From the NCBI RefSeq assembly GCF_026240095.1, contig NZ_JAPIVG010000001.1, positions 186,001 through 250,000 on the forward strand: 64,000 nt of DNA. Reading direction: 5' to 3'. The stretch comes from Pedobacter sandarakinus (GTDB taxonomy: Bacteria; Bacteroidota; Bacteroidia; Sphingobacteriales; Sphingobacteriaceae). Under the pieces are notes generated by a model. The model did no database searches. It saw nothing but the letters and a program-made list of their open reading frames with translations, and had not been told where the DNA came from. A program made the translations under genes and the position numbers. Below, one piece after another: positions 1 through 64,000 of this stretch (position 1 is the first letter of the stretch; every line of letters starts with the position of its first letter).

Positions 1-584
1 GGCATGGTATTCCAAACACTACCAGATTTTAGCTCCGTCATCCCCATCTGCAGCTGGCAAGTGGGCAATACGCTATTTACCAGAAGCTTGTTAATGATAC
101 GATGATTTGCAGTTGCTGGAGTTCCCAGCTCTACAATTTCCGCCTCTGCTTTGCTTACTTTTTTTGTTGGGTAAGCCTGATGGGCAGGTGCTGAGTTGAT
201 GTATAATTTTGCAGGCATGCTTCCATCTGCAGATGCAAGAAAAACTTCTTTGGTACCTCTTCCAATATACAATGCTTCCTTATAATCAAGTTCAAAGCGA
301 ACGCCATCCGCATCAATAATGGCTTTTCCACCTACGTTGATTAATCCCATTTCCCTACGTTCGAGGAAATAGTTTGCCTTTAGAGCATCTGGGTTAGGCA
401 ATTCTAGTTTTCCATCAACAGGCATGGCCCCACCAACAATATAACGATCAAAATGAGATAAAGTCAAATTTACTTGATTGGGTTCAAACAGATTCTCTAT
501 TAAAAAATTGGCACGCAGCGATGCGGTATCCATTTGTTTAACTTCTGCGGGGCTTTGGGCGTAACGGCTCTCGAATTTATTCAT
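1..584 (-). CDS. kduI: 5-keto-4-deoxyuronate isomerase KduI, cut by window edge
   Basis: I translated this frame by hand from the ATG at 584. It begins [19 protein letters not shown] and gives 194 codons before the window ends; the family is about 278 aa, so roughly the last 80 residues lie outside. Recognisable KduI stretches include [29 protein letters not shown], the [13 protein letters not shown] region, the [13 protein letters not shown] region, and [23 protein letters not shown] near the edge. KduI is a cytoplasmic cupin enzyme that isomerises 4-deoxy-L-threo-5-hexosulose uronate (from pectin or other uronates) to 3-deoxy-D-glycero-2,5-hexodiulosonate. Its neighbours further left are unseen, so whether it belongs to a pectin locus is unknown. 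Identification is confident. Confidence 0.93.
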   Translation of the reverse strand, partial: [194 protein letters not shown]

Positions 585-885
585 TGGTTAAAATTTTGAT
601 TGAGGTAGCGAATGGTATAAAATCTTCTCAAACGCAAATATATTTATACTTAGCTTATTATCAGCCTAAATCTAATTTGGTTTGAAATAAATATGATTAC
701 AATTTAGCCATGCAGATCGAGGCAAGCTGACGCTCGTTCAATAAGACGTTAACAATTGCAGTAGCGCTTTAAACACAACACCAGCTCATTTTAGAAAGAA
801 GCAGAAATTTCAATAGCGAAGAAATGGAAGATGCTGGGACTGAAAGTATTCAAAACAATTTTGCTTAAACCATACTTTTATTCAT
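585..885. other. Intergenic, divergent 5' regions
   Basis: This AT-rich spacer separates the divergent kduI and the plus-strand gene at 886. Apart from the kduI -7 candidate I see no gene, hairpin or repeat in it. Confidence 0.5.
635..642 (-). promoter_or_regulatory. Candidate -7 box for kduI
   Basis: Read on minus this is TATATTTG, an exact TAnnTTTG match to the Bacteroidota -7 element, about 50 nt upstream of the kduI ATG. No clear TTG -33 box stands at the usual distance, so it is tentative. Confidence 0.4.
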
Positions 886-1326
886 ATGAAACTATTGAAA
901 GCAATAATAGCCGGTTTTGCGGGAGCTACTGTATTAAACATCCTGCACGAAGGTGTTCGCAGATTTAATCCCGATGCACCGAGGGTCGACCTTCTTGGCG
1001 AAGAAGCCCTGAGTCGCTCATTAAATAGCCTCAACATCAATCCGCCACAGGGCGATAATTTATATGCAGCTACCCTGGTTGGCGATTTGCTTAGCAACAC
1101 CATATATTACAGCGCCATAGGAATGGGCGGCAGAAAAAACATACTGCTAAAAGGTGCAGTAGCTGGGCTAACAGCCGGCATTGGCGCCGTAAAATTGCCA
1201 GAAAAAATGGGTTTAGACGATAAGCCGGTTACCAAAACAACTACCACTAAGATATTAACCGTTACCTGGTATCTTGTTGGTGGCATAGCTACTGCTTTAG
1301 TTTTTGATAGGATAAGCAAGAAGTAA
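886..1326 (+). CDS. Small membrane protein, unknown function
   Basis: 146 aa, not recognised. A Gly/Ala-rich hydrophobic segment lies at residues 3-20 (AIIAGFAGATVLNIL), a second at about 86-102 and a third at about 124-140, so it is probably an inner-membrane protein with an acidic soluble stretch between the first two. The start is the ATG at 886. The stop is directly followed by the ATG at 1328, so it is translated together with the M23 lipoprotein, and YjbQ follows 9 nt later. The three may form one operon, which would put this protein near the cell envelope. No catalytic motif is visible. Confidence 0.6.
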   Translation: MKLLKAIIAGFAGATVLNILHEGVRRFNPDAPRVDLLGEEALSRSLNSLNINPPQGDNLYAATLVGDLLSNTIYYSAIGMGGRKNILLKGAVAGLTAGIGAVKLPEKMGLDDKPVTKTTTTKILTVTWYLVGGIATALVFDRISKK

Positions 1327-1327
1327 A

Positions 1328-2662
1328 ATGAAGTCTTCTGTTTATTTAATTAAGTTTCATCTCTGCATTATTTTATCGATTGTTTGTCTTTTATCGGCTT
1401 GCAAAACAGGTTCTGTGAATTTATTTAAAGCTGCAACACCGCATGAGCAATATCAACGGAAACTGATCAATGCAGGTTTAGACCAAACAGCAATGGGAAG
1501 CCAGTGGATAAAATCTGCCGCAGAAAGCTTCACCAAGGCCATCGAAATAAAAATCCCATACCAGGAAACAGGCTACTTTGCCGCAGACAAAATAACAGCT
1601 GCAACATTCAAGTTCGATGCTACAAAAGGTGAAAAGCTTAAACTGGCACTCACAAAAAAGCCAGTAGGTGCAAGCCAGCTTTATTTAGAGCTGTATCAGC
1701 TTAAGGATGATGGTAGCTACAAAACAGTAGCATTTGCTGATACTTTAAATAGCCCGTTAGAATATGAAATTGGAGATACTGGTACATTCCTGATCAGGCT
1801 GCAACCCGAACTGCTCCAAAGCTTGCAGTACACGTTGGAAATCGCAACTGGTCCTTCTTTGGCCTTTCCTACAACATCAAAAAAAAGCAGTAGCATTAAA
1901 AGTTATTGGGGTGATGGAAGAGATAACAACGCCAGGAAACATGAAGGTGTGGATATTTTTGGCTCATTTAGAAGTCCGGTTTTGGCAAGTGCGCCAGGTA
2001 CCGTAACTAGGGTAAATGAAAATAATCTTGGTGGCAAAGTGGTTTGGCTGAAACCGGACGGAAAAGACTACAACCTTTACTATGCCCATTTAGACGAGCA
2101 ACTTGCAACGGCGGGAAAAATAGTTAAGATTGGCGATACCATTGGATTGATGGGGAATACAGGTAATGCAAAAACTACGCCCACGCATTTGCATTTCGGC
2201 ATTTACACTTACGGTGGGGCCGTTAATCCTTTGCCGTTTATTAACCCGCTCGTTAAGAATCCTCCGAGCATAAACAGCTCAGTTGTTAATTTAAATAAAA
2301 CGTTAAGAACCGCGAAAGTTGTAAATTTTTATGCAGCCCCATACCCTCAATCTGCTGTTTTGTCACGCTTAAAGCCAACAACCATTCTGCATATTGGTGC
2401 TGCAACCGGCAATTATTATAAAGCGGAGCTTCCAGATGGCAGTACTGGTTTTGTGCAAGGAAATCAACTTGATCAAGTTGAAAGGGCAATTAAAGTAATC
2501 AAAATTGAGCCTAAACAACAGTTAATGTATGACTTACCCAATACGCTAGCGGCAACCAAGAAAACGCTGCAATTGGGTGAAAGGGTAAATGTGCTTGGAA
2601 GTTTCGGCGATTTTGAATTAATTAGCGATGAATATTCGCAGGTAGGGTGGATTGTTAGGTAA
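1328..2662 (+). CDS. M23-family peptidase lipoprotein with C-terminal SH3-like part
   Basis: 444 aa. The signal peptide ends in the lipobox LLSAC with Cys25, predicting a lipid-anchored envelope protein. Residues about 80-170 look like a beta-rich prepeptidase-type domain. The LytM/M23 domain spans about 190-305 with HEGVD (His205, Asp209), YYAHLD (His254) and THLHFG (His287, His289), so the zinc ligands and catalytic His are present. Residues about 320-444 resemble bacterial SH3 repeats (VNFYAAP, VLSRLKPT, GFVQGNQ, QVGWIV), which often bind cell wall. Family knowledge points to peptidoglycan endopeptidase activity during wall remodelling. Which crosslink it cuts cannot be told from sequence. 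Confidence 0.85.
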   Translation: MKSSVYLIKFHLCIILSIVCLLSACKTGSVNLFKAATPHEQYQRKLINAGLDQTAMGSQWIKSAAESFTKAIEIKIPYQETGYFAADKITAATFKFDATKGEKLKLALTKKPVGASQLYLELYQLKDDGSYKTVAFADTLNSPLEYEIGDTGTFLIRLQPELLQSLQYTLEIATGPSLAFPTTSKKSSSIKSYWGDGRDNNARKHEGVDIFGSFRSPVLASAPGTVTRVNENNLGGKVVWLKPDGKDYNLYYAHLDEQLATAGKIVKIGDTIGLMGNTGNAKTTPTHLHFGIYTYGGAVNPLPFINPLVKNPPSINSSVVNLNKTLRTAKVVNFYAAPYPQSAVLSRLKPTTILHIGAATGNYYKAELPDGSTGFVQGNQLDQVERAIKVIKIEPKQQLMYDLPNTLAATKKTLQLGERVNVLGSFGDFELISDEYSQVGWIVR

Positions 2663-2671
2663 ATTTGAGAT

Positions 2672-3094
2672 ATGAAAATGTATCAACAAAGTATTTCTTT
2701 GAACGAAAAAACACGCGGATTTCATATCATTACCAACGAGGTAGAAAATGCCATTCCAGACATTAGGACAATGGAAATGGGCATTTGCCAGGTTTTTATC
2801 CAACATACCTCGGCATCTCTAACCATCAACGAAAATGCAGACCCAACGGTAAGGACTGATTTCGAAATGTTTTTTAGCAAGACGGTTATCGAAAACGATC
2901 CTGCTTATAAACATGATTATGAAGGTGCCGATGATATGCCTGCACATTTGAAAGCATCGTTGCTAGGAAGTGCTGTTACAATCCCCGTTAGAAATGGCCG
3001 ACTGGCGCTGGGTACCTGGCAAGGTATATACCTGTGCGAACATCGCAATTATGGCGGACGAAGAAAACTGATCATTACCGCCTGGGGGCAATAG
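2672..3094 (+). CDS. YjbQ/UPF0047 family protein
   Basis: 140 aa, full length for the family. The conserved His residues are in IQHTSASL (His45), MPAHLKASL (His92) and YLCEHRN (His124), the trio that forms the metal-like site in this small beta-barrel fold, and GTWQGIYLCEHR is the family signature. Some members have weak thiamine-phosphate-synthase activity, but the physiological role is unsettled. It is cytoplasmic, with no signal peptide. The ATG at 2672 follows the M23 stop by 9 nt, so co-transcription is likely. It ends facing the convergent gene at 3127. Confidence 0.88.
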   Translation: MKMYQQSISLNEKTRGFHIITNEVENAIPDIRTMEMGICQVFIQHTSASLTINENADPTVRTDFEMFFSKTVIENDPAYKHDYEGADDMPAHLKASLLGSAVTIPVRNGRLALGTWQGIYLCEHRNYGGRRKLIITAWGQ

Positions 3095-3126
3095 AAAGCT
3101 TAAATTTCATCATTGAGATGGAAAAG

Positions 3127-4104
3127 TTATTTTTCTTCTTCCTTCTTCACCTGCTCAAGAATTTCGGGATGGTTGTCTTGTATTGATTTATTACCAGATT
3201 CTACCTCTACTTCTTTCATCGTAACTGCGTAATGTGCAGGATAAATTTCTGATCCGTAAGCGATGGCGTATGCCTTGGTAAATTCTGCCCCAAAATATAA
3301 GATAATAGAAGAATAGTAGGTCCAAAGTAAAACAACTACCAATGATCCAGTTGCGCCATAGGTGCCTCCCACATCACTTTGACCGATATAAACTGAAATT
3401 GCGAACTTACCTATCATAAATAGCACGGCAGTTACGACTGCGCCTGCCATTACATCTCTCCACTTAATAATTGCATCTGGCAAAACTTTAAAAATTACGG
3501 CAAATATTAGGGAAATGACAGCCAGGGTTACTACCTGGTTTACCACGTAAAATATGTAGAAGGAAACATCTTCGAAGCGAGCTTGTAGCTTCTGGCTAAA
3601 CGTATCGAGTACCGACGTTACCGCCAAAGACACCAAAAGCACAAAGCCTAAACTTATGATTACCGAAAAAGATAAAAAGCGGTTTTGCAATAACTTCACC
3701 CAGCCTCTTTTTGGCTTAGGTTTAATCCCCCAAATGGTATTGATGGAGTCTTGAATATCTCCAAAAATCGTAGTGGAACCAATAAGCAAAGTAACAATAC
3801 CGATAATTAATGCAATGGTGCCTTTACCATCCAGATATGCATTCTTAATTAATTCCTGCAAAGATGCAGCAGAATCTCTTCCCAGGAAACCTTCGAGTTG
3901 CGCATAAACCTTTCCCTCGGCAATTTCTCTTCCTAAAAAAATCCCACACAAAGAAATGATAACCACCAATAAGGGCGCCATTGAAAATACGGTATAATAA
4001 GCAAGCGAGCCACTTAATTTGGTAACCTTATGATCTCCAAAGCCAGTAAAGGCTGCTTTTAACACGCCCCAAATTCCTTTAAGTGTAATTTTATTCTTCG
4101 CCAT
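3127..4104 (-). CDS. YihY/BrkB-family inner-membrane protein
   Basis: 325 aa with about six hydrophobic segments. The N-terminal signature SGSLAYYTVFSMAPLLVVII and the later GGTYGATGSLVVVLLWTYYSSIILYFGAEFTKAYA are typical of the YihY/BrkB family (once mislabelled ribonuclease BN). The C-terminal 40 residues are charged and soluble (ending EQVKKEEEK). The role is uncertain; the family has been linked to transport or envelope functions. It stands alone: the convergent yjbQ ends 32 nt away, and the histidine kinase ends 122 nt upstream of its start. Confidence 0.85.
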   Translation of the reverse strand: MAKNKITLKGIWGVLKAAFTGFGDHKVTKLSGSLAYYTVFSMAPLLVVIISLCGIFLGREIAEGKVYAQLEGFLGRDSAASLQELIKNAYLDGKGTIALIIGIVTLLIGSTTIFGDIQDSINTIWGIKPKPKRGWVKLLQNRFLSFSVIISLGFVLLVSLAVTSVLDTFSQKLQARFEDVSFYIFYVVNQVVTLAVISLIFAVIFKVLPDAIIKWRDVMAGAVVTAVLFMIGKFAISVYIGQSDVGGTYGATGSLVVVLLWTYYSSIILYFGAEFTKAYAIAYGSEIYPAHYAVTMKEVEVESGNKSIQDNHPEILEQVKKEEEK

Positions 4105-4226
4105 AATATCAGTAGTTTAAGGTTTTAAGTTATGGGTTGTAAGTAATACTTACTGTTGATAACTTATTACATATCACTCAAAATAGAGAGGTATATGTTA
4201 TTTAAACCTGCTATGACAAGAATTGT

Positions 4227-6860
4227 TTAAACTTTATTAATCGGGGATGAGGCTTGCTGGTTAACCGGAATGGAGAAGGAAAAGGTTGAACCTGCCCCTT
4301 TTACCGATTTTAGCCAGATGTTTCCATCTAGGCGTTTTACGATCTCAGATGAGATATGCAGCCCCAATCCTAAGCCTGGAAACGTGTGTTCGTGGTTTCC
4401 ACTAACGCGATAGAATCGATTGAAAACCTGGCCTGTTAAATCTTCACTGATGCCGATTCCAAAATCCTGAACACTAACATGCACTTCGTTGTTAAGGGCT
4501 CTGGAACAAATTTTAACTTCATTTGCATTAGGGGAATATTTAACGGCGTTAGTAAGCAAGTTTGTAATAACCTGGCTAATGCGATCCCGGTCGGCCGTAA
4601 CCATCCCCTTAAAATTCAAATCAGTTCTGATGATGTGCTTAATTGTAGTATGTTGAACATCTTCAACCACTTCCCGAACCAAGTCATCAAAATCAAACTC
4701 GGTATTATTGAATTGTAACTTTCCTGCATTTATTTTAGTTACATCGAGCAAGTCGTTTATCAAGCTGGTAAGGCGATCAATTTGTTTGTTCATCCTACTC
4801 AACATTTCGGCACTATTAAAATCGCCAGAACGCTTAAACATCGATTCCATTACCTGTGCATAAGCCTTTAAGCTTGTCACAGGCGTTTTCAGTTCGTGGC
4901 TGGCAATACCCAAAAAGATATCTTTTTGCTTTTCAAGCTCTTTCTGGTCGTGCACATCTGTATTGGTGCCATACCATTTAACAATTTCGCCTTCTTGATC
5001 TTTAAATGGAATGGCTCGCACTAAAAACCACCGGTATTCCCCAAACCTGTCTAAACAGCGGAATTCAGTTTCGTAAGGCATCCCGGTCTCTAAAGCTTTT
5101 TGCCAGCTGCTTATGGTTTGCTGCAAATCGTCTGGATGGAGGCTTTCTAGCCATCTGCTACCCCAGCTATCTTGTGGCGTTCTGCCCGTTTGATCGAACC
5201 ACCGCTGATTCACGTAATCTACCTCCCCATTAGGTTTGCTTGACCATACTACAGGTGGGACACTATTTGCCAGGAAACTTAACTCCTCTACGGCGTGTTG
5301 CAATGCAGCATTTTTATCTGCCAGAACTTTCCTAATGTTAAGTTCTGGCCGCAAATCTCTGGCAATTGCTGCAATAGCTACAGGATTTCGGGTAAATTCT
5401 TCCCTTATCATGTAGAATTGCTTATGAATCGGGATTATTTCTTGAGTTGTCTGATGAACCAATTCAAGGTATCCCGACCACTTACCCTCGGCAAATAATA
5501 CCGGGAAGATTTCCGATTTGATTTTCTCATTTGAAGCCGCACTATGGTAATTAAATAGGGTGAGTGCTGAGATCTGGGTATGATCGATACCAAGAAGCTT
5601 TATTCCGGATGGATTAATGTATAGCGTGTTCCCCTTAATATCGCAGTAGTTGCAAAAATCTTCACTGCTGCCTACAATTGCGGCCAGTTTTTCCAAATCT
5701 GCCTTCACTTTCAATTCCGGACGCAAATCCCTGGCGGTGGCACCTCTTCCAATAATATCACCCGTTTCCGGATCTCTAATTAAAAGATAACTTACTAAGC
5801 AGGGAATTATTTCTTTCGTTTTATAATTCTGGAAGTAAATGGTTCCCTGCCATCCGTTAACTTCGTCTATTTTAGTAAGAATCTGGTGCTGCACCCGCTC
5901 CAACTCTCCTGGTGTATAAAAATCTTTCGCACTAAAAGTAGAAATATCTGTTTCTAGATCTACACCCAACAGTTTGCGGGCAGCGTTATTCATGTAAATC
6001 ATTTCGCCTTCCATAGTAGCCACTGTCATATGGTCGGCATTATTATTTATCAGCGTAAGCAGCTCATGCTCTTTTCGTTTTCCCCTAATTTCATCTGTAA
6101 TGTCTTGCGCTATTCCTGCAAAGCGATAAGCTACATTGTCGCTATTAAAATAAGCTTTCCCTTTGCAATGTAGCCACCTTATTAAGCCATTAGTTTTGCT
6201 AACGGTTCGATATCTAACATCATACTGTCCGGTATTCACTGGATTTATTGCATCAGAAACAGCCTTATTAACCATCTCTCGGTCGTTTGGATGAATGCGC
6301 AGCAATAATTCATCATACTGCACAACACAATCGTTACTAAAACCAAAAAGTTCTCTGCACTTTTCATCCCAGTTTATGGTGTTAGTTATGGGATCTAAAT
6401 CCCAGGTGCCTATTTCTGCCGAATAGAGTGCAAAAGCTAACCTTTCTTTGGTTTCTGCAATTTGTTTCCTGGCTTCTACAAGCTCGGTAAGATGTGCTGC
6501 GGTATTTATAATGGCAACCACGTCACCACTGCTGTTTTTAAGTGGCTTGTAGGTGAAGGTGAAATAGAATCGCCTTAATTGGCCCCCGATCTGTAAGTCG
6601 GCTGGTGCTTCTTTGCTATAATAAGTTGTGCCTGTCTTATAAACGTTTGCCAAAATATCGGAAAATGGCTGACCTTCTAATTCTGGAAGCGCTGTTAATA
6701 ACTTCTGACCGATTACCCCATTTGTTCTACCCCATAAATCCAGCATCGCTTCATTGGCTGCGCCGATAATCATCTCCTCTCCAACGTAAATGGCAGTTGG
6801 CATTGGCGATGCCTCAACCAACGATTGATATCCTTGCTGTTCAGAAAATAGCGCTAACAT
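4227..6860 (-). CDS. Five-PAS sensor histidine kinase, apparently soluble
   Basis: 877 aa with no signal peptide or membrane segment, so probably cytoplasmic. PAS-like domains fall at about 10-125, 140-258, 265-385, 390-505 and 525-640; the second and fifth are of the PAS_3 type (LRIHPNDRE, LHPDDLQ). The third and fourth both end in ARDLRPEL, pointing to a duplicated PAS module. HisKA carries the phospho-acceptor His655 in IASHELKTPV. HATPase_c has the N box (NLLTNAVKYS), the G1 box (DFGIG) and the G2 box (GLGLGL), so the kinase looks active. No response regulator is adjacent, making it an orphan here. The signal sensed is unknown. Confidence 0.9.
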   Translation of the reverse strand: MLALFSEQQGYQSLVEASPMPTAIYVGEEMIIGAANEAMLDLWGRTNGVIGQKLLTALPELEGQPFSDILANVYKTGTTYYSKEAPADLQIGGQLRRFYFTFTYKPLKNSSGDVVAIINTAAHLTELVEARKQIAETKERLAFALYSAEIGTWDLDPITNTINWDEKCRELFGFSNDCVVQYDELLLRIHPNDREMVNKAVSDAINPVNTGQYDVRYRTVSKTNGLIRWLHCKGKAYFNSDNVAYRFAGIAQDITDEIRGKRKEHELLTLINNNADHMTVATMEGEMIYMNNAARKLLGVDLETDISTFSAKDFYTPGELERVQHQILTKIDEVNGWQGTIYFQNYKTKEIIPCLVSYLLIRDPETGDIIGRGATARDLRPELKVKADLEKLAAIVGSSEDFCNYCDIKGNTLYINPSGIKLLGIDHTQISALTLFNYHSAASNEKIKSEIFPVLFAEGKWSGYLELVHQTTQEIIPIHKQFYMIREEFTRNPVAIAAIARDLRPELNIRKVLADKNAALQHAVEELSFLANSVPPVVWSSKPNGEVDYVNQRWFDQTGRTPQDSWGSRWLESLHPDDLQQTISSWQKALETGMPYETEFRCLDRFGEYRWFLVRAIPFKDQEGEIVKWYGTNTDVHDQKELEKQKDIFLGIASHELKTPVTSLKAYAQVMESMFKRSGDFNSAEMLSRMNKQIDRLTSLINDLLDVTKINAGKLQFNNTEFDFDDLVREVVEDVQHTTIKHIIRTDLNFKGMVTADRDRISQVITNLLTNAVKYSPNANEVKICSRALNNEVHVSVQDFGIGISEDLTGQVFNRFYRVSGNHEHTFPGLGLGLHISSEIVKRLDGNIWLKSVKGAGSTFSFSIPVNQQASSPINKV

Positions 6861-6922
6861 TTGATTTTAAGTTTACTAAAGATAGAAAATAACCATTCAA
6901 TTGACAATAAAAACAAATGAAA

Positions 6923-6944
6923 AAGCCCCGATAAATCGAGGCTT
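6923..6944 (-). terminator. Terminator after the alpha/beta hydrolase gene
   Basis: On minus, AAGCCTCGATTTATCGGGGC forms a short hairpin (one G-U pair) followed by TTTTTC. It sits about 20 nt past the stop of the gene ending at 6964. Confidence 0.7.
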
Positions 6945-6963
6945 CAAACTAACGTGTTTTAGC

Positions 6964-8283
6964 TTATTTCATTTTTATCCAGCTGGCAATGTCGGTTACC
7001 ACCACTTCAGCAACATTTGCAGGAATTTGGTACTGGGCGGTTGTACCTTTTTCTGTCTGCACAGTTAATAAATGGTTAATTTCTGGGTAGAACTTAAGGG
7101 TTACATTTTTCTTTTTCGCCAAGGCAGCATTCCAAATATCAAAATCTGTTTTCGATACCTGAAAATCGTTACCTCCTTGCAAAACGTATACCCTGGTTTT
7201 TGCTAATGCCTTAGCTGCATTCACTTGGTTGTAGGCATTCAAATCGGCCCAGTATTTTGCTGGCAGGCCTAAAATAGTTGAATCTGGTTTGATGGTTTTG
7301 CCGAGCTGCGATATTCTGCTCGTGTTAATCTGCGTAATGGCATCCTCCAATTGCTTCTTATTGGCATCAGTAGTATCTTTTGATAGGCTGAACATATATT
7401 TGTTCTGATCGGTAATAATATCTGCAAGCTTTCTCGCTGGTGCCGCCGCTAAAATTATACCGGCGAGATCTGGTATTGATGTGGCAATTTTTGGAGCCAG
7501 CATGCCACCAAGGCTATGGCCAAGAACATATATACCTTTAGCATCAACACCAGGGATGGTTTTAGCCATTGCAACAGCCGCAAGAGCATCATCCATTACT
7601 TCCTCCTTAACCGTATATGCATTTGCAAACTCATTCGGATAAACGAGCGTTCTTTTGACATACCTGACAGAAGCTATACCTTTCGATGCCAAACCACCTG
7701 CCAAATCTTTAAAAGGCTTATTTGCGCCAACACTTTCATCCATATCTCCAGGCCCGGAACCGTGCACCAATACCACAATAGGAAAGTTTTTTACGTTCTT
7801 CGGCGTGGTAATCACAGCCGCCAACTGCCTCCCTGCAGGCCCTAGATAAACAGATTTTTCTTGGTATAGATTGGTATCAACATATGCAGGCTTTGCATAA
7901 ACCGCAGCACTCCGGGTAGGAGCGAGAAAAATACCGACAATCTTTTGAGCCTTATTAAATCCTAAAATAAAGTTTTGTTGGCCATTCGCGAACTGACCTT
8001 CAACAGTTACCGCAAAGAATTCGCCTTGCGCTTTACTTTGTATTGCATCAAAAGACACAGGCTTTCCTAATTTGGTTTCCATATCAAACCAAAGCTTTTT
8101 TAAACTCTCTTCAGTGAGTTTGCTCTTAAGGGTATCATCAAATACGCCGTGGGCCTCGGCAAATTTTTCATCCTGTAACAATTTAAAAAAATCGTTAGCA
8201 CCATTAAATAGTTGGATAACATTTTGAGAAAATGCGCTTGTGGTTAGGAGCAAGGCAACAACAATAAAGAGGATTTTTTTCAT
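6964..8283 (-). CDS. Secreted alpha/beta hydrolase with DUF3887-like N-terminus
   Basis: 439 aa. The signal peptide ends at about TTSAFSQ (residue 20). Residues 21-120 resemble the DUF3887 fold that often precedes serine hydrolases. The hydrolase has the oxyanion stretch VLVHGSGPGD, the nucleophile elbow GHSLGG (Ser257), Asp373 in GGNDFQV and His404 in EINHLL, a complete triad. An esterase or peptidase-like activity in the periplasm is likely, but the substrate cannot be inferred. The gene is monocistronic: a terminator follows it, and the plus-strand repeat element lies upstream of its start. Confidence 0.85.
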   Translation of the reverse strand: MKKILFIVVALLLTTSAFSQNVIQLFNGANDFFKLLQDEKFAEAHGVFDDTLKSKLTEESLKKLWFDMETKLGKPVSFDAIQSKAQGEFFAVTVEGQFANGQQNFILGFNKAQKIVGIFLAPTRSAAVYAKPAYVDTNLYQEKSVYLGPAGRQLAAVITTPKNVKNFPIVVLVHGSGPGDMDESVGANKPFKDLAGGLASKGIASVRYVKRTLVYPNEFANAYTVKEEVMDDALAAVAMAKTIPGVDAKGIYVLGHSLGGMLAPKIATSIPDLAGIILAAAPARKLADIITDQNKYMFSLSKDTTDANKKQLEDAITQINTSRISQLGKTIKPDSTILGLPAKYWADLNAYNQVNAAKALAKTRVYVLQGGNDFQVSKTDFDIWNAALAKKKNVTLKFYPEINHLLTVQTEKGTTAQYQIPANVAEVVVTDIASWIKMK

Positions 8284-8456
8284 CTAAATCAAGAATTTTT
8301 ACAATCAACCAAAGTTAACAATATTTACAAGCCAAAAGTGCTGGCAGTAACTAGATGATTAGTTTTAACTATTTTTAACATTTGATTGTATAACCACGCG
8401 GGAAACTTGCCATATTTTTCAAAAAAAAACGCTCGTGAACAATAATTTCATAGTTG

Positions 8457-8532
8457 AGCGTTTATGTTACTGAGAGCGTTAATTTAGATGACGGGGATAC
8501 TGCCTTAATGGTGGAATCCCCGTTTCTTTTTT
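8457..8532 (+). ncRNA. Copy A of a repeated small-RNA-like element with terminator
   Basis: Starting at 8458, a 46-nt stretch (GCGTTTATGTTACTGAGAGC and on through GACGGGGATACTGC) matches copy B at 9912 at 44 of 46 positions. It then runs into a GGGGAT/ATCCCC hairpin and TTTCTTTTTT, a plus-strand intrinsic terminator. The hairpin loops differ between copies (CCTTAATGGTGG here), while the stem and 5' part are kept, which is what selection on an RNA would leave. Copy A also has an outer pairing of AAACGCTC (8429-8436) with GAGCGTTT (8456-8463). No plus-strand gene lies upstream or downstream. A structured small RNA is my inference; a mobile terminator repeat is the alternative. Confidence 0.45.
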
Positions 8533-8603
8533 ATCCTATCTTTAAAGCGAAAGAGGCATATTGTTTACATAGCTCTGTACGATTTTATAGTCGAGTTATA
8601 ATT

Positions 8604-8999
8604 TTAATATTTCAGTTCATCTCCATTAACTGGATTTGAGTTAAAAGGCTGGTTAAAGGAGATCGTTCTTTTTGGCTTCAAAATCAGGTATGCACCCAAG
8701 GCGATCAAGCACATAGCGATACTAATTTTAGAAAATGCGAAATCGAACAAAGCGATGTCTCTAAATGTAAATATGCCACCAATAATGGTTAATGCAAGCC
8801 AGCGTCCACCTTCGAAATTTTTACGATAACCCAGCCATATACCAGCTCCAAACATAATGGTATGCCAGCTTAAAATCCAGTGCGGAATAGGTAAACCTGA
8901 ATTCCTGAGTAAGAATACAGCACCGATAAATACAATTAAAATACCTAAACCAAATTGTTTATCTCCGTTAGTTTTGTTGATTAGATTTTCCATGATCAT
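8604..8999 (-). CDS. LiaF/DUF5668-like four-helix membrane protein
   Basis: 131 aa. Hydrophobic segments lie at about 17-32, 42-58, 67-79 and 91-107, and the polar tail ends NPVNGDELKY. The arrangement, with FGLGILIVFIGAVFLLRN near the start, resembles the LiaI/LiaF-type transmembrane domain found in bacterial envelope-stress proteins, but without the C-terminal LiaF cytoplasmic domain. Its function is unknown. Two in-frame ATGs (8999 and 8993) compete, and I keep the longer. It lies between the two copies of the repeated RNA-like element, with rpiA about 140 nt upstream. Confidence 0.6.
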   Translation of the reverse strand: MIMENLINKTNGDKQFGLGILIVFIGAVFLLRNSGLPIPHWILSWHTIMFGAGIWLGYRKNFEGGRWLALTIIGGIFTFRDIALFDFAFSKISIAMCLIALGAYLILKPKRTISFNQPFNSNPVNGDELKY

Positions 9000-9140
9000 T
9001 TTGTTTTATATCCAAAAGTACCATGAAATGTATAGGCACAAAATACTCGTTCCCCAAACAACTTTATATTATCGGTGAACGCAATATTTATATCGGTTAA
9101 CAATCTTCTAAATCAACAGCGTTAAACTATAGTCGGTGAA

Positions 9141-9821
9141 TTACTCAAAAATAGTAAGGTTGTTCTGGTTGCTCATGATAATTTTATCGGTGAGCCCTAC
9201 AAAAAGCCCATGCGCAAGCAAGCCATCAATATTGTTTAATTGGTTAGAAAGTGTCTTCGGGTTTTCAATAAAGCCAAAATCTACATCAACAATATAATTG
9301 CCGTTATCTGTAACATAAGCAAGTTGCTGTTCAAATCGTTGTACTGGCTTTGCATTCAGGCTTGTTATTTGACCGATAACATATTGAAACGCCGCCGGAA
9401 TTACTTCAACGGGGAGGGTGAAAGCGCCCAATTGGCTTACTCTTTTGCTGGCATCAGTAACGATTATTCTATTTTTACTTAATGAAGCTAGGATCTTTTC
9501 TCTAAATAAAGCCCCGCCCCCACCTTTTATTAAATTTAAAGACTCGGTAAATTCATCCGCACCATCGATACTGACATCGATATGGGCCACTTCGCCCAGG
9601 TTTAATAATTCTATACCCAAAGATTTAGCCAGCCCTTCTGTGCGAATGGAACTCCCTACAGCCTTGATCGACAAGCCTTCTGAAACAAGTTTACCCAGCT
9701 CCTTTATGGCATAAGTTGCGGTAGATCCTGTGCCCAGTCCCACAATATCGCCATCTTTCACAAACTTCACCGCAGCTTTTGCCGCTGCTAACTTATCTGC
9801 ATCTTGCTGGCTTTTATCCAT
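9141..9821 (-). CDS. rpiA: Ribose-5-phosphate isomerase A
   Basis: 226 aa from the ATG at 9821 (MDKSQQDADKLAA), the usual RpiA length. A longer reading from a TTG at 9896 is possible, but it would start upstream of the -7 box at 9849 and adds a non-family tail, so I reject it. Signature motifs are GLGTGSTATYAI (phosphate loop), SIDGADEF, KGGGGALFREKI (catalytic Glu and Lys) and DGLLAHGLF. It interconverts ribose 5-phosphate and ribulose 5-phosphate in the cytoplasmic pentose phosphate pathway. It appears monocistronic. Confidence 0.96.
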   Translation of the reverse strand: MDKSQQDADKLAAAKAAVKFVKDGDIVGLGTGSTATYAIKELGKLVSEGLSIKAVGSSIRTEGLAKSLGIELLNLGEVAHIDVSIDGADEFTESLNLIKGGGGALFREKILASLSKNRIIVTDASKRVSQLGAFTLPVEVIPAAFQYVIGQITSLNAKPVQRFEQQLAYVTDNGNYIVDVDFGFIENPKTLSNQLNNIDGLLAHGLFVGLTDKIIMSNQNNLTIFE

Positions 9822-9848
9822 CTGTAACTTCTTATTTTTTGTATCAAA

Positions 9849-9856
9849 CAAAGATA
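9849..9856 (-). promoter_or_regulatory. -7 box of the rpiA promoter
   Basis: Minus-strand TATCTTTG is an exact TAnnTTTG match 27 nt upstream of the rpiA ATG at 9821. The -33 region is T-rich (TTTTCG about 17 nt upstream) without a perfect TTG. Its place supports the shorter rpiA start. Confidence 0.6.
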
Positions 9857-9910
9857 GCCTAAATTCTAAAACGAAAAAAAATTCATCATGAGGCAATAAT
9901 TAAGAATTAC

Positions 9911-9984
9911 AGCGTTTATATAACTGAGAGCGTTAATTTAGATGACGGGGATACTGCAACTTGCGGGATCCCCGTTTCTTTTTT
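9911..9984 (+). ncRNA. Copy B of the repeated small-RNA-like element with terminator
   Basis: This shares the GCGTTTAT..ACTGAGAGCG..GACGGGGATACTGC body with copy A at 8457 and ends in the same GGGGAT/ATCCCC stem and T tract, with a different loop (GCAACTTGCGG). The outer AAACGCTC/GAGCGTTT pairing of copy A is not clearly present. It is transcribed away from rpiA and toward the 3' end of the TonB receptor gene, so on plus it has no coding partner. The identity of function is unknown. Confidence 0.45.
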
Positions 9985-10036
9985 ACCTCGTTTTTTATTT
10001 TATTGAACAATTTGTTATTCCCTTCTAAGAACCCAC

Positions 10037-12382
10037 TTAGAACCTGCCAACTAGGCTGATACCATAAGTTTTAGGATTGCCAAGGTGGGCTGCACCAAAA
10101 TCATACGCATAATCTACATAAGTTTCGTTAGCCAGGTTTCTTCCCCAAAAAAACAAATCGAACTTTTTAGCGGTTAAGCCAACCTTAGCATTATAAACGG
10201 AATAACCTTTCTGCTGTATTTGATTCGCCAAATCGAAAACCTGATTTCCGGTAAAAAACATTTCTCCCCGAGCTAACAAATTTACATGACTACTTTTATC
10301 AAGATCGTATGTATATTGGAAAGCCAACATGGATGTTGTTTGTGGGGTAAAGATTTGCCTGTTGCCATCAAAATTTACTTGTTGACCATCTTTAACCAGG
10401 ATTAATGATTGATATGTAGCATCGGTATAGCCAAAATTATAATCAACACTTAAGCCTTTTGCAGGCTTGGCAGATAATTCTAGGTCGAATCCCTTGCTAT
10501 CTAACTTACCTGCATTTCGGGTGGTGGTTAATGCATCTGGAAGAATTAAGACCGGAATTTGCGCATCGGTTACCTGGATATAAAAAGCGGCGACATTTAA
10601 GCTTACACGCTGGTTAAAAAATATATTTTTTGAACCAAACTCTATGTTGTTACTGTACTCTGGTTTGTAGCTATCTAATGGCTTAGCGGTTGGGTCTGAA
10701 GCCAACTGCGTAATGCCTCCGGCACGATAGCCCCTTGTATAGCTGGCGTAAAGCTGATTTTGGTTTGCAAGTGCGTAACTTAAACTAAACTTGGGCGATA
10801 TGGCGTTAAAATTTGCTCTTGCAGCAGTATCTCCTTGGGTTACAATGGGATCCATACCGGGGATGAGGTATTCGCCAGAGGCTGTAAGTTTTTTATGTTC
10901 ATAATCGTATCTCAAACCAGCAGTGGCTGATAGCTTTTCTGAAAGTTGATAGGTAAGTTGCCCAAATGCAGCCAGCCCAATACCATTACCCGAATTGATA
11001 TTTATAGCCGTGGTATTCGGAACTGCGCCAAATAGTGCGCCATCATTACCAAAATACGTACCTTGTTTTACCGGGTTATGCTGATAAAAACCATATAATC
11101 CAGCAACCCATTTTAACTTAGACTCGGCTGATGCTGGCGAAGTAAACTTAAATTCCTGGGTATAAACCTGAACCCTATTGTAATCTTTTCCGTAGTTATT
11201 TACCACCGAAACAATGTCAGCAGGAGAAAAATCGCCATCTAGAGGATCCTTGTAGAATCTGTAATTAGATTGATAAGCGGATGTGCTATTGAAATTGAAA
11301 TTGCTTCCCGCATAGTTTGCAGATAGTGATGCATTGAAAAGATTATCGACCATTTCGGCGGTGGAATTTTGGCTTAACCGAAATGGATTATTCAGCGCAT
11401 CTGCTGATGAGGCAACCAAAGGAAAGGTGCCATCATTTCTGTTTTCGTTGTGTTTAACATTTAAAGTAATATCAAACGTTGATGAAGCAAGAAACTTTAA
11501 ATAGTAGTTACCCAAAAAACTATGGCGATTGTCGAATTTCGTATTATTATATTCGTTGGTATAAAAACCATCCTGCTTGTTAAACAACGCTGCAGCACCA
11601 AAAAACAATTTATCTTTTATAATTGGTGTGCGAATACCGATACTATAGCGTTGCTGATTATAATTTCCAATATCAACACCAGCAAAACCAGAGGTATAAT
11701 TATTAGGCTGTTTGGTAATAATGTTAATTACCCCGCCCATCGCATTTCTACCATATAGCGTTCCTTGTGGACCTCGTAAAACTTCAATTCTTTCTATATC
11801 GAACAAATTAGCAATGTAAGTATCTAAACTGAATTGGTTAACGCCATCTATGTAGGTTGCAATCGCCGGATCGTAGGAAGTAGTACCGATACCTCTAACG
11901 GCAGTGACATTCCTGCCATCCCCAGGGCTACTGCTAAATAAATTTGGCACCAATGTGCTTAAATCCTTAGTGTTTTGGATGCGATAATTTGTAATCTGTT
12001 GAGCCGAAAAAGTCGTTATACTTGCAGGCACCCTTAAAGCCTCCTCTTCTGTTTTCTGTGCGCTTACTACAACTTCATCTAATTTAAGGTCTTGCGCTGC
12101 TAAAACAACACTAAGGGGTTGGTTATTATAAACAATAACACTGGTGGCATAACCTACAGCGCTAAATTTCACCCTTACTTTACCAGGTGTTGCGAGCGTA
12201 AACCGAAAATTACCTTCTTGATCAGTGATCGCGGAAATATTAGTATTTAAAACCTGCACAGTCACATTTGCAAGCCCTTCGTTATTAATGTTCTTTACGG
12301 TACCCGACAAATCATTTTGTTGTGCATTCGCTGCAAAACAAGCCAATAAGCATATGCTAATGGCCATTATAGTCCTTTTCAT
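10037..12382 (-). CDS. TonB-dependent outer-membrane receptor (not SusC type)
   Basis: 781 aa from the ATG at 12382 (MKRTIMAISICLLACFAANAQ), which gives a proper signal peptide. The longer reading starts with TTG inside a hairpin and is rejected. A carboxypeptidase-regulatory-like domain spans about 25-105, then the plug with VPASITTFSAQQI, AVRGIGTTSYDP, RIEVLRGPQGTLYGRNAMGGVINI, and a 22-strand type barrel ending ISLVGRF. The plug is of the siderophore/vitamin/small-solute type rather than SusC. The substrate is unknown. The DUF1080 and cytochrome genes lie just upstream on the same strand, so an oxidised sugar or iron compound is conceivable. A hairpin stands 23-52 nt before its ATG. Confidence 0.88.
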   Translation of the reverse strand: MKRTIMAISICLLACFAANAQQNDLSGTVKNINNEGLANVTVQVLNTNISAITDQEGNFRFTLATPGKVRVKFSAVGYATSVIVYNNQPLSVVLAAQDLKLDEVVVSAQKTEEEALRVPASITTFSAQQITNYRIQNTKDLSTLVPNLFSSSPGDGRNVTAVRGIGTTSYDPAIATYIDGVNQFSLDTYIANLFDIERIEVLRGPQGTLYGRNAMGGVINIITKQPNNYTSGFAGVDIGNYNQQRYSIGIRTPIIKDKLFFGAAALFNKQDGFYTNEYNNTKFDNRHSFLGNYYLKFLASSTFDITLNVKHNENRNDGTFPLVASSADALNNPFRLSQNSTAEMVDNLFNASLSANYAGSNFNFNSTSAYQSNYRFYKDPLDGDFSPADIVSVVNNYGKDYNRVQVYTQEFKFTSPASAESKLKWVAGLYGFYQHNPVKQGTYFGNDGALFGAVPNTTAININSGNGIGLAAFGQLTYQLSEKLSATAGLRYDYEHKKLTASGEYLIPGMDPIVTQGDTAARANFNAISPKFSLSYALANQNQLYASYTRGYRAGGITQLASDPTAKPLDSYKPEYSNNIEFGSKNIFFNQRVSLNVAAFYIQVTDAQIPVLILPDALTTTRNAGKLDSKGFDLELSAKPAKGLSVDYNFGYTDATYQSLILVKDGQQVNFDGNRQIFTPQTTSMLAFQYTYDLDKSSHVNLLARGEMFFTGNQVFDLANQIQQKGYSVYNAKVGLTAKKFDLFFWGRNLANETYVDYAYDFGAAHLGNPKTYGISLVGRF

Positions 12383-12404
12383 CTTATATTTTAAAATTTT
12401 AAAA

Positions 12405-12434
12405 AAAACGGTTAGCGTTTCCACCAACCGTTTT
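12405..12434 (-). terminator. Hairpin between the cytochrome gene and the TonB receptor
   Basis: On minus, AAAACGGTTGG..CTAACCGTTTT plus a run of eight T gives a strong intrinsic terminator for the gene ending at 12453. It ends only 22 nt before the receptor ATG at 12382, so the receptor either depends on readthrough or has a promoter overlapping the hairpin. Confidence 0.75.
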
Positions 12435-12452
12435 AACAACTAAACTGAATTA

Positions 12453-14420
12453 TTATTTACCTAATGAGTTGATCCAAGCTGCAATTTTTAATGCTTCTGC
12501 TTTGGTAACTTGAGGCATCGGCGGCATCTCGGTTGAATATCCAGGCCAATTTTGTGGTTGTGGATTGTGAATTAACTGATAAATTTTTTCAGAAGAATAC
12601 TTGCGTTTAGCAATTTCTACGAATGGCGGGCCGATTTGCCTTTTTGTTTGGTTATGGCAGGCTAAGCAAGTATTTTTAGTAAGCAACCCTTCTACTTCCT
12701 TAAATGTTGGTGCTTTAGCTACCGTTGCATTGATAGCTTTGCTCCCTGCTGCTCCCTTAGCCTCTGGTTTGGTGCCAGTTGTAGCTTTGGGTATTGCACT
12801 TTTGCTCACTGCCTTTGTGTTGGTTACTAGGCTGCTGTTTTTGGTGCTTAACTCATTTTGGCCCAATTTTGACCCATCTGGAATTTGATTTAAAGTGTAA
12901 TAAGCTACCGGATGAATGAGTGAATAAAAACCACTTTGAGACCTAACTCCATCCAACGTTAAAGTATGAATATAGTACTGACGAAGGTTAGGAATAACTA
13001 GACGAGCTTTCAAACCATCAGCAGAAACCTTTACACCAGAAATTTTTAGTTTTTCTGTATTTACCGGAGGGGAACCATAAACCGGGTGGTATTTGTAGAT
13101 GAAGCTTTCTGCATTGTATGAAGCCAAATCCTCTGCAGATTTACGATCTACAGGCATGGTAAATTCCACTTCAAAGCCATCTGGCATTGCCCTTACTGCT
13201 TTCATTTCAAAAGGCATTGCTTTATTGTAGACCATTCTTTCTAGACCTTCATTGGCATCGCCTGCAGATCCCCATCCACGGTTGGTTTCGCCAACAAACA
13301 ATGATCCGTCAGTTCCCCATTCCAGGCGTAATACACCAGACCGGAATCCTTTTCTAAATAAAAAGGCTGCACCCTGCTCTTCACCTTTTACCGTTTCCAG
13401 AAAAACCCTCGAGATAATACTCATCCCCTGATCGCCAACCAGAATTTGACCGGCGAAAGGCCCGAAGGTATTGGCAGGAATCTTAACAGGTTCTGATGAT
13501 GAGATCCCCAGGATGCCATAAGGCAACCATACAGAAGGCAAACGTAATTCCGGAAAAGTTTTCTTCATTTCGAAAAGGGTCTTAAAATTTTCGTTAACCC
13601 TATTTTCAGGCTTAATGTACCTTCCCTGCTCATTTTTAAGCCGGCGTTCATCCATTTGCGAGTAGAAGAAATCTGATTGCAATTTTACAGGCGAATTCGG
13701 AAGATTTGTCCATCTTAAGCTAGCGGGATGTCCCATAAAATCTCCTTTGTTTACTTTCCACAATCCACCAGATCCAACCCAGTCGCCCTGGTTTTCGGTG
13801 AAATAAAATTGACCGTCGATACTTCCAATACCTGCTGGCGAGCGAAAACCTGCTGCATAGGGAGTCATTTTTCCATCTTCAGTAATGTTCATTGCCCAGC
13901 CACGCATAGGCACTCTGCTTTCGGCTCTCCACCATTCCTCATCGCCGAAGGCTACGTTTCCTGTTACCATAAAAGTACCATCAGAAATTAACTTCGGCCC
14001 AAAACTATATTCATGATAATGCCCACTTAAAGGCCAGGCATAAACGGTTTCATAAACATCGGCTTTACCATCCTGATCTTTATCTACCAACTTGGTTAAC
14101 TCGCCACGCTGTGCCACGAAAAGTGCTCCGTTTTTATATGCAATGCCTAAAATTTCATGCAATCCATAAGCAAATCGACGCCAGTATGGCTTTGCGCTGG
14201 TTGGATTTTCTACCACGTAAACCTCGCCACGGCGGGTTGAAAGGGCCAAATCTCCATTTGTGAGGGTAACTAAACCGCCAACCTCCAAAATTGGTCCTTC
14301 TGGTACCCTAACTTTACTTACTTTGAAAAAGTCTTCTTCCTTTGGCGTTTCTTGTGCATAACTAACAGAAAAGCTAAACCCTAAAGCCAGTATTGCTAAT
14401 TTTTTTAATGTGTTTCTCAT
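12453..14420 (-). CDS. Secreted beta-propeller dehydrogenase-like protein with C-terminal cytochrome c
   Basis: 655 aa. The signal peptide ends about FSVSYAQ. Residues about 30-400 resemble the six-bladed glucose/sorbosone dehydrogenase-type propeller (GGLVTLTNGDLALSTRRGEVYV, DKDQDGKAD, FRSPAGIGS, LFVGETNRGWGS). A Lys/Ala/Thr-rich linker at about 530-570 leads to a mono-haem cytochrome c with CLACH at 585-589 and Met632 or Met635 in EMPPMP as the likely axial ligand. An oxidative periplasmic role passing electrons to haem fits. Homologues commonly sit with DUF1080 proteins, as here, where the partner is 12 nt upstream. The electron donor sugar is not determinable, and the propeller may be structural rather than PQQ-binding. 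Confidence 0.75.
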   Translation of the reverse strand: MRNTLKKLAILALGFSFSVSYAQETPKEEDFFKVSKVRVPEGPILEVGGLVTLTNGDLALSTRRGEVYVVENPTSAKPYWRRFAYGLHEILGIAYKNGALFVAQRGELTKLVDKDQDGKADVYETVYAWPLSGHYHEYSFGPKLISDGTFMVTGNVAFGDEEWWRAESRVPMRGWAMNITEDGKMTPYAAGFRSPAGIGSIDGQFYFTENQGDWVGSGGLWKVNKGDFMGHPASLRWTNLPNSPVKLQSDFFYSQMDERRLKNEQGRYIKPENRVNENFKTLFEMKKTFPELRLPSVWLPYGILGISSSEPVKIPANTFGPFAGQILVGDQGMSIISRVFLETVKGEEQGAAFLFRKGFRSGVLRLEWGTDGSLFVGETNRGWGSAGDANEGLERMVYNKAMPFEMKAVRAMPDGFEVEFTMPVDRKSAEDLASYNAESFIYKYHPVYGSPPVNTEKLKISGVKVSADGLKARLVIPNLRQYYIHTLTLDGVRSQSGFYSLIHPVAYYTLNQIPDGSKLGQNELSTKNSSLVTNTKAVSKSAIPKATTGTKPEAKGAAGSKAINATVAKAPTFKEVEGLLTKNTCLACHNQTKRQIGPPFVEIAKRKYSSEKIYQLIHNPQPQNWPGYSTEMPPMPQVTKAEALKIAAWINSLGK

Positions 14421-14431
14421 CTCAATCTCAA

Positions 14432-15841
14432 TTAAAACAAAATGGTATAATTTAAGGCATTGCCAATGGCAGCAACCAACTCTTTCTTTCCGTCAACCTC
14501 TCTTATAACAGGTTTTTCAGAACCTTCAGCAAGTTGAATATAATAAGCTTTATCACCTATTAAATACAAACCTTTAGCTACCTCCTCAATATCAGGCGCT
14601 GTAGCCAATAAGAAATATAAATCTTTTGATGGCTTGTCTACCGTTACCGTTCTGGTTACCCCTTGTCCGTTTTCCATTATTTTAATTGCATCAGTAACAT
14701 AAGCACCATAAATCATATATTTAAATTCTGGTCGCTCTTGTTTATCTAACACGTAGCCTTTTGTTCTAAAACCAGTTCCTGCAGTATCAGGATTCCAGGC
14801 AGCTTTACTGCTGGCTAATTTTGCGATAGCTAATATCGGTTTGCTTGTAAAACGTGTAATGCTTCCTAACGGGCGAGATGTTCCATTTCCCCTTCCATCG
14901 AACATGGGCGTAGCATCTATAAATTCGCCGTGCCAGCCTTGCAAAAGCGTCCCGTTATCCAGATCGTAGCTATATGCCACTTTCTCTGGGCCACCTACGG
15001 AAATTGCATGTACAGATCTTACTCCCGGAACAACATCAACAAAACTTCTAAGCATATTATTACTAGCAGCATCAATATAAATTGGATCTGCTCCGCCGCC
15101 TTGGTTAGTTTTAGGTATTTCTGAAAGCGCAGTAATCTGAATATTCCTGAACGCAACAGCACCGTGGTCGCCTTGTAAACGAAGTGGCCCTTTAGCTATT
15201 TCTGCTCCTGCTGCGCCACGCGTTGCTCCGAAAAGCTCTACATTTTCATGAATGGTTACGCCGTTAAGTTCAACGGTTACCATTTTTGCATTTTGGATTT
15301 TTTTTCCGCTACTATCAAATTTCGGAGCCTGAAAAACAATTTTGATGTGTTGCCATAAGCCCGGCGCCTTGCTGGTATTTTGGCGAGGTGCCAGTCCTCC
15401 AAAGCCTTTCTCAGCTTCAGGTTTCGTATCATCCCAGCGCTGATAAATGCCCCCATTATTTGACGAAGAGGCTGTCTTCAATCCCCAGGCATCATCGATT
15501 TGGATCTCATAATTCCCTTGTAGATAAATGCCGGAATTTGATCCCTTAGCAACAAGATAGTCTAGTTCTAGCGCAACATCGCCATACTCGGCAAGGGTAT
15601 ACAAGTCCGATCCGGCTTTTTTCGCTGATGATTGATTGACCAAAACCCCCTCGCCTTTGCTTGTCTTTAAAGTATTCTCGCTATTGATATCAGCGGAGAC
15701 ATTTCCAGCAATAGACCAGGAATTTCCAGGGTTTTTAAAAGCAGATAGATCTTTAAGATCCAGGCGTTGGCCGTAAGCCAAAAGAGTTCCGCTTAACCAG
15801 AGTATGGCTGCGAAACCCGCCTTCGAGACGTTCAATTTCAT
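14432..15841 (-). CDS. DUF1080 (3-keto-disaccharide hydrolase family) secreted protein
   Basis: 469 aa with a signal peptide ending about LLAYGQ. Residues about 35-235 match DUF1080: a concanavalin-like beta sandwich with GDVALELDYLVAKGSNSGIYLQGNYEIQIDD, GGIYQ, GLWQHIKIVFQAP and GPLRLQGDHGAVAFRNI. Some DUF1080 proteins hydrolyse 3-keto-glycosides. Residues about 245-469 form a second, all-beta region that I cannot name, one that recurs in proteins paired with haem-c propeller proteins. It is the first gene of a two-gene unit with the cytochrome (12-nt gap). The GH92 terminator separates it from the mannosidase upstream. Confidence 0.8.
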   Translation of the reverse strand: MKLNVSKAGFAAILWLSGTLLAYGQRLDLKDLSAFKNPGNSWSIAGNVSADINSENTLKTSKGEGVLVNQSSAKKAGSDLYTLAEYGDVALELDYLVAKGSNSGIYLQGNYEIQIDDAWGLKTASSSNNGGIYQRWDDTKPEAEKGFGGLAPRQNTSKAPGLWQHIKIVFQAPKFDSSGKKIQNAKMVTVELNGVTIHENVELFGATRGAAGAEIAKGPLRLQGDHGAVAFRNIQITALSEIPKTNQGGGADPIYIDAASNNMLRSFVDVVPGVRSVHAISVGGPEKVAYSYDLDNGTLLQGWHGEFIDATPMFDGRGNGTSRPLGSITRFTSKPILAIAKLASSKAAWNPDTAGTGFRTKGYVLDKQERPEFKYMIYGAYVTDAIKIMENGQGVTRTVTVDKPSKDLYFLLATAPDIEEVAKGLYLIGDKAYYIQLAEGSEKPVIREVDGKKELVAAIGNALNYTILF

Positions 15842-15885
15842 ATTTGGTTTGTGTGTTTAGCCCTTTAAAGGCTTTAAAATATAAA

Positions 15886-15914
15886 CCGATTGGAAAGCTA
15901 TGCCCTCCAATCGG
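15886..15914 (-). terminator. Terminator after GH92 gene
   Basis: The minus-strand 9-bp stem CCGATTGGA/TCCAATCGG is followed by TTTATATTTT. It ends the mannosidase/BSP unit and lies 45 nt before the DUF1080 start codon. Confidence 0.72.
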
Positions 15915-15923
15915 CACTGTTTT

Positions 15924-18212
15924 TTATTTCTCCGTTGATAAAGAGTAAGGGAAATCAATCGGATTTGAACCCCTTGCCTTATTTGGACTTGCCGCCATGT
16001 TGAAATTTAGCACTGCACCTTTCTGCAGGCCACTGTGGCTAATCCAGTTTTTGGAATAAGGCTTACCGTTCATTTGCAACGATTGTACATAACGATTGCT
16101 GTCGCTATTTGCTGCTGCATTGATTACAACCGTTTTTCCGTTATCTAAGGTTAAAGTAACTTTCTTAAACAAAGGCGCACCTAAAACATACTGATCTGTA
16201 GCTGGTGTTACCGGATAAAAACCCATTGCTGAGAAGACATACCAAGCTGAAGTTTGTCCGTTATCCTCATCTCCGCAGTAACCATCTGGCGTAGCTTTGT
16301 ACATCCTATTCATGGTTTCTCTTACCCAATATTGTGTTTTGTAAGGCGCACCACCGTAATTGTACAAATAAATCATGTGTTGAATAGGTTGGTTACCATG
16401 CGCATATTGACCCATGTTAGCAATCTGCATCTCTCTAATTTCGTGAATTACTCCGCCATAAGCGCTCTCATCGAAAATTGGTGGCATAGAGAATACCGAA
16501 TCCAGTTTAGTTACAAATTTTTGATGGCCACCCATCAATTTAGCTAAACCATCAATATCTTGAAATACCGACCAAGTGTAATGCCAGCTATTACCTTCTG
16601 TAAATGCGCCACCCCATTTAAATGGACTAAATGGGCTTTGGAAAGTACCATCCTCATTTTTACCCCTCATTAATCCAGATGAAGGATCGAAAAGATTTTT
16701 ATAGTTCATGGCTCTTTTCTTGTAAATATCAATCTCCGATGCAGGTTTGCCTAATGCTCTACCTAATTGATAAATGGCAAAATCATCATAAGAATACTCT
16801 AAGGTTTTTGCCGCATTTTCACTTTTCTTAACATTAAAAGGTACGTAACCTAGCTTGTTATAATACTCCACGCCATCACGACCAACAGCTTCGATAGGCC
16901 CCTCATTGTTTGCGCCATGTTTCACCGCATCCCATAAGGTTTGGATGTCGTAACCACGCAGCCCTTTGATGTAAGCGTCTGAAACCACAGATGCAGAGTT
17001 GTTACCCACCATAATGTTGGCGTAACCCGGACTGCTCCACTCTGGCAACCAACCACCTTCTTTATAATCGTTAATTAAGCCTGCTTGCATCTCCTTATTT
17101 ATAGCAGGATATACCAAGTTTAAGAATGGATATAAAGCCCTGAAGGTATCCCAAAATCCTGTACCTGCAAACATATAGCCGGGTAGTACTTGTCCGTTGT
17201 AAGGACTCCAGTGTACAACTTTGTTGTTAGCATCTAACTCGTACAACTTGTTCGGGAAGAACAATGTACGGTATAAACAAGAATAGAAAGTACGGGTTTG
17301 ATCTACCGAGCCACCTTCTACGGAAATTTTGCTTAACGTTTTGTTCCAAATGGCTCTGCCTTTTGCTTTTGTTGCATCAAAACCATCGTTAGCCACTTCT
17401 CTCTTTAAATTCAAATCTGCTTGCTCAAAGCTGATGAACGATGATGCTACTTTAGCTGTAACCTGTTCACCTTTAGCGGTTTTGAAACCGATGATAGCAC
17501 CACTATGGTCGCTTTCCAGTTCCAGCTCATCATCTTTAAGTTTATTTCCGCTCCAAGTCTTCGCTAGTTTGAAGTCTTTATTAAAATAAATAACAAAATA
17601 GTTTTTAAAATTTTTCGGTAACGGTCCGCGGGCGTATTTGGTAGTATAACCAATAATTTTACGTTCTGCCGGAATAATTTTGATGTATGAACCTTTATTT
17701 AATGCATCTACTACCACATAAGAACTATCTGTTTTCGGAAAGGTAAACCTAAACTGAGCAGCTCTTTCTGTAGGCGTAATTTCGGTAGTTACGTCTGCAT
17801 CTGCCAAATAAACACTATAATAATATGGTTTAGATACCTCTGCTTTGTGGCTAAACCAACTCGCACGCTCATCTTCGTTAAACCTCATTTTGCCAGTTAC
17901 GGGCATTATGGTAAAGGCAGCATAATCATTCATCCAAGGAGAAGGCTGATGCGTTTGTTTAAAACCCCTCATTTTATCCGCATCGTAGGTGTAAGCCCAA
18001 CCGTCGCCCATTTTTCCGGTTTGTGGCGTCCACATGTTCATTCCCCATGGCAAACCAATAGCAGGATAGGTATTTCCATTTGATAAGCTTGGCTTAGACT
18101 GTGTACCCATTAAGGGGTTGATCCAATCTACCGGATCGGTAATTTTGCCTACGGTTTGGGCAAAGCTAGCCGAAGCTGCAAAACTCAAAAAGGCAATAAA
18201 TAGTTTTTTCAT
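15924..18212 (-). CDS. GH92 alpha-mannosidase, predicted exo-alpha-1,2
   Basis: 762 aa with a signal peptide (to about SASFAQ). The N-terminal beta sandwich is followed by the (alpha/alpha)6 catalytic domain. GH92 hallmarks are FAGTGFWDTFRALYP, GGWLPEWSSPG, FTEGNSWHYTW and GYCGDEDNGQTSAWYVFSAMGFYPVTP. By spacing, Glu539 equals the general acid Glu533 of BT3990 and Asp648/Asp650 equal the Asp642/Asp644 base pair. His590-Glu591 matches the His584-Glu585 pair associated with alpha-1,2 linkage. GNQP (606-609) replaces the common GNEP. It should release mannose by Ca-dependent inversion in the periplasm. It lies 45 nt downstream of a BSP peptidase gene under a LacI-type operator. Confidence 0.93.
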   Translation of the reverse strand: MKKLFIAFLSFAASASFAQTVGKITDPVDWINPLMGTQSKPSLSNGNTYPAIGLPWGMNMWTPQTGKMGDGWAYTYDADKMRGFKQTHQPSPWMNDYAAFTIMPVTGKMRFNEDERASWFSHKAEVSKPYYYSVYLADADVTTEITPTERAAQFRFTFPKTDSSYVVVDALNKGSYIKIIPAERKIIGYTTKYARGPLPKNFKNYFVIYFNKDFKLAKTWSGNKLKDDELELESDHSGAIIGFKTAKGEQVTAKVASSFISFEQADLNLKREVANDGFDATKAKGRAIWNKTLSKISVEGGSVDQTRTFYSCLYRTLFFPNKLYELDANNKVVHWSPYNGQVLPGYMFAGTGFWDTFRALYPFLNLVYPAINKEMQAGLINDYKEGGWLPEWSSPGYANIMVGNNSASVVSDAYIKGLRGYDIQTLWDAVKHGANNEGPIEAVGRDGVEYYNKLGYVPFNVKKSENAAKTLEYSYDDFAIYQLGRALGKPASEIDIYKKRAMNYKNLFDPSSGLMRGKNEDGTFQSPFSPFKWGGAFTEGNSWHYTWSVFQDIDGLAKLMGGHQKFVTKLDSVFSMPPIFDESAYGGVIHEIREMQIANMGQYAHGNQPIQHMIYLYNYGGAPYKTQYWVRETMNRMYKATPDGYCGDEDNGQTSAWYVFSAMGFYPVTPATDQYVLGAPLFKKVTLTLDNGKTVVINAAANSDSNRYVQSLQMNGKPYSKNWISHSGLQKGAVLNFNMAASPNKARGSNPIDFPYSLSTEK

Positions 18213-18257
18213 TAGTTTATATCAATTTATATGTGTGTTTTGTATGGTTTGTATCTT

Positions 18258-18929
18258 TTAAATTGCTGGATTTGCAACATATGCTGCCCAAAGTGCATCC
18301 AAGTCCTTTCCGGTTAACTTTGCCCAAATTTCTGGTTGATAAGAATGATCACGCAAAGCGGAATCAACAGATTTAATTGTACCAGACTTTACATTTTTTT
18401 CTATCCAGGCAAAAAAACGTGCCGTAATTCGATAGCTGTTTTTGTAGGTGTGTTCTGGCTTTAATGCAGGGAGGCTCCATTTGGCTCCGGCATTATCCAC
18501 ACCAAATTTAAACCTGGCGTAATCCGCAATACCTTCTGTTAACCAACCCGGACCAACGCTATTGCCATAATCCTGAACAATGTGCATCACTTCATGCGTT
18601 ACCACATCAATATCTTCAGGATGCTTATCCATCCAAATTGAACTATATGTAACCTTTCCGTTTGAAGTGGCAGCCACACCTTTGTAATTGGTATCAACCA
18701 TAAACTTAACGGTTTTCAAAGTTTTGGGGTTATACTCTTGAGCAAGTTTCGGATACACCACAAAGAAAGTTTCAATGAGTCGCTTTTTTAACTGAGGATC
18801 AAGCTGTGCATAGTTGCTCTCGAAACTTAGTGTGTAGCCATTCTTTTTGATAATTTCTTGAGCATTTAATTTCGAAAACGGAAGGATTGCCGCTAATAAT
18901 AAAGGAGTTAAAAAGGAGTTCTTTTTCAT
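18258..18929 (-). CDS. Basic secretory protein (BSP) family metallopeptidase, copy 1
   Basis: 223 aa from the ATG at 18929; a TTG 9 nt earlier is less likely. The signal peptide ends about SKLNAQ. The single domain has HEVMH at 112-116 (zincin HExxH) and the downstream GPGWLTEGIADYARFKFG, whose Glu/Asp could complete the site, as in plant PR-17-like BSP proteins (PF04450). It is probably a periplasmic or exported zinc peptidase. It is the first gene after the operator at 18987, directly ahead of GH92, so peptide cleavage and demannosylation appear coupled. Paralogues are at 19128 and 19809. Confidence 0.82.
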   Translation of the reverse strand: MKKNSFLTPLLLAAILPFSKLNAQEIIKKNGYTLSFESNYAQLDPQLKKRLIETFFVVYPKLAQEYNPKTLKTVKFMVDTNYKGVAATSNGKVTYSSIWMDKHPEDIDVVTHEVMHIVQDYGNSVGPGWLTEGIADYARFKFGVDNAGAKWSLPALKPEHTYKNSYRITARFFAWIEKNVKSGTIKSVDSALRDHSYQPEIWAKLTGKDLDALWAAYVANPAI

Positions 18930-18986
18930 GTATTTCAATTTTCAGATATTTTGGCTAGCGTTTAACGTTGCAAAATAAAAATAATA

Positions 18987-19002
18987 TGTAAAACGTTTTA
19001 CT
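18987..19002. promoter_or_regulatory. LacI-type operator before the BSP1-GH92 unit
   Basis: The perfect 14-bp palindrome GTAAAACGTTTTAC (18988-19001) has a central CG and matches the window consensus ACTAAAACGTTTTAGT at 13 of 16 positions. It is about 60 nt upstream of the ATG at 18929. On minus a TTATTTTG box (one change from TAnnTTTG) follows about 10 nt later, so the operator would overlap the -33 region. Confidence 0.75.
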
Positions 19003-19127
19003 AATAACGATACTTTTTTCATAACATTTTTGTTTTATACACATTTCGTTAGTGTACAAGAAATAAATTAGCGCAGTAACATGCTGGAAAACAAACGCTT
19101 CATCTTCAAAATGAAATATTTCAATTG

Positions 19128-19799
19128 TCAGTCTACATCTTTATTCTGAACATAAAGCTCCCAAAGGTTGTCTAATGTTTTGCCGGTTGTTTCTTCCCAA
19201 AATGCGGCGTTGTAATTGTTGCTTTTGAGTTTGGCATTAAGCAACTCGATGGTGTTTGGTGTTTGGTATTTATCTACCCACAGTAAAAAGCGGGCTGCAA
19301 CCCGATAGCCTTGTTTATAGCTCTGCCACGATGCCACCGGAGGAAGTGTCCAACTTGCTGGTGCATTATTGAGTCCATATTTAAATCTAGCGCAATCTGC
19401 TAGGCCTTCAACCAGCCACTCCGGACCGGTACCGCTAAAATTTTGTGCAATGTGAAATAACTCATGGGTTACTAAATCTGTATCTTCTGGGTGCATTTCC
19501 ATCCATTTGCCACTAAGCGTAATTTTATTATTTCCAGAGATGGCAACCCCTTGATAGTTGGTATCAATTGCAATGGTTACTTTTTTACTAGCCTTGGGGT
19601 TGTATTCGGCAACCATTTCCGGATAAACTTTGAAAAAGGTATTGGCAATATCCTGTTGCAATTTATTGGTTACCAATGGTGAATTGTTTACAAAAGATAA
19701 GCTGTATTTTCCGCGTTTAATAAGTTGTTCTTGCTCTGCACCTGCCTTAAAATGCACAAGTAAACCAAAGAGAGAAAGCATTAAAATAGAATTTTTCAT
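19128..19799 (-). CDS. BSP-family metallopeptidase, copy 2
   Basis: 223 aa with a signal peptide (to about FKAGA). HELFH lies at 112-116, exactly where copy 1 has HEVMH, and is followed by GPEWLVEGLADCARFKYG. It shares the domain plan of copies 1 and 3 but is clearly diverged (for example YSLSFVNNS, and a Cys in ADCARF), so the tandem set is old. It starts 9 nt after copy 3 stops, so the two are likely co-transcribed from upstream. It ends about 125 nt before the operator that begins the next unit. Confidence 0.8.
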   Translation of the reverse strand: MKNSILMLSLFGLLVHFKAGAEQEQLIKRGKYSLSFVNNSPLVTNKLQQDIANTFFKVYPEMVAEYNPKASKKVTIAIDTNYQGVAISGNNKITLSGKWMEMHPEDTDLVTHELFHIAQNFSGTGPEWLVEGLADCARFKYGLNNAPASWTLPPVASWQSYKQGYRVAARFLLWVDKYQTPNTIELLNAKLKSNNYNAAFWEETTGKTLDNLWELYVQNKDVD

Positions 19800-19808
19800 G
19801 ATTAGTTG

Positions 19809-20789
19809 TTATTTAGATTTTTTATCGCTGTATGTTAATGTCACTTGGTTAGGATTTTTAGCATAATCATCCCATAGCTGATCTACCGTTTTACCAGTTA
19901 GATTGGCCCACGATTGCTCGGTGTATTGATGAGCACGCAGTTGTTCATCCAGGCTTGTAATTAGTCCGGGTTTAATATTCTGCTCTAGCCAGGCAAAAAA
20001 CCTTGCGGTAATGCGGTAGCTATTTTTGTAGCTTTGTTTCTCATTAAAGGCTGGCAAACTCCATTTTGAACCTACGTTATCTACACCATATTTATAGCGA
20101 ATATAATCTGCTATACCTTCTGTTAACCAAACCGGACCAGCAGAGTAACCATAACCTTGCACAATATGCATGGTTTCATGGGTAACCACATCTATATCTG
20201 TCGGATGCGCTTTCATATAGCCGGCACTAAATAAAATTCTGTTACCACTTGCTTCTGCAACTGCTTTGTAAGCAGTATCTACAACAAAAAGTACATCGTG
20301 GGTAGATTTATTGTTAAACGTTTTAACTAGCGTAGGATAAATTTCGAAATAGGTATCAATTAAATTTCTCCTTACTGAAGGATCTAAGTTTGGGTCTTTG
20401 CTGATGAAAGTGAGCGTGTACCCTTTATGTTTGTCTTTACTGTAAGAAGACCAATTTTTAGACAAGGCAGCCCAGAGCTCCTTATTTATTTTCTTAACTG
20501 ATTTTCCTTTAACCCAGTTGCTGTTAACTTTAATCTCACCAGCTTTGGCTTTGATGGTTTCTGTTTCCGTGTTAGCTATTTCAAGCACCACATTTCTTTT
20601 GGTACGGTATCCATCTGCACTAGCGAAGCCGGGATATTGGGCATTGAACGAAGCAGTTAAGTTGGCTTCAGTTTCTTCATCTAATACGTTTTCGGCATCG
20701 ACTATTTTAATTTGGTAACCACGATTGTTTTGGCCAAAAGCGCTAACAGATCCGGCAAGTAAAATCGCTAATAAAGTTTTTTTGATCAT
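19809..20789 (-). CDS. BSP-family metallopeptidase, copy 3, with internal N-terminal duplication
   Basis: 326 aa, about 100 aa longer than its paralogues. After the signal peptide (to about SAFGQ), residues 24-95 (GYQIKIVDAEN..., NLTASFNAQYPGF) align with residues 123-194 (GYTLTFISKDPN..., NLIDTYFEIYPTL). So the front half of the domain, up to just before the active site, is duplicated. Only the second copy continues into HETMH (204-208) and GPVWLTEGIADYIRYKYG. The first repeat has no HExxH and may be an inhibitory or binding module. It is the second gene of a unit starting at 21822. Confidence 0.8.
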   Translation of the reverse strand: MIKKTLLAILLAGSVSAFGQNNRGYQIKIVDAENVLDEETEANLTASFNAQYPGFASADGYRTKRNVVLEIANTETETIKAKAGEIKVNSNWVKGKSVKKINKELWAALSKNWSSYSKDKHKGYTLTFISKDPNLDPSVRRNLIDTYFEIYPTLVKTFNNKSTHDVLFVVDTAYKAVAEASGNRILFSAGYMKAHPTDIDVVTHETMHIVQGYGYSAGPVWLTEGIADYIRYKYGVDNVGSKWSLPAFNEKQSYKNSYRITARFFAWLEQNIKPGLITSLDEQLRAHQYTEQSWANLTGKTVDQLWDDYAKNPNQVTLTYSDKKSK

Positions 20790-20853
20790 GTTGTGTGTTT
20801 GTTTTTAAAAATAGGTATGATTTCACCTTAGACAAAATCATTATTGTAATAAA

Positions 20854-21822
20854 TTAGTAGGTAATTGCTGGAAAGTCTGATTTAGCTTTAATAAGCATCG
20901 GTATCCAATCGGCTCCTTTTTCGTCTTTTGGGCCAAATGCCGTTAATGCAAGCTGTGTTAAATCAGCATTTGCAGCACCGCTCCAGAAATGAATGAATTC
21001 GCCAAAATTCATTTTACGGGTATATTGTTGGTAGGTTTTGCCCTGTACAGTAATTTGTTGTTTAGGGAAATGCTGGGCTAAGCTTGTGAAAAAGTTATTC
21101 AGCACTTTTGTTCTGCCATAATTATCGTAAATGGGTAGAAACCAATTCTTAAACCATTGCGTTCCTGCCCGTGGATAGCTGTCACTGGTAGTCATCATTT
21201 TGTTATACCACCGCTGCGCATCAGCAGACCTGTTTAGGCCTAAATACACATCGTACTGGTAGATCTCCATCCACTTACTATCATGCCAGATATCGAAAGC
21301 AGGCGATTCTTTCACACCTTTTGAAGCGCCTTCAACAATGTGACCGATCTCATGAGTTGATAGATCAATATCATTATCGGTACCATTGATCCAAGCATCT
21401 AAGCTACTTGCCCCACAATCGGTCACATTTCTAAAATCGTGTGCCCCATCAAGGTAAGTACCTGGATGACCTCCACTATACTTTCCGGCATGATAAATTA
21501 CGAAGAGTCTGCTGTCATCGCCAAACTTACCATAGGTTTTTTTGGTATAATTCCAGGCTTCAGCCATATAGGTTTTTGGCCATGCTATTGTCGGTTTTAC
21601 ATCTCCGTCGTAATAAACCACAACACTAGTGTCGTAATAAACCCGGTTTACCAATTGTATATGTTCAAACCAATGTTCTTTCCAAGTTTTTGGGGGAGCG
21701 TTTGGCGGGTCGACACTTTCTACAATCGGAGGAGCAGGCTTAATAATTTCTTGCTCTTTTTCACTATTACAAGAACAAATTGCAGAGATGAAAAGCGCTG
21801 CAATGAAAAAGGTTTTTTTCAT
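20854..21822 (-). CDS. Lipoprotein zincin with HEIGH motif
   Basis: 322 aa. A short signal with a lipobox-like end (SAICSC, Cys16 or 18) predicts a lipid-anchored surface or periplasmic protein. HEIGH at 157-161 in IDLSTHEIGHIVEG is a zincin active site. DIWHDSKWMEIYQYDVY downstream may supply the third ligand. Large aromatic-rich segments (WFEHIQLVNRVYYDTS, WFKNWFLPIYDNYGR) are unlike the BSP copies, though size and neighbourhood suggest a related peptidase role. The family is not recognised with certainty. It starts 19 nt after the SusCD terminator hairpin and leads the unit that continues into the BSP genes. Confidence 0.65.
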   Translation of the reverse strand: MKKTFFIAALFISAICSCNSEKEQEIIKPAPPIVESVDPPNAPPKTWKEHWFEHIQLVNRVYYDTSVVVYYDGDVKPTIAWPKTYMAEAWNYTKKTYGKFGDDSRLFVIYHAGKYSGGHPGTYLDGAHDFRNVTDCGASSLDAWINGTDNDIDLSTHEIGHIVEGASKGVKESPAFDIWHDSKWMEIYQYDVYLGLNRSADAQRWYNKMMTTSDSYPRAGTQWFKNWFLPIYDNYGRTKVLNNFFTSLAQHFPKQQITVQGKTYQQYTRKMNFGEFIHFWSGAANADLTQLALTAFGPKDEKGADWIPMLIKAKSDFPAITY

Positions 21823-21840
21823 AAAATCAGTTTAAATTAA

Positions 21841-21865
21841 AAGCACCGGGTAAAACCCGGTGCTT
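21841..21865 (-). terminator. Terminator after SusD, just before the HEIGH lipoprotein gene
   Basis: AAGCACCGGGT..ACCCGGTGCTT is a perfect 10-11 bp stem with a 3-nt loop, followed on minus by TTTAATTTAAA. It stops the SusC-SusD unit at 21873. The next ATG (21822) is only 19 nt beyond, so downstream peptidase genes may rely on readthrough. Confidence 0.78.
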
Positions 21866-21872
21866 AAATGTA

Positions 21873-23705
21873 TTACCAACCTGTATTCTGTACAAGCAAA
21901 GGAACTTTTTGAATTTCATTATTCGGGATTGGCCATAAATAGTGCTTTTTCTGGAAAACTCTATTTTCTGTTAAAACAGGTGTGTAAAATCCTGGTGCAT
22001 TCTGTGTAATGTTTAAACCTCTAATTTGCGTATCGGTAGTTTCGGCAATCTTCCACTCTCTGGTGTAAAAATAACGATCTAACTCGAATGCCAATTCTAC
22101 GCGGCGTTCTCTACGAATTGCATCTTTCATGTCGGTAGGGATCGCAATCGCTCCTACCCCATTACCATAAGGCGCAATGCCTGCTCTTGCACGAATTCTA
22201 TTTAAATAGGTTAAGATATCTGGGTCTGATGGATTTGATTCTTGAAGCGCCTCGATGTAATCTAAATAAATTTCAGCGAGCCTAATTACTGTAAAAATTG
22301 GTCTCCCAGAGGTCCATCCGGCTACGGTTAAATGCTTTCTGGAGGTATAACCAGTTTTAGTATAATCGTTGTTTGCAATTGCAGCCTTCCCTGCATTTCC
22401 GGTATTGGTGAAATCGGTGATTATGTTCGATTGTGGATTAATCCATTTCCGACCAGTATACGTGATACTCGAATAAAATCGAGGTTCGCGATTTACGTAC
22501 ATATTGCTAATTGAACGGGGAGCGTTTTGATCGTTTGGATCTGGCGCTTGATAGCTAGAGGTACCATTGGCTGTGTAAGAAGGATCGTTTTCAATTGGCA
22601 AACCGTTCGCAGTAAAGAAAGCATCAACTAATTGTTGGGAAGGCGATAAGAATGAACCTCCTTTATCTCCACCAGAAGCACCGTTATGATTTGGTGCTAA
22701 CGAGTATTGATAAAAAGTTACATCACCACCTCTACCGAAAATAACTTCAGAATTCCAACCGCTTAAAAATACATCTCTCGTTGCAATAAATGCTCTATTA
22801 AATGCCGTATTAGGCAATCCTGAAGGTGTAGCTGCAACAGTATACAATGCATAACTGCTATAGTTTGGATTGGTTAGAAACGCTTTGGCGGCAGTTGCTA
22901 ACCTTGTCCATTTTGCAACGTTATATGTCTGGTTAATCAGCTGTTTACCGTCTGGATTCTTTAATGCAGCATAATCGGCATTTCCGTTAAACAACGGACG
23001 TGCTGCAGTAAGCAATGTTTTGATTTTATATGCGTCTGCTACCGATGCCGTAATATGACCGTAGTCTTCGTTTGCCTGAGGTGTTGCTGGGAGAGCGGCA
23101 GCTGCACTAGTAAGCTCGCTAACGATATAATCTACGCATTCATCCATCGAATTACGTGGCTTACTAATGGCTTCAAGGGGTGCGTCTGACTGGATTGGAT
23201 CGTTACCCAGTAGAACGACAGGTCCATATTGCCTAATCAAATGGTAATAATAGATTGCCCTTAATGCCTTGGCTTCATTAAAATAACGGTTTACAATGTC
23301 GATTCCGCCAATGTTGCAATCCTGGCATCTACTAACATTAGCCATAAATGTGCTCGCTGCCTGAATACCGCGATAATAGAATTGCCAATGGTAATTTACT
23401 TCTCCACTTGTTGGATCCCATGCGCCTGTATTGATGTTTTGGGTAAAGTTTGGCAGCGTGTAATCCGCCTCATCAGAAGCTGCTGTCCAGGGACCACTAT
23501 TTCCAAGCCCGCTTGCACTCCTATCAAAGTTCTGATTTGGAAGGGTAGAATAAACATTAGCTAAAGCCTGATCTACAGTATTTTTTCTTTGATACTGTTG
23601 CTCGAAGGTTAGTCTATCGTCGGGAACTTGATTTAAAAATTTCTTGCAGCCGTAATTACCTAGTAATAGCAATGCACCAACTGTATATACAAATATTTTT
23701 TTCAT
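21873..23705 (-). CDS. SusD/RagB nutrient-binding lipoprotein, pair 1
   Basis: 610 aa. The lipobox NYGC (Cys20) is followed by KKFLNQVPDDRLT, the usual SusD mature N-terminus. TPR-like helices and the C-terminal TLNRIRARAGIAP, IRRERRVELAFELDRYFYTREWKIAET and HYLWPIPNNEIQKVP are SusD/RagB signatures. It forms the lid over the SusC transporter ending 11 nt upstream and binds glycans at the cell surface. Context (GH92, ROK kinase, shared operators) suggests mannose-containing glycans. Linkage preference cannot be read from the sequence. Confidence 0.94.
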   Translation of the reverse strand: MKKIFVYTVGALLLLGNYGCKKFLNQVPDDRLTFEQQYQRKNTVDQALANVYSTLPNQNFDRSASGLGNSGPWTAASDEADYTLPNFTQNINTGAWDPTSGEVNYHWQFYYRGIQAASTFMANVSRCQDCNIGGIDIVNRYFNEAKALRAIYYYHLIRQYGPVVLLGNDPIQSDAPLEAISKPRNSMDECVDYIVSELTSAAAALPATPQANEDYGHITASVADAYKIKTLLTAARPLFNGNADYAALKNPDGKQLINQTYNVAKWTRLATAAKAFLTNPNYSSYALYTVAATPSGLPNTAFNRAFIATRDVFLSGWNSEVIFGRGGDVTFYQYSLAPNHNGASGGDKGGSFLSPSQQLVDAFFTANGLPIENDPSYTANGTSSYQAPDPNDQNAPRSISNMYVNREPRFYSSITYTGRKWINPQSNIITDFTNTGNAGKAAIANNDYTKTGYTSRKHLTVAGWTSGRPIFTVIRLAEIYLDYIEALQESNPSDPDILTYLNRIRARAGIAPYGNGVGAIAIPTDMKDAIRRERRVELAFELDRYFYTREWKIAETTDTQIRGLNITQNAPGFYTPVLTENRVFQKKHYLWPIPNNEIQKVPLLVQNTGW

Positions 23706-23715
23706 CCTTTTAAAT

Positions 23716-26700
23716 TTAGAAATTAGCTGTTAGACCTAAAGAGTAGTTAGAGGTTAATGGGTACCTGGTACCGTTATTTGTGTTCAACTCTGGATCCCAA
23801 AGCTTAAATTTACTGATGGTAAACACGTTGTAGCCCATTCCATAAATTCTTAAGCGTTTGATTCCTAATTTTTTGATACCTTCTTTTAAGGTATAGCCCA
23901 AATCAGCATTTTTTAGTCTCAAGAAGCTGATGTCGCGTAACCACCATGTACTAGCCTGATAGTTATTATTATTGGTACCACCGTAAGATAAACGAGGATA
24001 AACAGCATCTTGACGTGGGTTTGTTGGAGTCCAACGGTCGGCAGCAACTGCCAATGCATTACCCAAACCACCAGAATTTGCAAATGATGGAATGTTCATG
24101 ATGATGTCTGCATTGTCCTGGCCCTGGAAGAACAACCCGAAATCGAAGTTTTTATAGGTTAATGAAAACCCAAATCCATAAGTCGTACTTGGTAGATCTC
24201 CCCTTCCAATTATAGTTCTGTCGAATGAGTCGATTTTGCCATCACCATTTAAATCTTTGTATTTTATATCACCCGGCATTAACGTTCCAAATTGAGTTGG
24301 GCTTGAATTAATTTCAGCTTGGCTTTCGAAGAGCTTCTCTGCAATGTATCCCACACGAGTGGAAGCCAATACATTAAAGCCACGTTGCTCCATCCAAGGG
24401 TAAGCCTGCGGTGCCTGGTCGTTCTCAATAACTTTGTCTTTATTAAACGTAACGTTTGCTCTTAAGTTTAAAGACCAATCTTTGCCTAATTGAGCATCGT
24501 ACTGGATCGTTCCATCAATACCTTTATTTTCTACAACACCTAAATTGCCAATGGGTGTATTAGCCAAGCCTATATAATTTGGTACTGTACCTCTGGAAAT
24601 AAACTGATTTTTCCTACGCTCTTGAAAGAAATCGACAATTAAGGAAAGATTATTGTTCAGGGTTTTCAACTCAAAACCTAAATCTTGTTTACGTGTTTCT
24701 GCCCATGTTACATCTACTCCATATGCGGTTACACCTAATCCTGAATTAGAAATATTTCCATTCTGACCAAATGTATAGCCATCTGCCGTGCCCACCTTTG
24801 TAAGGTAATAGAAACGTTCACTTTCGTTTCCAACATATCCGCCGCCACTTCCACCACTACCAACAATACCATCCGAATAGCGTAGTTTTACCATTTGAAT
24901 AGCATTTTTTAACGGCTCGAAGAATTTCTCATTTGATACCAGCCATCCAACACCGAATGCCGGGAAAAAGCCGTAACGTTTATCTGGTGCAAAGTTCTCT
25001 GAACCGTTATAACCTACGTTTGCCTCAAAAAAGTACTTATTATCGTAAGCATAAGTTGCACGACTGGCTATACCTTGTAAACGATATGGGAGAGACAGCG
25101 TTAAGTTTCCTGCAAATGGTGTTGTATTATCATTTTGATTATATAATAATAAACCAGTTACGGCGTGTTTACCAAACGTACGGTTGTAGTTAATTGCGGC
25201 TTCCAAATATATTTTCTTATCGCCACCATTGCCAATACCATAGTTTAAGAACTCCTGGCCCTGCAAAATTAGACCATACTTGTATCCTGATGCTGGATCT
25301 CCAGGCACGATATACGGATCATTTGGATTTATTCTGTATAAGCTTTCTCTTTTTGTTCTGTTAACTGAACTATTAGTATTAACATCAAAGGAGAACATTG
25401 TGGTAGCTGATAAGCCAGGTGTAACTTCCTTTAAATCTTGCGTTAAACGAATGTTAGAATATAGCTGTGTACTGTATCCTACCCGATATCCATTTCGGGT
25501 TACGTCTCCGTATGGGTTTCGTTGGTCGGCCTGAGGACTAATGCCTGGCAAACTTCCGTTAGGATATAAAATTGGAAAAGATGTTGGGTTAATTAAGAAA
25601 GCTTGATTGAAAATATCTTGTGCCAATAAATTACTAGGGTATCTCGTTTGACCCAAGATTCCTTTTATACCTAAATCCAACTTGGTGGTCCCTGTAATAT
25701 CCCAATTTAAATTTGCACTCACATTATAGCGCTCGAAATTCTGCTTCGCAGCATCATTTACGGCTTCATCGGTTTTGAACAGACCATCTTCGCCATAATA
25801 ACCCAAGGAAACATAATATTTAGCATTACTCACGCCACCAGATAAGTTTGCCGTTACTGATCTGTTTCTTCCAAAATCATTGTAAATGGCATCAAACCAG
25901 TTCACGTTTGGATAAAGAATGGGATCAGCTCCAGCCGCAGTTTTCTGGATAGCATCAATAGAATATGCTGGTGTAAATGCACCGGCAGCACCAGACCGTA
26001 AATAATCAGAATACTTTGCCTCATTGGCTAAGTTCATATAATCTACCCCATCAATTAAGTCTGGTTTTTTTGTAAATCGGCTTATGCCTTCATAATACTC
26101 TACGTTTATACGAGGTGTTCCAATCTTACCTTGCTTGGTATTAATTAAGATTACGCCGTTCGCCCCACGAATACCATATACTGCGGTTGCAGCTGCATCC
26201 TTTAGCACTGTAAAATTTTCAACGTCATATACGCTAATATCATTAAGGTTACGATTGGGAACACCATCAATAATTACCAGCGGACCCCTATCGTTTGCCG
26301 TTAAAGATGATACCCCACGAATAAAAATGTCTGAACCAGTTGCACCTGGCTCGCCATTTCTAGAAACGTTCACCACTCCGGGAATACGACCAGCCAGTAA
26401 TTGGCTCATGCTCGAAACAGGCTGCCTAAGCTCATCTGCTTTAACTGATGATTGTGCACCAACCAAACTCTCTTTTTTTTGTGTACCGAAACCAACAATT
26501 GCAACTTCTTGTAGATCGGAGCCTGTAGTTTCTTTTAATTTAATATCTAATACCGTTTGAGTACCAACAGTTATTTCCTGTGTTTCATACCCTACATAGG
26601 TAATAATTAAAACTGCATTTTGATCTGGAACAGAAATGGTAAATGCTCCGTTAACGTCTGCAGCTGCACTTGTTGAGCTTCCTTTTACTTTTACGCCAGC

Positions 26701-26916
26701 ACCAGGTAACGGTAAGCCTCCCTGGTCTTTTATTATACCACGAATAACGATATCAGCTTTGTTTGGTTTAGCTACTACAGAACTGTTGATATTAATAACG
26801 GTAGCATTAACCGCAATAGAAACACCACAATTTAGCGCAATTGCCGTAGCAAGTACCTTAAATGTGCCGCCTTTTACGAGCCTGCCCTTGGTTATATTTG
26901 TAAATTTTTTCATCAT
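23716..26916 (-). CDS. SusC/RagA TonB-dependent glycan importer, pair 1
   Basis: 1066 aa. The signal region runs to about residue 38. A carboxypeptidase-regulatory-like domain (VIRGIIKDQGGLPLPGAGVKVKG) and the SusC-type plug follow (EVAIVGFGTQKKESLVGAQSSV, SQLLAGRIPGVV, DIFIRGVSSL, LVIIDGVPNRNL, VLKDAAATAVYGIRGANGVI), then the barrel ending SLGLTANF. It imports oligosaccharides across the outer membrane with TonB energy. The gene lies 86 nt downstream of the discoidin lipoprotein and overlaps the same unit as SusD. The two operators at 28142 and 28218 lie upstream of the first gene. Confidence 0.95.
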   Translation of the reverse strand: MMKKFTNITKGRLVKGGTFKVLATAIALNCGVSIAVNATVININSSVVAKPNKADIVIRGIIKDQGGLPLPGAGVKVKGSSTSAAADVNGAFTISVPDQNAVLIITYVGYETQEITVGTQTVLDIKLKETTGSDLQEVAIVGFGTQKKESLVGAQSSVKADELRQPVSSMSQLLAGRIPGVVNVSRNGEPGATGSDIFIRGVSSLTANDRGPLVIIDGVPNRNLNDISVYDVENFTVLKDAAATAVYGIRGANGVILINTKQGKIGTPRINVEYYEGISRFTKKPDLIDGVDYMNLANEAKYSDYLRSGAAGAFTPAYSIDAIQKTAAGADPILYPNVNWFDAIYNDFGRNRSVTANLSGGVSNAKYYVSLGYYGEDGLFKTDEAVNDAAKQNFERYNVSANLNWDITGTTKLDLGIKGILGQTRYPSNLLAQDIFNQAFLINPTSFPILYPNGSLPGISPQADQRNPYGDVTRNGYRVGYSTQLYSNIRLTQDLKEVTPGLSATTMFSFDVNTNSSVNRTKRESLYRINPNDPYIVPGDPASGYKYGLILQGQEFLNYGIGNGGDKKIYLEAAINYNRTFGKHAVTGLLLYNQNDNTTPFAGNLTLSLPYRLQGIASRATYAYDNKYFFEANVGYNGSENFAPDKRYGFFPAFGVGWLVSNEKFFEPLKNAIQMVKLRYSDGIVGSGGSGGGYVGNESERFYYLTKVGTADGYTFGQNGNISNSGLGVTAYGVDVTWAETRKQDLGFELKTLNNNLSLIVDFFQERRKNQFISRGTVPNYIGLANTPIGNLGVVENKGIDGTIQYDAQLGKDWSLNLRANVTFNKDKVIENDQAPQAYPWMEQRGFNVLASTRVGYIAEKLFESQAEINSSPTQFGTLMPGDIKYKDLNGDGKIDSFDRTIIGRGDLPSTTYGFGFSLTYKNFDFGLFFQGQDNADIIMNIPSFANSGGLGNALAVAADRWTPTNPRQDAVYPRLSYGGTNNNNYQASTWWLRDISFLRLKNADLGYTLKEGIKKLGIKRLRIYGMGYNVFTISKFKLWDPELNTNNGTRYPLTSNYSLGLTANF

Positions 26917-27002
26917 AATTTTTTGTTAGTAACGGATTACTTTTTAAGGGATAAATAATTTTATTACCGAAGCTTGATGCCATAATATGGATCAAGTTTA
27001 AA

Positions 27003-27563
27003 CTATTGCTGTTCTTCTGGGACTTCAATTAAACGCCATTCGGATAGTTGGAATAGCGATCCGCTACCGATAGCTGATATACTGATTCGGTAGTACCTGT
27101 ATGCAATCTTGTTCTTGAAACTGTAAGTTTTTGTAAGGTTCCGTCCAGAAAAGGTTTCACCAGTTCTGGTATCTAGATCTACCCAAGTGGTACCATCTAC
27201 CGATCCACTAAACTTCCAATCTTTAGGGTCTCTCCCCGGCGCATCGTTACCCGATGTTAAGGTGTAAGACGCCACCTGTTGTGGAGCAGGGAAGGTCAAT
27301 TGCATAAAAAAATTTGTTTGGTAGGGATTGATCAAAAATTTCGTCGAGAAATCATTATCAACCACTTTTGCAGAACCCTCGGCACCTGCAGCGCCAGCAG
27401 AACTTTCGATATTAACAGACAATACAGCCTTTGCGGTAACATCTACCTTTGCTTTCCAGGTAAAAAGTTCAACTGTTGGGTATTCTTCTTTACCACATCC
27501 GAACAGAAATACTACGGCACTAGCTATCGCCAAAGCCCTCTTAGTCATTTTTAAGGGAATCAT
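27003..27563 (-). CDS. Discoidin-domain (F5/8 type C-like) surface lipoprotein
   Basis: 186 aa. The signal has a lipobox LFGC, so it is probably surface lipid-anchored. The start may be 27563 or the in-frame ATG at 27548. Residues about 60-180 look like a galactose-binding/discoidin jelly roll: VVDNDFSTKF, FMQLTFPAPQQVASYTLTSGND, RDPKDWKFSGSVDGTTWVDLD and YRYYRISISA. It is the first gene of the unit before SusC and SusD, the place a surface glycan-binding protein would occupy, although those usually follow SusD. It probably binds the target glycan. No enzyme motif is seen. Confidence 0.72.
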   Translation of the reverse strand: MIPLKMTKRALAIASAVVFLFGCGKEEYPTVELFTWKAKVDVTAKAVLSVNIESSAGAAGAEGSAKVVDNDFSTKFLINPYQTNFFMQLTFPAPQQVASYTLTSGNDAPGRDPKDWKFSGSVDGTTWVDLDTRTGETFSGRNLTKTYSFKNKIAYRYYRISISAIGSGSLFQLSEWRLIEVPEEQQ

Positions 27564-28066
27564 AATAAATTCGTTAAAGTTTGTTTCAAATTAAGTTCGT
27601 GATGGTTAGTCACTTCATTTACCAGATTTTTCATCCAGATAAGTTTGTAGAATTTTTGGATCGTCTAGGTAAACAACTGATTGAGTAATCTTCAGTTGTA
27701 ATGCGATAATTGCTAAACCATCTCCCTAACAGAAATTCAATACTTTAGGAGAAATAATTTAAACAAATAGGTACCTTACAATGAACCTCTCTGTTTACTT
27801 AGTCGACACATGTACGGGTTGACCAAAATAACGTTGATTAGGAGATTCATCTGGACCTTTCCAAAATAGGGCAACCAGCTTGATAACTTAAAGAATAAGC
27901 CTGGTGACTTAATCGTTCTGTAGAGCCCTTTAACTTAACTAGCGAGAGAGAAAAAATCTGTTTATTTAGTGGTAGTTTGCCACTCTTGGCCTTCCCTTCC
28001 GTATGAGCAGTTACATTGAGGGCATCAGCCGAATTATTCTAAGTTTGTTTATGCCATATTTTGTTG

Positions 28067-28088
28067 TTTAGGTTTAGGTTTAGGTTTA
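28067..28088 (+). repeat. TTTAGG hexamer repeat
   Basis: Three full copies of TTTAGG plus TTTA stand in the noncoding 5' region. This is probably a slippage-prone simple repeat, with no assigned role. Confidence 0.6.
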
Positions 28089-28141
28089 TCTATCATATAT
28101 TTCTAATCTGCAGTTAGATGTTCGTTGTAAAAAATGCTAAC

Positions 28142-28157
28142 CCTAAAACGTTTTAGT
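28142..28157. promoter_or_regulatory. LacI-type operator, SusCD pair 1 unit (proximal)
   Basis: CCTAAAACGTTTTAGT matches the consensus at 15 of 16. Its centre is 76 bp from the next operator, close to seven helical turns, a spacing that would allow looping by a tetramer or paired dimers. Confidence 0.8.
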
Positions 28158-28217
28158 ATTATTGCCTAAAAAAATTTTCAGAAAGACAATAAGGTAATCA
28201 TACACAATAACTTGCAA

Positions 28218-28233
28218 ACTAAAACGTTTTAGT
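28218..28233. promoter_or_regulatory. LacI-type operator, SusCD pair 1 unit (distal)
   Basis: ACTAAAACGTTTTAGT is a perfect 16-bp palindrome and the best copy in the window. It lies 655 nt upstream of the first codon at 27563 and 268 nt past the ROK stop. Confidence 0.82.
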
Positions 28234-28500
28234 TTTTTTGGCAAAAAAAAGGCCACGTTTAGATGGCTCATATATCTATGGTAAAGTTGGTTAGACTTAC
28301 CATGATGACTTAACTTTTGTTAAATCACACTACAATAATAATCAAAAATTATAATAAAAGAGATTTTACCTATATTTTTTTTGTTTTCATTTTATTTTTC
28401 CAGTAATAGAATTTAAAAGATCGTAAAAAAAAAGATTTTAATCCATTTTTGAAGGTGAAAAATTGATTTCATAATTTCACCTTCAAAAACGAAGAGTTTC

Positions 28501-29376
28501 TTAGATTAAAGTTACATCGCAACAGCTGGCAGCACCTATTAAAGTAGCGTGTTCTTTCAATTCAGAGATTTTTATGGTCGCCTGGATATCATTTCCTTTA
28601 AGCGTTGCTTTTAATTCTGGTGCAAAGGCATCAAAAGCCTGCGAAATATTTCCACCGACAATAACAGAATCGATTTTGTTTGCATTGATAATCGGAATCA
28701 AAAACTGAGCAAGATTATATCCAAATTCCATAAACACTCGGGTAGAATGATAGTCTGTATCAACCAGCGCCACGAGTTCTTTCACACCAGGAACCTCTTT
28801 ATTTGTGAGTTGTTTGTATCTCTTTACAAACCAACGTGTAGATAAATAATCTTCTGCTATTCCATCCAAAAATGATGAGTTCCACAAATCGGCGTCTATG
28901 GCTTTATATTTTAAACAAATTGAAGAGCCTAATCCGGTCCCCAGTGTTAAACCAAGTACATTTAAATTACCTTTTGCTGCACCCGCAAATACTTCGCCTT
29001 GTAAAAACCCGGCTGCATCATTTATAAAATGGATTTGTTCTAGTGGAATATCCAGTCGATTTGATAATTCTTCCTTAATATTGATATTGTATAATGCCTG
29101 AAATTTGTCTTGATCCTTAATTAGGGAAACTCCCTCTTCATAATCAAATGGTCCGGGCATAGCCACTCCTAAGCTCCTTTCACCATTTTTTATACCTTTA
29201 AACGCTTGGCTAATAATATCACACCATGCCCCTAGAATTTCCTCTTTACCCTCTTGCGAGTTCACAGGCATACGCCTTATCGAATCATTAATTAACGTTC
29301 TAGTATCTAAATCTACCAATGCGGCCGTAATATGCGAACCACCAATATCTACACCCAATGCTACAGGCTTTTCCAT
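28501..29376 (-). CDS. ROK-family sugar kinase lacking the CxCG zinc motif
   Basis: 291 aa, cytoplasmic. The ATP/phosphate motif is GVDIGGSHITAALVD; the substrate-site region is FINDAAGFLQGEVFAGAAKG, with the catalytic Asp in NDAAG; the second nucleotide motif is GLTLGTGLGSSICL, and VIVGGNIS lies near the C-terminus. The typical ROK zinc-binding GHxxxxxCxCGxxGC segment is absent, as in a divergent group of Bacteroidota ROK kinases. It probably phosphorylates a hexose from the pathway, with mannose the natural guess from the neighbouring GH92 (58 nt upstream). It is the last gene of a three-gene unit under the operator at 34161. Confidence 0.85.
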   Translation of the reverse strand: MEKPVALGVDIGGSHITAALVDLDTRTLINDSIRRMPVNSQEGKEEILGAWCDIISQAFKGIKNGERSLGVAMPGPFDYEEGVSLIKDQDKFQALYNINIKEELSNRLDIPLEQIHFINDAAGFLQGEVFAGAAKGNLNVLGLTLGTGLGSSICLKYKAIDADLWNSSFLDGIAEDYLSTRWFVKRYKQLTNKEVPGVKELVALVDTDYHSTRVFMEFGYNLAQFLIPIINANKIDSVIVGGNISQAFDAFAPELKATLKGNDIQATIKISELKEHATLIGAASCCDVTLI

Positions 29377-29433
29377 TCTTCTTATTATTACTTTTTAATC
29401 TTTTATCTATTTTATCAAATTTGGCGTTGGCAG

Positions 29434-31701
29434 TTATTTACTGAGCGAAAATGGCTTATCCGTAACTGCAATGCCTCTGGTAGTCGATGGTTTGCTGCTC
29501 ATCGTTAATTTCAATGTACCTCCATTAATCAAATCCTGATGTGTAATGAAGTTACGTGTATATGTTGTACCGTTTAAACTGGCTCCGGCGATGTACACAT
29601 TTGTTGCATTGTTGTCTTCAGCATCGATAATAAACTTCTTTCCATTTTCTAAATTAATAGTGGTTTTTTTAAACATCGGACTCCCTAAAACATATTCACC
29701 TGTGCCTGGCGTAACGCTATAGAAACCTAGCGCACTTAATACATACCATGATGAGGTTTGTCCTTGGTCTTCATCTCCCGGATAGCCATTTTCTGTTGCG
29801 TTATATAATTTTTGCATTACTTCGCGGGCATGGTATTGGGCCTTCCACGGTTGGTTTGCATAGTTATAGAGGTACACCATATGTTGGATGGGTTGATTGC
29901 CGTGAGCGTACTGACCCATGTTAGCCATTACCATCTCAGTCATTTCATGAATCATTCCGCCATAGGTACCCACATTAACCTTGTTGGGCTGTGAAAATAC
30001 CGAGTCGAGCTTGGCCGTAAAATTTTCATTACCGCCCATCATATTAATCAATCCTTTTGTGTCTTGAAAAACCGACCATTGCCAATGCCATGCGTTTCCC
30101 TCGGTAAATGGTCCACCCCATTCTGTAGGATCAAACTTTGGTGCCCACTGTCCGTTAACATCCTTACCACGCATAAAACGCGTAGCCGGATCGTATACAT
30201 TTCTGTAGTTGTACATCTGGCGTTCGAAGATATCCATATAGTATTTGTTGCCTATGGCTTTTGCAAGTTCGTAACCACAATAGTCATCGTAAGCATATTC
30301 TAGTGTTTTTGCAGTGGCCTCTCTGTATTTAGGATAAGGCACATATCCCAACTGATAATACTCCCGCCAGCCGTCTCTTCCATTTGCAGGCCCCCAAGGC
30401 CCCTTATTTGTAGCCTCATGTAAGTATGCATCTAACGCCTTTTTTGGATCAAAAGTACGCAGGCCCTTTGCCCAAGCGTCGGCAAAAAGAGAAATGGCGT
30501 GGTTGCCAATCATACTCCCGGCCTCACTAGGGAAAGACCAGGAAGGTAACCAACCGCACTGATCATAAGCATCTAACATTGCTTGCATATAGCGGCCATG
30601 CATTTCAGGCTGGATCAGTGTATTCAAGGGAAATTGTGCCCTAAAAGTATCCCAAAAGCCAGTATCTGTATACATATAACCGGCATGAACAGTTCCGTCG
30701 TAAGGGCTAAAGTAATATGGCTTACCATCTGGCCCTATCTCATAAAATTTCCTAGAAAATAAGCTAGCCCTAAAAAAGCAAGAATAAAAGGTTTCTGTAT
30801 CTTCTTTTGTACCGCCTTCTACCAGAATTTTGCCCAATGACTTGTTCCAAACTGCAGCAGCTTTAGCTTTTGTTTGTTCTAAAGATTTATCGCTTCCAAG
30901 TTCATTTTTTAGATTTAATTCTGCTTGGACTAAACTGATGTATGATGATGCTGTTTTAACTTGTACCGTTGCACCATTTTTAAATTCAAGGTAAGCCCCT
31001 TTTCCAAATCCATCAGCCATTAAAGAATCTGGTTTGATGGTGTTTTTCTTGTTCTCCCACGTACCGTAAGCTTTAAAAGGCTGATCAAATTGCAGCACAA
31101 AATAGCTTTTCCAACCTTTTTTAAACCCCTCCCCGTTATTAACGTAACCAGTAATTTTATTTTCTTTAGGATAGATTTGCACACCACTTAAACGCGTATA
31201 TCCATCTAAAATTAAATAGCTTTTCTTTCCCTTTGGATAAGAAAATCTTAAATGGGCACCTCTTTCAGATGGGGAAATCTCTGTGCTGATATCATTGTCT
31301 AACCTAACCTTGTAGTAATTCGGTTTGGCAATTTCGTTGGCATGGCTAAACTTGGCTTCACGCCTGTTTTCGTCTACTACAAGCTCATCAACCATTGGCA
31401 TTAATGAAAAAACGGCATAATCCCTGGTCCACGAACTGCACTGATGTGCTTGCTGAAAGCCCCTTATTTTATCTTTGCTGTATTGGTATTTCCATCCATC
31501 GCCATTCCGACCGGTTTGTGGCGTCCAGGTATGCATACCAAAGGGTAAGGCGGTTGTTGGATAAGTGTTTCCTCTAGTTAATTCGTGTTTGGAATTAGTT
31601 CCCTGGAGGGTGTTTACATAATTGACCAAGTCTTTCTGCTGCGCCATTAACCCATTGGCAGCCAGGCAGAATAAAATGGTAGTGACTAATTTTGGTTTCA
31701 T
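29434..31701 (-). CDS. GH92 alpha-mannosidase 2, predicted exo-alpha-1,2
   Basis: 755 aa with a signal peptide ending about GLMAQ. Motifs include YTDTGFWDTFRAQFP, GWLPSWSFPSE, FTEGNAWHWQW and GYPGDEDQGQTSSWYVLSALGFYSVTP. Residue mapping by spacing gives general acid Glu534, base pair Asp643/Asp645 and the alpha-1,2 His585-Glu586, each exactly one number above BT3990. It also carries GNQP (601-604), as its paralogue at 15924 does. It should act in the periplasm on imported manno-oligosaccharides, feeding the ROK kinase downstream. It starts 28 nt after the unknown 723-aa gene. Confidence 0.93.
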   Translation of the reverse strand: MKPKLVTTILFCLAANGLMAQQKDLVNYVNTLQGTNSKHELTRGNTYPTTALPFGMHTWTPQTGRNGDGWKYQYSKDKIRGFQQAHQCSSWTRDYAVFSLMPMVDELVVDENRREAKFSHANEIAKPNYYKVRLDNDISTEISPSERGAHLRFSYPKGKKSYLILDGYTRLSGVQIYPKENKITGYVNNGEGFKKGWKSYFVLQFDQPFKAYGTWENKKNTIKPDSLMADGFGKGAYLEFKNGATVQVKTASSYISLVQAELNLKNELGSDKSLEQTKAKAAAVWNKSLGKILVEGGTKEDTETFYSCFFRASLFSRKFYEIGPDGKPYYFSPYDGTVHAGYMYTDTGFWDTFRAQFPLNTLIQPEMHGRYMQAMLDAYDQCGWLPSWSFPSEAGSMIGNHAISLFADAWAKGLRTFDPKKALDAYLHEATNKGPWGPANGRDGWREYYQLGYVPYPKYREATAKTLEYAYDDYCGYELAKAIGNKYYMDIFERQMYNYRNVYDPATRFMRGKDVNGQWAPKFDPTEWGGPFTEGNAWHWQWSVFQDTKGLINMMGGNENFTAKLDSVFSQPNKVNVGTYGGMIHEMTEMVMANMGQYAHGNQPIQHMVYLYNYANQPWKAQYHAREVMQKLYNATENGYPGDEDQGQTSSWYVLSALGFYSVTPGTGEYVLGSPMFKKTTINLENGKKFIIDAEDNNATNVYIAGASLNGTTYTRNFITHQDLINGGTLKLTMSSKPSTTRGIAVTDKPFSLSK

Positions 31702-31729
31702 TGTGTATTTGTTTGTGTTTATTGTGTTT

Positions 31730-33901
31730 CTACCAAGCGATTTTGACTGTTACACCTTCGCTGGAATTCTCAAAACCGAGTAAAAGGGTTTTAGACTCGT
31801 CATCCCACTCATTTCTCGATAATTCTAACTCCTTGGAACCTAGCGCAGCAGTTATTAATGTTGGCTTTGCAGGCAGTAAAATTCTCATTATGTTTTTAGT
31901 GTTGACAGGACTTTTGGCTATAAATTGATAGGAGCTAGATCCAAATTCCTCATCGGTTACCCTGGCGGCCGCCGCTAAAACCTGTGGCTTTTTACTTTTA
32001 ACAGCCTGTACATCGTAAAGGTAAGCCTGGGCATTAGGCGCTATAACCTTGCTTTTCAATATTGGAAGTTGAGGATCGAATAAGTCGATATATGTACCGC
32101 TTAGTGTTAATGGCGATTTGCTTTTGCCTTCATCCAATACCGCAGCAATAACAAATGGACCCCGCCGTAAAACAAAGTTGTTCTTAAGAATAAGGTCGCC
32201 CGCCTTTGCATCTTTCTCATAAGCTTGGGCAATTAGCGCTAGAAATTGCTGATCTCCATTATCGGACATAATTAATTCTTTCGGGTCGGTTCTTACCACA
32301 TATACCCTACCTTTACCGACAGCATTTCCAATTAAATTCTCGTCTGTAGGTATTCCTAACAATTTAAAAAGATGCGCTGATGGCGCAGCGAATTTATTAT
32401 TTCCGGTATTCCACCACTCTTTAACATTTTGGAATGGATCGGTATCTTTTCCATAATAAAGCAATACACCACCATTTTTAACCCATTTTGCCAATTCCTC
32501 ATGAAATGAGGAAGATAGGGGTTTCATATTCGAATAGCTCATAATTAACACTTTGATGTCTTTCAAAGTATTTTTATTTGCCAGGTTTTCAATGTGAACC
32601 GTTTCAATGGGTATACCTTGCTTAAGCAGTGGAATGGCCATACCGTAAAAATTAGATAACTGTGGATCACTGTAGCCCGCATGCGTTGGGAAACGTTGAA
32701 ACATCATGGAGTTAGACAATAACACGCCTATACCCCGACTACCGTTTAGGTGATTGTCTGATTTGGGCATCTGGTTTAAGGAGTTAACCATTACCTGCAT
32801 TTGGGTAGCATAGTCTGGTGAAATTGGCTGCTTTTCCTTCAGCCCTTCAACTGGAAATTTACCATTATAAATTCGATTTGGCCAGGGCATCACTTCATAG
32901 TTATCTACCATGGGATATAACAATTCGGCGGTAAATGTGGCCTGGTAGTTGACCTTATAGTCATCCCAAGATCTGCTTCGGTCTTCAATCGGATCGGTTA
33001 AAAAATAAATCTTTCTTCCGGTAGGAGCCGTCATCGAAACCATAGAACCATATTCCAAGAAAGCATTTTCAAAAACACGCTCTTTTTTTATACCATTATA
33101 AAAGATTGGCTCTCTTGCCGTACCTGTCCAAACTTGGGCAATGTACCCATCCATTCCCTTTAAATTTGCCAAACTTGCCTCAGGGCTTACAATTTGCCAG
33201 GATGAGTAGTTGATTAACGAATGAGTTGGCACAAAACATTTTACCCGTGTACCTTTACTTTCGCTATAAGATTTTACATAACTAAAAACCTCTTTTAAAG
33301 CATTGAAATAAAGCTGATATTTTAGTTTGGAAGAAAGGTAGGTAGCCTCGGGCGACTCATGTTGAGCCATCCAGGGGAAACCATAAAATTTCTGCCATTC
33401 ATCTTTAAAAGTTTGGCTATACCCTGCACGAGCCCAAAATTCTGGTTCTTCTAAATAAATTGCGGTTACGCCTGCATCTATCGCCCTTTTAACATGGCCT
33501 TTCATATACTCAAGGAAACTTGAGGTGGGTACAATATAGGGTACGTTCTTACCATGCCAGATGGTTTCTCCATTTTGCATCATCTGCCCTTCTCCGAGGT
33601 GATTTTTTCCATCCCAATCTCCAAGAAAATAATCCTGATACTGGCCCCAGGCAATACCAGTCATGAATTGAACTTCGTAACCTTTATCTTTATATCCTCT
33701 TATACGATCCTCGAAACTTCCACCATCGTTTATACCATACACCATGGCAATATCGGCCCGTACATCATAATTAGCACTCCATGGGGCTGCAACCTGAAAT
33801 GAGGTTTTCTGTTTTGACTTTGTTTGAGCGAAGCTACCTAGCGCAGAAATACAAGCCAATGCCAAAAGCATAAAAAAACCATAATTGCCCTGTTTATTCA
33901 T
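31730..33901 (-). CDS. Secreted TIM-barrel-like protein, candidate new glycoside hydrolase
   Basis: 723 aa with a signal peptide (to about LGSFAQ). I do not recognise the family. Residues about 45-380 look like a (beta/alpha)8 barrel: DIAMVYGIND, TAIYLEEPEFWARAGYS with acids at 151, 152 and 154, YVKSYSESKGTRVKCFVPTH, GMDGYIAQVWTGTAREP, KIYFLTDPIED and VDNYEVMPWPNRIY. Residues about 400-560 resemble the GATase-like trimerisation domain of GH42-type enzymes (IKVLIMSYSNMKPL, LAKWVKNGGVLLYYGKDTDPF), followed by a beta-rich tail. The order barrel, GATase-like, beta recalls GH42 and GH164. In this locus a beta-mannosidase-like activity is a hypothesis only. It is first in the unit with GH92-2 and ROK. 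Confidence 0.6.
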   Translation of the reverse strand: MNKQGNYGFFMLLALACISALGSFAQTKSKQKTSFQVAAPWSANYDVRADIAMVYGINDGGSFEDRIRGYKDKGYEVQFMTGIAWGQYQDYFLGDWDGKNHLGEGQMMQNGETIWHGKNVPYIVPTSSFLEYMKGHVKRAIDAGVTAIYLEEPEFWARAGYSQTFKDEWQKFYGFPWMAQHESPEATYLSSKLKYQLYFNALKEVFSYVKSYSESKGTRVKCFVPTHSLINYSSWQIVSPEASLANLKGMDGYIAQVWTGTAREPIFYNGIKKERVFENAFLEYGSMVSMTAPTGRKIYFLTDPIEDRSRSWDDYKVNYQATFTAELLYPMVDNYEVMPWPNRIYNGKFPVEGLKEKQPISPDYATQMQVMVNSLNQMPKSDNHLNGSRGIGVLLSNSMMFQRFPTHAGYSDPQLSNFYGMAIPLLKQGIPIETVHIENLANKNTLKDIKVLIMSYSNMKPLSSSFHEELAKWVKNGGVLLYYGKDTDPFQNVKEWWNTGNNKFAAPSAHLFKLLGIPTDENLIGNAVGKGRVYVVRTDPKELIMSDNGDQQFLALIAQAYEKDAKAGDLILKNNFVLRRGPFVIAAVLDEGKSKSPLTLSGTYIDLFDPQLPILKSKVIAPNAQAYLYDVQAVKSKKPQVLAAAARVTDEEFGSSSYQFIAKSPVNTKNIMRILLPAKPTLITAALGSKELELSRNEWDDESKTLLLGFENSSEGVTVKIAW

Positions 33902-34246
33902 AATGCTATTGCTTTAAATCTAAATCGTAAGAATGCTGGAGATTTCGAATTAACGCCCAGTGGAATAATCATTGAAAGTTTAGGTCTTATCATACGGCTT
34001 TATCTATGGATTAAACCGGAGATTAATTTCTCTAGTGAATTTGAACATTTGGGCAATTTATTTGGTTAAAGATAAATCGATTTACCTAATTTAAACTAAG
34101 TGACATACAAAACTTACACAGCTGTAAGGCTAGTTAGTATCACATTAGTACTAGATTTTAAATAAAACGTTTTACTAACTCAATATTAAAAATAAAAATG
34201 CCATTTGTTGACAATAATCTAGCAACATTTATGTGACACTAAGCGA
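33902..34246. other. Intergenic 5' region of the 723-aa gene unit
   Basis: It contains the operator at 34161 and a weak -7 candidate on minus (TATCTTTA, 34067-34074). Otherwise it is AT-rich without genes. The LacI gene ends at its right edge with no clear hairpin. Confidence 0.45.
34161..34176. promoter_or_regulatory. LacI-type operator, 723-aa protein/GH92-2/ROK unit
   Basis: AATAAAACGTTTTACT (14 of 16 to consensus, TAAAACGTTTTA core) lies 260 nt upstream of the start at 33901 and 71 nt past the LacI stop codon. Confidence 0.75.
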
Positions 34247-35248
34247 CTACCTTTCGATTAACTTGGTGGGGATAATAACTCGGTTAGATTCGTTTTTTGT
34301 TTTGGAAGATAACTGACTTAAAATTAATCTGATAACGGTTTCGGCAATTTCTTCAAGGGGTTGCTGAACTGCCGAGATACCTGGGGTATGAAGTTCGAAG
34401 ACTTCATGATCATCATAAGCTATGACAGCCAACTCATCCCCTATTTTTTTGTTAATCAGTTTTAGTACCTTGAGTCCGCTTATTGCAAGATAATTGGTCG
34501 CAAATAATACGGCGTCGGTATCAGTAGAAGTAAACAGTTTTTTAATTTGCGCAATGGTTTCATCCTCATTTTGGTTAAAATGAATCTTAACAATCAACTC
34601 CTCATCAAATGGGATATGATGATCTTCTAGTGCTTTCTTATATCCATCTAAACGCTCAGTAATCTGTTGAACATCGATATCAGTGGTAACTAATGATATT
34701 CTCTTTTTTCCCTTTTTGATAAAACTTTCGATAGACTGATATGAGGCATTAAAGTGATCTGCACCAACGTAGTTTGTATCTACCGTTGGCAAGTTTCTGT
34801 CGAACAGAATTACCGGTTTATCATCACTCAAAAGTTGCTGAATATCATCTTCAATTCCTTTTATTGGCGAGATGATGTAGCCATCTACTTTCCTGGATTT
34901 GAACATATTGATAAGCTCTTTTGCCTTATCTACACTGTTTTCGGTACTTGAATAAATAATTTTATAACCTTTTCTATACGCTTTATCTTCAATTAACCTG
35001 GCAATACGAGAAAAGAAAGAGTTTGAAATGTCTTCTATAATTAAACCTATGATATTAGAATTACCTGTTCTTAAACTTCGTGCAATCTGATTAGGTTTAT
35101 ATCCGCTCTCTTGAATTATTTTTTCTACGTTTTTGATAACCGCTTCACTAATAGATTTCTCTTTGGCTTTACCATTAATGATAAAAGATACGGTTGTGAT
35201 AGATACGCCTGCCTGTAAGGCGATATCTTTAATAGAGAGAGATTTCAT
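34247..35248 (-). CDS. LacI/GalR-family transcription regulator of the mannan region
   Basis: 333 aa. The N-terminal helix-turn-helix is IKDIALQAGVSITTVSFIINGK (about 5-26), with Phe where many family members have Arg after TVS. The hinge region PNQIARSLRTGNSN carries the Leu that typically inserts into a central CpG. The periplasmic-binding-like effector domain runs from about 60 (IIGLIIEDISNSFFSRI, VDGYIISPIKGI, DAVLFATNYLAISGLKVL, VIAYDDHEVFELHTPGISAVQQP). The operators found nearby all have a central CG, fitting this family. The effector is likely a sugar or sugar phosphate from the pathway. A weaker operator precedes the gene, suggesting autoregulation. Confidence 0.93.
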   Translation of the reverse strand: MKSLSIKDIALQAGVSITTVSFIINGKAKEKSISEAVIKNVEKIIQESGYKPNQIARSLRTGNSNIIGLIIEDISNSFFSRIARLIEDKAYRKGYKIIYSSTENSVDKAKELINMFKSRKVDGYIISPIKGIEDDIQQLLSDDKPVILFDRNLPTVDTNYVGADHFNASYQSIESFIKKGKKRISLVTTDIDVQQITERLDGYKKALEDHHIPFDEELIVKIHFNQNEDETIAQIKKLFTSTDTDAVLFATNYLAISGLKVLKLINKKIGDELAVIAYDDHEVFELHTPGISAVQQPLEEIAETVIRLILSQLSSKTKNESNRVIIPTKLIER

Positions 35249-35331
35249 TATTAATGGTTGTTTTCAAAGTGGCCTCAATTTTTTTTATTGAGTTTTGGCT
35301 AAGATAATGTATAATCGTTAATTTCTAGGAA

Positions 35332-35347
35332 TGTTAACCGTTTTAGT
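35332..35347. promoter_or_regulatory. Weak operator before the LacI gene
   Basis: TGTTAACCGTTTTAGT matches the consensus at 12 of 16: the right half is perfect and the left half poor. It lies 84 nt upstream of the regulator ATG, near a TATCTTAG -7-like box (minus, 35299-35306), consistent with autoregulation. Confidence 0.4.
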
Positions 35348-35380
35348 TGGTAGAAATACCGTTAATTTTTGTTAAAACTA

Positions 35381-35410
35381 AAAAGGGCGCCGAATTGGGC
35401 GCCCTTTTTA
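35381..35410 (-). terminator. Terminator between SusCD pair 2 and the LacI gene
   Basis: AAAAGGGCGCC..GGGCGCCCTTTTT forms a GC-rich stem with a T tract on minus just after the SusD stop at 35420. It insulates the regulator gene from the transporter unit. Confidence 0.85.
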
Positions 35411-35419
35411 AGATGGTTA

Positions 35420-37057
35420 TTAGTAACCAGGATTTTGTTTCAAATTTGAATTTAATGCAATTTGTTGTTGCGGAATCGGATAAAGTTGCCTGATCGCGTT
35501 GGTTGGTTGGTGATCCCACCATGATCCGGTAGCGAACTTTCCGAAACGAATTAAATCATCGCGACGGAAACCTTCGAAGATAAACTCTCTTCCTCTTTCA
35601 ATTAATAGCTCATTCAGGTTTAGGGTGGCAGTTGTATAAGGAGTCCAGTTTGCTGGCGCAAATGCACGTACTTTACAATCATTGATCAGCTGTACGGCTT
35701 CTGCGGTAGCTGCACCACCATTTTTACGCATTAATGCTTCTGCTTTTGCAAAATAGATCCAGGTAAGTCGATAAATGTTCCAGTCGGTGTTATTGTATAC
35801 TAAACTTGGCGGCGTAGTTGCATTACCAACTTGATTACCTAATTTGTATTTGTTAAAACGAACGCCACTATTCTCTTCACCTTCACTCATATTAGATACT
35901 GTAGAACCGATTTTATTTTTTTGAATGTTATCTACAAACTCCAATTGTTTCCCATCATACTCATTTCCTCCGGTTGCGATCAACGGCTGTCCGTTATCGA
36001 AACGGAACATCTTACCTTCTAATAGCCAAGTCCTCTTTCTCAGGTCGGTATCAACATAAGTGGTAAAATTGCCTGGCACGACAACAATTCCGTCGTTTCC
36101 GTTTCTACTTCCGCCATAAATGAATTGCTGGTTAAAGTGGTAAAAATCGCTCGGAAAGCCCGGTTGGAAATTTGCTCGCTGAAATTCGTATGCTACCGAA
36201 AATATAGATTCTTTACTTAAATCGTTGTCTGGTTTAAATTGATCTGTGATGTTAGGGTCTAACTGCATGTTTCCGTTTAAACCACCTGCTTGGTTGGTAA
36301 TTAACTTATCTGCCGCCGCAATACAGTCGTCCCACCGTGCTGTTCCGGTCCAAACCTCTGCATTTAAATAAAGTTCTACTAACATCGCGTATCCTCCTGC
36401 CTGGCTCATTCTGCCCAACATCGATTTAGATAATTTTGGAGCCTTTTCTATGTTGTCTTTAATTTCTTTTTCTATAAAATTAAAAACTTCCTGGCGGCTA
36501 AGTGTCGATGGTCTTGCTGGTTCCCCAACAACCGTAACCACAGGGATATTTCCAAACAAATCCATCAGTTTTAAATAATGATAAGCTCTGAACAACTTCA
36601 GCTCTGCGATGAAAGCATCTTTTTCCTGTTGTGTTATACCTAGCTGTGCCGCATCTCTTTTTTCAAGATTCTCAATCGGCACGTTACACAAGCCAACACC
36701 CCAGTACATTAAAGACCATGCATTGTTTATACCGCCTTCATCAACTGTCCAGGTGTGATAGTGTAAACGTTTCCATTTCCCTCCATCCTCACCATGTCTT
36801 CCTTTAGTTGGCCAAGCCAATTGGTCGCCAGATAGTTCGGCCAATCGCCACCAACCATCTTGCCCTGATGATGTTCCCCATGCATTAGCATGGGTATAAG
36901 GCCTTAATACCGCGGAGATAATTTCATTCTTATTTTGATAAAAACTATCACTGCTAATCGTGTCATACAAGTTTTCATCGAGTTTCGTACAACCATTAGC
37001 TGTAATTAGCATCATAGCTGCTAAGCACGAAGTATATATTTTATTTATCGTTTTCAT
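35420..37057 (-). CDS. SusD/RagB nutrient-binding lipoprotein, pair 2
   Basis: 545 aa from the ATG at 37057 (MKTINKIYTSCLAAM). The ATG at 37078 would overlap SusC and extend beyond the signal peptide. The lipobox ITANGC precedes TKLDENLYDTISSDSFYQN. SusD features include AELKLFRAYHYLKLMDLFGNIPVVT, YRLTWIYFAKAEALMRK, LNELLIERGREFIFEGFRRDDLIRFGKF and RQLYPIPQQQIALN. It is the surface glycan-binding partner of the SusC ending 10 nt upstream. The unit is bounded by the operator at 40346 and the terminator at 35381. Confidence 0.94.
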   Translation of the reverse strand: MKTINKIYTSCLAAMMLITANGCTKLDENLYDTISSDSFYQNKNEIISAVLRPYTHANAWGTSSGQDGWWRLAELSGDQLAWPTKGRHGEDGGKWKRLHYHTWTVDEGGINNAWSLMYWGVGLCNVPIENLEKRDAAQLGITQQEKDAFIAELKLFRAYHYLKLMDLFGNIPVVTVVGEPARPSTLSRQEVFNFIEKEIKDNIEKAPKLSKSMLGRMSQAGGYAMLVELYLNAEVWTGTARWDDCIAAADKLITNQAGGLNGNMQLDPNITDQFKPDNDLSKESIFSVAYEFQRANFQPGFPSDFYHFNQQFIYGGSRNGNDGIVVVPGNFTTYVDTDLRKRTWLLEGKMFRFDNGQPLIATGGNEYDGKQLEFVDNIQKNKIGSTVSNMSEGEENSGVRFNKYKLGNQVGNATTPPSLVYNNTDWNIYRLTWIYFAKAEALMRKNGGAATAEAVQLINDCKVRAFAPANWTPYTTATLNLNELLIERGREFIFEGFRRDDLIRFGKFATGSWWDHQPTNAIRQLYPIPQQQIALNSNLKQNPGY

Positions 37058-37067
37058 ATAATTGTTT

Positions 37068-40000
37068 CTAAAATCCAAAACTAACCCCTAATAAAAATGA
37101 AGATGTACTTGGATAAGGTCCTCTACCGTCTACGCCCAAAACCCCATCGTTTGCTGCTTGACCTAATCCTGTATCTTTAACAAAATCAGGATCATTTCCT
37201 GTGTATTTAGTAAAGGTTGCCAGGTTCTGACCAGTGATGTACGCTCTTAGATTGCGAACGTTTTTCGATTTTAATTTAAAAGTATATCCAAACGTTACCT
37301 CATCAATTTTTAAGAAACTACCATCTTCGATATAATAGTCTGAATACATGTAGGTATCATTGATCTGAGCATATTTATCAAAAGCAGAACTTAACAGATT
37401 AGTACCAGACACTTTGTTTCCGTAAGATAGCGCGGTTGTATTCAGGATTTGATAATCAAACTTTCCTCTTAAGAATACCCTTAAATCAAATTGCTTATAA
37501 TTAAAGCTGTTGGTTAGCGACAAGTAATATTTAGGAATTGCGTTTCCGATGATTGCTAAATCAGTTTGGTCTCTAAAGAATGAATTATTGATTTGATCAT
37601 TTCTAATTGGCTGACCGTTTCTGTTGAAGAATAGCCATTTACCATCGCCAGTAAAGCCAGCAAAGCGTTTACCCCAGAAATCGCCTATATTTCCACCTTC
37701 ATAAATTCTAATGGCATTTCCTAAGTCTCCAAAACCGCCAATTGGCGCTGTAGATAGATAATCCCTTTTGTATTCGCTATTAGAATAAGAATCTAATTTA
37801 TTACTGGTAGTACTCGCAGCTAAGTCGATATTATATTGGAAATCCTTTCCTTTAACAGCTTGATAGCTTAATGCCAATTCGATACCTTTTGCAGATATAG
37901 ACCCCACGTTGGTGTAAATCTGACTTCTTACGAAAGGTGGCTGAGGAGAGTCATAATTATCTAACAAATCTTTTGTAACACGTTTAAATAAATCTAATGA
38001 TCCAGAAAGGCGATTAGATAAAAGTGAGAAGTCTAAACCTAGGTTAATCTCTTGTTTTTTCTCCCACCTTAAGTTTGGATTTGGATTGGTATTAGGCCCA
38101 TAAGTTTCCCTATATTGTCCATCAGGATATAAATAAACACCACCTGTACCCAATGTAACTAACGATGCATAATTAGAGATTCCTGAGTTACCTGTTTCAC
38201 CATATCCAATTCTCACTTTCAAGTTATTTACCCACTTTACATTTTCCATAAATTTCTCTTCGGTTACGGTCCAACCTGCAGAAACTGCCGGGAAGTTTGC
38301 CCATTTGTTGTTGACACCGAAACGCGAAGATCCCTCTCTACGTAAAATTGCCTGTAAGTAATATCGGTTTTTAAAGGTATAGTTTACCCTTCCGAAGAAA
38401 GCGATCAAAGTATTATCATTTTTGAAACTTCCTAGAAATGCTTTACCAGCTGAAAGCTGATTTCCTGCATTTAAATTGTTTTCCTGGAACTGATCATTAA
38501 GAAAACCTAAGTTTCCGGCATTGAAACCTTCATTTACTTCGTAGCGATAACTATATCCAGCAATACCTGTTAAACTATGGTCTTCACCAAAAGTTGTAGA
38601 ATATTGTAATGTAGGTTCCACATTGTAGTTCTGCTCTAAAACTGTCGAGCGTGCGGCATATCCACCATTCTTATAGATATCGTTTTCTACTGAATATTCA
38701 CCGAAAATAGATCTGTAAGAACCATCGATATAACTGTTTCTCTGAACGGCACCAAAGATGGAAGCTTTTAAACCTTTATAAAGTTCATACTCAACTTTTG
38801 CATCGATAGAGCTTGTTTGTTGTTGTCTTTTATTGGTTTCTTGCTCCAATCTGGCAATTTCATTTGTAGCGTTCGGATCAAAAAAGTATGAACCATCTGG
38901 ATTATAATAAGACTGCGTTGGGTTTCGTGTCAATTGGTTTTCCCAACCGCCACCACCTAATAAGTCACCTTTGTTAAAGTTTGTAGATAGATTTACCTGC
39001 GTAAATAACTTATCATCCAAACCTCTGGAATTTAGATTAAGCCTGATTCCGTATTCAGTTCGGCGGTTGTTTTTTGCAAAACCCTGCAAATCCCGGTAAT
39101 TGATACTGGCCCTGTAACTTGTTTTGTCTGAGCCGCCAGACATCGAAAGGTTATGGTTTTGACTAAAGTTCTGGTGATTAACCAAATCATCAAAGGGATC
39201 AAGGGAAGCGCCATAATCTTGTCTATCAAATTGTCCTGATTGAATCTTTTCTCTAAACTCATCAACAGTTAAAAAATCTGGCCTCCTGTACAAGTATTCT
39301 TTACGCACATACGCTGAATAATCAAAGCGGGCCGGACCAGCCTTACCCTTTTTTGTTGTTACTAAAATTACCCCAGCGTTTGCTCTTGTACCATAAATCG
39401 CAGCACCAGATCCATCTTTTAAAACGCTGAAAGAGGCAATATCGTCTTGTTGCAATAAATCTAGGTTACCGCCAGGTATTCCATCTATTACAATTAAAGG
39501 GCTTTGACTACCTGTTACTGAGGTAACGCCACGTAACTGGATACCAACACCAGAGTTGGGATTTGACCCTCCTGTTCGGGTAATTTGCAAGCCCGCCACC
39601 TTACCTTGCAATAAATCGAGGGGATTGCGAGACCCACTTTGTCTAAATTGTGAGGTATCTACAGTTGCTATTGCTGAAGTTACTTCCTTAGCCTTTAACG
39701 TTCCATAACCAACAACTACCACCTCATCTAGTTTCTGAGCGCCTGATGGTACCAGGTTAACCGTTAAGGGTGTAGCGCCATTTCCTGCCGGAACAGACTT
39801 TTGTTGATAGCCAATGTAGCTGAAAACTAGGATATCGGTTGGAGCTGTTACAGCAATGCTAAAACTGCCGTTCTCTTGCGTTACGGTTCCACCTGTTTTA
39901 CCTTGGATTTTGATTCCAACGCCTGGAAGGCCGAGTTTTTTTTCATCCAATACCACACCTTTTATGGTATTTTGTGTTGAGGTACCTGTTGCAGACGTAG

Positions 40001-40247
40001 CAGGAGCATTTGCCGGGGGCGCAGCAGGTACAGGACTTGAGCCACCTAGCGGGTTCACCGGAACTTTAACCGAATCGGCTGGCGTTGCTACCGGTACTTT
40101 CTTGGTAGTGTCTCTTTTGGTAGTGTCTTGCTGAAAATAGTAATGATTGAAACCCGCGGTTTCTCTCATTGATTTAGCAAACAACTGGGAGTTTGAAATT
40201 AGGATTAGGCATAGGAAGGCCGCGATCCTGGGTAGAATGTTTCTCAT
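37068..40247 (-). CDS. SusC/RagA TonB-dependent glycan importer, pair 2, with Pro/Ala-rich linker
   Basis: 1059 aa from the ATG at 40247 (MRNILPRIAAFLCLI); a GTG 6 nt earlier is a weaker start. Between the signal peptide and the carboxypeptidase-like domain lies a low-complexity linker of about 65 residues rich in Thr/Lys, then Pro/Ala (DTTKRDTTKKVP, PVPAAPPANAPATSA), unusual for SusC. It is followed by NTIKGVVLDEKKLGLPGVGIKIQG and the plug (EVVVVGYGTLKAKEVTSAIA, LQLRGVTSV-type segment, LIVIDGIPGGNL, VLKDGSGAAIYGTRANAGVI). The barrel ends FLLGVSFGF. It is under the operator at 40346. Confidence 0.94.
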   Translation of the reverse strand: MRNILPRIAAFLCLILISNSQLFAKSMRETAGFNHYYFQQDTTKRDTTKKVPVATPADSVKVPVNPLGGSSPVPAAPPANAPATSATGTSTQNTIKGVVLDEKKLGLPGVGIKIQGKTGGTVTQENGSFSIAVTAPTDILVFSYIGYQQKSVPAGNGATPLTVNLVPSGAQKLDEVVVVGYGTLKAKEVTSAIATVDTSQFRQSGSRNPLDLLQGKVAGLQITRTGGSNPNSGVGIQLRGVTSVTGSQSPLIVIDGIPGGNLDLLQQDDIASFSVLKDGSGAAIYGTRANAGVILVTTKKGKAGPARFDYSAYVRKEYLYRRPDFLTVDEFREKIQSGQFDRQDYGASLDPFDDLVNHQNFSQNHNLSMSGGSDKTSYRASINYRDLQGFAKNNRRTEYGIRLNLNSRGLDDKLFTQVNLSTNFNKGDLLGGGGWENQLTRNPTQSYYNPDGSYFFDPNATNEIARLEQETNKRQQQTSSIDAKVEYELYKGLKASIFGAVQRNSYIDGSYRSIFGEYSVENDIYKNGGYAARSTVLEQNYNVEPTLQYSTTFGEDHSLTGIAGYSYRYEVNEGFNAGNLGFLNDQFQENNLNAGNQLSAGKAFLGSFKNDNTLIAFFGRVNYTFKNRYYLQAILRREGSSRFGVNNKWANFPAVSAGWTVTEEKFMENVKWVNNLKVRIGYGETGNSGISNYASLVTLGTGGVYLYPDGQYRETYGPNTNPNPNLRWEKKQEINLGLDFSLLSNRLSGSLDLFKRVTKDLLDNYDSPQPPFVRSQIYTNVGSISAKGIELALSYQAVKGKDFQYNIDLAASTTSNKLDSYSNSEYKRDYLSTAPIGGFGDLGNAIRIYEGGNIGDFWGKRFAGFTGDGKWLFFNRNGQPIRNDQINNSFFRDQTDLAIIGNAIPKYYLSLTNSFNYKQFDLRVFLRGKFDYQILNTTALSYGNKVSGTNLLSSAFDKYAQINDTYMYSDYYIEDGSFLKIDEVTFGYTFKLKSKNVRNLRAYITGQNLATFTKYTGNDPDFVKDTGLGQAANDGVLGVDGRGPYPSTSSFLLGVSFGF

Positions 40248-40345
40248 TGGCACTCATTAGTTTAGTTTATAATTAGTTACGCAATGCGACTAATGTTTCG
40301 CTTAATTAAAGAGGCGTAGAAATTAATTAGGGACGAACAGCAGTA

Positions 40346-40361
40346 CGCAAAACGTTTTAGT
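40346..40361. promoter_or_regulatory. LacI-type operator before SusC pair 2
   Basis: CGCAAAACGTTTTAGT matches the consensus at 13 of 16, with a perfect right half. It lies 99 nt upstream of the SusC ATG. On minus, a TAATTTCT box about 20-30 nt further down could be the -7 element. Confidence 0.7.
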
Positions 40362-40426
40362 AACGCCGAAATGAGGTATTTGTTTTAAGAATTGTGCAAA
40401 TGGTTTATAACAAAGTTGTGATATAA

Positions 40427-41539
40427 CTATGAGCTTGCAGCTGCATACTTGTAAATAAGCCTGGCGGTTTTAGCCGAGGCGCCAGGTTTCCCCATCAATT
40501 GGAGAAGCTCATCGTATTGGTTAAGCATGTTTGATCTACCTGTTTCGCTTAAAATGGCGCTTAGGGAAAAATTAAGGTTTTGGATATTACACTCTTCCTG
40601 GATAAGTTCAGTTACAATTTTTTTATTTACAATCAAGTTCACTAAAGAGATAAACTTGATTTTGACTAACATTTTAGCAATTGCTATGGAAATGACCCCT
40701 CCCTTGTAAACAACAACTTGAGGAACTTTAAACAATGCAGTTTCTAACGTAGCCGTACCTGAAGCAACTATTGCAGCATGTGCATGGTGTAATAAATTGT
40801 AGGTATTGTTAAAACAAAGCTGCACATTTCTATCCCCAATAAATTGATGATAATAACTTTCAGAAAAACTAGGCGCAGCAGCAATTGCAAAACAATATGC
40901 TGGGTATTGATCTGTCAAAAGCAGCATTACTGGCAATAGGCGTTCAATTTCCTGCTTCCTGCTACCAGGCAAAAGCGCAATGATTTTACCGTCACCTAAA
41001 CCGCCTGCTACCCGAAAATTGGCATCGGGAGAGAATTGTGCTACTTCATCTAGCAATGGATTGCCAACATAATCTACTTCCATTCCCCAGTTTCGATAGA
41101 AATCTACTTCAAAAGGCAATATGCAAAACATATGGTCGACTACCTTTTTTATTTTTAGCACTCTTTTTTGGTTCCATGCCCAAACTTTTGGAGAAATATA
41201 GTAGCACACCTTAATACCACAGGCCTTTGCAAACTCAGCTATTTTCAAGTTGAAACCCGGAAAATCGATCAAAATCAGCACATCAGGTTTCCAACCAGTT
41301 ATATCTGCTTTGCATGCTGATAGATTTTTGAAAATTGTTCTAAGGTTTAGTATCACTTCTGTAAAGCCCATAAAAGCCATATCGGCGTAATGCTTTACCA
41401 ATGTGCCTCCTTCAGCCTGCATTTTATTTCCACCAAAATACCTGAATACAGCCTCATGGTCTTCATGCTTAAGCGCTTTCATTAGGTTGGCGCCATGCAA
41501 ATCGCCAGAAGCCTCTCCTGCTACGAGATAATATTTCAT
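40427..41539 (-). CDS. lpxB: Lipid-A-disaccharide synthase
   Basis: 370 aa from the ATG at 41539 (MKYYLVAGEASGDLHGANL), the invariant LpxB start; a longer reading adds a non-family tail. Motifs include YYISPKVWAWNQKRV, LPFEVDFY, LLPGSRKQEIERLLP and ASGTATLETALFKVPQVVVYK (the UDP-sugar site). It is a membrane-associated GT19 enzyme that joins UDP-2,3-diacylglucosamine and lipid X to make the lipid A disaccharide. It is transcribed after surE and a small membrane protein, a common Bacteroidota order. Confidence 0.96.
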   Translation of the reverse strand: MKYYLVAGEASGDLHGANLMKALKHEDHEAVFRYFGGNKMQAEGGTLVKHYADMAFMGFTEVILNLRTIFKNLSACKADITGWKPDVLILIDFPGFNLKIAEFAKACGIKVCYYISPKVWAWNQKRVLKIKKVVDHMFCILPFEVDFYRNWGMEVDYVGNPLLDEVAQFSPDANFRVAGGLGDGKIIALLPGSRKQEIERLLPVMLLLTDQYPAYCFAIAAAPSFSESYYHQFIGDRNVQLCFNNTYNLLHHAHAAIVASGTATLETALFKVPQVVVYKGGVISIAIAKMLVKIKFISLVNLIVNKKIVTELIQEECNIQNLNFSLSAILSETGRSNMLNQYDELLQLMGKPGASAKTARLIYKYAAASS

Positions 41540-41603
41540 GTGTTTGCTTTCCTTTTTATTGTCTGGTGGAAAATTAATTGGGTGTTTTACTGATAAAAAT
41601 GAG

Positions 41604-41873
41604 CTAAAATACTTTGTAGGCAAAAAACAAGAATGCGCACACGAAAGTAGCTGCTAAAATCCCTCGACCAATATTTTCTTTATAAATTTTGAAGAAATAT
41701 TGCATGGTGTAGGCATTTACAGCTATAGCACCAATGTATAATAAATCGGCCTTAGCCAACAAAGCTACATGGTGAATAATAAACCAGGCGATTGAAACCA
41801 GGATGGCAGGAATTACTAATCCTATAGCCAAACCAACCCAAACAGAATTATTTAACTTCCTAATTGTATCCAT
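41604..41873 (-). CDS. Small three-helix membrane protein between surE and lpxB
   Basis: 89 aa from the ATG at 41873 (MDTIRKLNNSVWVGLAIG). A TTG 18 nt earlier would overlap surE. Three hydrophobic segments at about 12-33, 43-58 and 70-87 predict an inner-membrane protein. No motif is recognised. The gene lies 10 nt after the surE stop and 64 nt before the lpxB ATG, so it is probably part of the same transcript. A link to lipid A or envelope assembly is possible from position alone. Confidence 0.65.
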   Translation of the reverse strand: MDTIRKLNNSVWVGLAIGLVIPAILVSIAWFIIHHVALLAKADLLYIGAIAVNAYTMQYFFKIYKENIGRGILAATFVCAFLFFAYKVF

Positions 41874-41883
41874 GCCGTGTACT

Positions 41884-42729
41884 TTAACCAAGATTTATTC
41901 CATCAGCGGCAGATGTATTCTTAGTGCTTGCGCTTTCTACATCACCAGCAGCTAAACCGAAATCCCAGCTGTTAAGTGTTTGTATCGCATGGTGTGCAGT
42001 CAAGTCAAATTGTACAGGAACAATAGAAACATAACCATGATCGAGCGCCCAAACATCAGTATCCTCACCATGATCAAAATTTTCGAAAACACCAGTTAAC
42101 CAATAATAGGGCCTTTTATATGGATCGGTTCTTTCGTCAAACTCTTCCATCCACTTAGCATTTGCCTGTCTGCAAATTTTTATCCCTTTTAATGTTGGTC
42201 CTTTGGGGAAGTTAACGTTTAACAAAGTACCTTCAGTTAAACCATTGGCTAGAACCTGTTCGCAAATGGTTTTGATATATTTTTTGGTGTGACTAAAATC
42301 CGCATCCGCTGCAAAATCATCCATAGAAAAACCAATTGATGGAATTTTTTCTATTGCACCTTCCACAGCAGCAGACATTGTGCCTGAGTATAATACGTTT
42401 ATCGAGTTATTTAAACCGTGGTTAATGCCTGATACGCATAGATCGGGCTTTTTACCTTTGAAAATTTTATTAACGGCCAATTTTACGCAATCTACAGGCG
42501 TACCGCTACACTTGTACATTTCTACACCTTCATAAAGCGTAACTTTATCAAACCGAATAGGCTTCCCGATTGTGATTGCATGGCCCATTCCACTTTGAGG
42601 ACTATCTGGTGCAACAACAACTACGTTTCCGAGTTCCTGCATCACCTCCATTAAATTTTTGATGCCTGTTGCGGTGATTCCATCATCATTTACTACTAAT
42701 ATATTGGGCTTAGAACTTTGCTCTATCAT
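41884..42729 (-). CDS. surE: 5'/3'-nucleotidase SurE
   Basis: 281 aa from the ATG at 42729 (MIEQSSKPNILVVNDDG); the upstream extension is not family-like. ILVVNDDGITATGI holds the two metal-binding Asp. VVAPDSPQSGMGHAIT supplies the conserved Ser region, SGINHGLNNSINVLYSGTMSAAVEGAI the Asn site. It is a cytoplasmic phosphatase acting on nucleoside monophosphates and is the first gene of the surE-membrane protein-lpxB unit. It is divergent from the M16 peptidase gene. Confidence 0.95.
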   Translation of the reverse strand: MIEQSSKPNILVVNDDGITATGIKNLMEVMQELGNVVVVAPDSPQSGMGHAITIGKPIRFDKVTLYEGVEMYKCSGTPVDCVKLAVNKIFKGKKPDLCVSGINHGLNNSINVLYSGTMSAAVEGAIEKIPSIGFSMDDFAADADFSHTKKYIKTICEQVLANGLTEGTLLNVNFPKGPTLKGIKICRQANAKWMEEFDERTDPYKRPYYWLTGVFENFDHGEDTDVWALDHGYVSIVPVQFDLTAHHAIQTLNSWDFGLAAGDVESASTKNTSAADGINLG

Positions 42730-42833
42730 GCTGGTAAAAATACGGAATATAAAATTTACCCCAACGATTATTGCCAATTTAATCTAACAAGCAAAATTTT
42801 CACTATTTTTTTAGTTTGAAAGATGAAAAGCAT

Positions 42834-42863
42834 TTTGTTGGATGCAATAAAGCCTTATATTTG
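42834..42863 (+). promoter_or_regulatory. Promoter of the M16 peptidase gene
   Basis: TTTG (42834-42837), 18 nt, then TATATTTG (42856-42863) form a full Bacteroidota -33/-7 pair, with the gene starting about 84 nt later. Confidence 0.65.
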
Positions 42864-42946
42864 GGTAAATAACTTATTATAATGAAGCTCGATTGCCCTG
42901 TATTCCGGGTTAATTTAAAGCCATTACATAAACCAAACTCAAATCA

Positions 42947-45880
42947 ATGAAAATCAAACTATTTTCTCTTGCTTGTTTTTTAGTTGTTGGTACTGTTGCC
43001 CAGGCGCAAACTACCTATCAATGGAAAACAGGAACATCTGGTGGTTACAACTATAAGTATGTAACAAACGATCCCACCAAATCGCGGTTTTATACGTTAA
43101 AAAATGGACTTACAGTTATCCTCTCACAAAATAACAAGGAACCTAACATCGTATACAAAATGGCAGTTAGGGCAGGTAGTAATACCGACCCACGAACCAA
43201 TACCGGCTTAGCGCACTACTTAGAGCATTTATTATTTAAGGGAACAAACAAATTTGGAACCCTAAATTATGCAAAAGAAAAACCTTTATTAGATAAAATT
43301 GAATCGTTGTACGAAACGTATAACAAGACAACTGATCCTGCAAAGCGCAAAGAGATTTATGCAGAAATTGATAAAACCTCTGGTGAAGCTTCGAGCTATT
43401 CCATCGCAAATGAGTACGATAAGATGATGAAATCTATTGGAAGTGGCTCAACTAATGCACATACATCAGTAGAAGAAACTGTTTACGAAGAAGATTTGCC
43501 ATCTAATGCCATTGATAAGTTTTTGGCGGTACAGGCAGAACGTTTCCGTGCGCCGGTTTTTAGAATTTTCCATACAGAACTAGAAGCTGTTTACGAAGAA
43601 AAAAACATTGGCATGGATAACGACGGACGTAAAATGTACGAGAAAATGCTTTATGCTTTGTTTCCAACGCACAATTACGGGCAGCAAACTACTATCGGCA
43701 CTATAGAACATTTGAAAAACCCATCACTCGTAGAAATTCGGAAATACTATAACAAGTATTATGTACCAAACAATATGGCGCTGATCATGTCTGGCGACAT
43801 TAACTATGATGATCTGATTAAAAAAATCGACAAGGATTTTGCCTACATGGCTTCGAAACCATTATCATTGTATAATCCAGCTCCAGAAAAGCCACTTACC
43901 CAAGTACAAAAAGTAGATATTTATGGCCCTAGCGCCGAGAGTCTTTATGTAGCATACCGCGGGTTTGCACAGAACAGCCGCCAGAGTTTACTTCTTGATC
44001 TTATCGGTAGTATTCTATCGAATGGTAAAGCGGGCTTAATGGATATCAACATCAACAAGCAACAAAAGATGCTAAGGGCTGGTGCAGGTTATAATCAAAT
44101 GAAAGATTATGGAATCTTTATCCTTTCCGGTTCGCCGAAAGCTGGTCAGAGTTTAGAAGATGCCCAAAAACTTTTGTTGGAACAAGTAGACCTACTTAAA
44201 AAAGGCGAATTCGACGAAAGTTTAATTAAAGCTACTGTTGCCAATATCAAGTTAGCCGAACTACAGGCTTACGATAATAATGATGTAAGGGCTGATGCAA
44301 CCATGAATGCTTTTATACAAAACCGTGGCAACGAGTGGGATAAAATGCTTTCTGCTACCGATGCAATGAGTAAGGTTACCAAGAAAGAAATTGTTGATTT
44401 TGCTAACCAGTTTTTTATCAACAACTATGTGTCTATCTTCAAACATAAAGGCGAAGATAAAAGCATTATCAAGGTAGAAAAACCTGCTATTACCGCAGTT
44501 AAAACAAATGCGAACGAAGTGTCTCCATTTACAAGGGACATTATTGCTGCACCGGTTAAACCAATTGCACCTAAATTTTTAGATTACACTAAAGACCTTC
44601 AGTTTGGAAAAGCGGGTATTGCCGATGTCATTTCAGTGCAAAACACCGAAAACGGCATCTTTCGTATGAGCTACCGATTTGATATGGGCTCTTACAACTA
44701 CAAACTGTTGCCCTACGCTTCCCAGTATCTCGCTTTTTTAAGTACAGATAAATATTCTGCAGAAGAGCTAAGTAAGGCATTCTATAATATTGCATGCTCT
44801 TATAACATAAATGTGGGCACAGAAGTTACCACAATTTCAATTTCAGGCCTCCAGGAAAACTTCGATAAGGCGGTTTCATTGGTAGAGGATGTATTGGCAA
44901 ATTGCAAACCAAATGAAAAAGCGTTAGACGATTTAAAAGGGAGATTATTGAAAGCAAGAGACAATGCCAAACTTAACAAATCGTCAATTTTAGGTGGGTT
45001 AATGAGCTATGCACAATATGGAAAAGATAATCCATTTAACCACGGATTAAGTAATGATGAGATTAAAAACATGAAATCTGCCGATTTAATTTATCTGTTG
45101 CACAACTTAACCAACTATAAACATACGGTAACTTATTATGGGCCTAAAACACTCGCTGCCTTATCAGCAGATATTGTAAAACTTCATCCCCTGGCTAAAG
45201 AGTTTACAGAAGCAGCGCCAATGAAAAAGTTTGCATATACCAAGACTGATTCTAACCGGGTTTATTTTGCAGATTACGATATGGTTCAGGCAGAAATTCG
45301 TTGGGTGCGCAATGGCGGTTTATACGATCCGGCAAATGCAGCAAAAATAGGTTTGTTTAATAACTACTTTGGTGGTGGTATGGGTTCAATCGTATTCCAA
45401 ACCATTCGCGAATCTAAAGCATTGGCTTATTCTACATTTGCGGTTTACTCATCGCCAAATACTAAAGAAAAAGAGAATGCCATAATCGCTTATGTAGGTA
45501 CACAGGCAGATAAAATGACCGATGCTGTTGCAGGAATGAACGAACTTTTAACAACCCTTCCAGAATCAGATAAATCATTCAATCTTTCTAAAACCAATTC
45601 TTTAAATAGTTTAGAAACTTCGAGAATTACTAAAGATGGCATCATATCTACCTATTTAGCTGACAAGAAATTAGGTTTTGACCACGATTCTAGAATTGAT
45701 GAATACGCCAACCTGAAGCCGCTAACCTTTGCTGATGTAAAGTCTTTTCATCAAAGTAATTTATCTGGAATGCCATACAACTACTGTATTGTAGCTTCGG
45801 AAAAGAAAATAAACATGGCAGATTTGGCAAAAATTGGTCCGGTAACGAAGCTTAGTCTCGAGCAAATTTTCGGTTACTAA
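42947..45880 (+). CDS. Exported M16-family zinc metallopeptidase (pitrilysin/insulinase)
   Basis: 977 aa with a signal peptide ending about GTVAQAQ. The inverted zincin motif HYLEH lies at residues 90-94 (GLAHYLEHLLFKGT), with the third ligand Glu downstream in TELEAVYEEKN. Two M16 halves are present: the first catalytic, the second (from about 560) lacking HxxEH and ending in the RWVRNGGLYDPANAAKIGLFNNYFGGGMGSIVFQTIRESKALAYS signature (conserved Arg/Tyr patch). It probably degrades peptides in the periplasm. It has its own promoter and terminator. Confidence 0.92.
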   Translation: MKIKLFSLACFLVVGTVAQAQTTYQWKTGTSGGYNYKYVTNDPTKSRFYTLKNGLTVILSQNNKEPNIVYKMAVRAGSNTDPRTNTGLAHYLEHLLFKGTNKFGTLNYAKEKPLLDKIESLYETYNKTTDPAKRKEIYAEIDKTSGEASSYSIANEYDKMMKSIGSGSTNAHTSVEETVYEEDLPSNAIDKFLAVQAERFRAPVFRIFHTELEAVYEEKNIGMDNDGRKMYEKMLYALFPTHNYGQQTTIGTIEHLKNPSLVEIRKYYNKYYVPNNMALIMSGDINYDDLIKKIDKDFAYMASKPLSLYNPAPEKPLTQVQKVDIYGPSAESLYVAYRGFAQNSRQSLLLDLIGSILSNGKAGLMDININKQQKMLRAGAGYNQMKDYGIFILSGSPKAGQSLEDAQKLLLEQVDLLKKGEFDESLIKATVANIKLAELQAYDNNDVRADATMNAFIQNRGNEWDKMLSATDAMSKVTKKEIVDFANQFFINNYVSIFKHKGEDKSIIKVEKPAITAVKTNANEVSPFTRDIIAAPVKPIAPKFLDYTKDLQFGKAGIADVISVQNTENGIFRMSYRFDMGSYNYKLLPYASQYLAFLSTDKYSAEELSKAFYNIACSYNINVGTEVTTISISGLQENFDKAVSLVEDVLANCKPNEKALDDLKGRLLKARDNAKLNKSSILGGLMSYAQYGKDNPFNHGLSNDEIKNMKSADLIYLLHNLTNYKHTVTYYGPKTLAALSADIVKLHPLAKEFTEAAPMKKFAYTKTDSNRVYFADYDMVQAEIRWVRNGGLYDPANAAKIGLFNNYFGGGMGSIVFQTIRESKALAYSTFAVYSSPNTKEKENAIIAYVGTQADKMTDAVAGMNELLTTLPESDKSFNLSKTNSLNSLETSRITKDGIISTYLADKKLGFDHDSRIDEYANLKPLTFADVKSFHQSNLSGMPYNYCIVASEKKINMADLAKIGPVTKLSLEQIFGY

Positions 45881-45903
45881 TTCCCAAATAAAGCTTTATA
45901 AGA

Positions 45904-45934
45904 ATGCCCTGATGAGATATCGGGGCATTTTTTG
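45904..45934 (+). terminator. Terminator after the M16 peptidase gene
   Basis: ATGCCCTGAT..ATCGGGGCAT is a 10-bp stem (one G-U pair) followed by TTTTTTG, starting 24 nt past the stop codon. Confidence 0.8.
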
Positions 45935-45949
45935 TTTTAATAATATTAG

Positions 45950-46035
45950 AAAATGAACGGTCTGGTGGTTGTGGCCGCCTTCCGGCCCCGCCATCCGTTA
46001 TAGCCCTTCATTGCATTACGGGGCTGCCACTTCTG
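45950..46035. repeat. GC-rich intergenic element
   Basis: This stretch is much richer in GC than its surroundings and contains the inverted pair GTGGCCGCC/GGCGGCCAC-type core (TGTGGCCGCCTTCCGGCCCC). On minus it reads AGCCCCGTAATGCAATGAAG, then GGATGGCGGGGCCGG. That resembles a class of AGCCCCG...GCGGG spacer elements I know from Bacteroidota genomes, also seen here at 62760-62830. No gene is present. Confidence 0.4.
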
Positions 46036-46099
46036 TCGAGGTTTAGGTCCAATGGCTTGTTTAAACGCCACCTCAGAACATTTGATGTTAACCTTAAAG

Positions 46100-47140
46100 C
46101 TAAGCAACTGGCACTAATTGAGATAGAATTTCCTTAATTGAATACTTCGCTCCACAAACAAACTCATCTGCTGCACCGTAGTAAATTATAAGCTCATCAG
46201 CATTTACAGTATGGCCGTTTGTAAAAACAACGTTTCCAAAAAACCCACACTTTTCGTACTTGGCAGTAGGACGCATAATGGGCTCATCGGTTTGCGCTAA
46301 AACCTTTGATGGTTCTTCCAGATCCATTAGAAAAGCACCCAGGCAATATTCATGTTGGGCATTAGCACCATGGTAAATTGCCAACCAACCCATGCTGGTT
46401 TTAATTGGAGCAGCGCCCGCACCAACGCGTTTACTATCCCATTTATCTACCCGGGTTTTAATTAGGCACCTATGATTTCCCCAGTGTATACCATCCGGCG
46501 ATTCAGCAATCCAAATGTAGTTGCCCCCCAAGCCAACACTACTTGGGCGGTGCAGTGCGAAAAATTTGCCGTTAATTCTTTGCTCAAAAATTGCGCAATC
46601 CTTATTGTGTGGTGGGATAATCATTCCATGATGTTCAAATGTCTTCCAATCTTTAGTAGTCCGCATTCCAACACCAACACCATGTGCTGATACCGCTGTA
46701 TATGTAAGGTAATAAGTATCTGCTATCCAGGCAACCCGACAGTCCTCAATACCAAATACCTCGTTTAAACCCTGTCCGTGTAACAATGGATAATCATCAG
46801 GTTGATAAAAATTAATACCGTCATCACTGCAAACCAAACGAAAATGAGAAAGCGTAGTTAAATAATCGGCACCCTTATAATTGATAACCCGTGGGTCGTC
46901 AGCTATCAAATCCGGATCATTCTCTGCAATTTCGATTACTTCAATACCATCGCCTTTTAGTATAGGAAATGAGATCATTCCCGTTTTTTGCCGCGGCCGC
47001 TCTGCCACACGGATGAGCAACCATGTTTTAGCTTGAAAAACAAAAACACCAGGGTTAAGTAAGCAAGCAATTTCAAGGCCTGGCCTGCTTGGTACCAGGT
47101 CCTGCGGCGATAAAATTGGATTCTGGGGAAATCTTTCCAT
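46100..47140 (-). CDS. GH130-family glycosidase/phosphorylase
   Basis: 346 aa, cytoplasmic (no signal). The five-bladed propeller motifs of GH130 are NPILSPQDL, LNPGVFVF, ADDPRVINYKGADYLTTLSH, FGIEDCRVAWIADTYYLTYTAVS, NKDCAIFEQRINGKFFALHRPS, VGAGAAPIKTSMGWLAIYHG and YGAADEFVCGA. The EDxR Arg and the LHRP His/Arg that phosphorylases use for phosphate are present, so a mannoside phosphorylase is more likely than a hydrolase. It would make mannose 1-phosphate from short beta-mannosides. It has no operator of the LacI type and stands 6 kb from the mannan region, so coupling is only inferred. Confidence 0.85.
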   Translation of the reverse strand: MERFPQNPILSPQDLVPSRPGLEIACLLNPGVFVFQAKTWLLIRVAERPRQKTGMISFPILKGDGIEVIEIAENDPDLIADDPRVINYKGADYLTTLSHFRLVCSDDGINFYQPDDYPLLHGQGLNEVFGIEDCRVAWIADTYYLTYTAVSAHGVGVGMRTTKDWKTFEHHGMIIPPHNKDCAIFEQRINGKFFALHRPSSVGLGGNYIWIAESPDGIHWGNHRCLIKTRVDKWDSKRVGAGAAPIKTSMGWLAIYHGANAQHEYCLGAFLMDLEEPSKVLAQTDEPIMRPTAKYEKCGFFGNVVFTNGHTVNADELIIYYGAADEFVCGAKYSIKEILSQLVPVA

Positions 47141-47194
47141 CTGTCAAATTTAAATTGGCAACATCAAATTACTATTACAACCTACATCAAACAA

Positions 47195-47222
47195 AAACGG
47201 CAATCAAAATTGATCGCCGTTT
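47195..47222 (-). terminator. Terminator after the CsbD gene
   Basis: On minus, AAACGGCGATC..GATTGCCGTTT followed by TTGT is a hairpin with one mismatch, about 22 nt past the CsbD stop at 47244 and about 55 nt before the GH130 start codon. Confidence 0.65.
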
Positions 47223-47243
47223 CGCTGTGACAGTTTTACTATC

Positions 47244-47429
47244 TTATAATGAATTGATCCATTTAACCAGTTCATCTCTACCCTTTCCAGTTTTTTGCTG
47301 CAATCTACCTAATAACTCGTCTTCCTGGCCTTCTTCATGCTTTAAATCATCATCAGTTAACTCGGCATAAGATTGTTTAACCTTTCCTTTTAACTCATTC
47401 CACTTTCCTTTTATTTCTAACTTATCCAT
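47244..47429 (-). CDS. CsbD-family stress protein
   Basis: 61 aa. It matches the CsbD pattern in full ([48 protein letters not shown]), a small acidic/basic helical protein often induced under general stress. It is cytoplasmic and the biochemical role is unknown. Its terminator lies directly downstream. Confidence 0.88.
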
Positions 47430-47624
47430 AGTCTTAAAATTTAGTACATGTTAATTGATTGTATGAAATAAACAGGGTTAAATAGATTTTGTTTCAATAA
47501 TCCTGGCAAAAATCAAATAATATAGCCGTTCCTATACTCCTATTAGTTTTATCAGCTTTTTTTAATTAAATTGAGTAAGAATTACCAGATAATACAAACT
47601 ACTCACTATTAAATTTAGAATTTG

Positions 47625-50600
47625 ATGAAAAAACTACTCCTAAGTATGATTTTAGCTTTCGGTTTAATTTCATTTGCTTTCGCACAAAGCAAGGTAATTA
47701 GCGGCAAAGTTACATCTGAAAATGCTGGACCAATACCGGGTGTCAGTGTTTTTGTAAAAGGTGCTCCATCTAACGGCACCCAAAGTGATGCCGTTGGAAA
47801 TTACAAGCTCAATGTTCCAAATGATGCAAAAACTTTGGTTTTTAGTTTCATTGGATACAGCACGCTTGAGCTACCCATAACAGGTAATACAGTTAATGCC
47901 AGTCTCAAAGAAGAAAATACCACGCTTACTGATGTTATTGTCGTGGGCTACGGCACGCAGATTAAACGAGACATCACCGGTTCTGTTGCTTCGGTAAAAT
48001 CGAAAGATTTGGAAAATCTTCCCGTTACTAGTTTCGAGCAAGCACTACAAGGAAAAGCTGCAGGGGTGCAAATCGCTGCGCAAAATGGAAAGCTTGGTCA
48101 GGGCATTACGGTGCGTGTTCGGGGCGCAGCATCTGTAACCGCCGGTAGCGAGCCTCTTTACATTGTAGATGGCATCCCGATCACATCTGGTGATTTTTCG
48201 AGCACAACAGCACCAACCAGTGCTTTAGCGGATCTCAATACCAACGATATTGAATCTATAGAAGTTTTGAAAGATGCATCGGCCTCTGCAATCTATGGTG
48301 CACGTGCCTCAAACGGTGTGGTTATTATCACAACCAAACAAGGTAAGATTGGTAAAACATTGATCCAGTTTAATGCCTTAGGCGGAATAAGTACACCTTC
48401 AAACCATAGAGAATTTCTTAACGCAGAACAATATGTACAGATTTTAAGAAGAGCCGGTGCAGGTGCAGCAAACCAGGATTTTTTAAATGGCGATTACGCC
48501 ACCTTGCAAGAAGCTATTGATGATTATGCAACAATAGTTGAGAACAGACTTACCCGGTATTCAGCAGGAAATACAGATTATCAAACCTATAAGGTAAACA
48601 CAAACTGGGAGAGAGAAACTTTTCAGGACAATCCTGTAACGCAACAGTACGATTTAAATTTGACTGGTGGAAACGAAAAAACTAAATTTTATATTGGTGG
48701 CCAGGCGCTAGACCAACAAGGTATAATAGTTGGTAACAGTTATAAACGCTATAGCGGAAGATTGAACCTAACGAACAAGGTTACTGACTTTTTGGAAGTG
48801 GGTGTAAACGTAAATTTTTCAAATAGCATCAACAACCGATTATCAAACGATAACGCATTTTCAAGCCCGCTACAATCAGTGGCCCTGTCTCCTATTACGC
48901 CATTTATCGATCCAAGATCTGGTTTAGTTAGCGGTACATTACCGGGGGCGGCATCCAATTACCCGGTATACTATAATCCATTCATCGGAATTGATAATGC
49001 ATTCTATAAGGCTACGGTTTACCGCACCATTGGTAAGGCATTTGCAAATGTTAATATCGCCAAAGGCTTAAAGTTTAGCACCGATTTTTCTGTTGATAAT
49101 TTAAATCAAAATGAAGAAAGCTACTACGGATCGCTAACGTTTAGAAATACCGGAACAGCCAATGGCGATGGCCAAAACATTTCTACCTTCGTAATAAACA
49201 CGAATACGAACAATTTTTTTAGTTACAATACTTCAATCGGGAAAAGTAGTTTAGATGCCATATTGGGCACTAGTTATCAGAAGTCTACTACAAAATACAG
49301 TACGTTAGAAGGACAGGATTTCCCTAGCGATGCATACATTAAATTGGGGTCTGCGGCTACTAAGGTAATTGCCACAAGCAATGAAAGTGCATTTAGCTTC
49401 CTGTCGTATTTCTTCAGAGCGAATTATAAATATAACGATCGCTATTTAGTAGGTTTTAGTGTAAGAGCCGATGGCTCATCTCGGTTTGGAGAGAACCACA
49501 GGTATGGCTATTTTCCTGCCGGATCTGTAGCGTGGATTGCATCGGAAGAAGATTTTCTGAAAGCCAGCGAAACCATTAGCTTATTAAAAATAAGAGCAAG
49601 TTATGGGTTAACTGGTAATGCTGAAATTGGTAATTATTCTGCAAGAGGACTTTTTAGTGGTACAGGCGCATACGGCGGTTTACCTGGCCAAATACCTACT
49701 CAAATTCCCAATCAGGAATTAACTTGGGAGAAAACTAAACAATTGGATTTAGGATTGGATTTTGGAATCTTAAAAAATAGAATTACCGGTACATTCGATT
49801 TTTACCAGAAAAAAACCACCGACCTGTTGCTTAACGTACCCATTCCGCAAACTACCGGTTTTTCTATCATCACTCAAAACCTTGGTGCTTTAGAAAATAC
49901 AGGTTATGAACTGGGCATAAATACCGAAAACTTTGTGGGTGCCTTCAAATGGTCTACAGCAATAACGGCAGCAATAAATAACAACAAAATAACAGATCTT
50001 GGCGGGCAGACCTTAAATTCTAATGAAATTAATGCTGCAATAGAGGGACAACCAATTGGAGTATTTTATCTTCCAGAGTATGCAGGTGTTAACCCGGCAA
50101 ATGGAGATGCTATGTATTACCGCAATACCAGAGATGCAGCTGGAAATCTCGACAGAAGTACCACAAACAACATAAATGAAGCACAGCGCATTTTCGCTGG
50201 TAATCCAAATCCGAAATATACATTTGGCTTAAATAATACCTTTTCTTTTAAGAACTTCGATTTAGGTGTGTTTTTACAAGGAGTTTCTGGCAATAAAATT
50301 TTTAATGCCGGCGGTCAATATATGAGTGCCAGTGCTTCTAATGGATATGATAACCAAACTACAGATCAAATGGCTTATTGGAATAAACCAGGAGACATCA
50401 CATCGGTGCCAGAACCCAGGTTGTTTTATGGTAATGGTGTTGGGAATTCAACCAGATACTTATCAGATGGAAATTATGTTCGTTTAAAAACGTTAACCCT
50501 GGGGTACACTTTTCCCTCAACAGTGTTATCGAAAATTAAGTTAAGTAAATTGAGACTTTATGCTACTGCGCAAAACCTGGCTACCATAACGGGTTATAAA

Positions 50601-50717
50601 GGTTGGGATCCGGAGGTAAACGCAGATTACCAATCTACCAACATTAACCAAGGCGTAGATTTTTATTCGGCGCCCCAACCACGTGTAATTTCATTTGGTA
50701 TTAATATAGGTTTATAA
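47625..50717 (+). CDS. SusC/RagA TonB-dependent importer, pair 3
   Basis: 1030 aa from the ATG at 47625 (MKKLLLSMILAFGLISFAFAQ); the TTG just before is not needed. The carboxypeptidase-like domain (VISGKVTSENAGPIPGVSVFVKG) is followed by the plug (DVIVVGYGTQIKRDITGSVASV, FEQALQGKAAGVQIAAQNGK, VRVRGAASV, LYIVDGIPI, EVLKDASASAIYGARASNGVV) and a barrel ending ISFGINIGL. It pairs with the SusD 16 nt downstream. No enzyme, regulator, sigma/anti-sigma gene or LacI-type operator is nearby, so the substrate is unknown. Confidence 0.94.
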   Translation: MKKLLLSMILAFGLISFAFAQSKVISGKVTSENAGPIPGVSVFVKGAPSNGTQSDAVGNYKLNVPNDAKTLVFSFIGYSTLELPITGNTVNASLKEENTTLTDVIVVGYGTQIKRDITGSVASVKSKDLENLPVTSFEQALQGKAAGVQIAAQNGKLGQGITVRVRGAASVTAGSEPLYIVDGIPITSGDFSSTTAPTSALADLNTNDIESIEVLKDASASAIYGARASNGVVIITTKQGKIGKTLIQFNALGGISTPSNHREFLNAEQYVQILRRAGAGAANQDFLNGDYATLQEAIDDYATIVENRLTRYSAGNTDYQTYKVNTNWERETFQDNPVTQQYDLNLTGGNEKTKFYIGGQALDQQGIIVGNSYKRYSGRLNLTNKVTDFLEVGVNVNFSNSINNRLSNDNAFSSPLQSVALSPITPFIDPRSGLVSGTLPGAASNYPVYYNPFIGIDNAFYKATVYRTIGKAFANVNIAKGLKFSTDFSVDNLNQNEESYYGSLTFRNTGTANGDGQNISTFVINTNTNNFFSYNTSIGKSSLDAILGTSYQKSTTKYSTLEGQDFPSDAYIKLGSAATKVIATSNESAFSFLSYFFRANYKYNDRYLVGFSVRADGSSRFGENHRYGYFPAGSVAWIASEEDFLKASETISLLKIRASYGLTGNAEIGNYSARGLFSGTGAYGGLPGQIPTQIPNQELTWEKTKQLDLGLDFGILKNRITGTFDFYQKKTTDLLLNVPIPQTTGFSIITQNLGALENTGYELGINTENFVGAFKWSTAITAAINNNKITDLGGQTLNSNEINAAIEGQPIGVFYLPEYAGVNPANGDAMYYRNTRDAAGNLDRSTTNNINEAQRIFAGNPNPKYTFGLNNTFSFKNFDLGVFLQGVSGNKIFNAGGQYMSASASNGYDNQTTDQMAYWNKPGDITSVPEPRLFYGNGVGNSTRYLSDGNYVRLKTLTLGYTFPSTVLSKIKLSKLRLYATAQNLATITGYKGWDPEVNADYQSTNINQGVDFYSAPQPRVISFGINIGL

Positions 50718-50733
50718 ATTTAATTAGATAGAC

Positions 50734-52101
50734 ATGAGAAAGATATATATATACAATCTGCTACTTGCCTCGGTATTACTTTCGCTAACACCAGCTTGTA
50801 AAAAAGCACTCGATATTAGCCCGGTAGATACGATAGAACAAAGTAAAGCATTGCTTACCTCTAAAGATGTAGAGGTGGCACTGGTAGGGTCTTATAGTGC
50901 GCTCGGAAGCAGAAACTTTTATGGAGGCAGGCCGTTCTTAATGGCCGATTTTTTGGCAGCCACCGATGAGATAGAATGGTACGGTACTTATGAGGAACTT
51001 ACACAAACAATAAATAAATCCTTATTAAAAACAAATACTTTTGTTGATAACATTTGGGCGGCTGGCTATACAGCTATCAATGATGCCAATAATGTGCTCG
51101 CAGCTGTTGGTAAAGTTGATGCAGCTAAGAAAAACCGAGTAGAGGGAGAAGCAAAATTTATTAGAGGTGCAGCGTATTTCGATTTAGTAAGGCTATTTGG
51201 TAAAGCATATAACGATGGGTCTCCAACTACCAACCTGGGCGTACCAATTGTATTGACACCCACCACTGCTGTTACGCCAGAAAGTTTTGTAAACAGAGCT
51301 ACGGTTGCTGCAGTATACACGCAAGCCCTGGCAGATTTAACAGATGCAGAAAGCAAGTTGCCCGCAACGAATGGATTTTTCGCAACAAAATCAGCCGCTG
51401 CAGGGATGCTTGCCAGGATATACTTACAGATGGGCAACTACGCTGCAGCCGGAGCGGCAGCCAACAGGGTAATTACATCCGGAAACTATTCTTTAACAGC
51501 TACCTATCTTGGTGCTTTTCCTACTATGGGCTCAACCCCGGGGGGCAATACAACCGAAGATGTGTTTTCGATACAAGTTACAACGTTGACCGGATTTAAT
51601 GGCTATAACGAGTTTTACGGATCGTCTACCTACGGCGGACGAGGAGATGCAGTAATCTCCCAAGACTGGATTGATAATACTTACAGCCCTAACGATGATC
51701 GTATTAATGCCTTTTACGATGATGGCGACATTTATACCTCTAAATATGCGAACTTATATGGTAACGTTCCAATGATGAGACTTGCAGAAATGTATTTAAT
51801 AAGAGCAGAATGCAATGCCAGGTTAGCGCCGGCTGCCCCAATCGGCGGACGAACTCCGCTACAAGATTTATCAGTGGTTAGGAGCAGAGCAGGATTAACA
51901 ACTACCACGGCAACACTTGCTGATATCTTAACAGAAAGAAAATTAGAGCTGGCATTTGAAGGATTTGCATTACATGATGCGAAGAGAACGCAGACTAATA
52001 TCGGCTCAATTGCGTGGAATGCTAATGCACTAGTGTTCCCCATTCCTCAAAGAGAAATAGATGCAAACAAAAACCTGGTTCAAAACCCAGGCTATAATTA
52101 A
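50734..52101 (+). CDS. SusD/RagB nutrient-binding lipoprotein, pair 3
   Basis: 455 aa, shorter than the other two SusD proteins. The lipobox LTPAC (Cys22) precedes KKALDISPVDTIEQ. Helical repeats include AKFIRGAAYFDLVRLFGKAYNDG and FFATKSAAAGMLARIYLQMGNYAAA. The C-terminal MMRLAEMYLIRAECNARL, ILTERKLELAFEGFALHDAKR and ALVFPIPQREIDANKNLVQNPGY are typical. It works with the SusC upstream. A strong bidirectional terminator follows. Confidence 0.94.
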   Translation: MRKIYIYNLLLASVLLSLTPACKKALDISPVDTIEQSKALLTSKDVEVALVGSYSALGSRNFYGGRPFLMADFLAATDEIEWYGTYEELTQTINKSLLKTNTFVDNIWAAGYTAINDANNVLAAVGKVDAAKKNRVEGEAKFIRGAAYFDLVRLFGKAYNDGSPTTNLGVPIVLTPTTAVTPESFVNRATVAAVYTQALADLTDAESKLPATNGFFATKSAAAGMLARIYLQMGNYAAAGAAANRVITSGNYSLTATYLGAFPTMGSTPGGNTTEDVFSIQVTTLTGFNGYNEFYGSSTYGGRGDAVISQDWIDNTYSPNDDRINAFYDDGDIYTSKYANLYGNVPMMRLAEMYLIRAECNARLAPAAPIGGRTPLQDLSVVRSRAGLTTTTATLADILTERKLELAFEGFALHDAKRTQTNIGSIAWNANALVFPIPQREIDANKNLVQNPGYN

Positions 52102-52106
52102 TAAAC

Positions 52107-52138
52107 AAAAAAATGCCGGTTAAAAGACCGGCATTTTT
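52107..52138. terminator. Bidirectional terminator between SusD pair 3 and acs
   Basis: AAAAAAATGCCGGT..ACCGGCATTTTTG is an 8-bp GC-rich stem flanked by A and T runs, serving the convergent plus gene ending at 52101 and acs ending at 52159. Confidence 0.88.
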
Positions 52139-52158
52139 GTTTACTGAAAGGCAAAAAA

Positions 52159-54054
52159 CTAGAGCACTTTCGCGGCTGCAATGATTTCATCTACAACTGC
52201 AGGATCTAATAACGTAGAGGTATCCCCTAAGTTTGAAGTATCCCCTTCAGCTATCTTACGCAGAATTCTACGCATAATCTTTCCCGAACGGGTTTTTGGT
52301 AACCCCGAAACGAATAATATTTTATCGGGTTTGGCAATGGCACCAATAACCCTAGTTACGGTTTGCAATATATCTTTCTTAGATAATTCTGCTTCACTAT
52401 GCATCTCCGGATAAATTACGAACGCATAAATACCTTGGCCTTTTACATCATGTGGATAGCCCACAACGGCACTCTCAACCACACCAGCATGCATGTTTAT
52501 CGCGTTCTCAACCTCGGCGGTACCAATTCTGTGACCGGAAACATTTAAAACATCATCTACCCTGCCTGTAATGCGGTAATAACCATCTTCATCGCGTAAG
52601 CAACCATCACCGGTGAAATATAGATTATCATAGGTTGAGAAATAAGTTTGCTTACAACGCTCGTGGTCGCCATAGGTGGTGCGCAACATGCCCGGCCACG
52701 GAAATTTAATACAAAGGTTTCCGCTAACCCCATTGCCAACAATTTCATTTCCATTTTCATCTACCAGAATGGGCTGTATACCAGGCAGAGGCAGAGTAGC
52801 GTAGCTCGGCTTTGTTGGGGTTACTGTGGCTATTGGCGAAATCATAATGCCGCCGGTTTCAGTTTGCCACCAGGTATCTACAATTGGCGCCTGGCTATGG
52901 CCAATTTTTTCATCGAACCAGTGCCAGGCTTCCTCGTTGATAGGCTCACCTACCGATCCTAAAACCCTGATGGTGCTGAGGTCTTTTCCTTTCAGAGGTT
53001 CGTCACCAAAACTCATAAGCGAGCGAATGGCTGTTGGCGCTGTGTATAGCGTATTTACCTTGTGCTTTTCTACAATATCCCAAAAACGCGATGGCGATGG
53101 GTAAGTTGGAATTCCTTCAAATAACACAGAGGTTGCTCCTTGCGAAAGCGGTCCGTAAACGATGTATGAATGGCCTGTAATCCAGCCTATATCTGCAGTG
53201 CAAAAATAAACTTCTCCAGGTTGGTAATTAAACACATTTGAGAATGTATATCCGGCATAGACCATGTATCCGCCACAAGTATGCACTACACCTTTAGGTT
53301 TTCCGGTAGAGCCCGACGTGTAAAGAATGAAGAGTAAATCTTCAGCATCCATTTCCTCGGCTTCGCAAATATCATTTACATGTTTAACTTCATCTTCCCA
53401 CCAAACATCTCTACCTTTTAACATCGAAACCGGTGTGCGAATGTGTGTTAAAACAATACATTTTTCAACCGTGGGGCAACCAATCAAGGCATCATCAATA
53501 ACATCCTTTAACGGTATTGGCTTATTTCCACGGTAAGCACCATCGGCTGTTATAACCAATTTACATTTAGAATCGTTTATCCTATCTGCAATAGACTTTG
53601 CAGAAAAACCACCAAAAATTACGGAGTGCACCGCACCAATCCTGGCACAGGCAAGTACAGCAATGGCAAGCTCGGGTACCATTGGCATGTAAATACAAAT
53701 TCTGTCGCCCTTTTTTGCACCGTTCCGCTTCAATACATTTGCAAAACGGCATACCCTTTCGTGCAACATTTTATAAGTGTAGATAATGCTTTCTTGTTCG
53801 GGGTTATTGGGCTCCCAAATTATTGCAGCTTTATCGCCATTTTTTTCTAAATGACGGTCGAGACAATTCTCTGTAATATTAAGCTTAGCTCCTTCAAACC
53901 ATTTAATACTGGGTTCGTTAAAATTCCATGATAACACTTTAAACCAAGGCTTACGCCACTGAAAGTTCTGCGCTACCTCTCCCCAAAACTGTTCTGGATT
54001 TTCTACACTTTTCTTATAATGTTCTTCGTATTGGCTAAAAGATGTAATTTGCAT
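52159..54054 (-). CDS. acs: Acetyl-CoA synthetase (AMP-forming)
   Basis: 631 aa. The ANL signature is LYTSGSTGKPKGVVHT, with the acetate-pocket stretch VDTWWQTETGGIMISP, the hinge YYRITGRVDDVLNVSGHRIGTAEVE and the C-terminal PKTRSGKIMRRILRKI, whose Lys is the usual acetylation-controlled residue. It activates acetate to acetyl-CoA in the cytoplasm. It is monocistronic, between a terminator and the divergent ribosomal-protein operon. Length matches the family (about 630-650 aa). Confidence 0.96.
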   Translation of the reverse strand: MQITSFSQYEEHYKKSVENPEQFWGEVAQNFQWRKPWFKVLSWNFNEPSIKWFEGAKLNITENCLDRHLEKNGDKAAIIWEPNNPEQESIIYTYKMLHERVCRFANVLKRNGAKKGDRICIYMPMVPELAIAVLACARIGAVHSVIFGGFSAKSIADRINDSKCKLVITADGAYRGNKPIPLKDVIDDALIGCPTVEKCIVLTHIRTPVSMLKGRDVWWEDEVKHVNDICEAEEMDAEDLLFILYTSGSTGKPKGVVHTCGGYMVYAGYTFSNVFNYQPGEVYFCTADIGWITGHSYIVYGPLSQGATSVLFEGIPTYPSPSRFWDIVEKHKVNTLYTAPTAIRSLMSFGDEPLKGKDLSTIRVLGSVGEPINEEAWHWFDEKIGHSQAPIVDTWWQTETGGIMISPIATVTPTKPSYATLPLPGIQPILVDENGNEIVGNGVSGNLCIKFPWPGMLRTTYGDHERCKQTYFSTYDNLYFTGDGCLRDEDGYYRITGRVDDVLNVSGHRIGTAEVENAINMHAGVVESAVVGYPHDVKGQGIYAFVIYPEMHSEAELSKKDILQTVTRVIGAIAKPDKILFVSGLPKTRSGKIMRRILRKIAEGDTSNLGDTSTLLDPAVVDEIIAAAKVL

Positions 54055-54184
54055 GGCAATGTTTATATTTATTGGATTAGATGTGGCTAATTTAATTAAA
54101 TAATATTGGTAGATTATCCAAATTCAAGAAAAATCCTCAGGCAGAAACAATTTTGATAATTTATAAAAATATTTATCTGCACTA

Positions 54185-54215
54185 TTGATGATTACAATTA
54201 TTATTCAGATATTTG
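54185..54215 (+). promoter_or_regulatory. Candidate promoter of the rpmB operon
   Basis: TTG (54185-54187), 20 nt, then GATATTTG (one change from TAnnTTTG) lie 54 nt upstream of the rpmB ATG. Confidence 0.45.
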
Positions 54216-54268
54216 CACACTCTTAAAAAAATTAAGCGACGATATTTTAACAACTATATTTACAAGTC

Positions 54269-54502
54269 ATGTCAAGAGTTTGTGATTTAACAGGAAAAAT
54301 GGCAATGAAAGGTAATAACGTATCACACTCGAACGTTAAAACCAAACGCAAATTTTATCCTAATTTGAAACTTCAGAAATTTTATATCCCTGAAGAAGAC
54401 CGTTGGATTACGTTGAAAGTTTCTACTTCAGCGATTAAAACCATCAATAAAGTGGGTATTAGCGAAGCAATAAACCGTTTCGTAAAAAAAGGATTTTTGT
54501 AA
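54269..54502 (+). CDS. rpmB: 50S ribosomal protein bL28
   Basis: 77 aa. The start [20 protein letters not shown] and [18 protein letters not shown] are classic for bL28. Only one Cys is present, so this is the zinc-free form. It is the first gene of rpmB-rpmG-DUF4295, an arrangement conserved in Bacteroidota. Confidence 0.97.
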
Positions 54503-54546
54503 AAAACATTAACTGTTGAGATTAACAGTTTATAATTAATATTAAA

Positions 54547-54729
54547 ATGGCAAAAAAAGGTAACAGAGTTCAGGTTATTTTAGAATGTACTGAGCACAAA
54601 GAAAGTGGCATGCCAGGTATGTCTAGATATATTTCTACTAAAAACCGTAAAAACACTACTGAGCGTTTAGAATTGAAAAAATTCAACCCAGTATTGAGAA
54701 AAGTAACCGTACACAAAGAAATTAAATAA
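54547..54729 (+). CDS. rpmG: 50S ribosomal protein bL33
   Basis: 60 aa ([39 protein letters not shown]). A single Cys replaces the four zinc ligands, making it the C-minus type. It is 44 nt downstream of rpmB. Confidence 0.97.
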
Positions 54730-54813
54730 GATTGATGATTCTAAGTTAGAAGGTTTAGGGTGAGTAACCCCCATTCTATCAGTCTATCATTCAATCATTA
54801 AAATTATAAAAAC

Positions 54814-54969
54814 ATGGCAAAGAAAGTAGTTGCGACCCTTAAAACAGGTACAGGTAAAGAATATTCGAAAGTAATTACAATGGTAAAATCACCAAAAACT
54901 GGTGCTTACTCATTTAAAGAACTTATCGTACACAACGACCACGTAAAAGATGCTGTTGCATCTAAATAA
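54814..54969 (+). CDS. DUF4295 small protein of the ribosomal cluster
   Basis: 51 aa, hand-translated: MAKKVVATLKTGTGKEYSKV, then ITMVKSPKTGAYSFKELIVH and NDHVKDAVASK. It is a very basic small protein matching DUF4295, which in Bacteroidota follows rpmB and rpmG almost invariantly. Position and charge suggest a ribosome-associated protein, but the role has not been assigned by the sequence itself. The ATG at 54814 begins 84 nt after rpmG, and a terminator follows it before ftsY. Confidence 0.88.
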   Translation: MAKKVVATLKTGTGKEYSKVITMVKSPKTGAYSFKELIVHNDHVKDAVASK

Positions 54970-54998
54970 GGTTAATATTTTTTAACATAAAATATTAA

Positions 54999-55033
54999 AG
55001 GCCGTTCCGTTTTTTCCGGAAGGGCTTTTTTTG
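54999..55033 (+). terminator. Terminator after DUF4295
   Basis: AGGCCGTTCCG..CGGAAGGGCT is an imperfect stem (one bulge) around TTTTTT, followed by TTTTTTT. It lies about 18 nt upstream of the ftsY ATG. Confidence 0.7.
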
Positions 55034-55050
55034 TTACATTAAATTTAGAT

Positions 55051-56013
55051 ATGGGCTTATTTGATTTTTTCAAAAAGAAAGAGACTGCGCCTGAAGCTCA
55101 AGAAGCTTTAGATAAAGGTTTAGAGAAAACAAAAGATGGTTTTTTAAGTAAAATCACTAAAGCTGTAGCTGGTAAATCTTCTGTTGATGACGAAGTTCTG
55201 GATAACCTGGAAGAGGTTCTGGTTACCTCTGATGTTGGTGTAAGTACTACACTGAAAATCATTAAAAGGATAGAAGAACGTGTTTCTAAAGATAAATACC
55301 TTAACACCTCCGAATTAAATTTCATTCTTCGTGATGAAATTCAGTTATTGCTAGCCGAAAATAATAGTAACGACTTCAGGCAGTTCGAATATGGCGACCA
55401 TAAACCCTATGTGATTATGGTGGTTGGAGTTAATGGGGTTGGCAAAACAACAACAATCGGCAAATTAGCACATAAACTAAAAGAATCTGGCTTAAGAGTT
55501 TGCCTGGGCGCTGCAGATACTTTTAGAGCAGCGGCTGTTGATCAAATCAAACTATGGGGAGAACGTGTGGGCGTACGTGTAGTGGCACAAGCAATGGGCT
55601 CTGACCCAGCTTCAGTGGCGTTCGACACCCTGCAATCGGCTGTTGCAGCCGGCGAAGACGTAGTAATTATTGATACGGCGGGTCGCCTTCACAATAAAGT
55701 TGGTTTGATGAACGAGCTTGGAAAAATTAAGCAGGTAATGCAAAAGGTTGTTCCCAATGCACCACACGAGATTTTATTAGTGCTAGATGCATCTACAGGA
55801 CAAAACGCCTTTGAGCAATGCAAGCAATTTACAGAAGCAACAGATGTTAACGCTTTAGCCATTACCAAACTAGATGGTACTGCCAAAGGGGGCGTGGTAA
55901 TTGGTATATCCGACCAGTTTAAAATCCCTGTCAAATATATTGGTGTAGGCGAAAAAATTGGAGACTTGCAGCTTTTTGATAAGAAAGAGTTTGTAAACAG
56001 TCTTTTCAAATAA
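55051..56013 (+). CDS. ftsY: Signal recognition particle receptor FtsY
   Basis: 320 aa. The N-terminal acidic A domain is short, with MGLFDFFKKKE as the amphipathic start. The NG GTPase motifs are GVNGVGKTTTIGKLA (P-loop), ADTFRAAAVDQ, IIDTAGRLHNKVGLMNEL, TKLDGTAKGG and IKYIGVGE-type KYIGVGEKIGDLQLFD. It docks SRP-bound ribosomes at the inner membrane. It sits between the ribosomal genes and rimO, as is usual in the phylum. Confidence 0.96.
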   Translation: MGLFDFFKKKETAPEAQEALDKGLEKTKDGFLSKITKAVAGKSSVDDEVLDNLEEVLVTSDVGVSTTLKIIKRIEERVSKDKYLNTSELNFILRDEIQLLLAENNSNDFRQFEYGDHKPYVIMVVGVNGVGKTTTIGKLAHKLKESGLRVCLGAADTFRAAAVDQIKLWGERVGVRVVAQAMGSDPASVAFDTLQSAVAAGEDVVIIDTAGRLHNKVGLMNELGKIKQVMQKVVPNAPHEILLVLDASTGQNAFEQCKQFTEATDVNALAITKLDGTAKGGVVIGISDQFKIPVKYIGVGEKIGDLQLFDKKEFVNSLFK

Positions 56014-56127
56014 GACAGATTAACTGTTAGGCTTAGATGGTAATTTGGAAATGAATTTTGGGTTCTTTCAGTTGCCGAAGCTTATTGCAGAAAGAACAGA
56101 AATAACAGCAAAGATTAAGTGTAAAAG

Positions 56128-57462
56128 ATGAATACGAAAATCATACGTAGTAAAACGCCCGCAAAGCAGCCAAAAATTAATGTTATTACTTTGGGTTGCT
56201 CAAAAAATATATACGACTCTGAGGTATTGATGGGACAGTTACGTGGTAACAACTTAAATGTTGTACACGAATCTGACAAGATGGGAAAGGATGATATTGT
56301 AGTTATAAATACCTGCGGTTTTATTGACAATGCTAAACAGGAATCTATTGATACTATTTTGCAATTTAGCGAGCTTAAAGAGGCTGGCAAAATTGGCAAA
56401 GTGGTTGTTACAGGATGTCTATCTGAACGCTACAAACCAGAACTTGAATCTGAAATTACAAACGTAGATGCCTTTTTCGGAACAAATGATTTACAAAACA
56501 TCTTGCACGAATTAGGTGCAAACTATAAACATGAACTTATAGGCGAGCGCCTACTAACTACTCCTTCGCATTTTGCTTATTTTAAAATAGCCGAAGGCTG
56601 CAACAGACCCTGCTCTTTCTGTGCCATCCCGCTGATGCGTGGGAAACACATGAGCAAGCCTATGGAGGAGCTGGTAAATGAGGCTAAAATCTTAGCTAAA
56701 AATGGAACAAAGGAGCTAATTCTAATTGCACAAGATTTAACTTACTATGGCCTGGATTTATATGGTATGCGTAAGCTTGATGAATTAATGCGCAGATTGT
56801 CTGACGTTCAGGGGATTGAATGGATACGTTTGCAATATGCTTACCCAAGCGGTTTCCCTATGGAAATTTTGGATGCCATGAACGAGCGTGATAACATTTG
56901 CAAATATCTGGATATGCCTTTACAGCACATTACCGATAACATGCTAAAATCGATGCGCCGTGGTACTACTAAGCAAAAAACAATTGATTTGGTTAATCAA
57001 ATTAGAGATAAGGTGCCAAATATAGCTATGCGTACCACACTTATCTGCGGTTACCCTGGCGAAACTGAGCATGATTTCGAAGAAATGAAACAGTGGGTAG
57101 CTGATACTAAATTTGATCGTTTAGGTTGCTTTACTTATTCGCATGAAGAGAAAACCCACGCACACACGCTAGAGGATAACGTGCCTGAAGAAGTTAAACA
57201 ACAAAGAGTGGATGATATTATGGAAATTCAACAAGGTATTTCATTTGATATTAACCAAGAGAAAGTTGGCAAAACATTTAAAGTTTTGGTTGATAAAAAA
57301 GAGGGAGACTATTTTGTTGGAAGAACAGAATTTGACTCGCCAGAAGTGGATAATGAAGTGTTGATTGATGCCGCTACAGGTTATGCTGCTAACGGAAGCT
57401 TTGTTAATGTTAAGATAGACAGAGCCGAGGATTTTGATTTATACGGAACAATTGTATTTTAA
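56128..57462 (+). CDS. rimO: Ribosomal protein uS12 methylthiotransferase RimO
   Basis: 444 aa. The UPF0004 domain has Cys24, Cys63 and Cys97 for one Fe-S cluster; the radical-SAM motif CNRPCSFC (Cys158, 162, 165) binds the second; a TRAM domain ends the protein (VLVDKKEGDYFVGRTEFDSPEVDNEV). It methylthiolates an Asp of uS12 in the cytoplasm. The gene is 114 nt after ftsY and ends in a bidirectional terminator. Confidence 0.95.
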   Translation: MNTKIIRSKTPAKQPKINVITLGCSKNIYDSEVLMGQLRGNNLNVVHESDKMGKDDIVVINTCGFIDNAKQESIDTILQFSELKEAGKIGKVVVTGCLSERYKPELESEITNVDAFFGTNDLQNILHELGANYKHELIGERLLTTPSHFAYFKIAEGCNRPCSFCAIPLMRGKHMSKPMEELVNEAKILAKNGTKELILIAQDLTYYGLDLYGMRKLDELMRRLSDVQGIEWIRLQYAYPSGFPMEILDAMNERDNICKYLDMPLQHITDNMLKSMRRGTTKQKTIDLVNQIRDKVPNIAMRTTLICGYPGETEHDFEEMKQWVADTKFDRLGCFTYSHEEKTHAHTLEDNVPEEVKQQRVDDIMEIQQGISFDINQEKVGKTFKVLVDKKEGDYFVGRTEFDSPEVDNEVLIDAATGYAANGSFVNVKIDRAEDFDLYGTIVF

Positions 57463-57483
57463 TGATTTTGCGATTTAGACATA

Positions 57484-57515
57484 AAAAAGCCCGATAAAAC
57501 AATTATCGGGCTTTT
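57484..57515. terminator. Bidirectional terminator, rimO / small exported protein
   Basis: AAAAAAGCCCGATAA..TTATCGGGCTTTT is a 10-bp stem with A/T flanks, placed between the convergent stops at 57462 and 57531. Confidence 0.88.
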
Positions 57516-57530
57516 GAATATAATCTAAAA

Positions 57531-57872
57531 TTAATTTTTTACTGGTCTGGTTTTAATTTGACTAGGCTTTAACCAAATCTTCGCACCTTTTGCATTAACA
57601 TAATACTTTTCGTTTTTCGCGTTAATGTAAACATCAGAACCATCCGGAGCCATTTTGCCTTTCCAGGTTTTGTCTGCTACTTTAGAAGAACCTTTTACTG
57701 CAACTTCTGCAGTTTTGTTCCCAACTGATTTAGCACCTTTTTCTATTGCTTTACCAGTGTGGTCTAGTGCTTTACCTACTTCTGTTTTCTTTTTCTCTTG
57801 CGCATTAACGCTTAAACTTATGCCTCCAAACAAGGCTAATGTTAACAATCCTACTGCTAATTTCTTTTTCAT
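57531..57872 (-). CDS. Small exported Lys-rich protein, unknown function
   Basis: 113 aa from the ATG at 57872 (MKKKLAVGLLTLALFGGISL); an ATG 78 nt earlier would bury the signal peptide and is rejected. The signal peptide ends about SVNAQ. A Lys/Ala/Gly-rich segment with repeated GK-A-x-x-x-G-K spacing (GKALDHTGKAIEKGAKSVGNKT) may be helical. It is followed by the compact motif MAPDGSDVYINAKNEKYYVNAKGAKIW, resembling short basic PBCV-type adaptor repeats. It is likely periplasmic. It appears monocistronic. Confidence 0.6.
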   Translation of the reverse strand: MKKKLAVGLLTLALFGGISLSVNAQEKKKTEVGKALDHTGKAIEKGAKSVGNKTAEVAVKGSSKVADKTWKGKMAPDGSDVYINAKNEKYYVNAKGAKIWLKPSQIKTRPVKN

Positions 57873-58077
57873 GACAGTTAATTTTTTATTTAAATAACTT
57901 AACAGCTCAGGTGAGAATTTGTTTTTTTTAGCCCGCAGATATTTTGCCATCTAAACCTTATTGTAGCGGTATCCTATTTTGGAGCACTTTACAAAAGTTT
58001 TAACCTGACAGACACAAAATAGATTAAGCGGAAAGAAGGAATGACATTGCTAAGTACGAGTGGCTTTGCTTTTCTGA

Positions 58078-59076
58078 TTAGTTTAACTTTTCGGCGAGCA
58101 ATTTCATTTCAATTTGTGGTGAGCGATTCTCGTATAAAATACTGTGCACGGCCTTGCAAATGGGCATTTCTACGCCATAGGATAAATTTTTGAGGTGCAT
58201 ACACTTGGCGGCATAATAACCCTCGGCAATCATATTCATTTCCAACTGCGCAGACTTTACGGTGTAGCCTTTGCCAACCATGTTACCAAAGGTTCTATTC
58301 CTGCTGAATTGCGAATAAGCGGTAACGAGTAAGTCGCCAAGATAGGCAGACTCCATGATGTCGCGGTTAATGGGGTGGACGGCATCTACAAAAAGCTTGA
58401 TTTCGCGAATGGCGTTGCTGATAAGTACGGCTTGAAAATTATCTCCATAGCCAATGCCATGGCAAATTCCACTGGCTACGGCATAAATATTCTTTAGTAC
58501 GGCGGCATATTCAGTGCCATAAATATCGTCGGAAACGTTTGTTTTAATATACCGGGTGTTTAATAAGGTGGCAAATTTCGTTGCCGTTTGTATTTCTGTA
58601 CATGCAATGGTGAGGTAAGATAATTTCTCTAAGGCAACCTCTTCGGCATGGCATGGACCGCTTACAACAAGAATGTCATCATAAGGAATATTGTAAACTT
58701 CATGCAGAAATTCGCCAATAATGAGGTTATCTTCTGGTACAATGCCTTTAATTGCAGAAACAATTTTTTTCCCTTTTAGATGAGCTGCAGTTATGCCAAC
58801 GAGAGTTGATTTTAAGAAAGCTGCAGGCACATTTAAGATAACAAAATCAGCTTCCTGAACAATTGAACCAATATCTGATGACAGATGATCTGCTTCCAAT
58901 TTGATTTCTACAGAGCTTAGATAATGGGGGTTGTGCTTAAACTTTTTGATATGTTCGATAGCAGTTTCATTGCGCATCCACCAAAAGATTTCTTTCTCAG
59001 ATAAGTTATCTGATAGCATTTTAACGATCGCCGTAGCCCAGCTCCCACCCCCAATCATTGCTATTTTAGGTACCAT
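58078..59076 (-). CDS. gpsA: Glycerol-3-phosphate dehydrogenase [NAD(P)+]
   Basis: 332 aa from the ATG at 59076 (MVPKIAMIGGGSWATAIVK), which starts the Rossmann GGGSWATA motif properly; the longer reading adds a poor tail. AIKGIVPEDNLIIGEFL, VVSGPCHAEEVALEKLSYLTIA, AAVLKNIYAVASGICHGIGYGDNF and AYLGDLLVTAYSQFSRNRTFG are GpsA signatures with the catalytic Lys in VLKNIYA. It makes sn-glycerol 3-phosphate for phospholipids. It is cytoplasmic and probably monocistronic. Confidence 0.94.
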   Translation of the reverse strand: MVPKIAMIGGGSWATAIVKMLSDNLSEKEIFWWMRNETAIEHIKKFKHNPHYLSSVEIKLEADHLSSDIGSIVQEADFVILNVPAAFLKSTLVGITAAHLKGKKIVSAIKGIVPEDNLIIGEFLHEVYNIPYDDILVVSGPCHAEEVALEKLSYLTIACTEIQTATKFATLLNTRYIKTNVSDDIYGTEYAAVLKNIYAVASGICHGIGYGDNFQAVLISNAIREIKLFVDAVHPINRDIMESAYLGDLLVTAYSQFSRNRTFGNMVGKGYTVKSAQLEMNMIAEGYYAAKCMHLKNLSYGVEMPICKAVHSILYENRSPQIEMKLLAEKLN

Positions 59077-59195
59077 TTTATAAAGAAGATTTAAGGTAAA
59101 AGGTGTAAGTTTTAGGACTTGAGACCTTGCAGCCCGCAACCTAAACCTTACACCCTAAACAACGCAAGTTACTATTTCCGACGATTAAATATAAA

Positions 59196-60530
59196 CTACT
59201 TTTTACCGTCTTTACTAAATAGTTGGTCTTTAGATGTTTTTTCTACAACAGCCCCATCTTTTAGTTTGTTTTGAATGGCTGAATATGGTCCGGTTACAAT
59301 TTCCTGGCCCGCTTTTAAGCCAGATTTTACAATAATAAACTGATCATTCTGGATGCCAGTGGTTACCTCAACTTTCTTAACTTTCTTCGTTTTTGCATCA
59401 TAATCAAAAACGAATTGTTTTACTTTCTTATCAGATAATTTAGATTTCTGCTTTTCGGTATTTTCCTGGTTACCCGCTTTCTCGTCGCTACCTTTGCCAC
59501 TATCTGTAAATACGGCTTGAATTGGAATTGCTAAGCCCTTTAGTGTAGCACTTTCAATATCTACCGTAGCCGACATGCCTGGTCTGAAGATAGACTGTTG
59601 CTTGCCTTCCATTTCTTCCGTAATTCTGATTTTTACCGAAAAATTGGTTACCTGATCTACAGATGTAGAAGCTGTAGCACCCACTGCTGTTGATGAACTG
59701 GCAATTTCTGTTACTGCGCCTCTGAACTTCTTATCAGAAAAGGCATCGACTTCAATGGTGGCTTTATCTCCAACTTTAACACGTGTAATGTCGTTCTCGT
59801 TAACATCTACGTTCACTTCCATTGATGATAAGTTCGAGATACGCATAATTTCGGTACCTGCCATTTGTGATGTACCCAAAATACGGTCGCCAAGTTCTAT
59901 CGACAATTTAGATACTACCCCATCTACCGGAGCATATATTGTTGTCTTTGCTAAATTTGCACCTGCTTCCTTAACATTTGCACCTGTTTGCTCTAAAGTA
60001 TATTTGGCACCTGTCACATTCTCTTTTGCACTGGCTAAGGTAGCTTTTGCCGTAAGGTAAGCTGCTTTTGCTGCGTCAAATTCTGCTGCTGTTATCACCT
60101 TTTTATTGAAGAGCTCTACGTTACGCTTGTAAGTAGCTTCTGCGTTAACAAAATTAGCCTGGTTTTGTATCAACTGCTGTTGTGCAGCAGCAACACTTGC
60201 TTTCTGTGCATTATAGGTGGCGACTGTGCGTTCATAACCCGATTGCAAAACATCTGGGCGTACTTTACACAATAACTGGCCTGCCTTTACTACATCTCCT
60301 TCTTTAACTTTCAACTCCACAACCTCTCCAGAAACTTCAGAACTTAGTTTTACTTCGGTTTCTGGTTGAATTTTGCCACTGGCAGTTACTGTTTCTACAA
60401 CAGTTCTATCACCCGCTTTTTCTACGGTAACCTTTTCTGTCTTATCACCACCGATAACACCGGCTAGTTTTAACCCGATTAAAATAGCAATGATAACACC
60501 AATGGAAATTAATATGTGTTTCAGTTTCAT
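59196..60530 (-). CDS. HlyD/MacA-type efflux periplasmic adaptor
   Basis: 444 aa. One N-terminal membrane helix (residues 5-26) is followed by the lipoyl half VTASGKIQPETEVKLSSEVSGEVVELKVKEGDVVKAGQLL, a long helical hairpin rich in Ala/Gln (about 80-200), then TTIYAPVDGVVSKLSIELGDRI and beta-barrel domains. The C-terminal insert (about 350-375) is Lys/Glu/Asp-rich. It bridges an inner-membrane pump and a TolC-type channel. It is 78 nt downstream of the channel gene. No inner-membrane transporter gene follows; gpsA does. Confidence 0.9.
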   Translation of the reverse strand: MKLKHILISIGVIIAILIGLKLAGVIGGDKTEKVTVEKAGDRTVVETVTASGKIQPETEVKLSSEVSGEVVELKVKEGDVVKAGQLLCKVRPDVLQSGYERTVATYNAQKASVAAAQQQLIQNQANFVNAEATYKRNVELFNKKVITAAEFDAAKAAYLTAKATLASAKENVTGAKYTLEQTGANVKEAGANLAKTTIYAPVDGVVSKLSIELGDRILGTSQMAGTEIMRISNLSSMEVNVDVNENDITRVKVGDKATIEVDAFSDKKFRGAVTEIASSSTAVGATASTSVDQVTNFSVKIRITEEMEGKQQSIFRPGMSATVDIESATLKGLAIPIQAVFTDSGKGSDEKAGNQENTEKQKSKLSDKKVKQFVFDYDAKTKKVKKVEVTTGIQNDQFIIVKSGLKAGQEIVTGPYSAIQNKLKDGAVVEKTSKDQLFSKDGKK

Positions 60531-60608
60531 AATTGTTTATTGTATTTCGTTTATTTAGTACTTAAAGGTTTATACTGCTTGCCCGATTGTTAACATCTTT
60601 TCGCTTAA

Positions 60609-61964
60609 TTAAAAGGTAATTTGCTTGCCCAGGTAATAGTCGATTACCTTGGCTCTGAAAATCAGATCGTATTTAGCTAGGATAAAATCTATTTCTGCAC
60701 GGTTTCTATTTGTTTGCGCAGTGCTATAATCCAGTGAGTTTACCAAGCCTACATTATAGCGTTGATCGATAACATAAAATGCATCTTTCTGAGCCTGGAA
60801 TGCTTTATGGGTAGAACTGTACCGGCTTTTGGCTGCATTCAAATCTGCAACCGCCTGATTAATTACTTTAATTAAATTATTCTTGGCTAATGCTTCATCC
60901 GTTCTGCGTTGCTGTAAGTTTATTTTTGCTCTTCGAACATTAGACCTGGTACTAAATCCATTGAAAATTGGAATCTGAATGCCCATGCTAACAAACTGGC
61001 CGAAGTTATCTGATAATTGGTTGGTAAAAGCTGCATTTGGAAATAATGGATTAGCATTAAAGCGATAATAATAAGCAGAACCCAATCCGCCACCAAGGCT
61101 AATTTGCGGAAAGAAACTACCCCTGGCAACATCTACTGCTTTTTCTGCAGCTTTAGAATAATTCCAGGCTAACCTAATATCCGGAAAAGCATCCATAGCC
61201 TGTTTGTATATGTCATTCGGTACATAATCAGATTTTACATTTTCTACTTCGTCAACCAAAGGAGGCTGTACTTTGAATGTCATTGGTGGCTGTATCTCCA
61301 TCAACTGCCCAAGCGTGAGGTAAGCAATGGTTAATTGGTTTTGGGCGTTCGTCAGATTTAACTCTGCCGTTGCCGCTTGCGATTTTGCTTGCGAAATATC
61401 TGCCAAAGTTTTATTTCCAACATCCAGAAGCGCTTGCTCTCGTTTTAACGTAGAGTTGGCTACTTCAAGTTGTTGCTCGGTAGCCTTAACTTGATCTTGG
61501 TTATTTAATACCTGAAGATATGCTGTTACAACCTGCAAAACAAGGTCGTTCTTTACCTTTTCTACATTGGTTTTACTTGCATCAAGCAAGAATTTATTTT
61601 GCCTGATTTGATTGAGTTTTGTACCGCCACCGAACAAAGTAACATTTGCGTTAAGGTTGGGGTTAAGGTTATAATTTTGAGTGTTTTCAAACAAACCTGA
61701 AACCTGCTGACTCCTTCCCCACTGCATCGATTGATTGACGCTTCCATTCAGGCTTGGCAGTAGCGCATTTTTCGATTGCCTTAAATCCTCTTCACTTATA
61801 GCCGCACTAAAAGCAGCTTGTTTGATGTTTAAATTATTTTTTAGGGTGTTTTCAACCGCTTGTTCGATGGTAATGACTTGCTGTGCACCAGCACTTAGCC
61901 CTAAACTCGTGGCTATTAATAATGCAGATCCGGTAACTAACTTATTTTTGGTAAACATTTTCAT
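60609..61964 (-). CDS. TolC-family outer-membrane efflux protein
   Basis: 451 aa from the ATG at 61964 (MKMFTKNKLVTGSALLIATS); the longer reading lacks a plausible signal. Two internal OEP repeats are recognisable, with ITIEQAVENTLKNNLNIKQAAFSAAISEEDLRQSKNALLPSLNGS at the start and FDIRLAWNY-type, PIFNGFSTRSNVRRAKINLQQ in the second half. It forms the trimeric outer-membrane duct of an efflux system, with the adaptor directly downstream. It is divergent from the deacetylase gene. Confidence 0.9.
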   Translation of the reverse strand: MKMFTKNKLVTGSALLIATSLGLSAGAQQVITIEQAVENTLKNNLNIKQAAFSAAISEEDLRQSKNALLPSLNGSVNQSMQWGRSQQVSGLFENTQNYNLNPNLNANVTLFGGGTKLNQIRQNKFLLDASKTNVEKVKNDLVLQVVTAYLQVLNNQDQVKATEQQLEVANSTLKREQALLDVGNKTLADISQAKSQAATAELNLTNAQNQLTIAYLTLGQLMEIQPPMTFKVQPPLVDEVENVKSDYVPNDIYKQAMDAFPDIRLAWNYSKAAEKAVDVARGSFFPQISLGGGLGSAYYYRFNANPLFPNAAFTNQLSDNFGQFVSMGIQIPIFNGFSTRSNVRRAKINLQQRRTDEALAKNNLIKVINQAVADLNAAKSRYSSTHKAFQAQKDAFYVIDQRYNVGLVNSLDYSTAQTNRNRAEIDFILAKYDLIFRAKVIDYYLGKQITF

Positions 61965-62022
61965 ATTTTGCTTCAAATCTATATAAACAACTTTAATAAT
62001 TTCTATGTATACAGGCAATTAG

Positions 62023-62030
62023 TAACTTTG
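62023..62030 (+). promoter_or_regulatory. -7 box very close to the deacetylase start
   Basis: TAACTTTG is an exact TAnnTTTG match only 9 nt before the ATG at 62039, so the transcript would be nearly leaderless. A TTTC about 19 nt upstream could serve as -33. Confidence 0.4.
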
Positions 62031-62038
62031 ATTACAAA

Positions 62039-62656
62039 ATGTACCTCATCAAATCACCGCTTCTGCTAAAATGGTATTATCCATCGCTGTTATGGAATAA
62101 ATCCCGCAACGAAAAAGTTATTTATTTAACCTTTGACGATGGACCTATACCCAATGTTACAGATTTTGCGTTAAAAACTTTAGCCGAATTTAATGCTAAA
62201 GCTACTTTCTTTTGCATTGGTGATAATATTATTAAACATCCTGAAGTTTTCGAGCGCCTTAAAAATGCAGGGCACGCAATTGGCAACCACACTTTTAACC
62301 ACCTTAGAGGATGGAAAACGGACGATGACACCTACCTTGCCAATACACTAAAATGCCAGTCGCTTACGCAAACTAAACTCTTTCGCCCTCCCTATGGAAG
62401 GATTAAAAAGTCACAAATTTCTACCCTAAAATCCAGCGTTGCTAACCTGGAGATTGTAATGTGGGACGTACTAAGTGGCGACTTCGACGTTAATCTATCG
62501 CCCCATAAATGCTACCAAAATGTAATTAAACATACGGAAAATGGTTCTATAATAGTTTTTCATGATAGTTTAAAAGCATTTGACAGAATGAAATATACAC
62601 TTCCACGAACACTCGAGTATTTTAGCACTAAAGGCTTTAAATTCTTATCGCTGTAG
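62039..62656 (+). CDS. Polysaccharide deacetylase (NodB/CE4 domain)
   Basis: 205 aa. The CE4 motifs are YLTFDDGPIPNV (catalytic Asp pair), GNHTFNHLRG (zinc His pair), LFRPPYGRIKKS, VMWDVLSGDFD and IVFHDSLKAF. The whole protein is a single NodB domain after a 30-residue tail without a clear signal peptide, so it may be cytoplasmic or inner-membrane associated. It probably deacetylates an N-acetylated glycan. The start is the ATG at 62039. It is divergent from tolC-like and monocistronic. Confidence 0.88.
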   Translation: MYLIKSPLLLKWYYPSLLWNKSRNEKVIYLTFDDGPIPNVTDFALKTLAEFNAKATFFCIGDNIIKHPEVFERLKNAGHAIGNHTFNHLRGWKTDDDTYLANTLKCQSLTQTKLFRPPYGRIKKSQISTLKSSVANLEIVMWDVLSGDFDVNLSPHKCYQNVIKHTENGSIIVFHDSLKAFDRMKYTLPRTLEYFSTKGFKFLSL

Positions 62657-63010
62657 CCAATGTTATGCCAGTTGACAAAAACGCACAGCATAGCGATAGA
62701 ATAGCTGCCCGGAGCGCTACAGTATTGCAAACCTGTTCATATTCGAACATTGGTGTGCATAAACGCACAGCATAGCCCCGATTGAACGAATGCCGGTTTT
62801 TCCCCGGCAGCAGGGAAAGCGGGAGGAAACTTTAATTGAAAAATAAGACATTGCGCTCCTAAATAAAGAATCAAAACCAAATCAACCAGCTAGTTATTTA
62901 GAACCCTTCCAAATAATACAATGATCTAAGTATGACCAGAACAGGAGCATTTTTTTTGTAAATTCGCAGCTATTAGAATAGAAGTATTACCTTTTAACCA
63001 ATAAAAATCG
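62657..63010. other. Intergenic with direct repeat and GC-rich element
   Basis: The 354-nt gap between deacetylase and aconitase holds a 16-bp exact direct repeat (62679 and 62761) and a GC-rich AGCCCCGATTGAACG...AAAGCGGGAGG element (62772-62825). No gene is seen. An A/T-rich leader precedes the aconitase ATG. Confidence 0.5.
62679..62776 (+). repeat. 16-bp direct repeat, 82-bp period
   Basis: AAACGCACAGCATAGC occurs exactly at 62679-62694 and 62761-62776. The second copy runs straight into the GC-rich AGCCCCG element, suggesting partial duplication of a spacer repeat. Confidence 0.65.
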
Positions 63011-64000
63011 ATGGCTTTTGATATAGACATGATTAAAAAGGTGTATGCAAACTTCGGTCCGCGTGTAGATGCGGCTCGTAAAATTGTTGGCAGACCTTTA
63101 ACATTATCAGAAAAAATATTGTATGCTCACCTTTGGGATGGAGATCCTAAGAAAGCATTCTCTCGCGGAACGGATTATGTAGATTTCGCTCCAGACCGCG
63201 TTGCTATGCAAGATGCAACAGCACAAATGGCGCTTTTACAGTTTATGCAAGCTGGTCGCCCGCAAGTTGCTGTCCCGTCTACGGTTCATTGCGATCACTT
63301 AATTACAGCTAAAGAAGGTGCTGCGATAGATTTGCCTCATGCCAGAACAGAAAGCGCAGAAGTATTCGACTTCCTTTCTTCTGTATCTAATAAATATGGT
63401 ATTGGTTTTTGGAAACCAGGTGCAGGAATTATTCACCAGGTAGTATTAGAAAATTATGCATTTCCCGGTGGAATGATGATTGGAACCGACTCCCATACTG
63501 TTAACGCAGGTGGTTTAGGTATGGTTGCTATTGGTGTTGGCGGTGCCGATGCTTGTGATGTAATGGCTGGTTTACCATGGGAGCTTAAATTTCCTAAATT
63601 AATTGGTGTTAAATTAACTGGTAAATTAAACGGTTGGACAGCTGCTAAAGATGTTATTCTTAAGGTAGCTGGTATTTTAACAGTAAAAGGTGGCACAGGT
63701 GCTATTGTAGAATATTTTGGCGATGGTGCTATTAACTTAAGCTGTACTGGTAAAGGTACTATTTGTAATATGGGTGCCGAAATTGGCGCAACCACCTCTA
63801 CTTTTGGTTACGATGAAAGCATGGAGCGGTATTTACGTTCTACTAACCGTAACGATGTAGCCGATGAAGCCAACAAAATAAAAGACTATTTAACGGGCGA
63901 TGCTGAAGTTTATGCTAACCCTGAAAAATATTTCGATCAAGTTATCGAGATCGATCTAGATACTTTAGAACCTTACCTAAACGGTCCGTTTACGCCAGAT
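63011..64000 (+). CDS. acn: Aconitate hydratase, 5' part
   Basis: Hand-translated from the ATG at 63011: [20 protein letters not shown], then 330 codons to the window edge; the full enzyme is about 750 aa. Mitochondrial-type aconitase motifs include [99 protein letters not shown] and [15 protein letters not shown]. It converts citrate to isocitrate in the TCA cycle through a [4Fe-4S] cluster whose Cys ligands mostly lie beyond the window. The gene symbol (acnA or acnB type) is left generic. Confidence 0.95.

Follow-up and report, generated by a model that had tools for sequence, protein, structure and literature searches.

A predicted GH42/GH164-like fold with its own invariant acids marks a candidate family of secreted glycoside hydrolases in Bacteroidota

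Glycoside hydrolases of family GH42 combine a barrel, a trimerisation domain and a beta domain, and their catalytic set consists of an Asn-Glu pair on barrel strand 4 and a Glu on strand 7. GH164 has a three-domain fold as well, and for its beta-mannosidase Bs164 a published study (PMC7105311) names Glu160 as the acid/base and Glu297 as the nucleophile. The inverting phosphorylases of GH112 have a related fold, and their catalytic site overlays that of GH42 according to a review (PMC8106489). At the level of gene clusters, GH76, GH92 and GH125 make up the alpha-mannan loci that have been studied, and Salegentibacter Hel_I_6 has an alpha-mannan-inducible locus whose most similar counterpart lies in S. 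salinarum (PMC9213526).

Here we analysed a 723-residue protein encoded by Pedobacter sandarakinus. The window, that is, the whole stretch of DNA analysed, comprises 64,000 nucleotides and contains the following genes of interest:

15924..18212, minus strand: second GH92 gene of the wider locus
21873..26916, minus strand: second SusD/SusC pair of the wider locus
28501..29376, minus strand: ROK family protein (sugar kinase type), 57 bases past GH92-2
29434..31701, minus strand: GH92 exo-alpha-mannosidase family protein (GH92-2), 28 bases downstream of the gene for the 723-residue protein
31730..33901, minus strand: ORF encoding the 723-residue protein, ATG start, with a signal peptide, a predicted GH42-like three-domain fold and an extra C-terminal beta part
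34247..35248, minus strand: LacI-type regulator, upstream, 345 bases from the gene for the 723-residue protein
35420..37078, minus strand: SusD-like protein, upstream
37068..40253, minus strand: SusC-like TonB-dependent transporter, upstream

The original prediction had described a secreted protein of 723 residues at 31730-33901 that leads a unit with GH92-2 and the ROK gene. Coordinates and length proved correct, with an ATG start on the minus strand; GH92-2 follows after 28 bases and the ROK gene 57 bases after GH92-2. Export is suggested by an N-terminal signal peptide, which is of type I by eye, and the N-termini of orthologues look mostly like type I signal peptides, a few of them with a lipobox-like Cys (by eye). 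Elsewhere in the wider locus, three successive look-alike genes occupy 18258-20789 on the minus strand. The third matches a basic secretory peptidase family and the other two look similar to it by eye; together they may hint at a glycoprotein substrate. The gene at 20854-21822 (minus strand) encodes a protein of 322 aa that Pfam does not match at 1e-3 and that shows, by eye, a zinc-peptidase-like HEIGH motif; it has relatives in two of the loci compared below (L038 and L049).

With an alignment as input, AlphaFold2 produced a confident model of the protein (pLDDT 92.3, pTM 0.91), compared with a pLDDT of 36 for a single-sequence prediction. The parts of the protein are as follows:

33815..33901, minus strand: signal peptide region, residues 1-29 (approximate), by eye from a hydrophobic stretch, low pLDDT and orthologue N-termini
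32852..33814, minus strand: predicted (beta/alpha)8 barrel, about residues 30-350, from DSSP of the model
33437..33451, minus strand: EEPEF, residues 151-155, with Glu152 as the proposed general acid and Glu151 at the place of GH164 Asn159, from conservation and motif
32981..32995, minus strand: DPIED, residues 303-307, with Asp303 at the GH164 nucleophile position, from motif, strand and conservation
32207..32737, minus strand: predicted GATase/trimerisation-like alpha/beta domain, about residues 389-565, from the model, structural alignments and an hhalign match to a GH42-type set at 418-485
31733..31984, minus strand: extra C-terminal beta part, about residues 640-723, from the model

By our own DSSP assignment, barrel strands 1-4 comprise residues 51-55, 76-82, 115-117 (with bridges to 123) and 147-151, strands 5-8 comprise residues 221-226, 252-258, 297-303 and 335-336, and beta strands run from about residue 565 to the end of the protein. 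Thus, the layout that had been proposed, a TIM-barrel-like part and a GATase-like domain, is confidently predicted: the suggested check by structure prediction returned a model with a (beta/alpha)8 barrel and a GATase-like part at about 389-565, and this model aligns with GH42 and GH164 structures.

Foldseek ranked GH42 enzymes and IaSGT, the beta-1,2-glucosyltransferase of Ignavibacterium album, on top, followed by a rhamnosidase, GH167, a carrageenase titled GH42 and GH112. The best match was the bifidobacterial beta-galactosidase 4uzs (E 4.7e-14). IaSGT shares the layout (E 1.0e-13 for 7vky) but is only 13% identical in the structural alignment and gives no sequence match. The GH167 structure 9whd and 6ptm (titled exo-carrageenase GH42) reached E 2.4e-10 and 1.1e-9, but with TM values of 0.42-0.47 and no sequence match, and GH112, with a related layout, reached E 3.7e-8, but with TM 0.37 and no profile match. 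VIA comparisons of the model gave Z 21.9 with 4uoq (527 residues, rmsd 4.2), Z 19.1 with IaSGT 7vkz (516 residues, rmsd 4.3) and Z 18.9 with GH164 6t75, whose three-domain fold the model matches (507 residues, rmsd 5.0). Z does not discriminate between families, because PgaB, Cwp19 and GH168 fucanases, which match mainly through the barrel, also score Z 19-21; full-length coverage favours a GH42-type layout of the model over these barrel matches. Alignments with GH42, GH164 and IaSGT span about residues 25-630, and the C-terminal 85 residues or so lie outside most of them. The three-domain layout and the Glu at the end of strand 4 are shared with 5xb7, 8ibr, 4uoq and 4uzs (Z up to 21.9); the first two are titled as GH42, and we take the other two to belong there as well.

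Scanning genome contigs yielded 101 relatives, and we kept the 80 that most resemble the window protein. These 80 are 51-82% identical to it in the best segment and carry Bacteroidota titles throughout, save one metagenome-assembled genome (MAG) titled Phycisphaerae, whose copy falls within a Chitinophagaceae-rich group of the tree and may have been transferred or misbinned. The family is present in 4 of 395 sampled genomes of Bacteroidota, the own genome counted. When 26 carriers were searched at E<=5, 27 full-length matches scored 1161-1293 bits and all others at most 13.5 bits, one carrier having two copies; the family is real and compact. Outside Bacteroidota, a copy on a Paenibacillus plasmid is 41% identical to the window protein (41-43% across Paenibacillus). 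The phylum of the Phycisphaerae MAG was sampled with 199 genomes, and matches came from three of them: the MAG itself, a genome with planctomycete-like copies (G633) and a genome (G619) with a weak match of 19.6 bits. The G619 match covers 45 positions within the GATase-like part; its ORF of 682 aa resembles GH42 by eye and was excluded from family membership. G633 has three copies (722, 367 and 365 bits; 41%, 28% and 27% identity), the last two belonging to genes of roughly 1150 codons that lie side by side. Two adjacent distant homologues (L114, 6903-13853, minus strand) each have an N-terminal extension with repeat-like domains and dockerin-like segments by eye, and adjoin a protein with GH2-type domains. 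The phage records searched held no homologue, and a literature search with thin coverage of subscription journals and bioRxiv returned no description of such a family or its kin. Two alignments were used below: A1 contains 64 of the 80 relatives and the window protein, and A3 (23 rows) contains 18 of the 80, the window protein and four divergent homologues, namely the Paenibacillus copy and the three G633 copies (27-43% identical).

Sequence libraries did not assign the protein. It had no credible match in Pfam and no match in NCBIfam, and a scan of 65 family members against Pfam at E<=1 gave no credible match and no PF02449. DUF4350, presumably a GATase-like family, matched 20 of these 65 weakly (best E 0.0017), ThuA some members weakly, and the GH42 trimerisation domain PF08532 (GH42M) a single one (E 0.14). 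Sequence and profile searches of PDB chains returned weak, unrelated matches only; at E<=10 they included neither GH164 chains nor GH167 chains, although 9whd is a fold match. A degenerate DNA pattern found no GH164 sequences in 149 genomes of one class, and GH164 was therefore compared by sequence through its PDB chains. In profile-profile comparison, hhalign gave a probability of 1.4 against five core GH42 proteins (0.2 with A3) and of 49 against four further PF02449 proteins, confined to residues 418-485 (29 with A3). Extended over the whole length, the A3 comparison scored no better and the GH42 barrel went undetected. The earlier alternative of a new glycoside hydrolase family or a distant GH164/GH42 relative is supported for the fold and for the idea of an unassigned family; membership of GH42 or GH164 is not supported, as the barrel gave neither a sequence nor a profile match.

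Identical in 81 of 81 sequences are, among others, D46, D50, D97, E151, E152, E154, E241, E274, E278, E283, D303, E306, D307 and E336, and also W340; the acid cluster EEPEF (151-155) noted in the original prediction is thereby confirmed, E151, E152 and E154 being invariant. The 23-row alignment retains D50, E151, E152, D303, E306, D307, D488 and D606 together with W340 and R343, while E154, E274, E278 and E283 are changed in both homologues of 27-28% identity and E336 in one of the two. Besides Asp50, the invariant acids of the barrel are thus Glu151-Glu152 after strand 4 and Asp303, Glu306 and Asp307 after strand 7.

Published mutagenesis primers for Bs164 (PMC7105311), with the introduced Gln read as Glu, decode to VLIN-E160-PGT and WLMT-E297-LQG. 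The window protein has IYLE-E152-PEF at the end of model strand 4 and YFLT-D303-PIE at the end of strand 7. From motif and predicted strand we infer that Glu152 corresponds to Glu160, Asp303 to Glu297 and Glu151 to Asn159; since profile-profile comparison misses the GH42 barrel, this mapping draws on secondary structure and short motifs. By this match, two of the three GH164 signature residues would be changed, and of Asn159, Glu160 and Glu297 only the equivalent of Glu160 would be retained. In place of the two facing Glu that had been predicted, Asp303 would occupy the nucleophile position in all 81 sequences and the four divergent homologues. In clan GH-A, a strand-4 Glu serves as acid/base and a strand-7 Glu as nucleophile; by the predicted strands, the window protein would have a Glu and an Asp at these places. 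The acid pair is spaced 151 residues apart here; the figure is 137 for Bs164 and 157-158 for two GH42 enzymes. Given the same strand mapping, the GH42 set is absent, with Glu-Glu and Asp in 81 of 81: the core GH42 proteins examined have an NE motif at strand 4 whereas the window protein has Glu-Glu, and it differs further by the strand-7 Asp, the extra C-terminal beta part and a barrel without detectable sequence kinship, although the model matches the GH42 layout. Bs164 (6t75; PMC7105311) is alike in layout, in NEP versus EEP and LMTE versus FLTD, and in a similarly spaced Trp, but its Asn159 and Glu297 would be replaced by Glu151 and Asp303, and no profile match links the two.

These comparisons bear on a narrower version of the glycoside hydrolase reading, in which the protein would be a retaining, GH164-like beta-mannosidase acting on beta-mannosides of the N-glycan core or on fungal beta-1,2-mannose caps. 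In its favour, about 12 kb away in the window (46103-47140, minus strand), lies a GH130 gene close to beta-1,2-mannoside enzymes; its best solved relatives are the beta-1,2-mannoside synthase Uhgb_MS (E 1.5e-149) and Lin0857, which we take to be a beta-1,2-mannobiose phosphorylase. The architecture shared with the beta-mannosidase Bs164 points the same way, as do Trp340, 37 residues after Asp303, where Bs164 has Trp-336 39 residues after Glu-297 (PMC7105311), and a reported GH5 exo-beta-mannosidase with a GH42-type trimer (PMC8233224). Against it, the nucleophile position would hold Asp and Asn159 would be replaced by Glu, no counterpart of Bs164 Arg-73 and Arg-75 was identified in a comparison made without residue-by-residue alignment, and no PDB GH164 chain matched in sequence. 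This activity had been proposed earlier to fill a gap, on the claim that no beta-mannosidase or endo enzyme was recognisable nearby. However, the window has GH130, and two GH76 genes and one GH125 gene lie on another contig of the same genome, so the gap argument is weak. With half of the relatives' loci containing alpha-mannan enzymes and half lacking them, the gap-filling role is possible but unsupported, and we consider beta-mannosidase activity improbable.

The gene neighbourhoods of the 80 relatives were compared by phmmer with Pfam-checked representatives. GH92 lies on the same strand in 34 loci, GH76 in 25 and GH125 in 17; 40 of the 80 have any of the three, 25 have at least two, and 41 have SusC. 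None of the three lies on the same strand in the remaining 40 loci. Of all 80 loci, 21 fall short of 20 kb; among the 59 loci of at least 20 kb, 37 have a same-strand GH92, GH76 or GH125 and 22 do not. The same count by clustering gave 41 of 80 on either strand and 38 on the same strand (the label used on the tree); the phmmer figure of 40 was used. Because these 80 were selected out of 101 for their similarity to the window protein, the sample is weighted towards nearer, mannan-type loci. The density of GH76 genes, taken from 29 genomes (28 hand-chosen carriers and the own genome), predicts 0.6 of 80 loci, against 22 of 80 compared in this estimate, which ignores kinship and unequal locus lengths. 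The next ORF downstream is GH92 in 23 of the 80 loci and the preceding ORF is GH76 in 19. On the tree, a supported group unites the window protein with 18 further copies from Pedobacter and Mucilaginibacter, and all 19 are in loci with alpha-mannan enzymes; the mannan-locus label switches 9 times, against 28 in shuffles. Since the alpha-mannan loci studied so far are built from GH76, GH92 and GH125 (PMC9213526), the glycan of the window's group is most likely alpha-mannan.

A link to the inducible locus of Hel_I_6 was considered and rejected. The family copy of S. salinarum is on contig C18, with a third, weaker GH76 about 20 kb from it, and the two strongest GH76 are on contig C21; the copy and the strongest GH76 being on different contigs, the Hel_I_6 locus gives no expression evidence for the family.

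Two further protein groups accompany the family. Relatives of an 814-aa DUF4964/DUF5127/glutaminase A-like protein (L007, 1076-3523) occur in 24 of the 80 loci, and such a gene is absent in the window between the LacI gene and the gene for the 723-residue protein. A 703-aa protein without a Pfam match (L016, 12141-14252) lies downstream of the family in 4 of the 80 loci (also L015, L017 and L055).

Other lineages have other neighbours. Two Niabella copies adjoin DUF2961 proteins, Ferruginibacter copies lie upstream of GH106, gut copies have GH43, phosphatase or glycosyltransferase genes as neighbours, and a number of rumen copies stand alone. Because several of the gut and rumen copies adjoin unrelated genes and the Niabella copies DUF2961, the substrate may not be mannan. 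In another version of the glycoside hydrolase reading, the enzyme may cleave a non-mannose decoration, such as a furanosyl group or another side chain on fungal mannan. The alpha-mannose bonds are already covered by GH92, GH76 and GH125, the DUF2961 proteins beside the Niabella copies are presumably GH172 furanosidases, and a same-strand GH43 occurs in 7 of the 80 loci. Six of these loci belong to Rufibacter or to gut Bacteroidales, two groups distant from each other. However, neighbours vary between lineages, and the sugar is suggested by gene context; we hold this version as a tentative possibility, at well under even odds.

The Paenibacillus homologue is set differently. It has no signal peptide by eye and lies 14 bases downstream of genes for an ABC sugar importer, namely a solute-binding protein gene and two permease genes, accompanied by a GntR/LacI-type regulator. 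Within this gene run the homologue is the sole recognisable sugar enzyme; a phytanoyl-CoA dioxygenase gene lies upstream of the regulator. Phosphorylases usually sit in the cytosol beside an ABC importer, and this apparently cytosolic copy, together with Foldseek matches to GH112 3wfz and 2zuw, would suit an inverting phosphorylase like GH112 that cleaves with phosphate and releases a sugar 1-phosphate. However, most Bacteroidota copies apparently have signal peptides (by eye) and would gain nothing from phosphorolysis outside the cytosol, PF09508 (GH112) is absent from 65 family members and the four divergent ones, and hhalign to one GH112 sequence found nothing, which makes a phosphorylase very unlikely. 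GH112 was also sought in 61 genomes of the own phylum and not found, the controls being equally silent. A further lead to GH112, through a 'DPVED' motif attributed to that family, was dropped: the GH112 sequence examined lacks the motif and does not align.

A non-catalytic glycan-binding protein that retains the barrel fold would explain why two of the three GH164 signature positions hold other residues. It would not explain why the replacing acids are themselves invariant, down to the Paenibacillus and G633 homologues, nor why the run around the Paenibacillus copy contains no further recognisable sugar enzyme, and we give this explanation little credence.

Taken together, the 723-residue protein is likely an enzyme, and we assign a probability of about 0.6 to its being a secreted glycoside hydrolase whose family is absent from the searched libraries, with a GH42/GH164-like build and a catalytic set of its own. 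The roles we propose on the model for Glu152, Asp303 and the other residues are fairly likely. Glu152, at the end of strand 4, would protonate the glycosidic oxygen, and Asp303, at the end of strand 7, would act as the nucleophile (retaining) or activate water (inverting); the latter is conceivable given that the Asp side chain is shorter by one methylene. Trp340, directly past strand 8, may stack on the sugar, and Glu151, replacing the usual Asn, may touch the sugar at the scissile bond. The counterpart of the GATase-like domain in GH42 and GH164 serves trimerisation there. The exported enzyme would act on oligosaccharides taken up through SusC/SusD. It would open a bond that is beyond the reach of GH92 and, in relatives, of GH76 and GH125 as well; the glycan would be of the alpha-mannan type and probably fungal. 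Judged by gene context, the distribution would fit a family used wherever one certain bond needs opening, with a cytosolic site of action in Paenibacillus and an extracytosolic one in most Bacteroidota. A bolder version, in which a new glycoside hydrolase family with a set outside the clan GH-A rule despite its GH42-like fold uses an inverting or unusual route to open a fungal alpha-mannan bond that no known family opens, seems to us rather unlikely.

If they are enzymes, the 723-residue protein and its relatives would probably constitute a new family of glycoside hydrolases. They would show a known fold in which the usual catalytic residues have been replaced, and knowing their function could supply a step in how Bacteroidota of soil and gut digest the glycans of fungal cell walls.
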